Positions 1 through 54,440 of a stretch of DNA of 54,440 nt are shown piece by piece; within the stretch, counting starts at the first letter, position 1, and each line of letters opens with the position of its first letter. The notes under the pieces were generated by a model, which saw only the letters and a program-made list of their open reading frames with translations, did not search any database and was not told the DNA's origin. Source of the DNA: Acidithrix ferrooxidans (lineage in GTDB: Bacteria; Actinomycetota; Acidimicrobiia; Acidimicrobiales; Acidimicrobiaceae); the NCBI RefSeq assembly GCF_000949295.1, contig NZ_JXYS01000080.1:1-54440 (forward strand), in the 5' to 3' direction. A program made the translations under genes and the position numbers.

Positions 1-665
1 AGCGCTCCCACCAGAGTCGAAGGAGCGAAGTTGGCCCCTTGCATCGCAAGTGCTGCACATACCCGGTTGATCGGGAGCCCAAGGAGAAACTTCGCCACCA
101 CGATATGGGCGAGGAACCCAGCCGACAGCCTACCTTTTGGAACTACCTTCGCTGGTGGTGCGCCAGCTACGACCCCCTTGGTCGCCTTGCAGTTACATCC
201 TCTCCGGTACGTCGGACGGATATGGTCGATGACCCGGACTATCACCTCGACGTCGATCTCCTCGCAGCGTTCCTCTCCGAAAGGCGCATAAGGCGCACCA
301 CAGCTCCCACAGACCAACAGCTTGGAATCGGGCTCATGGATCTGTTGTACGCGTGGTAGGTGGTCATAGCTGCGTCGACCATGGCCGCGGTGCCCGAGTT
401 GTTGACCTCTCTTGCGCCTTGGCACCTCATCAGGCTCAGGGTCGCTACTTTCTTCCAAGGCGCCTATTGGTTCTGCGTTCACATCCTGAGCCATCTTCGC
501 CCGTTCGGAGCGACGCCCGAAAGCCTGTTTGGTTAGCTCGACGATCTTGGCTGTGAGTGCATCCACTTTGGCAGACAACTCGTCACGCTCGGACCTAAGG
601 ACGACGTTCTCGGCCTCCAGCGAAGCGATCCGCTCGTTGTCGTATTGGCGCACTGTTTTTGCCAC
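1..665 (-). CDS. IS66-family transposase (TnpC), N-terminal part, truncated by window edge
   Basis: This reading frame starts with GTG at 665 and stays open for about 221 codons to position 1. An N-terminal coiled coil (residues about 8-50, heptad-like pattern EAENVVLRSERDELSAK) is followed by KQAFGRRSER, the conserved IS66 motif, then GQQLGHRGHGRR and a Cys4 zinc-finger pattern (CGSCG at about 119-123 and CNC further on). The order leucine zipper, FGRrSE, GHRGH, zinc finger is the usual IS66 TnpC N-terminal arrangement. The catalytic DDE domain would lie outside the window. No clear ribosome binding site is seen, and neither of the usual IS66 accessory genes (tnpA, tnpB) lies between this start and the terminus, so this is a TnpC-only type or a remnant. 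Confidence 0.8.
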   Translation of the reverse strand, partial: MAKTVRQYDNERIASLEAENVVLRSERDELSAKVDALTAKIVELTKQAFGRRSERAKMAQDVNAEPIGALEESSDPEPDEVPRRKRGQQLGHRGHGRRSYDHLPRVQQIHEPDSKLLVCGSCGAPYAPFGEERCEEIDVEVIVRVIDHIRPTYRRGCNCKATKGVVAGAPPAKVVPKGRLSAGFLAHIVVAKFLLGLPINRVCAALAMQGANFAPSTLVGA

Positions 666-745
666 GTAACTATAACTATCACAATTAAAGCGCCGTGTCC
701 AGCCACCCTAGGCCACAGAGGATAGGCCAGCTACCCCAACCTTAC
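1..745 (-). mobile_element. IS66-family insertion sequence, one end (continues beyond window)
   Basis: The element starts at position 745 on the minus strand with GTAAGG, matching the 5'-GTAA terminus typical of IS66-family inverted repeats, and runs off the left edge with an IS66-type transposase gene inside it. The other end is not visible, so the inverted repeat and the expected 8-bp target duplication (which would be 746-753) cannot be checked. The element interrupts the YbjN-like gene that follows mshA; the IS terminus itself supplies the TAA stop of the broken gene. Confidence 0.7.
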
Positions 746-1005
746 GCCATCATCGAGTGTCTACAGCACCGCTTGTTTGACGGGATCACCGAATGTGTAC
801 TCTCAAACATTACTGTACGGCCCCTTTGGGTAATCCATATAGTAATAACTTCACGCTCTTGACCGCGACAACGCAAGTAATGGCGAAATATAGTCTCATC
901 GCTATCAACGTTCAATACTATGTCAGAGCTAGAAAAGTCCAAAAGATACCCATTGATCTCCATGAAGAGTTCTTTCTGCTTGGCTAGAGAGACCAACTCG
1001 GGCAC
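742..1005 (-). pseudogene. YbjN-like protein gene, 3' end cut off by IS66
   Basis: A GTG start at 1005 directly follows the mshA stop codon, so the gene is translationally coupled. Residues about 15-70 contain YLLDFSSSDIVLNV and a YxRxxGxEREVITIW pattern followed by RTVMFES, which resembles the YbjN-like proteins found immediately downstream of mshA in other actinobacteria (for example the Rv0487 position in Mycobacterium). The family is normally about 140-180 residues; here only 87 remain. The last codons read into the IS66 terminus and the TAA stop (742-744) comes from the GTAA end of the element. Function of the family is not established. The assignment rests on motif resemblance and gene order. 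Confidence 0.6.
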
Positions 1006-2262
1006 TTATCCACACTCGATCAATTGTCGAACATCCAAAGATTCCACTACCGAAAGCGCTCGCTCAGCCGCTTCCTTCCAAGAGTATGTCCGTGCTTGCA
1101 TAAGAGCATTTCTGGCTATCATCGAAGACCGCTCACGAGTAGACAAAAGCTCCAACATCAAATTAGCAAACACACCGCCATTTCGCACAGGAGCCAATAG
1201 GCCTGTTCGGCCATGCGATATTAGGGACTTCAATCCGCCCACGCTTGAGGCTACAACGGGGGTTCCAGATGCCATTGCTTCTAGGGCTACTAATCCAAAT
1301 GACTCTGTACGCGATGGGACTACCACCAGGTTTGCGGCCCGATAGTAGCTTGCTAGGCGGATGTGAGGCTCTGGCTGTCGCCAGATAATCTTGTCCTCAA
1401 ATCCCTTGGATCTAGCCATATCGAAACAATAGTCAAGTTCAACCTCGCCTAGATGGCCCGAAGGTCCTCCAACTACCACAAAGCGGCTATTGGGAAAGTC
1501 ACTTAGGGTGCAAGAAAAGGCTTCGAAGGCAGTTGCAAGACCCTTGAGAGGCTGAATTCGGCCCACATAGAGGCTTATTGGATCGTTCTGAGGTAGCTCC
1601 ATTGCAGATCTAGCCATAGCCATATCTCCCGGCGCAAAATAGGCATGTTCAACGCCCAATGGCACAACAGCAATTCGCTCCGAAGCTAAACCCAAATACC
1701 TCTGAATATCGAGCGCCTCTTGGTCGCAGGAAGCGAGCACGAAGTCTGAACAACCGGCAATCTGATCCTCGGCATCCATCCGAAAGGATTCACTGACTCG
1801 ATCATCTGGAACCGTACGACCAATCGCTTTTATGGCTTCAATTGTGTGAAAAGTCGTAATCATCGGGACTTGATAGAAGTGCTTCAGTTTGTGGCCGACC
1901 AACCCTGAGATCCAATAATTTGAGTGCACGACATCAGGCTTAAGTGAACGGTCTATCTGAATTCTTGCGATCACATTTTCGGTGAACTCATCGACATATT
2001 CCAGCAGCTCGTCTTTATCAAGAGCCGCCAAAGGGCCTGCTGGGACATTGTGGACCCTTAGTCCAGGTTCGATTTCAATGCGAGCTGGATCGTCTTGCGA
2101 GGTCGCTCGCGTATAGATGTTAACGTCATTGCCGAGTCTCGCAAGGGCCGACGCTAATTGAAAAACATAGACATTCATTCCCCCGCCATCACCACTACCA
2201 GGCTGATCCAGCGGGGAACTATGGAGCGAAACTACGGCAAAATTGGTCATATAAAAACCCAC
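1006..2262 (-). CDS. mshA: MshA-like glycosyltransferase (D-inositol 3-phosphate N-acetylglucosaminyltransferase)
   Basis: This 418-residue GT-B fold, family 4 glycosyltransferase is the expected first enzyme of mycothiol synthesis, transferring GlcNAc from UDP-GlcNAc to 1L-myo-inositol 3-phosphate in the cytosol. The N-terminal loop has SLHSSPLDQPGSGDGGGMN, very close to the MshA acceptor/donor loop (SxHTSPLxQPGxGDxGGMNV). The GRIQPLKG donor motif sits near residue 235, and PSRTESFGLVALEAMASG gives the E-x7-E retaining GT4 motif. A GTG start at 2262 is preceded by GAGGT at a usable distance; an in-frame ATG four codons later is an alternative. A YbjN-like gene follows directly, as in other actinobacteria. 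A related sugar transferase cannot be excluded, but motif and neighbour both favour MshA. Confidence 0.8.
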   Translation of the reverse strand: MGFYMTNFAVVSLHSSPLDQPGSGDGGGMNVYVFQLASALARLGNDVNIYTRATSQDDPARIEIEPGLRVHNVPAGPLAALDKDELLEYVDEFTENVIARIQIDRSLKPDVVHSNYWISGLVGHKLKHFYQVPMITTFHTIEAIKAIGRTVPDDRVSESFRMDAEDQIAGCSDFVLASCDQEALDIQRYLGLASERIAVVPLGVEHAYFAPGDMAMARSAMELPQNDPISLYVGRIQPLKGLATAFEAFSCTLSDFPNSRFVVVGGPSGHLGEVELDYCFDMARSKGFEDKIIWRQPEPHIRLASYYRAANLVVVPSRTESFGLVALEAMASGTPVVASSVGGLKSLISHGRTGLLAPVRNGGVFANLMLELLSTRERSSMIARNALMQARTYSWKEAAERALSVVESLDVRQLIECG

Positions 2263-2579
2263 AAAGTCTTACCTCTTACCCAAAGCATCTTCGATAACAA
2301 CAATCATCGTCTCCAAGTTGTTTCCGGAACTACCATAACACCAAGACCATCTATCGTTTCAGAGAAGAGAGATACAACCTAATAGGTAGATGTCGCTCAC
2401 TTTGAGCCAATGTGGATCGAAAAAAAACGACTTCAAAGATCATCTAAAAAAGCACGCTCCAAAAAATCCCCTAAAGGTCAATAATCCCCAAATGACGAAA
2501 ATGATAAAAATCCAGGACCGCAAGCACAAAAGTTCGACTTTGATGAAAGAACCGTTCGAATCTCAGAACCTCTGGAGTG
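2263..2579. other. Intergenic region, no supported gene
   Basis: This AT-rich spacer lies between the mshA start and the stop of the RsiG-like gene. A short plus-strand reading frame (2390-2632) runs into the RsiG-like gene and has a poly-Lys/Asn composition without recognisable features, so I do not call it. No convincing terminator is seen. Confidence 0.5.
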
Positions 2580-3161
2580 CTAATCCCCTGAAGTTTCGCC
2601 TTGAATTACCTTGTTCAAAAGGCTGTCGATGATCGAACCATCATCTCGATATCGAACCACCAGCTCAGCATGAATAGCATCTATACTCATAAACAGCTGC
2701 TTTCGCCACTCAGATAACTTCGTCTCCACCTGATTCAAACTAGAAAATTCAATAACTGAGTCCGGAGTAGGCTTTTCTAACGTGGTGCTTACTTGTGTCC
2801 TAGCGGCTGCGATCAATTCTAAAAGCTGAGCCTCGACTTCATCGATCTGGCCCTGACTAATCGAGACGTCAACAAAACGGCCATAAGATATTTGCCTGCC
2901 CCCTGAGTTGGGGGTAATAACATCACCGAGACGATCGACTGCCCCCGCATCGGCACTGGAGCCCTCTGCTGCCAAGGTCGTCGGATCGTACTCAAAAATT
3001 TCCATTCGCCCTTGGGTAATCCTCCGGGCGTAAGAGACCATTGCCTCGATGGCTTCAGCATCCTTCTTTCGAAGACGCAGTTCCTCGGTTGAAACCGAAT
3101 CAAGATCGGTATAAAACTTTAGATTTAGAATCCGCTCGATATCTGACTCAAGTCTTTGCAT
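2580..3161 (-). CDS. RsiG-like putative c-di-GMP-responsive anti-sigma factor
   Basis: This 193-residue soluble, helix-rich protein has a first helical region containing EELRLRKKDAEAIE followed by SYARRITQGRMEI. Residues E39, S43, R46, Q50 and E54 fit the spacing E-x3-S-x2-R-x3-Q-x3-D known as the c-di-GMP binding signature of Streptomyces RsiG, with Glu in place of the final Asp. RsiG is an anti-sigma factor that, armed by c-di-GMP, sequesters WhiG, the FliA-type sigma factor. Only one clear copy of the signature is visible; Streptomyces RsiG has two. A second amphipathic helix (about residues 100-125) and a C-terminal helix follow. The ATG at 3161 has no ribosome binding site but a TATAAT box 8 bp upstream, which suggests a leaderless transcript. 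The target sigma factor is not in the window. Family assignment is by motif, not alignment. Confidence 0.6.
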   Translation of the reverse strand: MQRLESDIERILNLKFYTDLDSVSTEELRLRKKDAEAIEAMVSYARRITQGRMEIFEYDPTTLAAEGSSADAGAVDRLGDVITPNSGGRQISYGRFVDVSISQGQIDEVEAQLLELIAAARTQVSTTLEKPTPDSVIEFSSLNQVETKLSEWRKQLFMSIDAIHAELVVRYRDDGSIIDSLLNKVIQGETSGD

Positions 3162-3169
3162 GATCTAAA

Positions 3170-3220
3170 ATTATAGACTTCAATAAGTTATTGGCATCAT
3201 TAAGGTGAGTCCAATGCCAA
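3170..3220 (-). promoter_or_regulatory. Putative promoter and operator of the RsiG-like gene
   Basis: On the minus strand TATAAT (3170-3175) lies so close to the ATG at 3161 that transcription would begin at or next to the start codon. An inverted repeat, TTGGCAT (3191-3197) and ATGCCAA (3214-3220), covers the expected -35 region. No good TTGACA box is present at the right distance, which may point to activator or repressor control. Confidence 0.4.
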
Positions 3221-3383
3221 TAGCGCGATCCCTTTTGCCCTTATAATTAGCCAAAAAGTAAGTTTTGCACCAAAATTTCGCTCCATCGACCATGCCATAA
3301 CCCTAAAAAACTCCTTCGACGAAATTATCCAACTCCTCGGAATTGTATGTAAAAGCGTTTTGGGATGTTCACTATGAGCTCTT

Positions 3384-3713
3384 CTATGTAGCTCGCCACA
3401 AACTTCGAAAGTTGGGCGAGTAGCAAAACCAGACTCGCCCCTGCAGGGAATCCGGCGAAACAACCCCAAATTGACGTGAGTCGATAGAAATACCTCGGTT
3501 ATCGCCCATCACCTCAAATGATCCATCTGAGAAAATCTTTGATACCCTCTTGACCATAAGCTCACTTGTGGCTTCAAAATCAGCTATCACAACTATTGCG
3601 CCTAGAGCTAGAGATCTTCGTCGAAAGATCCCAACGCAAAGGAGTCTCTCCTTTGGCATCAAAGTAGGAAGCATGCTCAATCCGGTAACCTCTACTCTAA
3701 AAACAGGTCTCAT
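3384..3713 (-). CDS. sodX: Nickel superoxide dismutase maturation protease (S26 family)
   Basis: This 109-residue signal-peptidase-like protease has a GLSMLPTL box containing the catalytic serine, a MVKRV box with the candidate catalytic lysine, then EVMGDNRG and an SIDSRQFG box, the S26 order of motifs. It is much shorter than the housekeeping signal peptidase and lacks an obvious N-terminal membrane anchor, as is usual for SodX. It is transcribed divergently from sodN, the presumed substrate, whose N-terminal propeptide must be removed to expose the nickel hook. The neighbour makes the specific role far more likely than general signal peptidase activity. Confidence 0.85.
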   Translation of the reverse strand: MRPVFRVEVTGLSMLPTLMPKERLLCVGIFRRRSLALGAIVVIADFEATSELMVKRVSKIFSDGSFEVMGDNRGISIDSRQFGVVSPDSLQGRVWFCYSPNFRSLWRAT

Positions 3714-3899
3714 TCACTTCGATCCTACAAAGTAAACCCCTAATCAGACAACTATATTTTCACCAGAAAATTAACGTTGGCCGACTAAGTCAATTACAAG
3801 AACCGAATTCCGATGTAGATTGGAGATGAAAGAAAATAGCGGCAAGGATGGCCGTATTCGGAGACCATCGGAATCGGATGAAAATAAACGGAGGATACC

Positions 3900-4292
3900 T
3901 TGAAAATCAGAAAGACCTTGGCGCCACGAATCGCATCTGCGCATTGCGACCTTCCTTGTGGAGTTTACGATCCGGCGCAAGCCCGAATAGAAGCCGAATC
4001 AGTCAAAGCCTGCATGGAGAAGTTCAATGCATCCAGCGATGATGTCTTTCGCGAGCGTGCTGTCAGAATCAAAGAGGACCGAGCTGAACTCGTCAAGCAT
4101 CACCTCTGGGTTCTTTGGACTGACTACTTCAAACCAGCTCATCTAGAAGCACATCCAGATCTCCATCAGCTCTTTTGGTCTGCCACCAAGACCGCAGGCG
4201 AAGCCAAAAAAACTAATGACGTAGCAGTCGCCGAAAAATTGCTCTCAGAGATTGCCGCGATCGACACGATCTTTTGGGATACAAAGAAGTAG
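3900..4292 (+). CDS. sodN: Nickel-containing superoxide dismutase precursor
   Basis: The 130-residue precursor contains HCDLPCGVYDP at residues 15-25, the diagnostic nickel hook: after removal of the 14-residue propeptide, His1, Cys2 and Cys6 of the mature enzyme bind nickel. The mature length of 116 residues is close to the family's roughly 117. The enzyme forms a hexamer of four-helix bundles and dismutates superoxide to oxygen and hydrogen peroxide. The start is a TTG at 3900 preceded by GGAGG at good spacing; no ATG gives a sensible propeptide. sodX lies divergently upstream. A strong hairpin terminator follows at 4361. Confidence 0.95.
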   Translation: MKIRKTLAPRIASAHCDLPCGVYDPAQARIEAESVKACMEKFNASSDDVFRERAVRIKEDRAELVKHHLWVLWTDYFKPAHLEAHPDLHQLFWSATKTAGEAKKTNDVAVAEKLLSEIAAIDTIFWDTKK

Positions 4293-4311
4293 ATCTTTAT
4301 ACTTTGTTTAG

Positions 4312-4357
4312 ACCTAGTAAAACCTAGTAAAACCTAGTAAAAATAAGAATAAGAATA
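4312..4357. repeat. Two adjacent short tandem arrays downstream of sodN
   Basis: The unit ACCTAGTAAA occurs three times in succession from 4312, followed directly by about three copies of a 6-bp unit (AATAAG). Both arrays lie between the sodN stop codon and its terminator. They match a general habit of this window: intergenic triplication of unrelated short units. Confidence 0.8.
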
Positions 4358-4360
4358 AAA

Positions 4361-4406
4361 AAATGGAGAGCCCTAGCTGAAGTTTTCAGATAGGGCTCTC
4401 CATTTT
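4361..4406 (+). terminator. Rho-independent terminator after sodN
   Basis: A perfect 15-bp stem (4361-4375 with 4391-4405) has a 15-nt loop and is flanked by A-runs before and T-rich sequence after. It can end sodN transcripts and, because of the upstream A-run, also transcripts from the opposite strand. The remaining DNA to 4689 holds no supported gene. Confidence 0.8.
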
Positions 4407-4689
4407 ATGAACAAATCCTTAGTGAAACGTAGGCCCCTGTTGCAAGTCGGACTAATGCCAATTCCAGCGGACCAATGCGTTGAATAACTCCAAGTATGGC
4501 CGATTAGGTGTTTACGATCAAGTATGACCAAGCAATTGCGTTCGAAGCACTTTTTAGTTAGAGAATTGTCTCAAAGATAGCTAGATCTTAAATCATCCCA
4601 AGCAAGACTAAAGATAGATCAAGACTAAACACCAATTATCCATCTTGGAATCCATTAGCTTGGGGCTATCGAATCAACTTCAAAAAGAA

Positions 4690-5520
4690 CTAATGAACCT
4701 TGATCAACCGACCGGTCTGAAATAGGTGAACCCACGGAGCGATACTTCCATAACCCAGGCTAACGACGACAATACCAAAGATGATGGCAATCAAGACCAC
4801 GATCAAGCGCGCCTCACGTCCTTTGAGTCTCACGCTTGAAAACTGAAAGGAACCAATCGCTGGAAGTCGAATTTCACCACCCATCTGATAGACAGCCCTT
4901 GGCAGATAGGAGACAACATGCATTGCCGTCAGAGCAAACCAAACGACGAAACTGGCTTGATGTATCCCTTTCCATGTATTCATCGCACTCGCGGTTGGAC
5001 CTATCACCATCAGCACCACACCTGAGGCCATTAAAGCCACGGTCGATAATACCAATAATGGTGCCGCAACACGCAAAAGGGTGTGTGGCGGACCAGCGGC
5101 TTTATATCGTGGAGCGCCACTATAGTAGCGAAAAAATCGATACCCAGTCGAAACTAGCTTAAACAAAAGTGGTGGGATTAGCATAAAGCCAATGATTGCA
5201 TGAAGTGTAAAGAGTTGGCCGACCACAGGTATGGTAATGCCAATTACAAACAACTCAAGAAAGATCAAAAGTCCTATGGAAGATGTAAGACGTGTATTTG
5301 CCAATACCGCTCGTTTGGGACCCTGATCGTCAATTTCTGGGTGAAAGATCTCTTCTACGATTGGAGCAATCGCCGGATGAAGTGGCTCGCTGAGGCCATT
5401 GCCCGAGATTGGTGTCCGCTCCAAACCAGTCGATATCCGAGATTCGATTCGGACTATGGGAGGCCGTTTCATTTCACCATAGTCGTTGACTATTTCCTCA
5501 TTACCGTTCGCATTCATCAC
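4690..5520 (-). CDS. Membrane protein, probable cytochrome b-type (DUF4405-like)
   Basis: This 276-residue protein has a polar N-terminal region of about 75 residues followed by five predicted membrane helices (about 78-100, 104-130, 148-173, 186-210, 232-255). Histidines lie in or at the ends of helices: H107 in LHAIIG, H187 in GIHQASF and H201 in AMHVVSY. H187 and H201 are 14 residues apart on one helix, a spacing found in membrane b-type cytochromes. I infer a heme-binding electron transfer or sensory membrane protein. No partner gene is adjacent, which leaves its electron donor and acceptor open. It ends 284 bp beyond the sodN terminator on the opposite strand. Confidence 0.55.
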   Translation of the reverse strand: MMNANGNEEIVNDYGEMKRPPIVRIESRISTGLERTPISGNGLSEPLHPAIAPIVEEIFHPEIDDQGPKRAVLANTRLTSSIGLLIFLELFVIGITIPVVGQLFTLHAIIGFMLIPPLLFKLVSTGYRFFRYYSGAPRYKAAGPPHTLLRVAAPLLVLSTVALMASGVVLMVIGPTASAMNTWKGIHQASFVVWFALTAMHVVSYLPRAVYQMGGEIRLPAIGSFQFSSVRLKGREARLIVVLIAIIFGIVVVSLGYGSIAPWVHLFQTGRLIKVH

Positions 5521-5826
5521 TATCAGTAATAGTCCTCCATTCTGAAGGCAACATTAATTGACCATGGAATCTACAAGGAAAATTTAGAACAAAGATCAAA
5601 TTCCAATCGAAACGAAAAATTAAAACTGAATCGATGAAGCGCAGCCTTAATCGACTAACCTTTAAAGCTGTTCTTGACGTGAATTGGACGATTTTGGTCT
5701 AATGAGTCGGCTCCAGGTGCTGGAAGGATGCAAAATCCATCGGTTTGCCTACAACAAATCGGACTCATAGCCCAAGGGCCGAGGTTAGACTCTGTCATAC
5801 TCCGGAATACGTTTCTAGATCGGACT
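5521..5826. other. Intergenic region upstream of tRNA-Lys
   Basis: No supported gene. Short frames here are antisense to the tRNA or lack coding character. The region must contain the tRNA promoter, but no clear -35/-10 pair can be assigned by eye. Confidence 0.4.
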
Positions 5827-5899
5827 GCCCTCCTGGCGCAATGGTTAGCGCAACGGACTTTTAATCCGGCGGTTCTGGGTTCGAGTCCCAGGGGGGGCA
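5827..5899 (+). tRNA. tRNA-Lys (anticodon TTT)
   Basis: A 73-nt cloverleaf: acceptor arms GCCCTCC and GGGGGGC (one T-G pair), D-stem GCGC, anticodon stem ACGGA/TCCGG with loop CTTTTAA giving anticodon TTT, and T-arm CTGGG-TTCGAGT-CCCAG. The discriminator base is A and the 3' CCA is not encoded. A minus-strand reading frame across it is an artefact. No repeat of the tRNA 3' end was noticed nearby, so there is no sign of an integrated element here. Confidence 0.95.
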
Positions 5900-6280
5900 C
5901 TTAAATCGATAAATTATCTAGGAATTCCACACATAAATGCCCTGGATCTCTAGTTCAAAAGCTATGTGTCAAAGGTGCAGTTTGCACAGGGAACTCAAAG
6001 ACACGATGACACCATCTAATACACAGACGTTTAAGGCACAGACCCTCCCAAAACATGCACCCTGATTCCAAGAAGATCATCCCTCCCACTAGGAAATTCT
6101 CCCAAAACTCCGATCCAATTGCCCTTGGTTTATCTGGTCTAGCTGGCTCTTGGATAAGTAGCCAACTATGCAACTCGTGAGAAGTTTTGACATCCCCCAC
6201 TCCACTCCAGCTTGAACACCCAAAGACCAATAGAGGTGGCGTCATATCATGGCCTTTGGATTTATCCCTGATTTTCAGCG
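5900..6280. other. Intergenic region between tRNA-Lys and pirin
   Basis: No supported gene. A minus-strand frame at 5955-6245 (96 codons) is rich in Trp and Cys and resembles nothing recognisable, so I leave it uncalled. Confidence 0.4.
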
Positions 6281-6338
6281 ACAGTTGGAATACAACTGTG
6301 CCATAAGTTGGTTATAATTTTAGTTGCGTGCGCAACTA
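6281..6338 (+). promoter_or_regulatory. Pirin promoter flanked by two related palindromes
   Basis: TATAAT at 6313-6318 is a good -10 box. Upstream lies ACAGTTG-N5-CAACTGT (6281-6299). Downstream, over the expected transcription start, lies TAGTTGCG-TG-CGCAACTA (6321-6338), and a lone AGTTG half-site sits between them. The shared AGTTG/CAACT half-sites suggest one dimeric regulator binding two sites. The downstream palindrome resembles MarR-type operators, but the regulator is not encoded nearby. Confidence 0.6.
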
Positions 6339-6360
6339 TAGACACTTTGAGGTAAATAAA

Positions 6361-7317
6361 ATGCCAGCTGTAACAGTTTCCGACCTCCTCGTCCTGCCGA
6401 GGACTAACAGAATTGACAGATCCATCTCCACTTCACGTTCTGTTAGTTCGATTACTAATGCCCCCAAGGGTCACGAAGGAGAAGGATTCCCAGTAAGGCG
6501 AGCCTTCCACGGCGTCGACCTAGCCTATCTAGATCCCTTCATCCACATGGACCAAATGGGAGAGGTAAACTATGCACCCGGTGAACCCAAGGGAACCCCT
6601 TGGCATCCACACCGCGGCTTCGAAACAGTCACCTACATGATTGATGGCACCTTCGTTCACAATGACTCGACCGGTGGTGGTGGAATAATCCAAAATGGCG
6701 CCACGCAATGGATGACCGCAGGAGCTGGAATCTTACACATAGAGAGACCACCTGAATCCCTTGTAGTGTCTGGAGGTCTATTTCATGGAATTCAGCTTTG
6801 GGTCAATCTTCCAGCACGGTCCAAGTGGACACCACCAGGGTATCAAAACTTGGAATCCGATAAGGTCAAATTGGTTACGACGCCTGATGGTGGAGCCCTC
6901 ATACGCATCGTGGCTGGTGAAATCGACGGATACGCCGGCCCGGGCTCTACCATGACCCCCATTAACTTTGTCCATGCTACCCTTGAACCCAACTCAATGG
7001 TCGAATTGAACTGGCCATCCAACTTCAACGCGTTGGTATACGTTTTAAGCGGACAAGGTTTCGTTGGTTCGGATAAAGCTTCAATCAAAACTGGAAATCT
7101 ATCCGTCCTCGGGCGGGGTGACCATATAACCCTTTATGGAGACGAGCGAAATGCTCCAGACAAACTCGAACTGCTAATCTTGGGTGGACAGCCGATTAAA
7201 GAATCCGTGGCCTGGCATGGACCATTCGTGATGAATACAAGATCCGAGCTGCAAGAGGCATTTGACGATTTTCAAAGCGGAAAAATGGGTCGCATTCCTT
7301 CCTCTTACCAACACTAG
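6361..7317 (+). CDS. Pirin family protein (bicupin)
   Basis: This 318-residue pirin homologue has two cupin domains. The N-terminal cupin has the metal-binding motif HPHRGFETVTY (His82 and His84, counted from the start chosen here) and ILHIERP (His126, Glu128), the usual iron ligands. The second cupin (about 190-290) lacks such ligands, as in other pirins. Bacterial pirins include quercetin dioxygenases and regulatory partners of metabolic enzymes; the function here is open. ATG 6361 is chosen because GAGG lies upstream at normal spacing; the longer GTG frame from 6328 would start inside the operator palindrome. The two-palindrome control region suggests inducible expression, perhaps by an aromatic or oxidative signal. 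Confidence 0.85.
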   Translation: MPAVTVSDLLVLPRTNRIDRSISTSRSVSSITNAPKGHEGEGFPVRRAFHGVDLAYLDPFIHMDQMGEVNYAPGEPKGTPWHPHRGFETVTYMIDGTFVHNDSTGGGGIIQNGATQWMTAGAGILHIERPPESLVVSGGLFHGIQLWVNLPARSKWTPPGYQNLESDKVKLVTTPDGGALIRIVAGEIDGYAGPGSTMTPINFVHATLEPNSMVELNWPSNFNALVYVLSGQGFVGSDKASIKTGNLSVLGRGDHITLYGDERNAPDKLELLILGGQPIKESVAWHGPFVMNTRSELQEAFDDFQSGKMGRIPSSYQH

Positions 7318-7378
7318 ACGAACAGTGGCCGCCTTTTTCTCTAATAGCTTCCTGCCTGCAAATAGAGAAAATACGAAT

Positions 7379-7421
7379 AGGGCAAGGCTTTGTTCGAAGT
7401 AATTCTTCTAAGCCTTGCCCT
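7379..7421. terminator. Hairpin between convergent pirin and thioesterase genes
   Basis: AGGGCAAGGCTT (7379-7390) pairs perfectly with 7410-7421; the right arm overlaps the last codons of the thioesterase gene. No long T-run follows on either side, so termination by this stem alone is uncertain, but its place between convergent genes fits a shared terminator. A second weaker stem (TTTTCTCTA/TAGAGAAAA) lies at about 7334-7372. Confidence 0.5.
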
Positions 7422-8190
7422 TATCAACATATAAAGTATGCAAACTACTGGCCTTTAGACGTCCACCTTGAGAGATAGTCATTATCGAAGTTCCAACACC
7501 GCCTGGATCAATCCTGGTTCGAGCGTCGTATTTGATAAATTCACCTGGTATCGGCTCATCTAGAATACTTATCATTAGATCAACCGGGACATAGACAAAC
7601 TCTCCCATCGTTAATTCTTGGGATATCCCATTCGCAGAGTCGGCAACGATGATCATCTCCGCTAATCCGGAGGTGGTTTCATTGGAAATTAGGGGGATCT
7701 TTGGTCTAGCGTGTACCAATACGGGGCCTGGATCATAGAAGGACCCCTCCTCGAATCTCCATTCAATATTTGATATGTAAGGGAATGCGTCAAGATTTAA
7801 CACTTCAAATGCTTCTGGATCTAAGACCAAGCCCTCTGCCATTGAAACCTCGGGCACCCGATTCGGAGTCTTGCGGAGTCGCCATGCACGCCCGCGCAAG
7901 GTCGGCTCTCCATTTACAGCCAGTTCTCCTTCAACCAAAGATACCTTATAACCCGGTCGCACTATCCGAAGCGATACTTCAACCACCCCGAACAAAACCG
8001 GCTTCAAAAACTCTATCGAGATCTTCGATATAAAGGTGGAATCCGAACGCGAAAAGTCGTCCATCATCTTTGCTAAAAGTGCACACGGAGGTCCGCCGTG
8101 CTGTGCATCAGACGACCACGGACCAATGGTCGCTTCGTTCGGGAAAAACTTTCCATCACCAATTCGTTCGTAAAATCCACTATTTGCCAT
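7408..8190 (-). CDS. Acyl-CoA thioesterase-like, double hotdog protein
   Basis: This 260-residue protein has two predicted hotdog halves. The start (FYERIGDGKFFPNEATIGPW followed by QHGGPPCALLAKMM) is the typical opening of the TesB-like thioesterase family of actinobacteria, with the conserved QHGG(P/G)P segment at the central helix. The second half (residues about 150-255) ends with GxGTSIMTISQGGR. The family hydrolyses acyl-CoA thioesters; the chain-length preference cannot be read from sequence. It is convergent with pirin and 139 bp downstream of the MFS gene on the same strand. Confidence 0.7.
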   Translation of the reverse strand: MANSGFYERIGDGKFFPNEATIGPWSSDAQHGGPPCALLAKMMDDFSRSDSTFISKISIEFLKPVLFGVVEVSLRIVRPGYKVSLVEGELAVNGEPTLRGRAWRLRKTPNRVPEVSMAEGLVLDPEAFEVLNLDAFPYISNIEWRFEEGSFYDPGPVLVHARPKIPLISNETTSGLAEMIIVADSANGISQELTMGEFVYVPVDLMISILDEPIPGEFIKYDARTRIDPGGVGTSIMTISQGGRLKASSLHTLYVDKGKA

Positions 8191-8329
8191 AGCGCCAGCA
8201 TAGAAGTAAAGGCCCCGGTATATTTGCGAGCTAACACTAAAAAATAGTTGATTGAAGCTCGTTGATAGATCTAAGGTGCAAAAAACTTCGTGCTATCGCA
8301 ATGACGCCTCAGAGATTCGATGGAACCAA

Positions 8330-9526
8330 CTACTTCTGCAGCAAACGATAGCGTTTTTGCACATCTCCAATAATGAACCGAACGAAAACTATAGTCAATC
8401 CAACCGCGAAGCCATAGATAGCCACCGACCTATAGCCATACTGTCTAAAGAACAAGGTAGATAGAAATGAGCCGATTGCGCCTCCAAAAAAATAAGAGGT
8501 CATATAGATGCTTGTGATGCGACTTCTGGCTTGTTGCCCAATGGCATAAATAACAGATTGATTCGCAATATGTGCCCCTTGAACCCCAAAATCCAAGAGC
8601 AAAACCGCAATCACGATCACAACTAAGTTATATTCAAAGAGATACAACAAACCAAAGGCGACGACTATCAAGGCTGCACAAAAAAGTGAGACGGCAAACT
8701 GACGGCCCTGGTCGGCGAGTTTGCCTGAAATTCGTGCCGCAGTCGCTCCCGCAGCACCAATCAGACCAAAAAGGCCGATATCAAAGGGACTTAGGTGTAA
8801 TTTTTCCGACGACAACTGAAGCGAAGAGGTATTCCAAAATATCGAAAAGGCCATAAATTGCAACAGGCCAAGAAGTGATGCCTGACGTACAACTGGCTCC
8901 GCCTTGAAGGTAACTAACAAAGAGCCCAAGAGGGAACCATATCCACCTTGGTGCGATCTCGGTAAGGTGGCGATATTGGGAGCGATCACCAAGGCCAAAG
9001 CTCCAACTGCTATTGCACCCATGACAAAGATTGCACGCCATCCAAAGAATTGGTCGATCGTCCCAGAGATGGTTCGCGCCAGAAGAATTCCCATCAAAAG
9101 TCCACTCATAACGGTACCAACTTGCGCTCCTCTTCTAGCAGGTTCGGCGATCGTAGCCACAAAACCAACTGTGATCTGAGCCACCACCGATGTAACGCCA
9201 ACAAGAGCGCAAAAAAAGAGAAAGAGGCCGAAGTTTGGCGACAATGCCACCCCCAGAAGTGACAGAGACGACAACCCCAACAAAAATGGAATCAACTTAC
9301 GCCTATCGAACAGATCCCCGAGTGGTACCACGAGCAAAAGGCCAAGTGCATAAGCAAGTTGCAACACCGTAGAGACTAACGACACAGTGGCCGGCAAAAT
9401 ATGAAGCGATCTTCCGACAGATGGAAAGATCGGCTGAAGGTAATAAGTCGATGCAACACTCGCACCGCAGGTAACAGAAAATATATAAAGTGCTCGATTT
9501 GTTAGAATCGGATCTTCTTCTCGCAT
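8330..9526 (-). CDS. MFS transporter (drug/sugar efflux type)
   Basis: A 398-residue protein with about 12 membrane helices. The first conserved MFS loop between helices 2 and 3 is seen as GDLFDRRK, with LTNRALYIFSVTCGASVAS starting helix 1. An equivalent YnfM/AraJ-like pattern (FGWRAIFVMG after helix 5) suggests the DHA1 efflux group. The substrate is unknown. The thioesterase-like gene follows on the same strand after 139 bp, so co-transcription is possible but not shown. Confidence 0.8.
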   Translation of the reverse strand: MREEDPILTNRALYIFSVTCGASVASTYYLQPIFPSVGRSLHILPATVSLVSTVLQLAYALGLLLVVPLGDLFDRRKLIPFLLGLSSLSLLGVALSPNFGLFLFFCALVGVTSVVAQITVGFVATIAEPARRGAQVGTVMSGLLMGILLARTISGTIDQFFGWRAIFVMGAIAVGALALVIAPNIATLPRSHQGGYGSLLGSLLVTFKAEPVVRQASLLGLLQFMAFSIFWNTSSLQLSSEKLHLSPFDIGLFGLIGAAGATAARISGKLADQGRQFAVSLFCAALIVVAFGLLYLFEYNLVVIVIAVLLLDFGVQGAHIANQSVIYAIGQQARSRITSIYMTSYFFGGAIGSFLSTLFFRQYGYRSVAIYGFAVGLTIVFVRFIIGDVQKRYRLLQK

Positions 9527-9751
9527 TCTCTCTCACACCTCACTCTCGCTCAAAGATATTCAGACAGCAAAATGAGCAATTGCCGCCTTGACATACTAGG
9601 GCGCCATCGACGCCAACATCAATGGATCCCACATCTTTGGACCTGAGTGACAACCTTCGATTTCAGTGGTCAGCCAAGAGATTTCCAGTGATAATTTACA
9701 CTGCGAGCGCCTAAAGTAGCGTCAATCAACGCGCTAATATGATTTCTAACT

Positions 9752-9757
9752 TATAAT
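9752..9757 (+). promoter_or_regulatory. Candidate -10 box of the secreted lectin-like gene
   Basis: TATAAT lies about 28 bp before the ATG at 9786. No good -35 box is seen at 17 bp. This is the only promoter-like feature between the divergent MFS gene and the secreted protein gene. Confidence 0.35.
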
Positions 9758-9785
9758 TATCACTCTCAGTGACGATACACAAAGT

Positions 9786-10943
9786 ATGAAGATAGCTTTG
9801 AAGGCACCGATTCTGTTCAGACTTACGGCGATAGCGATCATGCCGCTCACAACGGCAGTTGTAGCTCACGAAGCCGGGGTAAACATGGCCAACACAGCCT
9901 CCGTCACCCTACTTAGCCCGGGATTGACTTCTCAAACGAATATGGTCAATGCACCAATTATTGCAACAGGTGCCGCCAAGTCGGCCCAAGTATCTCTAAC
10001 CCGAATATCCCTGGTCAATACCTTGGGATCCACTACGCCTAGCTCTCAAGCAACATCGACTACCGCTATCGGCCAAGAAAAGACCACCGCTTCACAAGCA
10101 ACGATATCAAACCCGACCCAGCCAACCAAGAACGCAACTTTAGCGAACGCCGCACTACTTAGTCAAAATGCCAATCCTACAAGCCAAAGAGTAACTGCCA
10201 CATCTCTCGCAGTATCTCCGGTGACAACGGCTGCTCCAAGCCAGGCTCCGGCTCCAGTCGCAGTTCCGACCACCTCGAAGCCTATAGCCACGACCACCAC
10301 ATCTACAACCGCAGCTACCCCCACTACAACCACACCTTTGGGAACAATAGGGTATTCGTCCTTTCCAACAAACAACCAAGGTACACCTGGTCAAACCTAT
10401 GGTCCGTGGTTTGTCGACTTTAACGGCTATGGATCAATAAATCGTGTAAACGACCCAGTCCTTGGCCCTTCGCTAAATCTCTCACCAGCAGTTGCAAACG
10501 CTTCCAACGTCACACACTCCGCACTAGTGACCACAACCTCAAACTATGGAAATTTCAACGCGACCTTTACCTACCGAACTATCAGTCAACTTAGAACCGG
10601 CACTCCCCCAAACCCTTGGGAAGAAGGTTGGGTGCTCTTTCATTACACCAATAACACTCACTTCTACTACTTTCTGGCAAAGCCAACCGGGTGGGAGCTA
10701 GGAAAAGAAGATCCAAGCTATCGCGGCAATCAGCGGTTCATGGCCACTGGATCTTCCCCAACATTCCCCGTTGGAGCGACGTACAAGATCAATGTCATCA
10801 TGAACGGCTCGACCATCTCAGTTAGTGTAAATGGAACACCAATTGTGACATTCACCGACAATCAGAACCCATATCTCTCAGGATCTTTTGGCCTCTACGA
10901 TGAGGACTCATCCGTTGACTATGGCCCCCTTCAAATAAATTAG
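9786..10943 (+). CDS. Secreted Thr/Ala/Pro-rich protein with C-terminal lectin-like (ConA-type) domain
   Basis: A 385-residue protein. Residues 1-28 form a signal peptide (Lys near the start, hydrophobic core, cleavage likely after TTAVVA or VVAHEA). Residues about 30-190 are a low-complexity Ala/Thr/Ser/Asn linker ending in a Thr-rich stretch. Residues about 195-385 are a compact domain rich in aromatic and Asn residues (NFNATFTYRT, GWVLFHYTNNTHFYYF, SGSFGLYDEDSSV) that resembles concanavalin A-like jelly-roll domains of secreted sugar-binding or sugar-cleaving proteins. No catalytic residues can be assigned. There is no LAxTG tail, so it is probably released. It lies beside, but on the opposite strand from, the exopolysaccharide cluster, which suggests a role in binding or trimming surface polysaccharide (inference). 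Confidence 0.6.
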   Translation: MKIALKAPILFRLTAIAIMPLTTAVVAHEAGVNMANTASVTLLSPGLTSQTNMVNAPIIATGAAKSAQVSLTRISLVNTLGSTTPSSQATSTTAIGQEKTTASQATISNPTQPTKNATLANAALLSQNANPTSQRVTATSLAVSPVTTAAPSQAPAPVAVPTTSKPIATTTTSTTAATPTTTTPLGTIGYSSFPTNNQGTPGQTYGPWFVDFNGYGSINRVNDPVLGPSLNLSPAVANASNVTHSALVTTTSNYGNFNATFTYRTISQLRTGTPPNPWEEGWVLFHYTNNTHFYYFLAKPTGWELGKEDPSYRGNQRFMATGSSPTFPVGATYKINVIMNGSTISVSVNGTPIVTFTDNQNPYLSGSFGLYDEDSSVDYGPLQIN

Positions 10944-11401
10944 ATACTCTAAATACAACTTATTCGATTCTTTGTGCTGGAATCACCCAACAATTTATCT
11001 CAATCCAACTACATCAATGCCCATTCGTAATGGGTAGGGCCATCAATATCTTTGAAGCGCATCCAAGCGTAACGATTCAAATATTTCAATAAAGATACCA
11101 ATAGATATCGTAACGTAAAAGTCAATTCCCCACGAAATTCCCAACGAGGAAACAACGGCCTTAGAAACTGGCAATCAATAAGTTTGTGCCGTTGCCAGTT
11201 CCACGCCACTTTGGCGGAAGCAAAATCCACTCATAGTGCTAAAATTAATCTTCATCCTCTGCGCAGATCCCCATTTACGATATGCCTTAATTCAAAAAGA
11301 GGGCGGGTCATAATCGCCGATATCGGTTGTATGCCAACCATCTCTAGCGGCACTACTCATCGCGCAATCCGAAATTTAGGTATCATTTGACCTTTAGAAA
11401 T

Positions 11402-11447
11402 TTGCCTCGCGATTAAATTGCCTCGCGATTAAATTGCCTCGCGATTA
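11402..11447. repeat. Three-copy 16-bp tandem repeat
   Basis: TTGCCTCGCGATTA plus AA spacer, period 16 bp, with copies starting at 11402, 11418 and 11434. The copies are identical, which suggests recent expansion. Confidence 0.9.
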
Positions 11448-11727
11448 GCTTTTAAAAACCACCTTAATCACTACTTCATCACCAAACGACTGTAAGCCCC
11501 AATTTATCCCAAAAATTAAATTAATACTCTAAAAAGCCTAACCATCAAAGGTAAGTAAATCTCGAAAATGAGCCAACTTCTAATTTTGAATGAGTTGTAA
11601 TCTTCGAAATAATATTGCATCTAAAGCACGATAGCCTTTTCACCTTAATCAATCGTAAAAAACAGGCCAACTCAAATTGACGATAAGACCGAAAGATAGG
11701 GTACCTTCAAATCCTGGAAGCTCCATC

Positions 11728-11779
11728 AATTCGATAAATCAATCCGATAAATCAAATCGATAAATCAAATCGATAAATC
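11728..11779. repeat. Four-copy 13-bp tandem repeat
   Basis: Units of 13 bp ending in CGATAAATC start at 11728, 11741, 11754 and 11767. Units 3 and 4 are identical; units 1 and 2 differ at one or two positions. Confidence 0.9.
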
Positions 11780-11871
11780 AATGATATCTCAGGGAGTATC
11801 CATCATTCATAAGCCTCATTAGATAGGTTATCCACTTTCATAGGAGATAAACCCAAAGAACTTTCAGCGCT

Positions 11872-11997
11872 ATGAGTCACGACATCGCAGCCGAAGACAA
11901 AGATCCACTCAATCCCGACTTTATTATTACGACTAGAGCCCAACAAGCAAAGCTCAAAGAACGCTTACGCTTTAGAGAAATAGCTCGAACGAGATAA
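11872..11997 (+). CDS. Possible 41-residue small protein
   Basis: An ATG-to-TAA frame with protein-like composition: an acidic start (MSHDIAAEDKD), then a basic amphipathic C-terminal helix (AQQAKLKERLRFREIA). An AGGAG lies upstream but about 25 bp from the ATG, too far for normal initiation. No homologue is recognised. It could be a real tiny protein or the last trace of a lost gene; conservation in relatives would decide. Confidence 0.25.
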   Translation: MSHDIAAEDKDPLNPDFIITTRAQQAKLKERLRFREIARTR

Positions 11998-12145
11998 TAT
12001 CCCTGATATCCTAAAACAACCCAGTACGTTCCCAATAAGATAAGAATTCGCAATGATCGATACAGAACCCATGAATTCGATCGCCACCATAAATAGTATC
12101 TTCGAATTTATATTAATAAGCATTAGCGTAAATTGAAAAACTTGA

Positions 12146-14260
12146 TTAAAAGTCAATCGTAATACTTTGGGTGCCGCTAGGAAGCCGTACCCAATAGCCC
12201 CCGAGTGGATCCTGGCGGGGTTGGAAAGTTATAGCCGCACCACCTTTAGCGGTAATAGATCTAGGTAGAGCAGACAAAAGCGCGTAGGTAGCACTTCTTG
12301 AGTAGTAATCAAATGAGATACTTTTGCTCGAGATGACCTTAGCTGTGGAAATTGCTGCATCAATTCTCATCAACCCCGGCGAAAGAGGTGAACCCTTCTC
12401 CCAAACCAAATTATGTTGCCCCGCAGGAATGACGCCAACTCCGCCAGAAACTGGCCACTGTACACCATCCACCTTAAGTCTTCCATAGGATGATTTCACG
12501 GACAAGACAACGGGAAACTTTGACGAAAGTCCATTTGGAAAATACACAGTACTGCCCGCAACACCATACGACAGATTAGCCATATCGTAGCTAGCAATAG
12601 TTCCCAGTGCGTAAAAGTCAACTCTCGAGCTATTCGCGCCCGCAAACATCGAGGCCAAATTGAATTCGCCCATGGTGGGTTTTGGCGTCGGTGCGGCTGA
12701 CGCACCTCTTTGAACGTCGTTTATATCGATCGAATAGTTGGGTGTTGTCACCATCGACGAAATGTATTTATTGACTCCGACGTAGCGATTGGGTCCCTGC
12801 GTCCACACGGTATAAGGATCTTCGATAATCATCGATGCACCCCCATTTGACGCCACCTTTGCCAACTGATGGACATTCATACCAATATCCTGAGCCTCAA
12901 CCGGGTCTATCGAGTCATCGATTACCGTAATCTGAAACGCTAGTGACTTTGCGTTTGCAAGTCCATTTGCCGATTTCAATAGCTCCGAATATAGACGGTC
13001 AACAAGGGAATATCGAAATTGTATCCATGCGGCAGGGTTGGTAAGTGGGTCTTTACCAAATTGACTCAGCGCAGCCGAAGAATAAGGAGTCGAAAGAGCC
13101 GGAGTTGCCAACGTCTCAAAATAGAGTTCAGCAAAGTTGACACCATCCCAGTTGTAAGACGTCAACACCTTGCTAAATTGGCCCCATGCTAAGGCATAGC
13201 AAGTTGGATCTTCAAGTGCAATCAGCTCGCGCCAGCCGCCAATCGCCTGACTTCCACTTTGTGTCTTCTCACGACACTGAGGATACTTTTGCCATAGGGC
13301 ATCGTTCACAAATGGCGGTTCCAGCCATGCATAAACTAAAATCCCACGCGCGTGAAGAGCGCTGATCAATTTTTGATAGGGGTAGTTCGCCGATGGAACA
13401 GAAAAACCAAAGTCCCAAGCAGCAAGTTCAACGGCACGAACACCATAAAGATCGTTAGCGATCTGAGCATAGTTGTACTCCAGATTCGGCCCCAAAACAC
13501 CAGGATCAACAAATACTGTCGTCATGAGGGATTGAGCACCATGAGGGGCGTTGGTAAAGCCCCCGATCACCCTCGCCAGTGACGGAATAACTTCATATCC
13601 AAGGAAACCACCACTAAATGGATCAAAGGTCGAAATCAGTGCCTTTCCAATTCCGAACCCCTCACTGGCGACAAACGCGTTGGAGGGGTTAGCAGCACTA
13701 CCTCCAAATACGAGTGGATTAAAGCCCTTAGTGAGTGAAATTGGTGTAATCTTTATGGGATTTTTGATGGTAACCGGAGTGCCAACAAAAGGAACCAATG
13801 CTTTTGGGTAGAGGTTAGCTGGCAAAAGCTTCACCCCTAAAGCGCTATTGAGCACTCGATTAAAGCTAACTAGATAACCACCCCTTCTAGTCCAGGTCAA
13901 TATCGCATCGATCTGTGGCTTTGACAAAATTGCATCACCGAGCACGACAAGGCTTGATGCATTTGTGAGGAATGAAATCGATTCGCTATATGCCGCTAAG
14001 CCTCCAGAACGTAGGATATTCAAAGCTTTGGATATCTCGCTCGGTCCGCCTGCGACGACGATGGGGGAAGTTCCTCCCCACGCACTTAGCGTCTCTTTAG
14101 GAGCCATAGTAAAGGTGGAACCGGTCGATGGAACGGTTGCCGCCGAGCAAGCAGCCAATGTAACGGTCAATATTAAAAGTGAAACAAACCAACGCAAGAA
14201 GGCCACTGTCGATCTGGCCCTAGGATGGCTCGGACTTGATTTCGATAGAATTTTTCTCAT
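12146..14260 (-). CDS. Lipoprotein with TIM-barrel glycoside hydrolase-like domain
   Basis: 704 residues. The signal peptide ends in a lipobox (LAAC, Cys38), so the protein is probably anchored to the outer face of the membrane. Residues about 60-235 resemble an amidotransferase-like alpha/beta domain without its catalytic residues. Residues about 240-500 look like a TIM barrel of the glycosyl-hydrolase-like (GHL) group: VYAWLEPP (309-316), WDGVNFAELYFE (371-382), FGKDP and WIQFRYSLVDRL, the pattern seen in GHL10/GHL13-type proteins. PgaB of the PNAG system carries a GHL13 hydrolase domain. The C-terminal 150 residues look beta-rich. The gene starts 11 bp after the glycosyltransferase gene and is last in the cluster. 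Likely role: cutting or processing the exported polysaccharide. Family assignment is by motif. Confidence 0.6.
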   Translation of the reverse strand: MRKILSKSSPSHPRARSTVAFLRWFVSLLILTVTLAACSAATVPSTGSTFTMAPKETLSAWGGTSPIVVAGGPSEISKALNILRSGGLAAYSESISFLTNASSLVVLGDAILSKPQIDAILTWTRRGGYLVSFNRVLNSALGVKLLPANLYPKALVPFVGTPVTIKNPIKITPISLTKGFNPLVFGGSAANPSNAFVASEGFGIGKALISTFDPFSGGFLGYEVIPSLARVIGGFTNAPHGAQSLMTTVFVDPGVLGPNLEYNYAQIANDLYGVRAVELAAWDFGFSVPSANYPYQKLISALHARGILVYAWLEPPFVNDALWQKYPQCREKTQSGSQAIGGWRELIALEDPTCYALAWGQFSKVLTSYNWDGVNFAELYFETLATPALSTPYSSAALSQFGKDPLTNPAAWIQFRYSLVDRLYSELLKSANGLANAKSLAFQITVIDDSIDPVEAQDIGMNVHQLAKVASNGGASMIIEDPYTVWTQGPNRYVGVNKYISSMVTTPNYSIDINDVQRGASAAPTPKPTMGEFNLASMFAGANSSRVDFYALGTIASYDMANLSYGVAGSTVYFPNGLSSKFPVVLSVKSSYGRLKVDGVQWPVSGGVGVIPAGQHNLVWEKGSPLSPGLMRIDAAISTAKVISSKSISFDYYSRSATYALLSALPRSITAKGGAAITFQPRQDPLGGYWVRLPSGTQSITIDF

Positions 14261-14271
14261 TTATCAAATGC

Positions 14272-15762
14272 TTATTCGAAAGTGTCAGATTGAAGTTCGG
14301 GCCAGAGAAACCCCCACCCAGAGACCGTAGATTCTCTTCTCACGAGATCATCCAAAAATGCCTTCGGTAGTTCCCTTGCAATCAATTCCAGATCGTCAAT
14401 TGCCACATCGGCGACGGACCCTCCTTGGCCGAAAGACATTACTGTTTGTCTTGGCCTATTTGGGTTAGGCCTAGAAGAACTGGTTTCATAGGGATCTAAT
14501 ATAGCTAGCTGCTTAGTAAATCTAGAGGTCTTAGACCAACCCTTTTTCCGAAACACGATTCGAAAAATGGCCTTCCAACCAGATATAAACCAAATGTAGG
14601 AATAAAGCACATATATATGGGCATAAAATAGGCCCTTCATGATGCCGACGCCTGGAGTGTTCTTTAAATATAAGTAGGCATAGATTGGGCTAAATCCAAA
14701 CGAAAATAGATAAACAATGATCAACGGCAGGCCATAGTTAGACGTCACCGCGTGTAGATACCTCATCGGCATTGAAATCGCGATAAAAATATTCGCCACC
14801 ATAACCGTTACGATTGACAGGCTAAGCAAAAGGACGGTCATTGGCCCCATGAGGTTATACAAAAGGTCAATCGTTGCCGTCACCGGTAAGCGAGCTTTGA
14901 TAAGCTTGGGCATGTGGTGCCAACATTGCAAATGGCCCTGAAACCACCTAGTCCGTTGTCGAATCAACTTTGAAAATACAGTGACGCCTTGCTGGGCAAC
15001 GTAGGTCTCCTGACAAAAGGCATTCACCCATCCACGCTCAATCAATTTCAAGCCAAGGTCAAGATCTTCAGTTAAACAGTTTGACCAAGGAGATTCTCCT
15101 AAATCCGCCAATCCGCTCAATCTATTAAACTGCCCGTTTCCACCTAGTCCAGAACTGCCAATTTGATGGCGAGCCCGTTGAAAGATCTCGGTAAAGACTA
15201 GGAACTCGAAGTCTTGCATCCGGGCTAAAAGAGACTTGGCGCTATTGTACATGCGCACGCCAATCTGAACGGCTGCAACCTTTGGGTCACTAAAGTATGG
15301 AGCTACCCGAGCAAGTGCATTCTTTTCAAGACGACCGTCGGCGTCCACAATGCACAGAACCACCTTGGACGGATCGGACGCTACAATCTCCGGCGACGAT
15401 GTGATTGCTCGATAGGCGGCATTGAGAGCTTCGCCTTTGCCTCGACGTGCATCTGGAAGTTCGCGCCTCAACAGCGAGACACGACGGTCGAAATATCCTG
15501 CTACGACATCATAGGTATTATCGTCAGAAGCGTCGTCTATGACGACGACGCTCTTATTTTTATACGGTAGCTCTAATAGTCGATCCAGACTTCGCCCAAT
15601 GACTGCGCCTTCATTTAGACAGGGCAGCAAAAAGATAAAGTGAATCTCTTCCGCGGCTTCCTCAATCGCCGGTGGCATTGGCTTTTTAATTCTCGAGAGA
15701 ACCACATAACCAACGCCATAGGCCAGAAAGAGAAGTATCAATAATGCAGTGATCGATTGCAC
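14272..15762 (-). CDS. Processive family 2 glycosyltransferase (polysaccharide synthase, PgaC/BcsA-like)
   Basis: 496 residues. One N-terminal membrane helix (about 5-23) precedes a GT-A domain with FLLPCLNEG, VVVIDDASDDNT (Asp76, Asp77), CIVDADGR (Asp140, Asp142), TEDLDLG (the base, 231-236) and QRTRW (269-273), the D,D,D,QxxRW signature of processive synthases such as PgaC/IcaA, cellulose and hyaluronan synthases. About four more helices follow (about 297-425) and form the export channel. It polymerises a nucleotide-sugar donor and extrudes the chain. No PilZ domain is present. It lies between the deacetylase-like and hydrolase-like genes with gaps of 27 and 11 bp, so the three are very likely one operon. 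UDP-GlcNAc is the most plausible donor, by inference. Confidence 0.85.
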   Translation of the reverse strand: MQSITALLILLFLAYGVGYVVLSRIKKPMPPAIEEAAEEIHFIFLLPCLNEGAVIGRSLDRLLELPYKNKSVVVIDDASDDNTYDVVAGYFDRRVSLLRRELPDARRGKGEALNAAYRAITSSPEIVASDPSKVVLCIVDADGRLEKNALARVAPYFSDPKVAAVQIGVRMYNSAKSLLARMQDFEFLVFTEIFQRARHQIGSSGLGGNGQFNRLSGLADLGESPWSNCLTEDLDLGLKLIERGWVNAFCQETYVAQQGVTVFSKLIRQRTRWFQGHLQCWHHMPKLIKARLPVTATIDLLYNLMGPMTVLLLSLSIVTVMVANIFIAISMPMRYLHAVTSNYGLPLIIVYLFSFGFSPIYAYLYLKNTPGVGIMKGLFYAHIYVLYSYIWFISGWKAIFRIVFRKKGWSKTSRFTKQLAILDPYETSSSRPNPNRPRQTVMSFGQGGSVADVAIDDLELIARELPKAFLDDLVRRESTVSGWGFLWPELQSDTFE

Positions 15763-15789
15763 ATGACCCTCTTGATCTATTTCAATTTG

Positions 15790-17676
15790 TTAACTTCCAG
15801 ATGAAGCTCCAAAGGTAGTGGTGCTTTGTGCTCCTAGTAATGTCTTCGGCGATGCAAAGGTGTAGCCTAAGCCCTGAATTCCACTAACTATCTGAGTGAG
15901 GGCACTAGTCCCATAAGAAGGATCATAAAAGAAACTGGCGAACCCATTTCGAACGGCCAAATTATCCTTAGCCTCAGCAACTATGTCGGCTGGAGTCCTA
16001 GCTGGGTGATTATTTAGCGCAATCGGCTCATAGTCACCAAGGTTTTCTGGGATAACCGTGGATCCGTATAAGTCATGAACCATATAGGGGAAGAACTGAC
16101 CCATCACTTGCGAATAGTTAGGAGCAGCAGGCGTGCTCAATTGCCCACCGAAGTAAAGCCTTCGATCGTATCCAGCGGTCGTTGTATTGGAACCGTAGTA
16201 CTTCGCAAAGGCCAAATAATCCACAGAAGAAGCCGCGTAATGAGGCGTTACCCAATAGGTCGGCCGAGGAAGACCAACCGCAGCAATCTCAGACAGGCCA
16301 GCCTGGACTCTCGAAGCAGCCCAAGATCCTGAGTCTCCCGGCAGTGGCCCCTCTTCTATAACCCAATCTGTATTTGCACACGGAGTTACAAAGGTATACG
16401 GCGCTGACGCTGTAGTTGCACATTGTCCACGATAGAACTCGAAATCATCTGCGGTCGTACCGTCATATGGATTTGGTATATTCGAATACTGATGGGTGTA
16501 TCCCTCTTGTCCCAATACCCCGCCCAACCGTATCATCTTCTTGATGGTCGCAACAAAGCTCTTCGCCTTTGGCGAGGTCAATGGAATGTTGGTTGGGACA
16601 CCGTTGCTATAGGTTCCAAGCGGATCCAACCAGTGAGGAATGAGGTTTATGCCAAACGAAATGTGCTGGGAATGAAGGTACCGCGCTGCTGCCAACAACT
16701 GACGGTTTGAGTCACTGACGCTGATATCTTCAAGACGCACTAGCGCGGTATGGCCGGTTACCGCAGGAGCCGTCAACCCTTGGACCAAATCTGCCAATGC
16801 AAGGTATCGATCCGTCTCGGTCATGTAAGAAAGCGGGTTCTCTCCAACGTAAGTCAAGTTAGCAGAGGAAATCGCCCACGGAAAGCTAGTAGCCCCATTG
16901 ACTCGCGCCTGGCTTGCACAGGGGATAGCCACACCGGCAGTCGTAGTGCAATTGGCAGTGCCAAGCACTGTCACCTTAGTAGGCGTTACTATGTTGGGCC
17001 CGATAACGCCACCCGCCAAGGGGTTTCTAGAGAGCGTCTGTCCTTTGTAATTAACCGATGCAATGTTATTTGTATCAAAATAACTAGTCGAAGGATCCCA
17101 CCCGTATTTGTTGATGAACGCGCTCGTAGCAGTTGTGGACGAATTATCCAACACCCATGGATTCTCCCCCAACCAAAGTACCTTGGTGGAGGAGGTCGTA
17201 ACATCATTTATGAAAGATTGTGGAATGGGCTCACCGTAGGTAGATCCTACATAAATCACAGCAGTGAACTTACTCATCTCACCAGCTGTGTAGTCAACCA
17301 CCGGTTGTGCGGCAACCATCCCAGCGTTCGACGCTAGGTTCCCAAGCGAAATAGCATACATCTGACCAAGATATCCCCATGGACCAGTTGTGTCGTAGAG
17401 GACAAGCGTTTTAGCCGGCAATGAGATAGTTCCCCAAACTGTAGAGCCCGGGGCAGTTGCTGAAATACTCTTGGCTATGTTGGCGGGAGTAGTCGAATCT
17501 TCGGCGAACGCCTTGGTAGCGGTAAGACCTCCAACACCAGCGCTCGCAACCGTGGCCATTGCCAGTGCCGACATGGCTAACCGTACAACAGGAAAGGACC
17601 TGCCCCTTTGGAAAATACTTACCGTACTTCCAAATCTATGCTTATCATCTCGCTTAACTACCGTCGTCCTAGACAT
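15790..17676 (-). CDS. Secreted DUF2334 polysaccharide deacetylase-like protein
   Basis: 628 residues with a signal peptide (hydrophobic core about 32-50, likely cleavage after KAFA near 58). Residues about 85-300 form an alpha/beta domain resembling amidotransferase-like domains. Residues about 308-600 fit DUF2334, a branch of the NodB/CE4 deacetylases: ALVRLEDIS (310-318, equivalent to the metal-binding Asp motif), SFGINLIPHW, and EGYTHQY (391-397, the His motif). It probably removes acetyl groups from the polymer made by the adjacent synthase. The leading acidic motif reads LED rather than DD, so the metal site should be checked. No lipobox or sorting signal is seen, so it is likely secreted or loosely wall-bound. 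Confidence 0.7.
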   Translation of the reverse strand: MSRTTVVKRDDKHRFGSTVSIFQRGRSFPVVRLAMSALAMATVASAGVGGLTATKAFAEDSTTPANIAKSISATAPGSTVWGTISLPAKTLVLYDTTGPWGYLGQMYAISLGNLASNAGMVAAQPVVDYTAGEMSKFTAVIYVGSTYGEPIPQSFINDVTTSSTKVLWLGENPWVLDNSSTTATSAFINKYGWDPSTSYFDTNNIASVNYKGQTLSRNPLAGGVIGPNIVTPTKVTVLGTANCTTTAGVAIPCASQARVNGATSFPWAISSANLTYVGENPLSYMTETDRYLALADLVQGLTAPAVTGHTALVRLEDISVSDSNRQLLAAARYLHSQHISFGINLIPHWLDPLGTYSNGVPTNIPLTSPKAKSFVATIKKMIRLGGVLGQEGYTHQYSNIPNPYDGTTADDFEFYRGQCATTASAPYTFVTPCANTDWVIEEGPLPGDSGSWAASRVQAGLSEIAAVGLPRPTYWVTPHYAASSVDYLAFAKYYGSNTTTAGYDRRLYFGGQLSTPAAPNYSQVMGQFFPYMVHDLYGSTVIPENLGDYEPIALNNHPARTPADIVAEAKDNLAVRNGFASFFYDPSYGTSALTQIVSGIQGLGYTFASPKTLLGAQSTTTFGASSGS

Positions 17677-17726
17677 CCCGACACTCCTTGTTGAAACTTT
17701 CGCTGTATGAAATTGAACATATATTA

Positions 17727-17757
17727 AAGCCGGATAATATCACGCGAGAACCGGCTT
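17727..17757 (-). promoter_or_regulatory. Inverted repeat between the LAFTG gene and the deacetylase gene
   Basis: AAGCCGG (17727-17733) and CCGGCTT (17751-17757) form a 7-bp stem. On the minus strand a T/A-rich stretch follows. It may be a partial terminator for the LAFTG gene or an operator for the deacetylase-synthase-hydrolase operon, whose start codon is about 50 bp downstream. Confidence 0.45.
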
Positions 17758-17828
17758 GGACTCTTTTATAAGACCGATATTTATGAAACCTAAAGCAGAT
17801 GAAGCAAAAGCCACATCAAAAAACAATA

Positions 17829-18035
17829 TTAATGGTTGAAGATCTTTACCACTAAACCAACTACTGCCAGGCCCGCCACTAAAAGCGCATAGCCTCCCAG
17901 GGCAAAGCCAGTAAAGGCAAGAGCGTCATGGGCAACTCCGGTTGTTTGGCCTGCTGCAAGGGTAGTAGCGACACTACCTAGGGTCGTCCCTGTCACATTT
18001 CCAAGCGTTGTTAATGTAGTTCCTACACCAGACAT
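17829..18035 (-). CDS. 68-residue LAFTG-tailed putative sortase substrate
   Basis: Residues 1-33 are almost entirely Gly, Thr, Leu, Val, Ser and Ala with repeated GTTL/ATTL units. Then comes LAFTG (39-43), an LAxTG sorting motif as used by class E sortases, a hydrophobic helix (44-63) and the short basic-containing tail KIFNH. This is the standard architecture of a cell wall sorting signal, but there is no N-terminal signal peptide, and an in-frame TAA just upstream of the ATG rules out a longer version. AAAGGA precedes the ATG at good spacing. A class E sortase is encoded 4 kb upstream on the same strand. It may insert by its C-terminal helix and carry a tiny wall-linked peptide or link polymer to wall. 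Confidence 0.65.
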   Translation of the reverse strand: MSGVGTTLTTLGNVTGTTLGSVATTLAAGQTTGVAHDALAFTGFALGGYALLVAGLAVVGLVVKIFNH

Positions 18036-18098
18036 AAAACCATTCCTTTATGGGCAGCATAAAATATGCCCGACCTCTTGTTACCACCCTATGTGACT

Positions 18099-18104
18099 AT
18101 TATA
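18099..18104 (-). promoter_or_regulatory. Candidate -10 box for the LAFTG gene
   Basis: TATAAT on the minus strand 63 bp before the ATG at 18035, implying a leader of about 55 nt. No consensus -35 is seen. The remaining DNA up to 18345 holds no other supported feature. High expression of a small structural protein would fit a dedicated promoter. Confidence 0.4.
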
Positions 18105-18345
18105 CGGATAATAAAGATTTTTCTTACCCAAAAAAAGTAAAATCTCACAATTTGTTAATATTACTTTATAAAATTAAGACGGAAGTCTCTTATGACTACG
18201 AATTCGCTAGAACTTACCGAAATTTTATCGAATCACCGGGAATATTTAGCCAGAAGGCACATAACTGCATTTTCCGTGAAAGGAAATTCGTAAATCCTAC
18301 TCTAAGTTGTATCTATATATTGCGATACCTAGCTCAAGCGACGCA

Positions 18346-19980
18346 TTAGGGCGCTTTGGGGTGGCTTAGTTGATAAAAATTTGCCAAGGCAGAATCTAAG
18401 CCAAGATTGCTCTTGTACTCTTCACCAAAGTACCACCAAAAAGTCCCACCGCCACTAAAGCTAAAGCCAGCCAATTCATCCTGATAGAGAGAAGCCACCG
18501 CTGCTCGCTGGGAGTCCGATGCGACACCGGGACTTCCCCACCACCAGCTTCCCGTAACTCCAGAGCCACCATAGCCCAATTCGGTGATAAAGATCCTCTG
18601 ACCTGGAGCAAACTGGCTGTGCAAAGTATCCAATATCCGATGAAATGCGGTACCCATTGGTGCTTCTTGTGGGTAGAGAGAGATACCTATATCGTTTACT
18701 CCAGAAAGTTCACTGTTTGTGATATTTGTAGCAAACCAATTGAATATTGAATTAGAGGCAGTATCTTCACCCAACTGCCAATAGAGCGTTAGCAAGGTAG
18801 TTGCCGAGGAGTGAGATCTAACGAAGCTAATTGCATAGGCCACCTTGGCAGCGACGTTCGTGCCCAGCCAATTGCCATTTACTTCATTTCCAATTTCGTA
18901 TGAGTCAACATTCCGTAAAGTCGTTACGATTTGACTTACGCGAGCCTCATAGTTGGCAAGGTTCATCGATGCCATGTATTGTGAATCCACCAACTCCACC
19001 ATCACTGATATACCAAGTGAATGGGCAAAATTGATAATAGATTGATATCTAGAAAGAGGCGTGCCTGGATCTATTACCAATCGAACCCGGGCACCGGTTG
19101 GATAGATGCTCTTTAGTGATCGAAGAGTCGTAATCGCAATGGCTGGGGAGTCAATTGTAAGTCCATATCGATAATTATTGGCTAGTCCAACCGTAGAAAT
19201 CTGATAGAGGCCCGCGTCACTTGTAACACTTACATCGAGGTCCATTGCCGCCTGGAGTTGGTTTTGGTTAAAACTCCCACCGGCCGGTTTGAGCAACTGG
19301 CTTGCAATCGAGTTGAAGGTGGAAGCTTGACCCAAAGTCAATGTCATTCCCTTATGCTCTGACAATATCTCAGAGACATCTCGAAGGAGAGACAAAGAAC
19401 AAACCTGATCAAAATTGTATTGACCAGCCCCTGGAAGGTCGCAGATCAAATTCGAATATCCCAAATCAGACGGCCACGCCAAAGACAAAGATTCATATCC
19501 TGTCACATCCAACGCAGCACTAACACCTATCCCTTGGTTATAGAGAGGTCCAAGATCTTCAACTTCAAGGGTCTTTGGATTCAAAAGCGCATCGTCGTAT
19601 CCATTGGATCCAGTGTTATTAGATTCAATAGATCTAAAGTTTCCCCATGAAATTAGCGAACCATTTGCATTGAAAGCGCTCAGCAGAACAGTTCCTGGTG
19701 GCCCTGGAGTGATATTAGGTAGGGCAACCAGTGGTGGCGGTGCAATGCTAGGTGATGAAGTCAAGGTTGTAGACGGAGGTCCAGGTAACACCACTATGTT
19801 CGAGGTAGACGACGTAGTAGAAAGAGTTCGACCATTGACCACCGTCGTTGGGGCCGATGAAGACTTGACCTTTGTGGGACCAAGACAACTAGTTAGGGCC
19901 ACCCCTAAGATTGCTAAAGTAGCTCCAGCTCTAAAACATTTTCCTAATAGGCTAGGTCCATCCTTGGGATAAGTCACCAT
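18346..19980 (-). CDS. Lipoprotein with clan GH-A glycoside hydrolase domain
   Basis: 544 residues. The lipobox is LTSC (Cys32), followed by a Ser/Thr/Pro-rich linker to about residue 95. The remainder is a TIM barrel: SYEIGNEVNG (360-369) gives the Asn-Glu pair with Glu366 as acid/base, and FITELGYGG (464-472) gives Glu467 as nucleophile, the arrangement of clan GH-A (families such as GH5, GH39, GH79). GISLYPQE lies between them as expected for strand 6. It is probably a membrane-anchored retaining glycosidase acting on surface polysaccharide, comparable in setting to PslG of the Psl system. The gene begins 9 bp after the epimerase stop codon, so the two are co-transcribed. The substrate is unknown. 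Confidence 0.7.
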   Translation of the reverse strand: MVTYPKDGPSLLGKCFRAGATLAILGVALTSCLGPTKVKSSSAPTTVVNGRTLSTTSSTSNIVVLPGPPSTTLTSSPSIAPPPLVALPNITPGPPGTVLLSAFNANGSLISWGNFRSIESNNTGSNGYDDALLNPKTLEVEDLGPLYNQGIGVSAALDVTGYESLSLAWPSDLGYSNLICDLPGAGQYNFDQVCSLSLLRDVSEILSEHKGMTLTLGQASTFNSIASQLLKPAGGSFNQNQLQAAMDLDVSVTSDAGLYQISTVGLANNYRYGLTIDSPAIAITTLRSLKSIYPTGARVRLVIDPGTPLSRYQSIINFAHSLGISVMVELVDSQYMASMNLANYEARVSQIVTTLRNVDSYEIGNEVNGNWLGTNVAAKVAYAISFVRSHSSATTLLTLYWQLGEDTASNSIFNWFATNITNSELSGVNDIGISLYPQEAPMGTAFHRILDTLHSQFAPGQRIFITELGYGGSGVTGSWWWGSPGVASDSQRAAVASLYQDELAGFSFSGGGTFWWYFGEEYKSNLGLDSALANFYQLSHPKAP

Positions 19981-19989
19981 TTTTATCGC

Positions 19990-21168
19990 CTAGGAGGCCA
20001 GAACCTTAGAGTCCCTCAAAGAGTCAGCTACGAAATCCGCCGGCTTGAGTGCCATTCCAAAGAGATAGCCAATTGCCATAAGTGATCTGAGTGCCGCGCT
20101 ACCATCACCAAATGGATTCGCAATCTGAGCGATCGATCGAAAATATTGTGGGTCCGATAAAAGCCTCGAGGCTTCAGCGACGATCTGCGACGGTTGCGTC
20201 CCAACTAACTTTGCCGTACCTGCCATGACGGCCTCGGGTCGCTCGGTAGTGTCTCTAGCGACCAAAACCGGCTTTCCGAGCGATGGCGCTTCTTCTTGAA
20301 TTCCACCGCTATCTGTAATAACCATCTTTGCACCATTCATCAAGCGACAGAAGTCCCCATAGGGCACCGGCTCGGTAATAATCACATTATCTAGGCCACT
20401 CACGCCACTTCGCATTGCCTCTTGCACTAATTGATTTGGATGAAGTGGAAGCACAAAATCGAGGTCTTTGAAAGTTTTAGCCAACTCGCCTATCGCCTTG
20501 GAGACCATGACCATCGGTTCTCCCCAAGCCTCTCTTCGATGCATGGTTACCAAAACAAATTCTCTCTTGCCAGAAAGGATCTTTGGCACAATCTCTGTCT
20601 CGAACGGGAAACCCCCATTCACCACGCTCAAAAGTGCATCAATAACGGTATTGCCCGTGATGACAATCTTTGCCTCGTCCACACCCTCTCGAATCAAATT
20701 CGCCGCCGAAATCGGAGTCGGAGCTAGATGAAGATCAGCAAGGGTGGAAGTCAGTCGCCTATTGATCTCTTCGGGAAACGGGGAAAATTTGCTGTCGGTG
20801 CGCAGGCCTGCCTCTAGGTGAACCACCTTTATCTTGTGGTAAAATGCCACAAGCGAGAGAGCGAAAGTCGTTGTCGTATCGCCCTGAACACAAACAACAT
20901 CAGGCGAGGCTTCCACGATGACCCGATCGGCAATCTCTATCAAGGCGGTGGTCAGCTCAGCTAGATCTGGGGACTTTCGGATTAACTCAATCTCGTAATC
21001 TGGGATAATCCCAAAGACCTCCAAGACCTGCCGTAGCATCTCCTTGTGTTGACCGGTTGTTAAAACTATCGAGTCAAAGTCGGCACTTTGTTGCATCACC
21101 TTAACCAGAGGCGCCATTTTGATTGCCTCCGGGCGAGTGCCAAACCCAATCAATACCCGTTTTTTCAT
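19990..21168 (-). CDS. wecB: UDP-N-acetylglucosamine 2-epimerase (non-hydrolysing)
   Basis: 392 residues, full length for the family. Recognised by GTRPEAIKMAPL (10-21), TGQHKEML, VQGDTTTTF, HLEAGLRT, FPEEINRR, TMHRREAWGEP and TDSGGIQEEAPSLGKPVLVARDTTERPE motifs, the last covering the UDP-binding site. It interconverts UDP-GlcNAc and UDP-ManNAc in the cytosol. Within this cluster it suggests that the polymer, or a linker to the wall, contains ManNAc or a derivative such as ManNAcA, although no UDP-ManNAc dehydrogenase is present in the window. Confidence 0.9.
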   Translation of the reverse strand: MKKRVLIGFGTRPEAIKMAPLVKVMQQSADFDSIVLTTGQHKEMLRQVLEVFGIIPDYEIELIRKSPDLAELTTALIEIADRVIVEASPDVVCVQGDTTTTFALSLVAFYHKIKVVHLEAGLRTDSKFSPFPEEINRRLTSTLADLHLAPTPISAANLIREGVDEAKIVITGNTVIDALLSVVNGGFPFETEIVPKILSGKREFVLVTMHRREAWGEPMVMVSKAIGELAKTFKDLDFVLPLHPNQLVQEAMRSGVSGLDNVIITEPVPYGDFCRLMNGAKMVITDSGGIQEEAPSLGKPVLVARDTTERPEAVMAGTAKLVGTQPSQIVAEASRLLSDPQYFRSIAQIANPFGDGSAALRSLMAIGYLFGMALKPADFVADSLRDSKVLAS

Positions 21169-21291
21169 TTAATGTAATCCTTGCCTAATAATTTGATTTT
21201 CAATATCTATAAAAATTACCCAAAAACGGTTGTCTAATTCCTATCCATAGGCTCAAAGCAACGTCTCGGACAAAACCCAACTGACCATAGA

Positions 21292-21819
21292 TCAACCAAC
21301 GCACTGATCTGGTTTTGGCCGTGTATCGACTGAAAAAATAACCGTCTTTATATCCATAGATGGATCAAATACAAAAAAAGCCACAGGAATCATATGGTCG
21401 AACCGACTATAGCTAACCTCAAGACATGAGGCGCTCTTGGCTGTTGAGATCTGCTTTTCCGAGAGAGGCAACAACGAAAGTGCCAGCCCCTTGGCCAAAG
21501 CCAACGATATCGATGGATACAGCGCGAAAGTAAATCCAACAACCACTCCTGATTCAACGATCAAAGAGGTATAGGTGTCGCGGCCATCGCTCAAACGTGG
21601 CCAAAATGCCGAAGGCGCCCTCGGGTCTACGGTGTGATTTTGATCCCATATAGCCATAGTTGCTCCCCAGTTATTTAGGACTACTGGAAAAGTCACAGTT
21701 GTGGATGAAATCATCGAAGTTACTACGGTCTTTTTGATTAGCGCCTTCGAAGTTGGAAGCAATTGACAACCGCTTAGGCCAACTGCAAGAAGAGCCACCC
21801 AGCAAATAGAAGTCCGCAT
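21292..21819 (-). CDS. Small lipoprotein of unknown function
   Basis: 175 residues from the ATG at 21819. The start is chosen because MRTSICWVALLAVGLSGC is a complete lipoprotein signal with its lipobox Cys at residue 18; the longer frame from 22056 would overlap the sortase gene and has an Arg/Trp-rich, non-protein-like start. The mature part has a VVLNNWGATMAIWDQ segment and ends with a Pro/Asp/Gln-rich tail. No family is recognised. It lies between the sortase and epimerase genes on the same strand, so it is probably part of the surface polymer cluster. Confidence 0.6.
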   Translation of the reverse strand: MRTSICWVALLAVGLSGCQLLPTSKALIKKTVVTSMISSTTVTFPVVLNNWGATMAIWDQNHTVDPRAPSAFWPRLSDGRDTYTSLIVESGVVVGFTFALYPSISLALAKGLALSLLPLSEKQISTAKSASCLEVSYSRFDHMIPVAFFVFDPSMDIKTVIFSVDTRPKPDQCVG

Positions 21820-21938
21820 TAAAACGTCGGCCCCTCTAGATCGCCATCGCCTGGGTGAGAATTTGAGCCAATTCTTGCACCATCTCCTCCATCTAGAATC
21901 GCTCCATCTCAGCCTCAAGGTGCATTCACCAGGATGCA

Positions 21939-22901
21939 TCAAAAAGATCCTGGCAGCATGGAAGCACCAAAGTAAAAAGCCCCAATCCACAACACCAAAG
22001 ACCCAAGCACCAGCGCAAAGCCCACTAAGTGAGCGCGGCGAATTGAAATCTTCCAAAGTCCATACAGTCCAACCAAAAGTGAAACAAGCGCCAAGGCAAT
22101 CCCTCGCCAGCTAATCGTTGAGGAGGTACCGCTAGAGATAGAGACCTGTTTGTGGATTGTTTTGGTTAGGGTGATTGTAGAGCCTATCGGCTTTCCCAAA
22201 AGACGAGCAAAGACCACCAGGCGAGTTGATGCTGAAAAGGCTGGATTGCATGTTGTAAGGGTTAATTGAGCGAAATTAGTTTGATCCAGAACAGAATTGT
22301 CACTTGGAGCAACGACCTCAGCGCCAGTAACCAAATATTCAAATCGCCCGGCGCTGCTTCGAATATATATTGGATCGCCCGTGGCCAATTTTGCGATGTT
22401 ATAAAAAGGTGCGCCGTATGTAGTTCGATGGCCAGCGATTCCCACATTACCCATTTGTCCAGGTAGCGGCGTTCCGACGTAGTGACCCGGACCCAAGATA
22501 AGGTCAGATTCCATGGAACCTTGCACTATTACCCTGTCAAGTCCGATCTTAGGGATATAGAGAACTCCGAGTACGCTCCCCTGTTTTGGAGGCAGATAGG
22601 AGCCATGGGTTACTCGACTTTGATAGCTATTTAGAAGGCTTGACTGCTCGCTGGCATTTATCAAGTTCGTGCCAAAGAGCATAAAAGCTATAAAAAGCGC
22701 GACAACCAGCGCCAAATAGAGCGCGATCGATCCAATGTACTCTATCGAGTGCTTCTGGTAACTTCTAGCATTCTGAAAGTGTATGGCGGACTTTCTATTG
22801 CGCCTTAGATCTTGGTTAGCTAAAGGAGCATCCTTAAGAGTCCTAGAATCAAAGGAGTAGCGATCCCCAACGACCTCCTTTTCATAAGTCCGATTCGCCA
22901 A
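21939..22901 (-). CDS. Class E-type sortase with extra C-terminal membrane helices
   Basis: 320 residues. A cytoplasmic N-terminus of about 54 residues is followed by a membrane helix (55-77), the extracellular sortase domain (about 105-245) and two more hydrophobic helices (about 266-310). Catalytic residues are visible: His158 in GIAGHRTTYG, Cys218 in LTLTTCNP and Arg227 in STRLVV. The N-terminal anchor, the TLTTC motif and the actinobacterial setting match class E sortases, which prefer LAxTG substrates; a LAFTG protein is encoded 4 kb downstream. The C-terminal double helix is typical of some actinobacterial and archaeal-like sortases. It probably opens the surface gene cluster. Confidence 0.85.
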   Translation of the reverse strand: MANRTYEKEVVGDRYSFDSRTLKDAPLANQDLRRNRKSAIHFQNARSYQKHSIEYIGSIALYLALVVALFIAFMLFGTNLINASEQSSLLNSYQSRVTHGSYLPPKQGSVLGVLYIPKIGLDRVIVQGSMESDLILGPGHYVGTPLPGQMGNVGIAGHRTTYGAPFYNIAKLATGDPIYIRSSAGRFEYLVTGAEVVAPSDNSVLDQTNFAQLTLTTCNPAFSASTRLVVFARLLGKPIGSTITLTKTIHKQVSISSGTSSTISWRGIALALVSLLVGLYGLWKISIRRAHLVGFALVLGSLVLWIGAFYFGASMLPGSF

Positions 22902-23147
22902 AGCATCAACCCCTTATCAAAAAATCTAGGGAACCCCAAGTCATGGTACTAAAGTAAATTTACCACTATCGGTGAATTATTCGACAATGAACGCATGCAA
23001 CTTTACCCAAACACACTACTTTACGATATCGCAAAGTCAAAGCCTCCAATAGATAACTGCCGCATCTTTTTCGTCGCTTGATTTGACTTTCCACGCTATG
23101 GGGGTTAGCCACCATCGAACCATGTAGCCTAGCTTTGTAATCTAGGT

Positions 23148-24272
23148 TTGCCAAGAGTGAGCGATAGGGAGTCGTCTTTGAGAATATTCGTCGCCATAGT
23201 GGGTTCCCTTTTATTTGGCCTAACCGTTGCAAACATTCTGAAGACCCTAGTAATACCGGGCGGATACATTACCAAAACCGCAAGAACAATCGATCATGGT
23301 GTGAGTTTCATCTACCACATGGCGAGTGGCTTTCGTCCAAACTATGAAGATAAAAATGCACTTCTCACTAGCCAACCAGCTGCCGTCCTATTCGTACAAT
23401 TGAGCACTTGGGGCATAATCTTTCTCCTGTCAACTTCAATGCTACTTTTTCCTGTAGTCCCAAACTTTGGTGCAGCCATCCGAGAAGCCGGCGCTTCACT
23501 AATGACACTTGGATTTGTAGCCACTAACCGCCCTTGGGCAACATTTGTTGATTTCACCGCCGCCTTTACTGGAATGATCCTGGTGGCACTGCAAATTGCG
23601 TACCTTCCGACGCTATATGCCGCCTACAATAAGAGAGAAACCGAGGTAACTCTACTAGTTGCACGAGCAGGTCGACCAGCTTGGGGACCAGAGGTTCTAA
23701 GAAGAAGTCGTCTCGGAATCGTCGCAGATGAGCTCCCAATCATCTATTTGGCTTGGGAACGCTGGTCTGCGCAAGTTGCTGAAAGTCATGTCTCATACCC
23801 AATTTTGCTTAGGTTCCGATCTCCTGGTTTTGCTACATCATGGATCACCTCCCTAATGGCTGTCTTGGATGCCGCAGCAATCCATCTCTCCCTAGCTCCC
23901 AGCGACGCTCCGATGCAGGCGCGTCTCTGTCTTCAAATGGGCTTTAGCGCGCTACGCCAGATTGCTCGTTCACTTAGAATCCCCTACGATCCAGATCCCC
24001 TTCCAACAAATCCGATCTCGATATCGTTGAGTGAATTTGCAGAAACGGTCGAGATGCTGAGGATCGTTGGCTTTCCAATTGAGCGCAGCGTCGAAGATGC
24101 ATATCGACATTTTCAAGGCTGGCGAGTAAATTATGAGGCGATAGTCTTTCGGCTGTGTTATGAGATCGATGCGCTTCCAGCACCATGGTCTGGGCCAAGG
24201 CGCTGGAAAAACCTCGACGTCGATTTTCCAAAATTCAAAAATAGAACGCCTGAAAATCCAAGCGGGAGCTAG
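23148..24272 (+). CDS. Membrane protein with degenerate ion-channel-like N-terminal domain
   Basis: 374 residues with three or four N-terminal membrane segments (about 8-34, 80-104, 110-150) and a soluble C-terminal domain of about 210 residues. The segment TLGFVATNRPWATFVDFTAAFTGMI lies where two-pore-type potassium channels carry the pore loop and last helix, but the selectivity sequence TxGYG is not present. The continuation IAYLPTLYAAY...VTLLVARAGRPAWGPEVL recurs in actinobacterial hypothetical proteins. I consider it a channel-like membrane protein of unknown function. The start may be TTG 23148 or GTG 23157; no clear ribosome binding site decides. It is flanked by the sortase gene (divergent) and moaD. 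Confidence 0.5.
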   Translation: MPRVSDRESSLRIFVAIVGSLLFGLTVANILKTLVIPGGYITKTARTIDHGVSFIYHMASGFRPNYEDKNALLTSQPAAVLFVQLSTWGIIFLLSTSMLLFPVVPNFGAAIREAGASLMTLGFVATNRPWATFVDFTAAFTGMILVALQIAYLPTLYAAYNKRETEVTLLVARAGRPAWGPEVLRRSRLGIVADELPIIYLAWERWSAQVAESHVSYPILLRFRSPGFATSWITSLMAVLDAAAIHLSLAPSDAPMQARLCLQMGFSALRQIARSLRIPYDPDPLPTNPISISLSEFAETVEMLRIVGFPIERSVEDAYRHFQGWRVNYEAIVFRLCYEIDALPAPWSGPRRWKNLDVDFPKFKNRTPENPSGS

Positions 24273-24441
24273 TTTCCAAGATATCATTGCTCAAAGGGCG
24301 GCCCCAATAACCATCTAGGTTTATCTCGACCTAGATCTAAATGATGCTTTAGCTATCATCGCAGAATAATTTGAACAAAAACCTATTGGCCAGCTCTGTT
24401 CATTCGCTGGCTTTGTTTAAAAGTTCCCTCTAAGCGCTAAG

Positions 24442-24687
24442 GTGGATGTAGTGGCAACCTTACTATTTTTTGCGCAATTCAAAGATATAACCGGAAAGAC
24501 TAAGATATCGATCGATGCTAAGACGGTAGGAGAAGCAATAGCTTTTGCTCGACAATCTTTTGGAACAAAATTTGAAGAACTCCTCTTGGTCTCAAAGGTT
24601 TGGCTTGACGGCGACGAGGTTCCTTTGGATACCGAACTCTCCAATAATAGCGAGTTGGCATTTTTACCCCCTGTATCAGGTGGATAA
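24442..24687 (+). CDS. moaD: MoaD/ThiS-family sulfur carrier (molybdopterin synthase small subunit)
   Basis: 81 residues with a ubiquitin-like fold and the C-terminal Gly-Gly needed for thiocarboxylate formation (FLPPVSGG). LLFFAQFKDITGK at the start and an LDGDEV segment in the middle favour MoaD over ThiS. MoaD donates sulfur to precursor Z in molybdenum cofactor synthesis. No other cofactor gene is adjacent, so it is an orphan copy in this window. The start is GTG at 24442 or GTG at 24451. Confidence 0.8.
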   Translation: MDVVATLLFFAQFKDITGKTKISIDAKTVGEAIAFARQSFGTKFEELLLVSKVWLDGDEVPLDTELSNNSELAFLPPVSGG

Positions 24688-25092
24688 CAACTCTAGATGA
24701 CAACTCCTCCTGAGCCTTATGCTTCCATAAAAGGCCCCACATAATATCTCAATTGCCTTTCGCGATCGCCTTAAAAGGGTGATTAATAGGGTGACTATAA
24801 GATAAATGTAGATATTGCATTTTTGGGTCAAAGAGATCAACCCCAAGGCTCATCAGGCACAGCCGTAACCTGCCCGGACTAGGAGGTAAACTTATCCCGA
24901 AGGATAACAAACTACCGGTCTTTTGTAGAGCCATATTTCACCTGCAATGGATCACTCGGGCCATGGGCGATCGTTCGGGGAAAATTTGGTTCTAGAGCAG
25001 AAATCCTAACACTTGGTCTCATTGTTCTATCTCCAATTACTATCACATCACAACACCTTAGAATATGGCCAACCACATTTGCATAGATAGCA
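24688..25092. other. Intergenic region with a small tetraloop hairpin
   Basis: No supported gene. On the minus strand 24892-24907 reads TTATCC-TTCG-GGATAA, a 6-bp stem closed by a stable C(UUCG)G tetraloop, next to G/C-rich sequence (24840-24890) that can pair in several ways. It could belong to a structured RNA, but it fits no riboswitch family I recognise. Confidence 0.3.
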
Positions 25093-25128
25093 ATACCTAA
25101 TTACTCATCTTGAGGAGTAATTAGGTAT
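25093..25128 (+). promoter_or_regulatory. 13-bp perfect inverted repeat covering the RBS and start codon of the ABC transporter operon
   Basis: ATACCTAATTACT (25093-25105) and AGTAATTAGGTAT (25116-25128) are perfect inverted arms separated by 10 bp. The spacer holds GAGG, part of the likely Shine-Dalgarno sequence, and the right arm includes the first bases of the ATG at 25127. It could be the operator of a dimeric repressor or an RNA hairpin that controls translation. Confidence 0.65.
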
Positions 25129-26197
25129 GAGAAGATTTCCTATAGTTATCCAAATAGATATTAGGTCCTACCAAAGTCAGAGGGGACATTACAAACATAT
25201 GCTCGATTTGATAGATCTCACCAAGACGTATGGCCAAGTTAAAGCTCTTGATCGAATGACATTTTCCGTTCAACCTGGAGCAGTCTTTGGGTTTCTTGGC
25301 CCAAATGGATCTGGCAAAACCACGGCGATGCGATCAATCTTCGGGTTGATCTCGCTTGAGGCCGGCCATGTCCAATGGAAAAACGCACCCATTACGCCCG
25401 ATGAAATAAGACAATTCGGATATATGCCAGAAGAACGCGGGCTGTACCCCAAAATGTCAGTAATGGATCACCTAGTCTACCTAGGTCGTCTTCATAGCCT
25501 ATCCACTGAAACCGCTACCAAAAGGGCGCAGGCTCTTATAGACGAATTAGAGGTTAAAGGTGGTGGAAGTGCCAAAGTAGAGTCGTTATCGCTAGGAAAC
25601 AAACAAAGGACCCAGATTGCAGCGGCGCTCATACATGAGCCCACCCTGTTGGTTATGGATGAGCCATTTTCTGGCCTCGATCCTATCTCGATTGAGGTAG
25701 TGCGCGGGATATTTAAAAAATATGCGCAGGAGGGCAAGACTGTACTCTTCTCATCGCATCAGCTAGAAGTGGTCGAGGACCTTTGCGAATCAGTGGCGAT
25801 AGCTTACCAAGGTCGAATCGTCGCCTGGGATCGGCTCACAACGCTCACAGAGTTAGATAAAGACCTAATCATCAAGGTCCAAGACGATTTAGATGGTAAC
25901 TATCTAAATCAAATTGATGATATCTCAATTTTAGATAATCATGAGGGCACCTTTCGACTACGCCTCGCACGACCAGAATTGGCTCCAGTCGTATTGCACA
26001 GAGCTATGGAGTTCGGGACCTTAGAGCGATACGAAGTCGCGCGAAGACGCCTCTCCGATGTTTTCAAGGAAGCCATCTCAACCTCTGGCCTATCAAATAG
26101 CCAATGGGAAACAAGAGATGACTTCGACGAAGACCTAAAATTCAAGGCAGAACACCAAACCGAACTAGGCCACGACCTAAAAGATGAGATCTCATGA
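25127..26197 (+). CDS. ABC transporter ATP-binding protein (NatA-like)
   Basis: 356 residues. Walker A is GPNGSGKTT (about 59-67), the signature loop reads SLSLGNKQR (diverged from LSGGQ, as in NatA-like proteins), Walker B is LLVMDEPFSGLDP and the switch histidine lies in SSHQLE. A C-terminal extension of about 110 residues is typical for export-type NatA/DrrA subunits. ATG 25127 follows GAGGAG at good spacing, giving a 24-residue N-terminal extension before MLDLIDLTKTYG; the internal ATG at 25199 is the alternative start and fits the usual family length. The permease gene overlaps by 4 bp (ATGA). The substrate is unknown; sodium, drug or peptide export are family roles. Confidence 0.85.
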   Translation: MRRFPIVIQIDIRSYQSQRGHYKHMLDLIDLTKTYGQVKALDRMTFSVQPGAVFGFLGPNGSGKTTAMRSIFGLISLEAGHVQWKNAPITPDEIRQFGYMPEERGLYPKMSVMDHLVYLGRLHSLSTETATKRAQALIDELEVKGGGSAKVESLSLGNKQRTQIAAALIHEPTLLVMDEPFSGLDPISIEVVRGIFKKYAQEGKTVLFSSHQLEVVEDLCESVAIAYQGRIVAWDRLTTLTELDKDLIIKVQDDLDGNYLNQIDDISILDNHEGTFRLRLARPELAPVVLHRAMEFGTLERYEVARRRLSDVFKEAISTSGLSNSQWETRDDFDEDLKFKAEHQTELGHDLKDEIS

Positions 26198-27447
26198 AAC
26201 TGAAACGACCCCAATTCGGGACTTCCTCGCTGGCACTAATCGCTAAGAGAGAAATTAGACAGCGCACCAATTCAAGAGCATTTAGGATAGCAACGATCCT
26301 AACGATGCTCGCAGCCTTTGCATATGTTCTGGTACCGCATTTAACCGCATCAAAGGCTGGACCTCAAAGCGTCGGTATCGAATCCTCTGCCCCAAAATCC
26401 GTTCTAGAGGCTTTTCAAATCGCCTCAACTGAAATTGGTGTTCACATTCGGATCGAAACCATCGCATCATCCAGCCAACTTGAGAAAGAAGTTCGAAGCC
26501 AAGCCATATCCGTTGGCTATTCACCATCAAAGCGATTCCTAATAAATTCCGCCTCTACCTCCTCTTCATCTTACGTTCTAGCCAATAGGACCGCCAATGT
26601 TCTTGCAACCATCAACGCACAGGATCAAGCAGGATTGACAAAGAGCCAACTCTATATAATCAATCATCCCGCTCCTTTTTCAATCACCTCCTTAACGCCA
26701 AGTAAAGCACCAAATCAGGGAGCGCAAAAAGCTGCGATCTTCGAGTTGATATTAATGTACGTTCTTCTATCCCAATACTCCAGTTGGGTAATGTTTGGAA
26801 TAATCGAGGAAAAATCGACCCGAGTCATAGAGGTCCTTTTGTCGATCGTACGTCCAATTCAACTATTGACGGGAAAAATTGCTGGGATTGCAGTCGTAGC
26901 CCTCATACATGCCACCTTACTGATCCTCTCGCTAATCGTGGGGTTAGCTGTAATTGGAGTGTCGCCGACCAGCGTCGTCTCCGGATCACTCTTGGTCACT
27001 GGTCCTATCTGGTTCATCGCAGGTTATGGCTTTTATGCAACTCTCTTTGCTTCGGTAGGATCGATGGTCTCTCGAGTTGAAGATGCCCAAGCTGTTAGTT
27101 TCCCATTGGTTCTACCAATGCTTGCCGGCTATGGACTTGGCTTCTTTGAGGTCGCATCGTCCTCTCCCTCGCTATTGGCCAAAGTGCTCGTATTCATCCC
27201 TGGGGTATCGCCATTTTTGGCACCGGTTCTTTTTTCTCTTGGAAAAATCTCACTTGCATATTTCATAGGTTCGATTGCAGTTTCAATAATTGCGACTGTC
27301 CTAGTCGCACGAATAGGTGCTCGTATCTACATTGCTTCAATTTTGCGAATAGGTGCCCGCGTAAAGTTTTCCGAACTAGGCCCTATGGTTCTAAGACGCT
27401 CCAAAGGCCACGACTCTAAAAAACTGCACCAACTACCTCCCCTTTGA
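26194..27447 (+). CDS. ABC-2 type permease (NatB-like)
   Basis: 417 residues. One membrane helix near the N-terminus (about 31-50), a large extracytoplasmic domain (about 55-180), then five or six helices from about residue 185 to 385, the ABC-2 membrane arrangement of NatB. EEKSTRVIEVLLSIVRPIQLLTGKI is the conserved ABC-2 loop after the second helix. It forms the membrane partner of the preceding ATPase, with which it overlaps by 4 bp. The gene ends 81 bp before fliM. Confidence 0.85.
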   Translation: MKLKRPQFGTSSLALIAKREIRQRTNSRAFRIATILTMLAAFAYVLVPHLTASKAGPQSVGIESSAPKSVLEAFQIASTEIGVHIRIETIASSSQLEKEVRSQAISVGYSPSKRFLINSASTSSSSYVLANRTANVLATINAQDQAGLTKSQLYIINHPAPFSITSLTPSKAPNQGAQKAAIFELILMYVLLSQYSSWVMFGIIEEKSTRVIEVLLSIVRPIQLLTGKIAGIAVVALIHATLLILSLIVGLAVIGVSPTSVVSGSLLVTGPIWFIAGYGFYATLFASVGSMVSRVEDAQAVSFPLVLPMLAGYGLGFFEVASSSPSLLAKVLVFIPGVSPFLAPVLFSLGKISLAYFIGSIAVSIIATVLVARIGARIYIASILRIGARVKFSELGPMVLRRSKGHDSKKLHQLPPL

Positions 27448-27488
27448 ATTAGCGACCAACTAAATTTAGGAAATTCCACTCGAGATAT

Positions 27489-27516
27489 TGAAGATTGGTT
27501 ATGGAAGTGCCGAAAA
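27489..27516 (+). promoter_or_regulatory. WhiG/FliA-type promoter candidate upstream of fliM
   Basis: TGAAGATT (27489-27496) and GCCGAAAA (27509-27516) are separated by 12 bp, equivalent to TGAA-N16-GCCGAAAA against the FliA/WhiG pattern TAAA-N15/16-GCCGATAA. The -10 element matches at 7 of 8 positions. The start codon at 27529 would lie only a few bases from the transcription start, so the mRNA would have almost no leader. Confidence 0.5.
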
Positions 27517-27528
27517 CTATAGATAGGT

Positions 27529-28467
27529 ATGACTCAGACTTCCTTCGACATCGCAAATGTCTCTAAAAAAAATAACAAGCGAGCTCCTAGAAACTTCGAC
27601 TTTCGCCAGCCGAAGTCTCTAGAGCGTAACCAACTTAGAACCCTCCAATTGATATTGGAGAGCTTTCTAAGGGCAGCTTCGTCGGTCCTATCTGCCAACC
27701 TTCGCATGCCATTTCGATTGAACATCGGCGAGTTAGAACAAAAGCCTTGGGAAGATGTAATCACAATTCTTGAAGATCCTGCGTCAATTGCAGTCTTTTC
27801 CCTCCCTCCATTGCCGTCAAAGGCTCTATGGCATATGCCAATTGAGCTTGTTATGCGTCTCATCGATATGCGACTTGGCGGAAACGGAAGAGGCGAAAAC
27901 CCAAGAAGATCTCTAAGCGACTTAGAACGGGTTATCGTTCGAAATCTCATCGAAGAGATGCTTGCCCAATTAATTCCGGCATTCGCCCCAATAACCCAAA
28001 TTTCAATAGGATCCATCCATCAAGAAGCATCCCTTCAATTTGTTCAGCTTGTATCGCTGTCTGAGATGTGCGTCTTGGCTCAAGTTGAGATGTCAATCTC
28101 AAATGACCCGCCAATTCAAACGGCTATCTGCCTACCATTTCCGCTACTTCGTCCCATCACTGACATATTAAACAATCGAGCCAACCCAGTAGAAGACGCG
28201 GCCGATACCACCTTAAGCCATGATTTAGAGGCTCGGCTATTTGACATTGAGGTAGAGGCAACGGTGGAATTCGAGCCAACGTCTCTTACCTCACGAGAGA
28301 TAGTCTCTCTTTCGGTCGGTGACGTGGTGCGATTGAAACATCGAAAAGGTAACCCTCTGAAAATAAAGGTCGATGGAACCTATCTTTACTGGGCTCAACC
28401 GACACAGGTCGGTAAACGAGTTGCCTGTCTATTAGTCGAACCGGAGGAGACAAATGACCGACATTAG
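27529..28467 (+). CDS. fliM: Flagellar motor switch protein FliM
   Basis: 312 residues: the FliM middle domain (about 30-220, CheC-like, with LRMPFRLNIGELEQ and MRLIDMRLGG) and a C-terminal SpoA domain (about 235-305, ending VGKRVACLL). It forms the C-ring middle with FliG and FliN. The N-terminal CheY-P binding motif (LSQ-x-EIDALL) is missing or very degenerate: only QTSFDIANV stands in that place. The start is ATG 27529. fliN begins 14 bp before its stop. It is first in the plus-strand flagellar operon. Confidence 0.9.
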   Translation: MTQTSFDIANVSKKNNKRAPRNFDFRQPKSLERNQLRTLQLILESFLRAASSVLSANLRMPFRLNIGELEQKPWEDVITILEDPASIAVFSLPPLPSKALWHMPIELVMRLIDMRLGGNGRGENPRRSLSDLERVIVRNLIEEMLAQLIPAFAPITQISIGSIHQEASLQFVQLVSLSEMCVLAQVEMSISNDPPIQTAICLPFPLLRPITDILNNRANPVEDAADTTLSHDLEARLFDIEVEATVEFEPTSLTSREIVSLSVGDVVRLKHRKGNPLKIKVDGTYLYWAQPTQVGKRVACLLVEPEETNDRH

Positions 28468-28789
28468 TACTGACTTTTCCGATACTAATCAAAATGGAAA
28501 CGAAAACTTTCTTGGGAAGAGACTTGAATCAGACCTTGGTCCGCTAGGGGTTATCCAAAATGTCGAGATGGAGATTACGGTCGAATTGGGTCGCGCCAAG
28601 ATGTCAGTTCGAGAACTCCTCTCCCTGACAAGCGGCGACGTCGTAGAGCTCGATCGCTTGGCCACCTCCCCAGTGGATGTTCTGGTGAATGGAACCCTAG
28701 TAGCCAGAGCAGAGGTAGTCGTCGTAGAAGACGAATTCGGCATACGTATCACCGAAGTGGTCGGCCGAGATGAGCGAAGCGACTCCTAG
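28454..28789 (+). CDS. fliN: Flagellar motor switch protein FliN
   Basis: 111 residues, mostly one SpoA domain (about 35-108) with VEMEITVELGRAKMSVRELL and LDRLATSPVDVLVNGTLVARAEVVVV, the FliN signature. It forms the lowest part of the C-ring and binds the FliH-FliI export ATPase complex. GGAGGAG precedes the ATG at 5 bp, so initiation should be strong although it overlaps fliM. Confidence 0.95.
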   Translation: MTDISTDFSDTNQNGNENFLGKRLESDLGPLGVIQNVEMEITVELGRAKMSVRELLSLTSGDVVELDRLATSPVDVLVNGTLVARAEVVVVEDEFGIRITEVVGRDERSDS

Positions 28790-28875
28790 CCAAGCGAGTC
28801 AACTTTATCACTTAATTTTTCTATTACTTTTCAAACACGGAAGAATCCAAACCCTGCCAAGGATCGGCTTATTTA

Positions 28876-28896
28876 GACATCGCGATATGCGATGTC
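28876..28896 (+). promoter_or_regulatory. Hairpin directly upstream of the fliO ribosome binding site
   Basis: GACATCGC-GATAT-GCGATGTC forms an 8-bp perfect stem ending where the fliO Shine-Dalgarno (AGGAGAG) starts. It lies in the 122-bp spacer between fliN and fliO, the only real gap in this half of the operon before flhB, and may set the ratio of C-ring to export-gate proteins. Confidence 0.45.
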
Positions 28897-28911
28897 AGGA
28901 GAGTTACTTCA

Positions 28912-29448
28912 ATGAGCATGGTCCTTCTAGCAGCACGAGTTGTTCTTTCCTTGGGAGCGACAATTGGAATCATCCTTCTCTTTTCAAAAATCTACCAAAA
29001 GCGAATGGTCAAAGGGACGCGACCCAAGCCCAAGCAGTTGCAGAATCTTGTCATCAAGAGTCGAATAACCATTGGGAAATCGAGCCAGATCGCCCTTGTA
29101 GAGTTCGGAGAGCACTCCTTTATCGTTGGAATCACGCCGTCCAACATCTCGTTAATCTCAAAGATAGAGGCCGAATCAAATGATGAAAGCTCCCATGAAG
29201 CCTTAGATGCCACAAACCTACTTGTCATGAAACCGCAAAAGCGCCAGGGTGGATATCAAGGTGAAGTTATCGACTTGACTGACGATGCAAATCAGCTCTC
29301 TAATAATAGCCTTGAGGATCTGACTGCACAGATCAGACAAAGCCAAGGTCGCTCAGGTACAAAACTTCGATTTGAAGAAGCTCTCGCTACCAAACTCTCC
29401 CAGAGCCTATTTAGTGGAACCCAAAGATTCACCAAGGCAAGCCGATGA
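28912..29448 (+). CDS. fliO: Flagellar biosynthesis protein FliO
   Basis: 178 residues with one N-terminal membrane helix (about 5-25) and the FliO core (about 45-85: SRITIGKSSQIALVEFGEHSFIVGITPSNI pattern). The remaining C-terminal tail is polar and low in conservation. FliO assists assembly of the FliP ring of the flagellar export gate. AGGAGAG precedes ATG 28912. It overlaps fliP by 4 bp (ATGA). Confidence 0.85.
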   Translation: MSMVLLAARVVLSLGATIGIILLFSKIYQKRMVKGTRPKPKQLQNLVIKSRITIGKSSQIALVEFGEHSFIVGITPSNISLISKIEAESNDESSHEALDATNLLVMKPQKRQGGYQGEVIDLTDDANQLSNNSLEDLTAQIRQSQGRSGTKLRFEEALATKLSQSLFSGTQRFTKASR

Positions 29449-30158
29449 CACCCATTCTCGCAGCCGCCGGTCTCATAACACCGACCACAACAACTCTTCC
29501 TACCGTCAGCATCAATCTAGGTAACACCCTCACAAAGCCAAGTCAGAGTATTATTGTCATTCTGCTGTTGAGCCTGCTTTCAATAGCACCATCGCTTCTA
29601 ATTATGATGACTAGCTTTGTCCGCATTATCATCGTCCTTTCCATTACCAAAAACGCCCTGGGCCTCTCAACGATCCCCCCAAGTCAGGTCCTGACAGGAC
29701 TTGCCCTATTTATGACATTCTTTATTATGGCGCCAACCTTCACCCAGATTAATAATGTTGCAGTCTCACCGTATCTAAACGGCAAAATATCAGCAGTGAC
29801 TGCATACAATGACGCCCAGGCGCCCCTGAAGACTTGGATGCTCAAACAAACTCGCACACCCGAGCTAGCGCTCTTTACACAGGTGACAAACCAACATCCC
29901 GCAAAGCCACAAGACATCTCAATGAGTGCATTGGTTCCGGCCTTCATGCTCTCTGAGCTCAAGTCTGCCTTCATTATTGGCTTCGTTATCTACATACCTT
30001 TTATGATCGTGGATCTGGTGGTCGCATCGATATTGATGTCAATGGGAATGATGATGATACCACCAACACTTATCTCTCTGCCCTTTAAACTTCTTTTATT
30101 TGTGCTGGTGGATGGCTGGACCCTGGTGGTTCATGGGCTACTGGTGAGCTTTCGGTGA
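29445..30158 (+). CDS. fliP: Flagellar export gate protein FliP
   Basis: 237 residues with an N-terminal signal-like segment and four membrane helices. The family signatures MMTSFVRIIIVLSITKNALG and PFMIVDLVVASILMSMGMMM are present. Five copies build the core of the export gate with FliQ and FliR. It overlaps fliO by 4 bp and fliQ by 4 bp (GTGA). Confidence 0.95.
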   Translation: MTPILAAAGLITPTTTTLPTVSINLGNTLTKPSQSIIVILLLSLLSIAPSLLIMMTSFVRIIIVLSITKNALGLSTIPPSQVLTGLALFMTFFIMAPTFTQINNVAVSPYLNGKISAVTAYNDAQAPLKTWMLKQTRTPELALFTQVTNQHPAKPQDISMSALVPAFMLSELKSAFIIGFVIYIPFMIVDLVVASILMSMGMMMIPPTLISLPFKLLLFVLVDGWTLVVHGLLVSFR

Positions 30159-30427
30159 CCGACTCTCAAGTAATAAATATTGCAGGACAAGCACTCTACC
30201 TAATTGGCAAGATCGCAGGGCCAGTTATGGTAGCAACCCTTGCAATCGGACTGATCGTCTCCTTTATCCAGGCGATAACGCAGATTCAAGAGCCAACTCT
30301 AACTTTTGTTCCAAAACTAGTCGTGGCGGCGGCCGTGCTATTTGTTGGGGGACATTGGATGATCGGCCAATTGATCTCCTTCACCGACTCGCTGTTTTCT
30401 CAACTACCTCAGCTACTGGCTGGATGA
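30155..30427 (+). CDS. fliQ: Flagellar export gate protein FliQ
   Basis: 90 residues with two membrane helices (about 17-40, 52-72) separated by the conserved FIQAITQIQEPTLTFVPK segment. It has a GTG start overlapping the fliP stop. Confidence 0.95.
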   Translation: MTDSQVINIAGQALYLIGKIAGPVMVATLAIGLIVSFIQAITQIQEPTLTFVPKLVVAAAVLFVGGHWMIGQLISFTDSLFSQLPQLLAG

Positions 30428-30431
30428 GACC

Positions 30432-31202
30432 GTGACGCTCTCTGAAGCATCCTTGCTCTTGTTGCTTGGCGCACTGCTTCGCATCGGAGCATTCGTTGCT
30501 GTCGCACCGCCATTTTCATCACAGCAGATCCCGGTCTCAGTTAGAGTCGGTCTCTCCTTGGCGATGGCACTTCCAGCAGCTCATCTCTTGGCAGTTCCAA
30601 GTGGGACATTTTCAAACCCCAACTCGACGCTAATCTTTCTGGTTGTACAAGTCGTATTAGGGCTGGCCCTTGGAGTCCTTGTCAACACATTGATATCGGC
30701 CTTTTCTAGCGCTGGCTTTCTTAGTGGTCTACTCGGTGGATTTTCACCTCCGCCTCAATTAGACCCACTGAGTTTAAACCAAAACTCTGGACTTGGCATC
30801 TTGTACGAGATGATCGCACTTATGCTCTTATTCACCTCAGGTGCCTACCTATTTATTCTAAAAGGACTATTTGTATCACTGAAGATCGCGATGCCAACCC
30901 ACATCTCATCCTCTGCGATTAGTCAACTAGTTATTAACAACTTCTCGACCTTCTTCGGAGCGACCCTGCAGATAGCAGCGCCAATTGCAGCGGTGGCCTT
31001 TACGGTCCAAATACTCTTATCCATCCTCTCTAAGGTCTCACCTTCGATCTCTATCTATGCACTCTCATTTCCCATTCAAATCTTGGCAACAATCCTGGTC
31101 GTCTCCTTGGTAATTTCGAATCTTCCTGGCTTTGTACAACTAATTAGTGGTGACTCGGTAACGACGATGATGAACTTCATGCGTTTGATCAACGGGGGGT
31201 GA
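30432..31202 (+). CDS. fliR: Flagellar export gate protein FliR
   Basis: 256 residues with about six membrane helices; conserved ALLRIGAFVAVAPPFSS and VRVGLSLAMAL near the start and a hydrophobic GF-rich middle. One copy completes the FliP5-FliQ4-FliR export gate. GTG start at 30432, four bases after the fliQ stop. A 23-bp stretch (31084-31106) is repeated exactly at 38545-38567 outside the gene. Confidence 0.95.
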   Translation: MTLSEASLLLLLGALLRIGAFVAVAPPFSSQQIPVSVRVGLSLAMALPAAHLLAVPSGTFSNPNSTLIFLVVQVVLGLALGVLVNTLISAFSSAGFLSGLLGGFSPPPQLDPLSLNQNSGLGILYEMIALMLLFTSGAYLFILKGLFVSLKIAMPTHISSSAISQLVINNFSTFFGATLQIAAPIAAVAFTVQILLSILSKVSPSISIYALSFPIQILATILVVSLVISNLPGFVQLISGDSVTTMMNFMRLINGG

Positions 31203-31206
31203 CCAG

Positions 31207-32340
31207 ATGGCCGCCGACAAGAAGAGTAAGACTGAAAAACCCACCGCTAAACGAATCAAAAAGGCGAGATCTGAGGGTAGTGTAGCAAAATCTCCGGAAT
31301 TATTTTCATGGTTTTCACTTTTAGCAGCGACGATTCTGATGCCAATCCTATTGGGACCTGCCGAACAAAAGATCGAGGTGCTCTTTTATACAATTCCTCG
31401 CGTAACCCTGAATCCAACGACAACAAGCACAACGGCCATGCTCAGCGATGGATTCAGCGCATTCGTATTGATTGTGGGTCCGATAATTGGAGGAGCAGCC
31501 CTTGTTGCTATCATCATTTCGGTTGCTCAAACGGGATTTGGTCTCTTCTATAAATCTATAACCCCTAAACTCTCCAAAGTCTCGCCCCTCAAGGGCATCA
31601 AGAAGATCTTTTCCCCATCTGGCCTCACAGAAGTGCTAAAGAGTTTTGTCAAGCTAGTTGTCGTGGTTGGGCTTGGCTATTCACAGGTTCATGGCCTCAC
31701 ATCTTTGCTCTCCACAAATTCAAATCTGGCAATTGGAAGCGTTACAACTGAAACGGCCGGTATTGTCCTAGGAGCTGCCAGAATGATAGCAGGATTTGGT
31801 CTAGTAATAGCCGTAGCCGACTATGCCCGTCAGAAAAAAATGCTTACCAAAAGCTTAAAGATGACCAAACAAGAGGTCAAAGAGGAAAACAAAGACGATC
31901 AAGGCGATCCAACCGTAAAAGGTAGAATCAGAAGAATGCAGATGCAAATGTCCAGGCAGAGGATGATGGCTGCAATAGCAAAATCAACTGTTGTGGTGGT
32001 AAATCCAACCCACTTTGCAGTCGCCCTCTCTTACAACCCCAAGATCTCACCGGCGCCTAGGGTCGTAGCCAAAGGAAAAGATAACATAGCGCTCCTGATA
32101 AAGGAACGAGCAAGCCAAAATCATGTTCCGATCGTTCGCGACGCACCATTAGCTCGCGCACTCTATGTTTCCACGAAGATTGACGATCAAATTCCATTTG
32201 TGCTTTATAAGGCCGTTGCTAAGCTGATCGCATTCGTCTTCAAGCTATCTGCCTTTGCTAAAAGCCAAGAGATGAGCCACACAACTCCGAGCGCAGAGAT
32301 CCCCAATGAACTATTAATCAAAGCGGATTCAATTGCCTAG
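31207..32340 (+). CDS. flhB: Flagellar export switch protein FlhB
   Basis: 377 residues with a Lys-rich N-terminus (EKPTAKRIKKARSEGSVAKS), four membrane helices and a cytosolic domain containing NPTHFAVAL, in which Asn266-Pro267 is the self-cleavage site that switches export from rod/hook to filament proteins. GGGGGGTGA precedes the ATG. It ends the first part of the plus-strand flagellar block; a 540-bp spacer follows. Confidence 0.95.
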   Translation: MAADKKSKTEKPTAKRIKKARSEGSVAKSPELFSWFSLLAATILMPILLGPAEQKIEVLFYTIPRVTLNPTTTSTTAMLSDGFSAFVLIVGPIIGGAALVAIIISVAQTGFGLFYKSITPKLSKVSPLKGIKKIFSPSGLTEVLKSFVKLVVVVGLGYSQVHGLTSLLSTNSNLAIGSVTTETAGIVLGAARMIAGFGLVIAVADYARQKKMLTKSLKMTKQEVKEENKDDQGDPTVKGRIRRMQMQMSRQRMMAAIAKSTVVVVNPTHFAVALSYNPKISPAPRVVAKGKDNIALLIKERASQNHVPIVRDAPLARALYVSTKIDDQIPFVLYKAVAKLIAFVFKLSAFAKSQEMSHTTPSAEIPNELLIKADSIA

Positions 32341-32508
32341 GCGACACCTCTATGGGCAACCAACTATCGCGATTGGCACTGGAGGTAGGCAAAAGATCGA
32401 TCTAAAGAGCGTCCAAGAGGGCTAACCTACTATCACATCGATTTGAAATATCACGGATCAAATTGAGATATCGCTACGTGAAGTAAAAGCCCCTAGAACC
32501 CAGACTAT

Positions 32509-32541
32509 CTATAGTCGACCTATAGTCGACCTATAGTCGAC
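32509..32541. repeat. Three-copy 11-bp tandem repeat
   Basis: CTATAGTCGAC three times in succession (32509, 32520, 32531), all identical. Each unit contains the palindrome GTCGAC, so the array could bind a protein in tandem or form alternative hairpins. Confidence 0.95.
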
Positions 32542-32576
32542 TAACCAGAGCTCGCCTAGGTCCGTCCATTCAAAAA

Positions 32577-32618
32577 GATTGTCTCTTTGGGATCGTCTCT
32601 TTGGGATCGTCTCTTTAA
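32577..32618. repeat. Three-copy 14-bp tandem repeat
   Basis: GATCGTCTCTTTGG-type units start at 32577, 32591 and 32605; the first has one substitution and the last ends in AA rather than GG. It lies 35 bp from the previous array but is unrelated in sequence. Confidence 0.9.
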
Positions 32619-32878
32619 AGCAAGCGAGGCGGCCAAAGTGCCGTCCTTAGAAAAAGAATCAAACGAAATCTAAAACCAAAGATCGACTTCTACCTCAGGT
32701 CAACAAAGTCTCGACTTTCAATCAAAGTTAGTTCGAGGGGGCTCAACGCTAAAGGCAAAAACGCTCTACGGCAAATAAATTGACCTTGGTCACAAGGCCT
32801 CAGATTCCTCTATTTACTTTGGCGCTGTAATCGGGTGCTTATCTCTGCCTGGTTGATTCAGTCCCTTTTTCAAAGACT

Positions 32879-33895
32879 CTATCCTGTGGACTCCTCAAGT
32901 TCACTGAGTGCAAGACAGAGCGAGCGAAATTCTACTACCCGAGCTCGATCGAACTCACACCCCGAAGGATCGATGACTTGGTCCACGCCTTCTAGAAAGT
33001 CCAATGCATCGTGTGGTTGACCGGCTTGAGCCAAAGCCTGGGCGCACAACCAATTGCAATATCGCTCTTCACCACCACGCTGGCGTAGCGAGATCGCCAA
33101 GCTTATGCAATAGCGGAACCTTCCAAGGGCAAGATATTGGCGTGCTAGAAAGTCAGTAGCGCACATCCAAAGTTGCGGGTCTCTAGCGGTGCCCCGAGCT
33201 TGCTCAAAATATTCACAAGACTCTTCTCTACGGCCTAAAGTGACTAAACTGCGCCCAACTTCGAAGGCCTTTTGCGCAAGGAGGTTTTGATCGAACGAGA
33301 ACTCTTGGTGATCTAACAAGTCACGAAGAGCCAGGGTATAATTTCGCTCACCTTTAACCAAACAATCATCCTCATTTTGATAGCCAACGTCAATAATCTT
33401 CATTATCGACGACTCCAAAAAAGAGACCACTGGTTCAAAGCCATCTGGGGTCAAAACCTTCTCATGAACCCGATTAAACCAGCGAAGTTCCGTCCTGGTA
33501 AAGAGCCGTGGAGCTCGAAAAGAGTAATCTCCTCCAAAGCTAGTTGCGCTTTTCACTTCTATATCAATCAAATAAGCTTGAGTACCTCTTGGATATCTAA
33601 GCGCAAAGTCCAAAGCGTCCCAATTTACTTCCACCCATTCGTCTGCATCGATGCTCAAAATCCACTCCGACGAGGCGAGATCTAGCGCTGCATTTCTGGC
33701 GAGGGCAAAGTCGTCTTTCCAGGAGACCGAAAAAACCTTGGCACCAAAACCCTGCGCAATCTCAACTGTACGATCATTCGAACCGGTATCTACGACCACG
33801 ATCTCATCGACATGGCCATAGACAGAGCTCAGACACCTCTCCAGGTGGATCTCTTCATTTTTTGTTATAAGACATGCGCTTATGGTCTTGACCAT
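32879..33895 (-). CDS. Family 2 glycosyltransferase with TPR-like C-terminal region
   Basis: 338 residues. The N-terminal GT-A domain (about 1-210) has SACLITKNEEIHLERCLSS, VVVDTGSNDRT (donor-binding Asp) and LSIDADEW (the DxD equivalent), and a RLFTRTELRWFNRVHEKV segment typical of the SunS/WaaE-like group that modifies peptides or proteins. The C-terminal part (about 225-335) consists of short helical pairs resembling TPR repeats. It is antisense within the flagellar locus, between flhB and flhA, with its own unassigned promoter. Its place suggests glycosylation of flagellin or another flagellar protein, but flagellin is not in the window and the target is unknown. Confidence 0.75.
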   Translation of the reverse strand: MVKTISACLITKNEEIHLERCLSSVYGHVDEIVVVDTGSNDRTVEIAQGFGAKVFSVSWKDDFALARNAALDLASSEWILSIDADEWVEVNWDALDFALRYPRGTQAYLIDIEVKSATSFGGDYSFRAPRLFTRTELRWFNRVHEKVLTPDGFEPVVSFLESSIMKIIDVGYQNEDDCLVKGERNYTLALRDLLDHQEFSFDQNLLAQKAFEVGRSLVTLGRREESCEYFEQARGTARDPQLWMCATDFLARQYLALGRFRYCISLAISLRQRGGEERYCNWLCAQALAQAGQPHDALDFLEGVDQVIDPSGCEFDRARVVEFRSLCLALSELEESTG

Positions 33896-34200
33896 ATTTT
33901 AATTATTCGACCTAACAACGAGGAGACTTGAATAGCATTTAACGGCGACGATTTAGATCGCGATCCTAGCCATTTTGCCCTTCTGCGGCTGGTGCACCTT
34001 GGTTGGATTCCAACTGGCCCGACCCAAGAGATAAAATACATTGATTGATCGCCAACTCTAGCAATCGAAGACGAAGCTCAAAGTAAATCAAGTAAAAATT
34101 TTAGTCAGACCTTCAAGCTGTCGAAAATTATTGAAAGCCAGGACGGCTCTTTGGAACTTAACCATGATGGTTGCGTAAGAACGCGATGTGAGGATAAGTC
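33896..34200. other. Divergent intergenic region between the glycosyltransferase and flhA
   Basis: No supported gene. It must contain the promoters of both divergent genes, but no convincing FliA/WhiG or housekeeping promoter pair can be assigned; GTCGAAAA near 34120 lacks a fitting -35. Confidence 0.4.
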
Positions 34201-36252
34201 TTGAAGGCTGGTAAATGGACGCTCTTTGGTGTTCCCTTGGCAATCGTAGCGATCGTTGTCATGTTGGTGGTACCTATACCATCGATACTTTTGGACATCT
34301 TGATATCTATCAACATAACCTTTGCCGTGCTCGTGCTAATGATGGCGATACGAGTGAAATCAGTCTTGGAATTTTCTGCCTTTCCATCGGTCTTGCTCAT
34401 CGCTACGGTCTTTCGCCTTGCGCTCAATATAAGCGCCACACGCCTAGTTCTCCTGCATGGATTCGCTGGATCCGTTATTGAAAGTTTTGGCCACTTTGTC
34501 GTCGGTGGCTCGATCGTTGTCGGCCTAGTAATCTTCTTTATCCTCTTCATCATCCAGTTCGTTGTAATTACAAATGGTGCCGGAAGAGTCGCTGAAGTCG
34601 CAGCTCGATTCACACTCGATGCAATGCCTGGAAAGCAGATGGCAATCGACGCCGACCTAAATGCAGGCCACATCAATGAGGCTGAAGCACGATTGAGAAG
34701 AGAAAAGATCTCAAAAGAGGCTGACTTCTACGGAGCTATGGATGGCGCATCGAAGTTTGTAAAAGGCGATGCCATCGCAGCCGTCATAATCACGATGATA
34801 AACCTTATAGGTGGATTTACCGTAGGCGTACTACAGAATCATCTTGGGCTCACTCAGGCGATTTCTACCTACTCGCTCCTGAGCGTTGGAGACGGTTTAG
34901 TCTCACAGATTCCGGCTCTATTGCTCTCAGTTTCAACTGGCCTTATCGTAACCAGATCAGCTGGAGAAAACGACTTTGGTTTAGACCTACTATCGCAATT
35001 CAAATCTCAAAAACATGCTATGACCATGGCTGGAGGTATCATCGCCGGCCTTGGAATCCTCCCAGGACTTCCGAAGCTCCCATTTATACTCGTTGGTTCA
35101 GTTGTCTATATAATTGGTCGTCGAAACAACGCACAAGCTGACGCTAGCGCCAAGGTGGAAAAAGAAGAGCCAAAGGTAATAGCTCCGCTTCCACTTGACA
35201 CCCCAGAAGCCCTTATGAACACTATGAAGGTGGAACCTCTCACTCTGGAACTTGCAATTGATCTTTTGGATCTATTGGATACTCCCATGGGTGGCGACCT
35301 TTTGGATCGCGTTCGAGGCCTTCGTCGCAAGATTGCAAATGAACTAGGGCTTGTCCTCCCACCGGTAAGAACTAGAGACAACATAGAGCTAGCCATGACT
35401 GAATATGCGATCTCAGTCCATGAAGTACAAGTCGCAAAAGGACGAGCCCCTCAAGGGCGATCTCTAGCAATCGGAGGCGATCTCCATCTAATCCCGGGCG
35501 AGATGGATAAAGAACCAGTCTTTGGCCTTGAGGCCAAGTGGATCCCCTCTTCAATGAAGCAACAGGCCATGATGATGGGTGCGACAGTTGTCGACCGCTC
35601 GTCAGTAATTACCACCCACCTCTCCGAGGTGGTAAAACGTCACGCAGGCGAACTACTCTCACGACAACAAGTCAAAGAACTCATAGACGCTATCAAAAAA
35701 GGAAATGAGGCGGTTGTAGAGGAGTTGGGAGCAGCTGGCATAAACCTCTCGGAAGTACAGCGAACCCTAAAAGATATCCTCGACGAAGGCGTCCCGATTC
35801 GCGATCTCACACGAATCTTAGAAGCTATCACCGAAAGAGCTCGTGTGAGTCGCGATCCCGATAACCTCCTCGAAGCCGCAAGAGTGGCGCTTGGCCCGTC
35901 GATAGTCTCACTAAAACTCACCGATGGCGAGCTGCCTATGATCACACTGGACGGCCTTGTAACCACGCATTTGATGGAAACGCTCAAAATTACAGAGGCT
36001 GGTCTGACCCTTGGAGCCGACCCCACATATGTTAGACGAGTTGTCGACGAGGTGGGAGCGATATTTGCAGACTCAGAAACCAAGGGAAAGTCCCCGGTTC
36101 TAGTCGTCCAACCCAAGCTTAGGGCAGCGACCTACCGAACCATACACCCTCTAATACCTCGATTAAGCGTCATTTCGACCGCCGAACTGGGTGGTTCATA
36201 CCGCCCCAATCTGATAGGAGTAGTGAGCCTTGTCAACGCTTCAGCAATTTGA
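34201..36252 (+). CDS. flhA: Flagellar export apparatus protein FlhA
   Basis: 683 residues with eight N-terminal membrane helices, the FHIPEP signature region (about 105-160: FVVITNGAGRVAEVAARFTLDAMPGKQMAIDADL) and a large cytosolic domain (about 330-683) that forms the nonameric ring receiving chaperone-substrate complexes. The start is TTG 34201 with GAGGA at 8-bp spacing. The downstream FlhF-like gene overlaps its end by 23 bp. Confidence 0.95.
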   Translation: MKAGKWTLFGVPLAIVAIVVMLVVPIPSILLDILISINITFAVLVLMMAIRVKSVLEFSAFPSVLLIATVFRLALNISATRLVLLHGFAGSVIESFGHFVVGGSIVVGLVIFFILFIIQFVVITNGAGRVAEVAARFTLDAMPGKQMAIDADLNAGHINEAEARLRREKISKEADFYGAMDGASKFVKGDAIAAVIITMINLIGGFTVGVLQNHLGLTQAISTYSLLSVGDGLVSQIPALLLSVSTGLIVTRSAGENDFGLDLLSQFKSQKHAMTMAGGIIAGLGILPGLPKLPFILVGSVVYIIGRRNNAQADASAKVEKEEPKVIAPLPLDTPEALMNTMKVEPLTLELAIDLLDLLDTPMGGDLLDRVRGLRRKIANELGLVLPPVRTRDNIELAMTEYAISVHEVQVAKGRAPQGRSLAIGGDLHLIPGEMDKEPVFGLEAKWIPSSMKQQAMMMGATVVDRSSVITTHLSEVVKRHAGELLSRQQVKELIDAIKKGNEAVVEELGAAGINLSEVQRTLKDILDEGVPIRDLTRILEAITERARVSRDPDNLLEAARVALGPSIVSLKLTDGELPMITLDGLVTTHLMETLKITEAGLTLGADPTYVRRVVDEVGAIFADSETKGKSPVLVVQPKLRAATYRTIHPLIPRLSVISTAELGGSYRPNLIGVVSLVNASAI

Positions 36253-37813
36253 GGGTGAATCCCTCGAGCTCCTGATTCTCAATGTGAAGAATCAATGGGG
36301 CTCCGCCGCAAAGATTATAAAAGCCGAAAAGATTAAGCCAGCGGGATTAAAGTCGCTGGTCTACAAAGAGAGATTCTCCATTCTCGTTGAAATCTCCGAC
36401 AATCCCAACTTCTCAAATGCTTTAGTTGAAGACCGTTTTCGTGCGGAATCAGCCCGTCTAAGAGAAGATACTCTCGTTCGAGATCCTGCTGAATTTGCGG
36501 TACGACTAGCACGTGCATACGGAGAGGTCGCCCCATCGCAGCCCCAGTCACCTTCGACCTCTCTTCCGTTTCCAAATTTAAAGGTATCTTCGAACCCATC
36601 ACAGCACCTCTTGGACGATCCATCCGATCCGGATAAACGAACGCTTCGCTCAAATTCAAAAGGAGCAAAAAAGACAAAGACGCCAAAAGAGGTTACCACT
36701 CCCCTTTGGACTCGCCTATCGAAAAAGTTCGATGGCGAAGCTGAAGCTAACGCCCCAACCAATGACAACTTTGAGTTGGACCTCACCAAAGAGAACAAAT
36801 CTCCTAAGGCTAGCAAAAATGATCTGGCCTTTGACTTCTCCAGCGAACTCAGCCAAGCATATCTAGGAAGCGATGCCTCAAACGATGAACTCTCAAATGA
36901 ATATCTAGTCTCTAGAAGCTCCAATAGCTCCTACGATTATTTGGAAGACGACCTCTCCCTTGAACTTCTCGATGACATCTCAAATAATGCGGCAGCACAA
37001 GCCACCCCGTCGTCCTATCGAATTTCTCCCGAAAAAGAACAAATAATAGACCTTCGAACTCTGAGTGCTTTTGAGCCCAAGACCCCTTTTGAGCCCAAGA
37101 CCCCACCAGAACCCGAACTTCTGCGTGGGAATGTAATCGAATTAGACGACCTTCGTCAAATTAGAGACAACAACTCCGCTCACGATACGAAGTCCGATCC
37201 TATAACTTGGCTCGAAGCTCGAATCAACAGCCTCACACAGGGCCTAGCTGCCGACATAAACGAACAAAGCCGCCCACCGAGCCCAAACGGAACTCTAAAT
37301 CAAAGTCGAGATGGAACTCTAAACTCTCCTTCGCTGGCTGCCCTAAGAACGATTTTCATAGGCGAGAAAAGGCAGATCCGCAAAGGTTCCTACCAGCTTT
37401 TAGATCTTATTGAATCAGAATATCGGATGGAGAGTCCTTCACTCTTTCTTGCTGTGGCTACAATCGAGCAGATCAACAACCTCTTTGGACAAATTGAAAC
37501 CTCTAATTCTCCAATGACAATTGCAATGGAGATCGACGAAGAATCGCTAAACCCGACAGAAGTGGCCTTTGTACGTCGCGAACTTGGCCTTCCATCTACA
37601 TATCTATTTTGTGATCCACGGTGGTCTAATGCCTACGTCAATCATCTAGCTAGAGAACTCGGTGGCAAAAGCGCAATGACGCTCGTCTTTTTGAGCAACT
37701 CGCCTGGCTTTGACGCAAACAACTTCGACCTGCCAGTTCTGAACCTGGCAACAAATCAAGCCGGTCGAGTTGTTCCAACCAAGATGACCAGGTCGCAAAG
37801 TAACCCTGATTGA
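36230..37813 (+). CDS. FlhF-like protein without the GTPase domain
   Basis: 527 residues. The first about 80 residues match the FlhF N-terminal domain: FEGESLELLILNVKNQWGSAAKII, then GLKSLVYKERFSILVEI in place of the usual GLLGFFAKxxVEVTVEV. Residues about 100-350 are a disordered Ser/Asp/Pro-rich linker with short duplications (FEPKTP twice; NGTLN/DGTLN). The C-terminal about 170 residues (from SLAALRTIFIGEKRQI) look folded, but no P-loop (GxxGxGKT) or other G-motif of the SRP-type GTPase is present. The position after flhA is where flhF normally lies. It may keep a polar localisation role without GTP hydrolysis, or be a degenerate paralogue. TTG start with AGGAG 10 bp upstream, overlapping flhA by 23 bp. 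Confidence 0.6.
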   Translation: MSTLQQFEGESLELLILNVKNQWGSAAKIIKAEKIKPAGLKSLVYKERFSILVEISDNPNFSNALVEDRFRAESARLREDTLVRDPAEFAVRLARAYGEVAPSQPQSPSTSLPFPNLKVSSNPSQHLLDDPSDPDKRTLRSNSKGAKKTKTPKEVTTPLWTRLSKKFDGEAEANAPTNDNFELDLTKENKSPKASKNDLAFDFSSELSQAYLGSDASNDELSNEYLVSRSSNSSYDYLEDDLSLELLDDISNNAAAQATPSSYRISPEKEQIIDLRTLSAFEPKTPFEPKTPPEPELLRGNVIELDDLRQIRDNNSAHDTKSDPITWLEARINSLTQGLAADINEQSRPPSPNGTLNQSRDGTLNSPSLAALRTIFIGEKRQIRKGSYQLLDLIESEYRMESPSLFLAVATIEQINNLFGQIETSNSPMTIAMEIDEESLNPTEVAFVRRELGLPSTYLFCDPRWSNAYVNHLARELGGKSAMTLVFLSNSPGFDANNFDLPVLNLATNQAGRVVPTKMTRSQSNPD

Positions 37814-37829
37814 TAGGAGGCGAGACTCG

Positions 37830-38141
37830 ATGCACTTTCGACCAAAACTAACATTGGCAGCATCTGCTGCGATTACCTTTCCGGCCTTTTCGTCTTATAG
37901 TGCGGGCTTCATCTCCCTCAACGACCTTCTTGGCCGTGCATTAATCTCAATTGCGGTCTCGTTTGTTGGGGTTACCCTTCTTTCGTATGTACTTGCGATC
38001 TTTACTGCTCAATCCTTGGAAAGTATAGAACTCTTAGATGCCAAGGAGAAGGAAAACAAAGGCGATAATGTGGTGCCTGCCAAACTCGCCTTAGAGGAGA
38101 TAAACCAACAGACCTCTCAGCCACCACCTGCCATTGGCTAA
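37830..38141 (+). CDS. Small membrane protein at the end of the flhA operon
   Basis: 103 residues with a hydrophobic N-terminal half (helices about 8-28 and 36-60) and a polar C-terminal tail (from ESIELLDAKEKE). AGGAGG lies about 10 bp before ATG 37830, 16 bp after the FlhF-like stop, so it is well translated and in the same operon. No family recognised. It may anchor the FlhF-like protein or the export apparatus to the membrane. Confidence 0.65.
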   Translation: MHFRPKLTLAASAAITFPAFSSYSAGFISLNDLLGRALISIAVSFVGVTLLSYVLAIFTAQSLESIELLDAKEKENKGDNVVPAKLALEEINQQTSQPPPAIG

Positions 38142-38167
38142 AAGAGCTAATTTAGAACCTATCGACA

Positions 38168-38227
38168 ACTACGCCATGGCTTCAATCTAAAGAGCATTGT
38201 CTCTTTAGATTGAAGCCATGGCGTAGT
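38168..38227 (+). terminator. Very long perfect inverted repeat after the flhA operon
   Basis: A 27-bp perfect stem (38168-38194 with 38201-38227) around a 6-nt loop CATTGT. It lies 27 bp after the last gene of the plus-strand operon and facing the convergent motB end, so a bidirectional terminator is likely. The stem is about twice the usual length and lacks a clear U-run (TCAATTTAG follows), so another role, such as an RNase III-type processing site or a mobile palindrome, is possible. Confidence 0.6.
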
Positions 38228-38254
38228 CAATTTAGTTAACTGATTTAGTTCCAT

Positions 38255-38288
38255 TGCGCCTCACCTTTGCGCCTCACCTTTGCGCCTC
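38255..38288. repeat. 13-bp tandem repeat, about 2.6 copies
   Basis: TGCGCCTCACCTT starts at 38255 and 38268, and the first eight bases recur at 38281. It lies between the two convergent flagellar operons. Confidence 0.9.
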
Positions 38289-38449
38289 GTCCATCATCGG
38301 CTATCTCAAATGAATCTGCGGAAATCGATCCCTAAATCGATCTTCTCCCAAAATGCTAAAGATAGCTAACTAGCTGGACCCTATCAAAGGGTAAAAACAT
38401 GGTCTTGGATCGTCAAGAAGACAAGAGACGAAAAGAGAAAAGGAAGAGA

Positions 38450-38626
38450 TCAAACAACTGCGATAGCGCAGATAGACTCTGCAAAATCAATTTGGAGGTT
38501 GCGACCTACGGTACCAATTCGAATCGTGTCTGTGTCCCAATCCCTGGCAACAATCCTGGTCGTCTCCGTGCCAATTGCGCCTGGAGGGTCTTGAACTTTG
38601 TAGCCGACCATGAGAAAGTCAATCAC
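38450..38626 (-). CDS. Possible 58-residue small protein downstream of motB
   Basis: A minus-strand frame from GTG 38626 (or ATG 38611) to TGA 38450 with a protein-like composition: VQDPPGAIGTETTRIVARDW then TIRIGTVGRN. It lies 139 bp beyond motB on the same strand, where fliL might be expected, but has no membrane helix and is not FliL. The plus-strand frame across the same DNA (38399-38755) has a poor composition. It includes a 23-bp exact copy of a fliR segment. Whether it is expressed is unknown. Confidence 0.25.
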   Translation of the reverse strand: MIDFLMVGYKVQDPPGAIGTETTRIVARDWDTDTIRIGTVGRNLQIDFAESICAIAVV

Positions 38627-38765
38627 AGCTCCAGCTCATATGTTCAGTCGCAGCGCTTTGGTCACACTAACAATGAGGACCCGAGCTCAATGAATCTCTT
38701 TATAGATCTATTCACAAAAATGCAGAAATCAACATTCGCTCATGATATCCAGTAGCGCGAGTCAG

Positions 38766-39623
38766 CTAACCTAGATTCGGAAGCGTAGTCAAGGTCGGCG
38801 CTAAAGAGGTGGCCGTAGAAGAGAGACTCGTCGATATCGTCGTGTTGAGGATCAAGATATCAACTCGTCGATTTTCCATCATGTTAGCTGGGGTGGTATT
38901 TGGAAGCAATGGCCGGGTGGATCCATATCCAGTTGCGCTCAAGCGCGAAGCCAAAATATGATCGTTCTTCACTAAATACTCAAGCACGTTCACGGCACGC
39001 ATGGCCGATAATTCCATATTAGAGCTGTAAGGTCCTCCTACAATTGGCTGGTTATCGGTGTTACCTTGAATAACTACATTATTTGGAATCGGTGCAATCA
39101 CCGAGGCGACGGCATCCAAAATCTTGGTTCCACCAGGCTGAACGTTGGCAGAATCAACGGCGAAAAATACCTTATCCGTCAGAATCCTAACAATAACTCC
39201 TTGGGAGCTTGTCAAAACACTTACCGAAGAAGAAAGTCCAGATGACGCGATCGATCTGCTCAACTGGCGTTCTAAGCTAACAGTCGCATTAGAGGAGCTC
39301 GAATTTGATGAGGACGAGATCGTAGCCTTAGCTGACGAATTGCCAGGACTCGATATAAGTGAATTCGCTTGTAAAATTCCAGTTCCTCCCGCTTGTAGGG
39401 AGTTTATTTGAGGAGAAAATGCAGAGATCACACCAGTCCTAAATTCATTAAATTTCTTTACACTGATAGAACTCATAGCAAAAAGAACCACAAATAGAGC
39501 AAGCAAAAGAGTAATCATATCGGCATATGTCAGTAGCCAACGTTCAGAGTGCTCACCAACTTCTTCCTCGTGCTTTTTCTTTCCTCGATGAAGTGCAGGA
39601 GCAGTATGTCCCTTAACGCTCAT
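38766..39623 (-). CDS. motB: Flagellar motor stator protein MotB
   Basis: 285 residues from ATG 39623, four bases after the motA stop; the longer frame to 39668 would overlap motA and adds only a basic stretch. A single membrane helix (about 30-54, WLLTYADMITLLLALF) carries Asp35, the proton-binding residue. A linker rich in Ser/Asn follows, then an OmpA-like peptidoglycan-binding domain (about 155-270, FFAVDSANVQPGG...NRRVDI). Plain H-type motor residues are consistent with a proton-driven stator, fitting an acidophile, but ion choice is an inference. Confidence 0.95.
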   Translation of the reverse strand: MSVKGHTAPALHRGKKKHEEEVGEHSERWLLTYADMITLLLALFVVLFAMSSISVKKFNEFRTGVISAFSPQINSLQAGGTGILQANSLISSPGNSSAKATISSSSNSSSSNATVSLERQLSRSIASSGLSSSVSVLTSSQGVIVRILTDKVFFAVDSANVQPGGTKILDAVASVIAPIPNNVVIQGNTDNQPIVGGPYSSNMELSAMRAVNVLEYLVKNDHILASRLSATGYGSTRPLLPNTTPANMMENRRVDILILNTTISTSLSSTATSLAPTLTTLPNLG

Positions 39624-39627
39624 CTTT

Positions 39628-40425
39628 TTATGCTGCCTTCTTCTTAGAAGCCGCTTTTGCAGCTTCAAGCGCTTCTCGGTCTTTTGGCGCCAAATAGGTC
39701 AAGAGTTGCTGTTCGACAATTCGAGGAGCAGATCCCTCTTGAATTGCCAATATCCCATCAAGAGTCAATTGCTTGGCTTTGACTTCTAACTCTCCCATGC
39801 GATGAAGTTTGCCTTCGATTGGAAGCCAGATCACATTAGCAGTCATAACACCCCAAAGGGTTGCGGTAAAGGCTGCCGAAATTGCGGGCCCTAGAGTGCT
39901 AGGGTTAGAAAGGTTCTGCAGAACATGGACCAAGCCCATAACTGTTCCCAAAATACCAATCGTAGGTGCATATCCTCCCATGTCCTTGAAGATCTTTCCC
40001 GCAGCCTTATGCCGTGCCTTCATCGAGTCGATATCGCCCTCTAAAATCATCCGAATTACCTCCGGATCGGAGCCATCCACAACCATTTGAAGGCCCTTTT
40101 TCATAAAGGGATCCTCTATGTCTTTTGCCGCAGATTCCAGCACTAATAGGCCTTCCTTGCGTGCAACCTCTGCGTATTTGACTAAATCGGCTATCGACTC
40201 CTCTGCCACTGGAGCCTTTGCTAACATTGCAGATTTGATTCCACCGATCAACATAGACATATCTTTAAGACGGACCGTCGCCATAGTAACGCCGATCGTG
40301 CCTCCAAAGATCAAAAGCATTGAAGACGGAGCGATCAGCGATGCAGGATTGCCCCCGTCCATTATCATCGAAACCATAATTGCCACTAAGGCAACTCCAA
40401 TTCCGATTGGTGTTGCGAAATCCAT
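39628..40425 (-). CDS. motA: Flagellar motor stator protein MotA
   Basis: 265 residues with four membrane helices (two near the N-terminus, two at about 145-205) and the cytosolic loop between helices 2 and 3. Signature GGYAPTIGILGTVMGLVHVLQNL is present. MotA4-5/MotB2 units form the ion channel of the stator. flbD ends 2 bp before it. Confidence 0.95.
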   Translation of the reverse strand: MDFATPIGIGVALVAIMVSMIMDGGNPASLIAPSSMLLIFGGTIGVTMATVRLKDMSMLIGGIKSAMLAKAPVAEESIADLVKYAEVARKEGLLVLESAAKDIEDPFMKKGLQMVVDGSDPEVIRMILEGDIDSMKARHKAAGKIFKDMGGYAPTIGILGTVMGLVHVLQNLSNPSTLGPAISAAFTATLWGVMTANVIWLPIEGKLHRMGELEVKAKQLTLDGILAIQEGSAPRIVEQQLLTYLAPKDREALEAAKAASKKKAA

Positions 40426-40427
40426 TT

Positions 40428-40685
40428 CTACCCCTCTTGGTCAGGTCCTATAACCAGTCGAAGTGCGGGAGAGGGCTCTCCGGTGCGTCCCAAATATGCA
40501 GCCTCTGCCAAAACAGATGCCTGAAAGGTACGAACCCCAGCAACGATCTCATCGACGCTCTCTCGAACAACGTAATGAGTCCCGTCACTCAGCATTATCA
40601 CGGTATCAGGGTTAGCCTCAACGCGTTGTATGAGATCCGAATTGATGACCATCTTCTCACCATTCAATCGAGTTAGATTAATCAT
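40428..40685 (-). CDS. flbD: FlbD family flagellar protein
   Basis: 85 residues: MINLTRLNGEKMVINSDLI followed by VEANPDTVIMLSDGTHYVVRES, the FlbD/SwrD pattern, with an actinobacterial C-terminal extension of about 25 residues. In Bacillus the family member SwrD raises motor torque through the stator. It is placed directly before motA, as is usual. Confidence 0.9.
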   Translation of the reverse strand: MINLTRLNGEKMVINSDLIQRVEANPDTVIMLSDGTHYVVRESVDEIVAGVRTFQASVLAEAAYLGRTGEPSPALRLVIGPDQEG

Positions 40686-40724
40686 CTATAAGTTTCCTTT
40701 TCGAACATCTCCCGACAATTCCAA

Positions 40725-40759
40725 CACCTAGAGTGTCGGCACTCTAGGTGGCTAATTTA
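40725..40759 (-). promoter_or_regulatory. WhiG/FliA-type promoter candidate for flbD-motAB inside a palindrome
   Basis: On the minus strand TAAATTAG (40752-40759), 11 bp and GCCGACAC (40733-40740) give TAAA-N15-GCCGACAC, a close match to the TAAA-N15-GCCGATAA pattern. The -10 element lies at the centre of a perfect 11-bp inverted repeat (CACCTAGAGTG at 40725-40735 and its partner 40740-40750). A repressor bound there would block the promoter. The rest of the spacer to 41076 holds no supported gene. Confidence 0.55.
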
Positions 40760-41076
40760 AAGAAATCAATAAATAAATAACGCAATGCTCAAGATCATCG
40801 AAATTACAATCTGAAGATTTCCTCAATTGCGTTCGACCAAAAAGGCTGGGGTCCGAGGCAAATAGTGTTTTATTGGATAATCCAAAAATCGATAGATACA
40901 TTAAACGATGGTGTCTTCGCTATCTCATTTGACACCAATAGTTTCAGGGGTATCGCCTCATGGGGCTGCCCTTTAATCGGTTGAACTATATCTGTTATAG
41001 ACAATGGAAGTTTCTGACACAACGATCGAGTAGCACGCATATCTTGACTGCTCACGGCATATCCGAAGGCAAAAAC

Positions 41077-41110
41077 ATGGGCACCAGGTTCACAGTTACC
41101 CGGTGCCCAT
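41077..41110 (-). terminator. Terminator after flgE
   Basis: ATGGGCACC (41077-41085) pairs with GGTGCCCAT (41102-41110); on the minus strand TTTTTG follows the stem. It separates the flgB-flgE operon from flbD-motAB, consistent with a promoter found in between. Confidence 0.65.
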
Positions 41111-41163
41111 TTGGCGGATTCGTCGAAGAAAAAGTGATGAATTTATTTATTCAAGGTGGTCAG

Positions 41164-42441
41164 CTACATCTGAACCAACGACTGAAGGACCATGGAAGTT
41201 GTTGAAACCACTTTAGTGTCAGCCTGGTAGGCAGTTTGGGCGACTATCAGGTTCGATAGTTCAGTTCCAAGGCTGACGTTAGAGTTTTCCAAAGAACCAC
41301 CTAGAAGTTGCCCTCGACCACCAGTACCAGGAGTACCAAGTTGGGCAGTTCCAGAGTTCAAGGTGGATTGATAATTTAGATTACCCACCTTGGTTAGGCC
41401 ATTTTCATTGGCAAAGTTTGCCATTGCGATAACTCCCAAAGATTGCGTCTTACCGTTTGCATAAGTACCAGTTACCGTCCCGTCAGACCCAATGGAGAAG
41501 TTCTGCAAGGTTCCAGAAGGATATCCATCTTGAGAAGCAACCGCTATCGTACTTGATCCAGAAAACTGAGTTACAGCCCCTGTCGTCCCAGCGGCCGGAA
41601 AGTCCAAATTCATTCCCGCCGTCGGCACGCTATAGGATGTTGGAAAACCCGTCAACGGTATTGGAGTCGTTGACGTCATTTGCCCGGTGGTCGGAACAAA
41701 GGTAATCGTACCGCTCCCTAGGGAGGTGGTGCCTCCCGTTGTACTTCCTGGCGTCGGCGTGGTTACCTTTACGCCATAGCTATCTGCCGTCCCCGATGTG
41801 GCTGTAAATGTAACCGTAATTGGTATCTGATTGCCAAGGCTATCATACGCTGTAGTCGTAGCTGTATAGCTTGGCTGCGTGGTAACCGTAGCTCCGTTCC
41901 AAGCAGGGAGGTTTCCCCCCAAGGTTATATTCGCTGTAGCTGCTGGATTTGCAGCTTGGCCCTGAGGTATTGATAGGGGCCCTGTCGGTCCTGTAGTTAA
42001 GATAGTACCCCCTGCAGTCGTTGGGGACCAGCCTTGGATCAGTGCTCCAGTTTGAGTAACGAGCTGACCGTTGGCATCAAGCTTCAAATTACCAGCTCTG
42101 GTGTAGTAAGTTTGGCCATTTTGTTGAGCTACCAAGAAGCCCGTTCCTTGAATTGCAACGTCAGTCGGACTTCCGGTTTGAACATTTGTACCTTCAGTAA
42201 AATTAGTACTTGTGCTACTGACACGAACACCGCTACCGACAAAGATTGGGTTTACGCCACCCGTTACTCCAGTCTGCGGCGCTCCAGCAGGAGCTACCTG
42301 CTGATTTAAAAGGTCTGCGAACTGGACACTTGTGTCTTGGTATCCAACCGTATTGACGTTTGCAATGTTGTTACCGACATTATCAAGCATTGTCTGTGCG
42401 GCATCTATTCCTGATATAGCAGCGGATAAAGAACGAGTCAT
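41164..42441 (-). CDS. flgE: Flagellar hook protein FlgE
   Basis: 425 residues. The N-terminal rod/hook motif (SGIDAAQTMLDNVGNNIANVNTVGYQ) and the C-terminal motif (ELSNLIVAQTAYQADTKVVST) form the coiled-coil core domains D0/D1; ALIQGW and FSIGSDGTVTGTYANGKTQSLG are FlgE features. The middle region (about 170-330) is Thr/Gly/Pro-rich and variable. It builds the hook. It is last in the long minus-strand operon, followed by a terminator. Confidence 0.95.
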   Translation of the reverse strand: MTRSLSAAISGIDAAQTMLDNVGNNIANVNTVGYQDTSVQFADLLNQQVAPAGAPQTGVTGGVNPIFVGSGVRVSSTSTNFTEGTNVQTGSPTDVAIQGTGFLVAQQNGQTYYTRAGNLKLDANGQLVTQTGALIQGWSPTTAGGTILTTGPTGPLSIPQGQAANPAATANITLGGNLPAWNGATVTTQPSYTATTTAYDSLGNQIPITVTFTATSGTADSYGVKVTTPTPGSTTGGTTSLGSGTITFVPTTGQMTSTTPIPLTGFPTSYSVPTAGMNLDFPAAGTTGAVTQFSGSSTIAVASQDGYPSGTLQNFSIGSDGTVTGTYANGKTQSLGVIAMANFANENGLTKVGNLNYQSTLNSGTAQLGTPGTGGRGQLLGGSLENSNVSLGTELSNLIVAQTAYQADTKVVSTTSMVLQSLVQM

Positions 42442-42520
42442 TCGGCTTGCCTTTCTAATTTAATTGTTGGTCGAATTGAAATACTTATGATTAATAAATG
42501 GATAACTAAGAGAGCAAGAT

Positions 42521-43084
42521 CTAAGAGACTGAGCTGACGCTTGCGAGTGGCACGGATTGAGAACCAACATTTAAATTTGGCCCACTTGCTGTTACGGAGA
42601 CAGAAGATACCAAACCCGAAAAAGGTGTTCCATTGGATAATGTACCCGAAACCGTCTTACCGATCATCGACGTCGACGCCATCACCCCCATCTCCTGGTT
42701 CGTTTGAGCTGACGATGTTTGAACCGCTTGAAGCGCCTGAACCATCGTAAGTTGTGCAGTTTGAGTTACAAAGGTAGTCGGATTTGTTGGATTCAGGGGG
42801 TTTTGATTCTGCAGCTGTGCGACTAATAGTTGCAAAAACTCACTCGAATTCATCGAAGCAATCGCATTGGTCGAAGTTGCACTCGAACCACCCGACGAGG
42901 ACGAACTTGGTGTCGTCGAAGTGGATGACGTAGTAGGCGTCGTCGTAGAAGTACTGGTAGGCGTGGTACTGGTAGGCGTCGTCGAGGTTGAAGTGGTGGT
43001 TGTGGGTGATGCGATCGAGCTAAAGGTCGGCATCGCAGGTGGGATGATCGGTGGTATCGCCGGTATCGATGAAATAGATGACAT
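42521..43084 (-). CDS. flgD: Flagellar hook capping protein FlgD
   Basis: 187 residues. The first 75 residues are Pro/Ser/Thr-rich with repeated TSTTP units. The conserved N-terminal FlgD core follows (about 78-120: SSEFLQLLVAQLQNQNPLNP...TQTAQLTMVQALQ). The C-terminal Tudor/Fn3 cap domains are reduced to about 50 residues. It acts as scaffold for hook growth. Confidence 0.9.
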   Translation of the reverse strand: MSSISSIPAIPPIIPPAMPTFSSIASPTTTTSTSTTPTSTTPTSTSTTTPTTSSTSTTPSSSSSGGSSATSTNAIASMNSSEFLQLLVAQLQNQNPLNPTNPTTFVTQTAQLTMVQALQAVQTSSAQTNQEMGVMASTSMIGKTVSGTLSNGTPFSGLVSSVSVTASGPNLNVGSQSVPLASVSSVS

Positions 43085-43129
43085 TAATTTCCTTCTCTCA
43101 AAAAATAGATAGTTCTCTCATTAGTCACT

Positions 43130-44827
43130 TCAAAGACGCATATCAAGTACGTGATATCCGCTGATCAAAACTGAAGAAAGCGAAGCGGGCGAGGGCTGTT
43201 GATTTTCGATAGGTCCGTCTAGAACGGCTGTGGCGGCCGTTGGTGAAAATGCGCTCGGGGTAGGACTTCTTTGCCCAAACGAGCGATTCTGCGAAAAATC
43301 TAAGTGGGTAGATAGGCCAGATGCACTCGTAAGTTCACTCGTGAGTTGGCCAGCATGTCGCAATAGAAGGGAATTAGTTGCTGAATTGCTAGAGGTCAAA
43401 GAGACCACTAGACCGCCTGAATCAATGGTCATATGTGCTGTGATTGGTCCAAGATTTGGTGGTGTAATAATAAGTTCCACATTTGCGCCCATCCCAGCCT
43501 TAATCCCCAATGTTGCTATCGCACTTGAGATAGCTTCAGAAGGTGCAAGGGGCGTCGGAAATGAAATGGTCAAAGTCTTCGGCGCGCCAGAAGTTGGGTC
43601 GTTTGATGCAATAGTTCCAAAGTTGGCTAAAAGACTAGCCAACTTCTCTTCTGAGGGGCCAACTGTGGCAACGCTTGGTTGGTTCTGTGTTCCTGGGGTT
43701 AAATTACCAGAAGTATGACTCTGAGACGCAGCCGCCTTAGTAGCTTCGCCAACCAAGGTTGAAGAGATACCAGAAGCACCTGATCCGCCAATCTGTGCTG
43801 AAGAAGAAGTCATTTTAGAGCCGCTCATAAGTGCACTAGTAAAATCAATAGGGGCTGCACCTTTAGAAGACGCCTCCTGTTGACTTTGACTAGAAGACAA
43901 AGGCTGACTCACACTCGATGCATCTTGGGTTTGGTTAGGGACTGTTTTGGCTAAATTCTCTCCCAAAACAAAAGTCGGACTGTTTGAATTTTGAATCGCC
44001 TTATTAGAGGCCGTCGCCTCCGGCGCAGCAGCAGTGCTGGATTTGTTTCCAAGCTGATTTGGCAAAAGAGCACTCTCTGACACTGAGGCACTAACCAAAG
44101 ATACCGAAGCACCTTGCTTTGATGCACTTTGGACGCTTTGGCCATTGGTGCTCGAAGATGCCACCTTACTTGAGAGATTGGAAGCACTCAATGCAATCGT
44201 GATTGGTGCAAGCTGATTCGACAAAATCTGATTCGGAACAGTGGTCGACTGTGCCGGTGACCCTATCGAATTACCAGGTGATGAAATAGGTTTCGACTTT
44301 GATTTGGTAGCTGTGGTTGTGGTTGTCTTCGTAGGTTGCTTGTCCAAAGGCGCGCCAATTGTAGTTATTGGCTGGGAATTTGAATTTGCGAGATAAGCAT
44401 TTTTGGCATCCGAAACAACACTGGCTAAAGACGGATTAGTCGCTGGTCCAGTGCCATTTGCGACACTGACATCTGTCAGCATCACTGTCGAAATAGCAGC
44501 ACCTTTAGGACCATTATTCACCCCATTCGAAGAACTATTCGCGACCGCAGGGCTCTTTGAGGTCGCATCTTGACTCTGAGAAGAGGTAGGTGTGCTCATA
44601 TTGGTTTGGGAAGCAGATGCCCCTTGGCCGATAGTGTCACTGACGCGAGAGATAGTTTGAGACGAAGAACTTGATGCAGCGTTAGATGTTGCAGCATTGG
44701 GAGGGGATGTCGCCTGCGAGATCGCATCTAAAAAAGAGGAACCGCCTGACGAGGAGGACCCATTTGAATTTGGCGTTGAACTTACTGTAGAGCTAGAGGA
44801 CGAATTGGATGCAGAAACACTTATCAT
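43130..44827 (-). CDS. fliK: Flagellar hook-length control protein FliK
   Basis: 565 residues, very rich in Ser, Ala, Asn and Gln over about 420 residues, as is typical for the ruler part. The C-terminal Flg_hook domain (about 430-530) has ANVELIITPPNLGPITAHMTIDSGGLVVSL with the conserved LxPxxLGxxxxxI pattern, which binds FlhB to switch export specificity. It starts 4 bp before the stop of the preceding peptidoglycan hydrolase gene. Confidence 0.85.
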   Translation of the reverse strand: MISVSASNSSSSSTVSSTPNSNGSSSSGGSSFLDAISQATSPPNAATSNAASSSSSQTISRVSDTIGQGASASQTNMSTPTSSQSQDATSKSPAVANSSSNGVNNGPKGAAISTVMLTDVSVANGTGPATNPSLASVVSDAKNAYLANSNSQPITTIGAPLDKQPTKTTTTTATKSKSKPISSPGNSIGSPAQSTTVPNQILSNQLAPITIALSASNLSSKVASSSTNGQSVQSASKQGASVSLVSASVSESALLPNQLGNKSSTAAAPEATASNKAIQNSNSPTFVLGENLAKTVPNQTQDASSVSQPLSSSQSQQEASSKGAAPIDFTSALMSGSKMTSSSAQIGGSGASGISSTLVGEATKAAASQSHTSGNLTPGTQNQPSVATVGPSEEKLASLLANFGTIASNDPTSGAPKTLTISFPTPLAPSEAISSAIATLGIKAGMGANVELIITPPNLGPITAHMTIDSGGLVVSLTSSNSATNSLLLRHAGQLTSELTSASGLSTHLDFSQNRSFGQRSPTPSAFSPTAATAVLDGPIENQQPSPASLSSVLISGYHVLDMRL

Positions 44828-46044
44828 GCAGCTGCTCCTTTCATATTCTGAAGTACCGAGGTGACGTAATTTTGAGTTTCTGGATACGGAGGAATTCCTC
44901 CATAGGCTCTTACCGCATTGTCGCCGGCATTATAGGCAGCTGCAGCTAAAGCCGGGGTCTTGAAGGCTCCAAGCTTTTCGCTGAGCAACTGAGCAGCGCC
45001 ATAGATAGCTTGGGTTGGATTCATTGGGTTAATTCCAAGACCGCTAGCCGTTGATGGCATTATCTGCATTATGCCTTGGGCGCCCGCCGACGAAACGGCA
45101 TTTGGATTAAAGTTTGACTCGACTTTAGCGATTGAAAGCAACAAGTTCACATCAATGTGATTTGCCGCAGCCGCAGCCTGGAAGGTCGGAAGGTAGCTTC
45201 CAGCTTGGCTCACCAAAGAAGGATTTGCTGTTGCGCCAGTTATTCGCACAATTGAAGTAGGAGTGCCAACCGAATTTACCTGAACGTTCTGGCCTGCTTT
45301 TGGAGCATCGATCATCTTTCCATTACCTATATAAATGCCAACGTGATAAGCAGGGCTTCCATAAAAGATCAGATCGCCAGGTTGTGCAAGTGCCAATGAT
45401 GCAACTGGGGTTCCTGTGCTCTGTTGTTGAGCCGCGGTTCGAGGAAGTGAGACGCCGAGATCCGAAAATACCTTTTGCACCAGGCCCGAGCAGTCAAATC
45501 CTGTTGATGGAGAGGCCCCACCCCATTGGTAAGGCACACCTAGATATTGCATAGCATCACTAACTACAGATGCACCATTTACGACAGGCGCGCCCCCTGT
45601 GATAGTTCCGCTCGAAGCTACAGGAGACGCTGGAGATGTAGCAAACGTAGGAGATGCAGGAGACACAGAGGGGGTAGTAGATGGTGAAAATGCCCAATTG
45701 CCTGTGGCGAGAGCTTGTGCGCCGCTGGGTGATGTGGGCTGTGATGGAACTTGAGAAGTTACCGCTGCCGCATTAGATAAATTTGTCGCCGATGGATTTG
45801 CCGCATTATTTAAGTTCTGCAATAGGTTTGCGCCATTGATCAATCCGCTAGGAGTCGCAGATGCTAAAGCCGAGGCAAACGATGCACTTGAAGGTACCGC
45901 TGCATCAACGCTGCTTGCCAAGGTCTTGCCCATGTTAGAGATGGAATTTATGGTAGCCAAAATGCCTGAAATCGCACTTTGGCTCATTTGGACCGATGGG
46001 TTCACAGAAGAAGAGCTCGATGGAGCGGGGCTAACCATACTCAT
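44824..46044 (-). CDS. Bifunctional NlpC/P60 endopeptidase and SLT lytic transglycosylase in the flagellar operon
   Basis: 406 residues from ATG 46044, which overlaps the fliJ stop by 4 bp and follows GAGAGG. Residues 1-150 are a Ser/Ala/Pro-rich export-like region without a Sec signal peptide. Residues about 155-270 form an NlpC/P60 domain (GFDCSGLVQ with Cys185, YHVGIYIG with His234). Residues about 283-400 form an SLT transglycosylase domain (IAKVESNFNP with Glu309, GAQGIMQIMPSTA, AAYNAG). Together they can cut both peptide and glycan of peptidoglycan, so the protein is the likely rod-penetration enzyme replacing FlgJ. Lack of a signal peptide suggests secretion by the flagellar export system itself. 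Confidence 0.9.
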   Translation of the reverse strand: MSMVSPAPSSSSSVNPSVQMSQSAISGILATINSISNMGKTLASSVDAAVPSSASFASALASATPSGLINGANLLQNLNNAANPSATNLSNAAAVTSQVPSQPTSPSGAQALATGNWAFSPSTTPSVSPASPTFATSPASPVASSGTITGGAPVVNGASVVSDAMQYLGVPYQWGGASPSTGFDCSGLVQKVFSDLGVSLPRTAAQQQSTGTPVASLALAQPGDLIFYGSPAYHVGIYIGNGKMIDAPKAGQNVQVNSVGTPTSIVRITGATANPSLVSQAGSYLPTFQAAAAANHIDVNLLLSIAKVESNFNPNAVSSAGAQGIMQIMPSTASGLGINPMNPTQAIYGAAQLLSEKLGAFKTPALAAAAYNAGDNAVRAYGGIPPYPETQNYVTSVLQNMKGAAA

Positions 46045-46478
46045 TGTTCGTCCTCTCTCTTTCTCATATACCACATAACAGATCCAACTTCATCGTTTTC
46101 CATCTGTTCAAAGCGTGTTAGTTCCTCTATGTAGCTTCTATAATCGCGTTCCTCTAAACGAGAAAGCGATTCGAATGAACGCTTTTCAACGGTCCACTTA
46201 CCCTTTGCACTATCTCTCTGATCAAGAGCAATCGACTTTTCTCGCTCAGAAAATTCCAGGGCTTCCACTCCGTTTAGCTGAAGGGCGAAGGTGCCTTGCA
46301 ACTCCTCTTTGGAAGAGGCATTAAAGCTCATGGCAGATAAAGAATGAGACCTCGTCTTCACCTGGACCTCCGCGAGACGAACGATATTCTCCTGAGTTAA
46401 AAGCTGTGCCCGAGCCACCTCCTCGCGCATCTGAGCAAGGCGCATCAGCCGCTCCAGGGAAAAGACGAACTTCTTCAT
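46041..46478 (-). CDS. fliJ: Flagellar export chaperone FliJ
   Basis: 145 residues, entirely charged alpha-helical coiled coil (KFVFSLERLMRLAQMREEVARAQLL opening is typical for FliJ). It forms the stalk inserted into the FliI hexamer and contacts FlhA. It overlaps fliI by 4 bp and the downstream hydrolase gene by 4 bp. Confidence 0.85.
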   Translation of the reverse strand: MKKFVFSLERLMRLAQMREEVARAQLLTQENIVRLAEVQVKTRSHSLSAMSFNASSKEELQGTFALQLNGVEALEFSEREKSIALDQRDSAKGKWTVEKRSFESLSRLEERDYRSYIEELTRFEQMENDEVGSVMWYMRKREDEQ

Positions 46479-47797
46479 CGAGACACCTCTTCGTAGGAGG
46501 AATTCAAAATCTCACCAAGTCGCCCAAAGGCTAGATCCACATCACTTTGATCATCGATAGTCTGACGTAAGAATTCATCCAGTCGTGGTTTGACTGAGAT
46601 AGATAGGTCGATCTCAGGATTAGAGCCACGCTGATAGGCACCTACCTCAATTAGATCGCGCGCCTCGCGATAGGTGGCCATCAACCTTCGAGATCTTGTG
46701 CACAAGGCTCTGCGTTCAGGTGTCAATATTGCGCCTTCAAGACGAGAGATCGACTCCAATACATCAACAGCTGGATACTGACCTGAGGTAGCTAACCGCC
46801 GTGACAAAACAATATGACCATCCAAAATCGACCGTGCGGCATCTGATATTGGCTCGTTCATCTCATCGCCATCAACCAAAACTGTGTACAAACCAGTTAT
46901 GCTACCTAATTCGGAGTTTCCAGCTCTCTCGAGCAACTTAGGCAAAAGGGCAAAGGCAGATGGTGGATATCCCCGTGTAGCTGGTGGCTCGCCGGCACTT
47001 AATCCAACTTCTCGTTGAGCCATAGCTAAACGCGTTAGCGAATCCATCATTAGCACTACTGAGTTGCCCTGATCCCTAAACCATTCTGCAATACGAGTAG
47101 CGGTAAATGCGGCCCTGATTCTCACCAAGGCAGGTTCGTCAGAGGTAGCCACCACAATTACCGAACGCGCCAAGCCGTCAGTCCCAAGATCGTTCAAAAT
47201 GAACTCATTTACCTCCCGACCTCGTTCGCCTATGAGTGCGACTACATTTATATCGGCCGCGCTACCGCGAGCTATCATCGACAGCATTGTGGACTTGCCG
47301 ACTCCAGAGCCAGCAAAGATCCCAAGGCGCTGGCCAATTCCACAGGGAACTAAGGTGTCAAGCACCCGTACGCCTAGAGGGATCTGACGTGAGATCGTTC
47401 CTCTCGCCATGGGACTTGGCGGCTCTCCATGAACTGATATCACTTCGCCACCACTAATAGGCTTACCGCCATCGATCGGGTACCCTCGGGCATCGACCAC
47501 TCGCGACAAAAGCGATTCGCCGACTCGAATTGTTGGTGGCCGACCTGCTGGCATTGCAGAACTTCCGAAACGAAGGCCACGTAAATGACCAAATGGAGTG
47601 CAAATCAAACGCCCCTCTCGAACGGCCACTACTTCTGCTTCCATAAAACCATCATCTCGTTGGACCATTACCAAGTCGCCAATTGCCGCGCTAACGCCTT
47701 CTATCTCAAGCTGAAGGCCGGTGATTCGAGAGACCTTCCCAACTGGGCGAAATGCTGCTCCCTCACGAAGGGCATCTTTGATAGAACTAGGTATCAT
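46475..47797 (-). CDS. fliI: Flagellum-specific ATPase FliI
   Basis: 440 residues. Walker A is GSGVGKST (163-170), Walker B VVLMMDSLTR; GERGREVNEF and YPAVDVLESISR are further conserved. It energises export together with FliH and FliJ. It overlaps fliH by 1 bp. Confidence 0.95.
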   Translation of the reverse strand: MIPSSIKDALREGAAFRPVGKVSRITGLQLEIEGVSAAIGDLVMVQRDDGFMEAEVVAVREGRLICTPFGHLRGLRFGSSAMPAGRPPTIRVGESLLSRVVDARGYPIDGGKPISGGEVISVHGEPPSPMARGTISRQIPLGVRVLDTLVPCGIGQRLGIFAGSGVGKSTMLSMIARGSAADINVVALIGERGREVNEFILNDLGTDGLARSVIVVATSDEPALVRIRAAFTATRIAEWFRDQGNSVVLMMDSLTRLAMAQREVGLSAGEPPATRGYPPSAFALLPKLLERAGNSELGSITGLYTVLVDGDEMNEPISDAARSILDGHIVLSRRLATSGQYPAVDVLESISRLEGAILTPERRALCTRSRRLMATYREARDLIEVGAYQRGSNPEIDLSISVKPRLDEFLRQTIDDQSDVDLAFGRLGEILNSSYEEVSR

Positions 47798-48483
47798 TAG
47801 TCGTTTCCTAGTTCATTAAGGACTTCCCTCATGCGAGCCAATGCTGAAGAGATCTGAAGATCGAGTTTCATGGAATCCGCCTCTAATATTGCGGCGCCAG
47901 CCTCTATATCCGGATCTTCAACTAGCAAGAGTCCTGACGGAGGTGGAATCTTTCGCTCTTCAAAGGCGACTGAAACCACTTGGAAATCTTTAGGATTGAG
48001 TCGAATCGTGACAGCTTTAGCATCGATACTCATGGAGATGGTACTCTTGAGCACCTCGATCAATCTCTGACGCTGATCGAAGATAGGGGCAGATAACACT
48101 GCTTCCACCAAGTCAACCACGAAGGTAGCTAGGTCGGTTGACTCAGTCATCTCTAGGATTTCGCTCTTTGACGAGATTGACTCGATGGCTTGAGAGAGTG
48201 ACGATATTGCTGAATCAAAGGCTCGAACCTTTGCTCCAAATTCACTTTGGGCTTGTTCTCTTGCTTCGTTGTAACCCTTTAGCCTTCCCTCCTCAAATGC
48301 ATCCTGGCGTATTCTCTCTTTTTCTTGGGATTCGAAGCCTGATGAGGGATTCCCCTCGGATGAATAAGATGCAACCGATGGTAGCTCAAGTGGTGAGATC
48401 AGCTCTGGATTATCGCGCATTGCTCCAAATCGCAAAACAGCTCTCGTAGATGCGTCCATATTTTCATATCGATTGCGGCTCAT
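47797..48483 (-). CDS. fliH: Flagellar assembly protein FliH
   Basis: 228 residues with a central Gln/Glu/Arg-rich coiled coil (about 50-100) and a C-terminal FliH domain (about 120-225, with VTIRLNPKDF and SGLLLVEDPDIEAGAAILE). It is the regulator of FliI and links it to FliN. It overlaps fliG by 1 bp. Confidence 0.9.
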   Translation of the reverse strand: MSRNRYENMDASTRAVLRFGAMRDNPELISPLELPSVASYSSEGNPSSGFESQEKERIRQDAFEEGRLKGYNEAREQAQSEFGAKVRAFDSAISSLSQAIESISSKSEILEMTESTDLATFVVDLVEAVLSAPIFDQRQRLIEVLKSTISMSIDAKAVTIRLNPKDFQVVSVAFEERKIPPPSGLLLVEDPDIEAGAAILEADSMKLDLQISSALARMREVLNELGND

Positions 48484-49496
48484 TAGATCATCTCCTCATC
48501 GTTTCGAGTGAGAACAATCTCTCCAGCTGACTCCAATTCGCGTACAACCCTAACGACCGCCGACTGTGCCGCTTCAACAGCTGAAACCCTCATAGCACCA
48601 AGCGTCTCGATCTCATCGACCAAGTCCCCAGCAGCACGCTCTGACATATTCTTTAGGACCTTTTCTCTCATGTCGTTTGGAACACCCTTGAGTGCGACGG
48701 CTAGATCCTTAGGCACAACCTGCCGAAGGATGCGTTGAAGCGTTCGATCGTCCAAATTCATCACATCTTCAAAGACAAACATCTGCGTTCTAATTCGGTC
48801 AGCCAATTCAGGATCCATGGCATCTAAGTCGCTTAGGATCCTCTTTTCTGTATTTTGCTCTGCCCGATTCAGCATCTCCACAACTGCTGAGACCCCACCT
48901 CTGCTAGAAGTTTGCCCAGCTTTTGCCAGACCAGCAAGCTTTCTCTGCAAGACCGATGCAGCAAGCTCTAGAACCTCTGGGTCAACTCGCTCCATGTTGG
49001 CTATTCGCCTAGCTATATCGGCGCGCGAAACATCCGGAAGTGCAGACAAAATTGCAGCCGCAGTATCTGGGGACAAAAAACTTAGAATTACTGCGACTAT
49101 CTGCGGGTGCTCATCTTGAAGGTAAGAAGCAGTCTGGCCCGCATCCACATGTGCCAAAAACGAAACCGGATTATTTGCCTGAGATCCAGAAAATTCATCA
49201 AGTATCTCTTCGGCCGCCTGGGCTCCAATTCGAGAGGCCAAAAAATCCCTGGCGGTGTCAACTCCGCCTTGGGTGAGGTTTCTAATTCCAGCCAAAGAAT
49301 TAATAAAGTCATCAGCAATTTGACGATTCAGATCATTTTCAATCTTTGGAAGGCGCGCTATTTCGAGCGTGAGCGATATCGCCTCAGTCTCCGACATCGA
49401 TCGAAGGATCCGACCAGCAACATCTCTTCCGAGTTGCACCAAAACAATGGCTGCTCTTTGGGTTCCTGTGAGTTCGCTGGCTTTCACCGCCATCAT
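48483..49496 (-). CDS. fliG: Flagellar motor switch protein FliG
   Basis: 337 residues with all three FliG domains: N-terminal FliF-binding (LTGTQRAAIVLVQLG), the middle domain with the EHPQ motif (QDEHPQIVAVILSFL) and the C-terminal torque helix (MFVFEDVMNLDDRTLQRILRQV). ATG 49496 overlaps the fliF stop. Confidence 0.95.
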   Translation of the reverse strand: MMAVKASELTGTQRAAIVLVQLGRDVAGRILRSMSETEAISLTLEIARLPKIENDLNRQIADDFINSLAGIRNLTQGGVDTARDFLASRIGAQAAEEILDEFSGSQANNPVSFLAHVDAGQTASYLQDEHPQIVAVILSFLSPDTAAAILSALPDVSRADIARRIANMERVDPEVLELAASVLQRKLAGLAKAGQTSSRGGVSAVVEMLNRAEQNTEKRILSDLDAMDPELADRIRTQMFVFEDVMNLDDRTLQRILRQVVPKDLAVALKGVPNDMREKVLKNMSERAAGDLVDEIETLGAMRVSAVEAAQSAVVRVVRELESAGEIVLTRNDEEMI

Positions 49497-51025
49497 CCCG
49501 CCTTTACGGCTGAAGTCATCCAGACTCGAAGCAGCTTGGCGACATCTTCAGGCTGGCTCTCTATAAAGCTCACAATTTCAGTTGAAATCATCGGAGCTTC
49601 AGCAGGTGGAAGTTGACGAACCTGTGCCTCTGGAATCTCATCGTAATAATCGCTATAGGCAGGAATATCTATCTCGGCTCGAACCTCTTTTTTGGACGAT
49701 CGAATGACAAAGAACATGGCCAAGATCACGCCTAAGACTAGCAGTGCAGTCTTTATCAGGGAATAAAGCGATGATGCAGAAGACGCTCCAACAATCGGGG
49801 TAGTCTTAGGTAAAGCGCTAAAGGGCATTTGAACAACCGAGATAGTATCGCCCCTGGCCGCTACAATTCCGGCAGCCGCCGAGACAAGTTGCGAGACTCG
49901 CGCCGGGGTCACACCTTTTACCTTTGAGTTCAACAAAACTGCGACGCTCAGCCGCTGAACCTGCCCTGGTGCTTGGGTGGTGCTTTGGTTGATTTGGCCA
50001 AGGGCGTAGTTGGTCGTGTTGTTGGTTTGCTGGTAGGTGGAATTAGCAGCACCGGTAGCGGCATTAGTCGTGATACTTCCCAGAACTCCACCTGTTGGGG
50101 ATCCAGTTCCGCTAAAGTTCTGAGTTGCAGTTTGAACCTGCGTTGGAACCGTGATCGGAGTTCCCTTAGGGTTAGTCTGAACAGCTTGACTCTGAGTGGT
50201 GACTTGATTGAAATTCAGGGTTGCAGCCACGCGAACCACGGCGTTGTTAGCTCCCACCAAGGGAGTCAGAAGAGACTCTAGAGCGGTCTGAAGGTTCTGG
50301 TCATAAGCAGTAGTAGCTGCTGAATTGGTCGAAGACGCAGTATTCATCCCCGGTGCTGAGAGAACATTTCCATTTGAATCAACGAGGGTGATGTTTGATG
50401 CTGAAAGATTTGGAATCGACGAAGCCACTAAATGGACGATCCCTTGGATTTGCGTAGCGCTAAGAACAGTCCCGGTAGCCAGTGTTACCAAAACCGAAGC
50501 AGATGGCTGTTGGGTATTTGAAATCGCAAAGACATTGTTAGAGACCAACGCAAGGTTGACCTGAGCCGCAGTAACACCTTGGATTGCTTCGATCGTAGAG
50601 GCGAGTTCTCCTTGCAAGGCACGCTGGTAGTCGGCTTGCTGTGTGAGTTGCGAGGCAGTAATTCCGACTTTGTCCAAGATCGCAAGGCCAACCGTCGAAT
50701 TGGCTGGAAGATTTGCTTGGGCCATATTTAGGCGCTGCTGGTAGACATCTGGCTGTGGGACCATAATTGTGGCTCCACCGTCAGCTATTTGATACGGAAC
50801 GCCCGCCGCCTGAAGCTTTGCCGTCATAGCAGCAGCGTCAGATGCTGCCAACCCAGTAAACAAAGGAGCATAACTGGGCTTAGATGCGTACTGGGAATAC
50901 ACAAATCCACCAAGCGCTAGAGCCGCTATGGCAAGAACTGTGAGAACTTTTTGACCGGACGTAAAGCCATTTGCGAACCTTACGCCATATTGCCTAAGCG
51001 ATCCTACGCTATCTGAAACTGCCAC
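49493..51025 (-). CDS. fliF: Flagellar MS-ring protein FliF
   Basis: 510 residues with two membrane helices (about 27-45 and 430-450), ring-building motifs PLFTGL, VPYQIADGGATIMVP and YQRALQGELASTI in between, and a C-terminal FliG-binding tail. It forms the MS-ring in the membrane and is the first structure of flagellar assembly. Confidence 0.95.
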   Translation of the reverse strand: MAVSDSVGSLRQYGVRFANGFTSGQKVLTVLAIAALALGGFVYSQYASKPSYAPLFTGLAASDAAAMTAKLQAAGVPYQIADGGATIMVPQPDVYQQRLNMAQANLPANSTVGLAILDKVGITASQLTQQADYQRALQGELASTIEAIQGVTAAQVNLALVSNNVFAISNTQQPSASVLVTLATGTVLSATQIQGIVHLVASSIPNLSASNITLVDSNGNVLSAPGMNTASSTNSAATTAYDQNLQTALESLLTPLVGANNAVVRVAATLNFNQVTTQSQAVQTNPKGTPITVPTQVQTATQNFSGTGSPTGGVLGSITTNAATGAANSTYQQTNNTTNYALGQINQSTTQAPGQVQRLSVAVLLNSKVKGVTPARVSQLVSAAAGIVAARGDTISVVQMPFSALPKTTPIVGASSASSLYSLIKTALLVLGVILAMFFVIRSSKKEVRAEIDIPAYSDYYDEIPEAQVRQLPPAEAPMISTEIVSFIESQPEDVAKLLRVWMTSAVKAG

Positions 51026-51044
51026 TTTAGTACCTAACTATTTC

Positions 51045-51446
51045 TTAGACCGGCATGGCCATAATTTGATTGAACGCTCCAACTCCAGCAGTTTTAATTG
51101 CCGTCGCTACTTGGGTATCCAAAGAAGCCTGCTGTGCTGAGATCATCGCGTCAGCGAGATTAGCTTGACCGGTAGAGACTTGAAGTGCTTGAGAACTTGC
51201 CTGGTTCTGAACTGAAGAGATCGAATCCACAGCCGAAGCGAGGGCATTACCGAAGCTAGAAGTTCCACTGGTAGCTGCAGCCCCTCCGATTGGCTGTATT
51301 GCGCCGATGCCAGGGTTTGTGGCAATTGCACCTGTCGCAGATGAAGAATTAGTCGAGTTAGGAGTCGTGATTTGATTCAAAGGGGACAATCCGCTCTGAA
51401 GTGGTGGGATCGATGGAATGGCGGAGATAGCCGGAATCGCAGTCAT
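51045..51446 (-). CDS. fliE: Flagellar basal-body protein FliE
   Basis: 133 residues. A Pro/Ser/Asn-rich N-terminal half precedes the FliE core (about 65-133: SFGNALASAVDSISSVQNQAS, ANLADAMISAQQASL, and the terminal AFNQIMAMPV). It links the MS-ring to the rod. The family is usually about 100 residues; the extra length is the N-terminal linker. Confidence 0.9.
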   Translation of the reverse strand: MTAIPAISAIPSIPPLQSGLSPLNQITTPNSTNSSSATGAIATNPGIGAIQPIGGAAATSGTSSFGNALASAVDSISSVQNQASSQALQVSTGQANLADAMISAQQASLDTQVATAIKTAGVGAFNQIMAMPV

Positions 51447-51488
51447 GGTAGTCTTTCTCGGTAAATAATTTAGGAAACTTTTCGCTTA

Positions 51489-51932
51489 CTATACAGCGAG
51501 CGTCAATGCGGATTGATAGATCGACTTCGCATGGTTGATCACAGCAACATTGGCTTGATAGTTTGCCTCAGCGATGTTCAAGTTTCCAAGCTGATCGGCA
51601 AGACTGATCCCTGGAGTGCGCACATAGCCACTTGCGTTAGCTACCGGGCTCGTTGGATCGTAGGTGAGAACTCCATTTGGAAGATTCGTCGTAACAGCTG
51701 CGACGTGCACACCCATACCATTTAGGGGAGATGTTGGAATTGCACTCTGAGAGGGACCGTATCCTGTTGGTACCGCTCCCGGTGCGGCTACGATCTCCTG
51801 CTGCAAAAATGGCGTTTTCGCTGGATTTACCGCGTCGTTAATATTGGCGATATTACTTCCAATTGCATTCAACCAGGTTTGATTAGTATCAATGCCAGAA
51901 CCAGAAATTGACAAAAGGCCAAACAAAGACAT
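51489..51932 (-). CDS. flgC: Flagellar rod protein FlgC
   Basis: 147 residues with the N-terminal rod motif (SISGSGIDTNQTWLNAIGSNIANINDA) and the FlgC features GVHVAAVTT, YDPTSPVANASGYVRTPGI; the C-terminal helix (NLNIAEANYQANVAVIN) ends the protein. It overlaps flgB by 1 bp. Confidence 0.95.
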   Translation of the reverse strand: MSLFGLLSISGSGIDTNQTWLNAIGSNIANINDAVNPAKTPFLQQEIVAAPGAVPTGYGPSQSAIPTSPLNGMGVHVAAVTTNLPNGVLTYDPTSPVANASGYVRTPGISLADQLGNLNIAEANYQANVAVINHAKSIYQSALTLAV

Positions 51933-52309
51933 TAGTAGGACCCTCCCGCTGAACCACGCATTAGGTGATATTGGTTATTGATTTCAGCAGAAGCTGATTG
52001 ATACCAGACCGTAGATTTTTCAATTCCAACAAGCTCTTGGCTCATGGAGACGTTGTTTCCATTTGTGGAGGGCAATCTACTTGAACCTGTTATTGCCACC
52101 GAAGCCACAGCTGGAGCACCGCTTGTGCTTGACGCCAGCGCGCTCTGTAGAGAAGATGCAAAGTCAACCCTAGAAGCAGTGAATCCAGGCGTACTGACAT
52201 TTGCGATATTATTTGCCTGAACATTCTGCTGGATCGTCAGGCCATCTAATGCGAATTGTAATGCTTGAACTACAGGTCCACCCATTAAGTACTCACCGAA
52301 ATCCTTCAT
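51932..52309 (-). CDS. flgB: Flagellar rod protein FlgB
   Basis: 125 residues with LQFALDGLTIQQNVQANNIANVSTPGF at the start, the rod-protein motif, and a short C-terminal helix. It is the first gene of the minus-strand operon that runs through flgE. The start ATG 52309 has no strong ribosome binding site. Confidence 0.9.
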   Translation of the reverse strand: MKDFGEYLMGGPVVQALQFALDGLTIQQNVQANNIANVSTPGFTASRVDFASSLQSALASSTSGAPAVASVAITGSSRLPSTNGNNVSMSQELVGIEKSTVWYQSASAEINNQYHLMRGSAGGSY

Positions 52310-52381
52310 TTGGACACAAATGTCCGAATCCGAATACGGCCCTTCCTGGGCTCCTATTGCGCTATCCTGCTCGCACTATTG

Positions 52382-52408
52382 TTTTCGGTGTCAATTGAAC
52401 AGTACTTA
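52382..52408 (-). promoter_or_regulatory. WhiG/FliA-type promoter candidate of the flgB operon
   Basis: On the minus strand TAAGTACT (52401-52408), 11 bp and ACCGAAAA (52382-52389) give TAAG-N15-ACCGAAAA, close to TAAA-N15-GCCGATAA in sequence and exact in spacing. It implies a 5' leader of about 65 nt. A TTGACA also lies in this stretch but without a matching -10. Confidence 0.5.
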
Positions 52409-53087
52409 AGGCAATTTCCAAATAATTTGGATACAAAGGGTAAAAATCCGTTAAGCCAGTGCTGGTATTGAGAATTCACTTATAACGATAAGAGCCAACA
52501 ATCGACTCTCCCCTGGCAATCGGCCGGAGCAACCATCTTTATTTATTCCAATCCAAGCAAGCGATTACTTGAATCTCTTCAGGTTTTGACCTTCCAAAAC
52601 AGATCGCTATAGAATAAATACCGCTCATAAAATCTCATGCGTTTCACAACTTCTCGCTCAAGTTAACGGGTTTCAATCCTCTCGTTGAGTATTTGTTCCT
52701 TTACCGTCACGGACATCTATAGCAGCCTGTGACGCATCAAAGCACGAAAGCGTCTTGGGTGACATTTAGTGATTCTGAGCGACAGGATGACTAGACGGTC
52801 AGTATCTTTATGTCCGAAGTCAAGGATATTTACCCTGGTGGTCATTGACCCTTCCTAATGCGCAGTCACGAACTTCGGGGGAGTACTTCTTTACTCTGCC
52901 ACAATGATAATCCCTTGACTGAAGGCCAAGAAGTCACTAAGAGTTTTGAGATGAATTAATTGGTTGTCCAAATTATATAACTTGAGTGTGGTCGGCTCGC
53001 ATAGTTGCCACCTGCAAGTCCGTAACTATGAGAAACATATATAGCGACTTAGCCAACCCACAAAACAAATAAATTACCCCGGTTCTG
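52409..53087. other. Intergenic region between the flgB promoter and the IS3-like element
   Basis: No supported gene. A single stretch GGGTTTCAATCCTC near 52670 recalls CRISPR repeats but occurs once. The right part may include the outer end of the IS3-like element, but no inverted repeat could be matched with certainty. Confidence 0.4.
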
Positions 53088-53300
53088 TTGGCGCTAAAGG
53101 AGAAAAACACTAATCTGAAACAAAGCAAATGTGCCAACTATATGGACACTCACCGTCCTGGATCTGATCGAAAGACCTATTCGTATATCAACTCCAACTC
53201 TTCATTACCTGAGATATGTGGTATCGATCCCCTAGCCCTCAGAGTCTTTGCCGGAAAATCTACTACAGTCATATATAGGGCGAGGATAGAGGAGTCATGA
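53088..53300 (+). CDS. 70-codon reading frame overlapping the transposase start
   Basis: An open frame starting at 53088 (ATG or GTG-like start preceded by no clear ribosome binding site) whose TGA (53298-53300) overlaps the transposase ATG in the ATGA style, which suggests translational coupling. Composition is unremarkable (Ser/Asn/Lys-rich) and no family is recognised. It may be a leader frame of the insertion sequence. Confidence 0.3.
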   Translation: MALKEKNTNLKQSKCANYMDTHRPGSDRKTYSYINSNSSLPEICGIDPLALRVFAGKSTTVIYRARIEES

Positions 53301-53377
53301 AAAAGGTATACCCAAGAGAACAAAAGGAACGAGTGCTGAGGCCAATAGCGCTGGTGTCAACCTCTCTTGCGCAGTAA
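53297..53377 (+). CDS. N-terminal part of an IS3-like transposase in a separate frame
   Basis: ATG 53297 (GGAGG-like sequence upstream) opens MKKVYPREQKERVLR, the beginning of a helix-turn-helix transposase domain, then runs into a stop at 53375. The rest of the helix-turn-helix (NLSCAVREVGICESTYERW) continues in the -1 frame of the next entry. Either programmed -1 frameshifting or a one-base mutation in a formerly single gene explains this. Confidence 0.6.
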   Translation: MKKVYPREQKERVLRPIALVSTSLAQ

Positions 53378-53382
53378 GGGAG

Positions 53383-54321
53383 GTGGGAATCTGCGAGAGC
53401 ACCTATGAGCGTTGGAGGAAGGCAGGTGGAGTGGATGCCACCAAAGCATCACCTAAGGAGATCTCAGATGCGATCCTCGAAGATAAACGACTCACCAGGG
53501 TCTATCCAACCCCACCTAATGCCCTGAGTGATCAAGAGAGGGCCGAGATCCTAAAGGTGTGCGCCAGTCCTGAGTACCGCTCACTGCCACCGGCTCAGAT
53601 TGTCCCAGCTCTAGCGGATCAAGGAGTCTATTTAGCATCAGAGTCCACCTTCTATCGGGTCTTAGGAGACGCGGGACTCAATAAGCGACGAGGACGGGTA
53701 GCGCTGCCTCGTAGGCGTTCCAAGCCCAATCATGTAGCCATGGGACCACGTGAGGTTTGGGTCACCGACATTTCCTACCTGCCAGGGCCTATCAAAGGTC
53801 TCTTCTACTACCTGCACTTCATTATGGACCTGTACTCCAGGAAGATCGTCGGCTATGAGATCTACGAGAATGAATCATCTGAAAATCTAGCAACTGTCCT
53901 AAAGAGGGCCACTTTGAATGAGGGTTCACTCGCTCCTTCTGTACTACATTCAGACAACGGTTCACCTATGAAGGGGACAACCCTAGTGGCACTGTGTTAC
54001 CTACTTGGTATAGCTGCCTCCTACTCACGTCCCAGGACGTCGAATGACAATGCTCACATGGAATCGATGTTTCGCACAGTCAAGTACTGTGCGAGCTATC
54101 CCCACGATGGCTTTGCCTCCCTCATGGCGGCAAGGGTCTGGATCGAGGGATTCGTCCAGTTATACAACGAGGAGCACCATCACTCTGGCTTGAACTTTGT
54201 GACCCCAAACCAAAAACACAACGGCGAAGATGTCATGATCCTCGCCAAGCGAGTCAAGGTCTACGAGGAGGCCAAAGCCAAGAATCCAAAACGATGGATC
54301 AATGCCAACACCCGGAACTGA
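53383..54321 (+). CDS. IS3-family-like transposase, integrase core
   Basis: 312 residues from an internal start; in fact the frame is open further upstream and joins the short preceding frame by a -1 shift. A helix-turn-helix end is followed by the integrase catalytic core: Asp129 in VWVTDISYLP, Asp191 in LHSDNGSP and Glu227 in NDNAHMESMFRTVKY, giving the DD(35)E triad of IS3-family enzymes; YNxxHHHSGLNFVTP matches the C-terminal part. All catalytic residues are intact. No inverted terminal repeats could be paired, and the 119 bp after the stop codon hold no other feature. Confidence 0.85.
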   Translation: MGICESTYERWRKAGGVDATKASPKEISDAILEDKRLTRVYPTPPNALSDQERAEILKVCASPEYRSLPPAQIVPALADQGVYLASESTFYRVLGDAGLNKRRGRVALPRRRSKPNHVAMGPREVWVTDISYLPGPIKGLFYYLHFIMDLYSRKIVGYEIYENESSENLATVLKRATLNEGSLAPSVLHSDNGSPMKGTTLVALCYLLGIAASYSRPRTSNDNAHMESMFRTVKYCASYPHDGFASLMAARVWIEGFVQLYNEEHHHSGLNFVTPNQKHNGEDVMILAKRVKVYEEAKAKNPKRWINANTRN

Positions 54322-54440
54322 AAGCCAGTTGTCTCTACGTCACTTGTTCCAACAAACCAGACAACGACAGCATCAAAGTCCACCACTGCAGCGTCTGATG
54401 CATTGTCTGATTTGAACCTAACGAGTCTGCCATGAGTGCC

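Follow-up and report, generated by a model that had tools for sequence, protein, structure and literature searches.

A twin-motif RsiG in a flagellated actinobacterium, with flagellin and chemoreceptor genes as candidate targets of its partner WhiG

The window, that is, the whole stretch of 54,440 nucleotides analyzed here, comes from a genome of 4.02 Mb in 183 contigs (G000, the host) and carries near its start an ORF for an anti-sigma factor, two runs of flagellar genes, and the motor genes between them (Table 1). The anti-sigma gene adjoins an mshA-like glycosyltransferase gene and is followed on its other side by a gene for an S26 signal peptidase-like protein, which we take to be sodX-like, beside sodN. 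The order sodN-S26 peptidase-rsiG-mshA is common to two members of the family, at positions 1006-4292 of the window and at L171:5152-8001, as read from the ORFs of that locus. The adjacency of mshA and rsiG recurs elsewhere in the class (G084, G107, G036, G020, G024, and L171), and the pair is kept in further families. In another locus of the set, L006:334-793, short tandem repeats produce overlapping repetitive reading frames. Among the flagellar genes, the fliJ-like gene falls below the Pfam cut-off, and the flgC-like gene is recognized by the rod C-terminal domain only. An integrase-core (rve) ORF, probably a transposase, stands at the end of the window (53383-54321). Linkage between rsiG and the flagellar genes was considered and set aside: 24 kb with unrelated genes separate rsiG from fliM, and in G190, a genome of one contig, more than 1 Mb lies between rsiG and flhA, so that linkage is not used as evidence.

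Table 1. Coordinates of the genes, motifs, and candidate promoter site in the window
Feature	Position	Strand	Basis or remark
mshA-like glycosyltransferase, adjoins rsiG	1006..2262	(-)	Pfam GT4
rsiG, 193-aa twin-motif RsiG anti-sigma	2580..3161	(-)	Pfam PF22802, phmmer and profile against 6pfj_T
Motif 2, helix alpha5: E146 S150 R153 F157 D161	2679..2726	(-)	67 alignment rows reaching the site
Motif 1, helix alpha1: E39 S43 R46 Q50 E54	3000..3047	(-)	68-row alignment
S26 signal peptidase-like gene beside sodN	3384..3713	(-)	Pfam Peptidase_S26
sodN, nickel superoxide dismutase	3900..4292	(+)	Pfam Sod_Ni, 150.8 bits
Weak candidate WhiG/FliA-type site TGAAGATT-N12-GCCGAAAA	27489..27516	(+)	40 nt before fliM, score 20 of 23
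fliM, fliO, fliP, fliR, flhB, flhA	27529..36252	(+)	Pfam
Glycosyltransferase ORF within the flagellar run	32879-33895	opposite strand	Pfam
motA, motB	38766..40425	(-)	Pfam
flgE, flgD, fliK, NlpC/SLT gene, fliJ-like, fliI, fliH, fliG, fliF, fliE, flgC-like	41164..51932	(-)	Pfam

The first-pass annotation, made from the letters of the DNA, had proposed an RsiG-like protein at this ORF and suggested a search with RsiG family models. Such a search matches PF22802 (RsiG) in two stretches with 55.4 bits, where the cut-off is 27, and RsiG is the sole Pfam family that the 193-residue ORF matches at E<=1; at the same threshold the protein gives no match to FlgM (PF04316). A genome-wide scan with the profile (36.7 bits against the cut-off of 27) returns one RsiG in the genome; G218 of the survey described below has two RsiG matches, on separate contigs (G218:C110 and G218:C138). 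When compared with solved structures by phmmer, the protein matches the Streptomyces venezuelae RsiG, chain T of 6pfj (deposited, as in 6pfv, under the name AmfC protein), along residues 18-182 at E 2.3e-8; for the Rubrobacter RsiG structures E is about 0.05-0.08. A profile built from 16 relatives brings these values to 2.6e-31 for 6pfj_T and about 2e-10 for the Rubrobacter proteins. The phmmer and profile values together place the match beyond chance, and, judged from its sequence, the ORF is a genuine RsiG with a full-length match to the solved Streptomyces protein. An AlphaFold model of the protein, from a two-row alignment, reached a pLDDT of 39.8 and was too poor for use.

The sequence context from which RsiG had been recognized (LRxRKxDxEAxE...SYxRRxxQGRM) is present in the ORF, the five signature residues of motif 1 are as they had been read, and the glutamate in place of aspartate at position 54 is real. 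On the other hand, the statement that there is only one copy of the signature did not hold. A second motif lies in the C-terminal part of the protein and aligns with the second motif, on helix alpha5, of S. venezuelae RsiG, in keeping with the two stretches of the Pfam match. The protein thus has two motifs of the form E(X)3S(X)2R(X)3[Q/H](X)3D with one substitution in each (E54 and F157), 8 of the 10 residues being strict, and it does not belong with the single-motif homodimers, since its second helix and motif align with alpha5 of the Streptomyces protein. When residues 61-193 were shuffled at constant composition, 430 of 20,000 shuffles reached four of the five motif residues, so it is the alignment of homologues, and not the pattern alone, that carries the claim of a second motif. 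Being of the twin-motif kind, the protein should work as, and is probably, a monomer. Twin-motif RsiGs are known from three of four Acidimicrobiales, among other groups, and the single-motif ones come from Rubrobacteria and Thermoleophilia (Schumacher et al. 2021, PMC8325347). The RsiG of the window is thus ordinary as a member of its family; its interest lies in its probable output.

The genome's whiG or fliA, which the first-pass annotation had suggested seeking, is present as a single gene. One sigma factor of 262 bits lies over the FliA_WhiG cut-off, and the next three, at 108, 92, and 83 bits, lie below it. Its gene stands between xerC and rpsB-tsf-pyrH-frr, names that were read from the translated ORFs. 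Among solved structures the sigma factor matches best the WhiG bound to RsiG in the S. venezuelae complex (E 3e-86). The residues of that protein which touch c-di-GMP are K57, G61, and R62 (PMC8325347). The host equivalents are K40, G44, and R45, so that the genome that encodes RsiG also encodes a WhiG with all three contacts kept. Among 28 WhiGs of the family the triplet reads KGR in 9, KSR in 10, and RSR in 9; in other words, the equivalent of G44 is Ser in 19 of the 28 and that of K40 is Arg in 9. As the only sigma factor over the cut-off, WhiG is most likely also the flagellar sigma factor of this organism, a member of the family Acidimicrobiaceae. FlgM, in turn, gives no match in the host genome at E<=1, a very lax setting at which 11 of 14 control genomes give a match, 3 of them over the cut-off. 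The genome further has 23 GGDEF matches, of which two neighboring ones on contig C29 may be one broken gene.

The first-pass annotation had also spoken of flagellar operons with WhiG/FliA-type promoters, a claim that proved right for flagellin, on another contig, and not for the operons of the window. The published WhiG consensus comprises TAAA and GCCGATAA (PMC8325347). The weights with which we scored sites build on an E. coli FliA consensus in extended form and were chosen once the first matches had been seen. With up to two mismatches the window holds 15 sites against 12.4 expected, and the genome, with up to one mismatch and a spacing of 15, holds 57 against 54 for a reversed-pattern control; there is no enrichment in either, and site enrichment was dropped as evidence. 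Upstream regions reach p<=0.01 for 3 of 19 flagellar genes in the window (fliM, fliP, and fliE) and for 3 of 21 other genes, from which it follows that shuffling yields overly lenient p-values in this genome, that single p-values are not to be trusted, and that the three flagellar sites do not rise above background. With 100 shuffles motA also had reached p<=0.01; with 500 it stands at 0.038 and the other three remain. The fliM site, which has a similarly placed counterpart in one of four relatives, and which non-flagellar genes of the window approach with scores of up to 19, is no longer counted as support. WhiG/FliA-like sites scoring 18.5-19 stand before three such genes (18346-19980, 21939-22901, and 19990-21168), which include one for a sortase and one for an epimerase; they may be background or mark further WhiG targets.

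Flagellin stands apart from these genes. Upstream of the host flagellin lies, on contig C27 at about 83764-83790, the site TAAAGTTC-N11-GCCGAGAT, one of the 57 genome-wide sites, which has one mismatch to the consensus and ends 109 nt before the flagellin match. Its score of 21.0 exceeds those of all 40 upstream regions of the window, where the maximum is 20.0 (fliM) and the non-flagellar maximum is 19.0. Flagellin thus has a promoter of the TAAA(GTTT)...GCCGATAA type expected of the FliA/WhiG regulon. Across 23 flagellin loci of the family the mean score is 18.6, against 14.6 for shuffles (sd 0.25; none of 200 sets reaches the observed mean) and 14.3 for the reverse strand, whereas 18 rsiG upstream regions, scored as a control from 30 loci, average 14.3, the same as their own shuffles (14.3). 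The 23 were drawn from 30 flagellin loci, after L096, L097, L105, L107, L110, and L111 were dropped for want of a start and L090 as too short; five of these seven represent all the flagellin-bearing genomes of genus g109. On later rescoring, L110, a weak flagellin match (E 2.3e-8), gave 14.5, L090 has 43 nt upstream, and L111 was not found; with four g109 flagellins added (27 loci) the mean falls from 18.6 to about 18.1. In nine genomes examined gene by gene the flagellin site is high in all nine, with p<=0.01 in eight and 0.1 in G134. At p<=0.01 the same nine genomes give flhA in 2 of 3, fliM in 2 of 5, fliP in 2 of 4, fliE in 1 of 2, and motA in 1 of 5, and none for fliF, fliG, fliI, flgC, flgE, or motB. 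Because the shuffle test is generous, we claim a WhiG-type promoter for flagellin alone among the flagellar genes of these genomes. No other WhiG-type signal found in the family is as strong or as well conserved as the one at flagellin.

Among the genome-wide sites, 20 of the 57 were inspected as loci. Two of them precede similar genes for methyl-accepting chemotaxis proteins (L126, with no mismatch, and L140, with one), the site beginning 64-67 nt before the ATG in both; the two genes score 74 and 76 bits for MCPsignal. At the genome-wide rate of sites, the chance of finding one in a 120-nt stretch before any given gene is about 0.00085. One further site, at G000:C76:11750-11776, also with one mismatch, has its end about 280 nt upstream of a weak match to the GGDEF domain and could possibly be a feedback target of the kind proposed in Rubrobacter.

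As the genome has a single WhiG and an RsiG with both motifs, carries a WhiG-type promoter at flagellin, and gives no match to FlgM, a c-di-GMP switch is the simplest model. We lean, with some reserve, toward a mechanism in which c-di-GMP-loaded RsiG would hold WhiG and so switch off flagellin and chemoreceptors in the place of FlgM. The two RsiG helices would pair as an antiparallel coiled coil to which a dimer of c-di-GMP binds, and the loaded protein would capture WhiG and keep it from RNA polymerase. At high c-di-GMP, flagellin and at least two chemoreceptor genes would then be off and no filament would be made; as c-di-GMP falls, WhiG would be set free, filaments built, and swimming begun. 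RsiG would in this way fill the post of FlgM, and the export-coupled checkpoint would be replaced by one set by a second messenger. The binding of c-di-GMP, the binding of WhiG by RsiG, and control in the living cell are here presumed by extension from Streptomyces and Rubrobacter.

The nearest known system is the S. venezuelae RsiG-(c-di-GMP)2-WhiG complex (6pfj/6pfv). The host proteins resemble it in the twin-motif RsiG of similar length, with the signature or close variants of it on both helices, in the full-length profile match, and in the WhiG orthologue with its K/G/R contacts. They differ in the Glu that ends motif 1 and the Phe at the stacking position of motif 2; moreover, the host has flagella, and what was found favors flagellin and chemoreceptors over sporulation genes as targets. 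The single-motif homodimer of Rubrobacter radiotolerans (7lq2-7lq4) shares the motif 1 helix and a WhiG partner in a non-sporulating bacterium, but it has one motif where the host RsiG has two, dimerizes, and has type IV pili as its proposed output; in the excerpted text of a 2023 survey of actinobacterial flagella no flagellated Rubrobacteria are reported (PMC10746217). With the FlgM-FliA (sigma-28) checkpoint the likeness is operational, in that an anti-sigma factor acts on a FliA-type sigma factor that drives flagellin (PMC4255298). RsiG belongs to another family, however, and would be gated by c-di-GMP and not by flagellar export.

Motile actinobacteria have been described as having WhiG and lacking a FlgM-like protein, with the role of WhiG in motility unanalyzed and an early part for WhiG in biofilm dispersal suggested (Chandra and Chater, PMC4255298). 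According to the 2023 survey, classes without FlgF/FlgG also lack FlgM, flagellated species have more GGDEF proteins, and studies of c-di-GMP in the phylum have concerned non-motile genera (PMC10746217). The excerpted text of that survey, which cites the 2021 RsiG paper, draws no link between RsiG and flagella, a term search finds no flagella or motility terms in a 2026 Streptomyces paper in which RsiG appears (PMC13232838), and no proposal that RsiG controls flagella was found among the titles and abstracts listed from the open-licence literature. Hence, while the RsiG-WhiG pair was already known, a flagellar output for it was not found in print. The gap left by the missing anti-sigma factor in motile actinobacteria has been on record since 2013, and RsiG acting on WhiG is a concrete and testable candidate to fill it; if true, flagellar gene expression would be tied directly to c-di-GMP via an anti-sigma factor. 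We count in favor of a flagellar output that Acidimicrobium ferrooxidans is described as motile, rod-shaped, and nonsporulating (PMC3035218).

How far this output extends can be judged from 198 genomes of the class, whose counts are given as they stand, every genome being counted whether or not it is related to another. RsiG is found in 122, FliA/WhiG in 128 (E<=1e-40), FlhA in 30, and FlgM in 20 (15 over the cut-off). RsiG and WhiG occur together in 119 genomes, RsiG only in 3, WhiG only in 9, and neither in 67. All 30 FlhA genomes, two of them with short matches (G121 and G192), have both RsiG and WhiG, and 3 have a FlgM match. Nevertheless, among the 123 genomes with a strong WhiG, a table that leaves out five with a weak or partial sigma match only, RsiG is present in 30 of 30 flagellated genomes and in 89 of the other 93 (p 0.57), which is no clear excess, and 92 of the 122 RsiG genomes have no FlhA match. 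RsiG follows WhiG with or without flagella, and the regulon is therefore not solely flagellar: RsiG belongs to WhiG, and what WhiG controls can be other than flagellar. The first-pass suggestion that the ancestral role of the switch may be control of motility finds no support in the same counts. The broader form of that idea, that in flagellated actinobacteria without FlgM RsiG came to replace FlgM as the restraint on the only flagellar sigma factor, with c-di-GMP and not export through the basal body gating filament and chemoreceptor expression, and that sporulation in Streptomyces and the pilus in Rubrobacter are later re-uses of a motility switch, can be put forward only tentatively, as a possibility that we would doubt sooner than accept. 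FlgM was tried as a contrast for flagella and rejected, as 17 of its 20 class matches (15 over the cut-off) lie in genomes without FlhA. These FlgM-like matches, for example G133:C156:12077-12184 and G036:C24:57334-57432, may be real FlgM or other WhiG partners; 19 of the 20 genomes have RsiG.

The family of 42 genomes gives a similar picture. RsiG was found in 30 by a search with the single query P0001, flagellin in 31, and WhiG over the cut-off in 28. The query missed G014, which the Pfam profile found and which is counted as RsiG-positive, so that RsiG and flagellin occur together in 22 genomes, or 23 with G014. Eight genomes have RsiG without a flagellin match (G200, G201, G205, G209, G221, G222, G223, and G229). 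With G014 set aside, 8 of the 31 flagellin-bearing genomes have no RsiG match, namely G199, which has WhiG, G198 and G219, which are 71-76% complete, and five of g109. In a rival reading RsiG does restrain WhiG but the main regulon is other than flagellar, for example type IV pili, surface proteins, or c-di-GMP enzymes, with flagellin as a minor or lineage-specific member. The RsiG genomes that lack FlhA or a flagellin match speak for it, as do the Rubrobacter pair, for which control of type IV pili has been proposed (PMC8325347), and the site before the GGDEF match on C76. Against it stand the flagellin promoter, stronger and more conserved than any other found, and the two chemoreceptor genes with a site, though with 20 of the 57 sites inspected further targets may have escaped notice. 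On balance we regard this reading as rather unlikely.

The genus g109 bears on the partnership of the two proteins. Its flagellin-bearing genomes have neither an RsiG match nor a strong WhiG, and within the genus both an RsiG match and a strong WhiG are confined to G229; this joint loss fits the partnership, within a small sample of incomplete genomes. In three genomes of the genus (G236:C91, G232:C13, and G234:C192) a sigma factor of 131-168 bits lies on the same contig as the flagellin match, and two divergent g109 sigma factors have the contact triplets KNR and RNR. The flagellins L096, L097, L105, and L107 have a constant site 95-96 nt before the start, of the type TCAACTTT-N11/12-[GT]CC[CG]-TAG/TAAG, that departs from the FliA consensus; they score 15.5, 16.5, 15.0, and 15.0, respectively, with p of 0.06-0.42, and none beats its shuffles at 0.05. 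The changed promoter, noticed in hindsight, would agree with a change of sigma factor, given that these genomes have no strong WhiG and no RsiG match.

The two substitutions in the motifs raise the question of whether the host RsiG still responds to c-di-GMP. The alignment has 68 rows (66 loci, P0001, and an S. venezuelae fragment), in which the host protein (P0001 and L052) and the G036 protein (L016 and L045) are each entered twice and L062 is truncated before motif 2. In motif 1 the residues are E in 64 and D in 4, S in 68, R in 68, Q in 59 and H in 9, and D in 61 and E in 7. Motif 2 is reached by 67 rows, all of which keep its E, S, and R; position 157 is H in 43, F in 17, Q in 6, and Y in 1, and position 161 is D in 62 of the 67. 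The 7 rows with Glu at position 54 represent 6 distinct proteins, the others being L037, L039, L043, L047, and L049 of family f27, and Phe stands at position 157, the Gln/His stacking position, in all rows of the host's own genus that reach it. The changes at positions 54 and 157 could lower c-di-GMP binding. An RsiG insensitive to c-di-GMP, and thus a constitutive or differently gated anti-sigma factor, would agree with the loss of one guanine-recognizing Asp and one stacking Gln/His, one in each motif (roles from PMC8325347). The other eight motif residues are intact, though, and the occurrence of Glu54 in five f27 proteins and of an aromatic residue at 157 in 18 of 67 rows marks both as natural variants; an aromatic ring could still stack, and WhiG keeps its own contacts to c-di-GMP. 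We therefore hold an insensitive RsiG to be quite improbable, and the c-di-GMP switch on WhiG remains the preferred reading.

That RsiG acts instead on a second, dedicated flagellar sigma factor draws on the 23 of 30 flagellated class genomes with two or more FliA-type matches and on six f27/f31 genomes with a second factor 20-32 kb from rsiG, but it is very improbable, as neither the host nor any other family genome has two matches over the cut-off, and the six f27/f31 factors lack all three WhiG contacts to c-di-GMP (QSE, QTE, GTE, or GAE in their place). The host is among the 7 of the 30 FlhA genomes with a single FliA-type sigma factor. In 12 of the 42 family genomes a second, weaker match of 111-125 bits falls below the cut-off; we read these as probable general sigma factors, because Corynebacterium and other controls without flagella also match at that level. 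The second FliA-like sigma genes of f27/f31 are L038, L040, L044, L046, L048, and L050, and in G084 a second FliA-like sigma gene stands directly before flhA.
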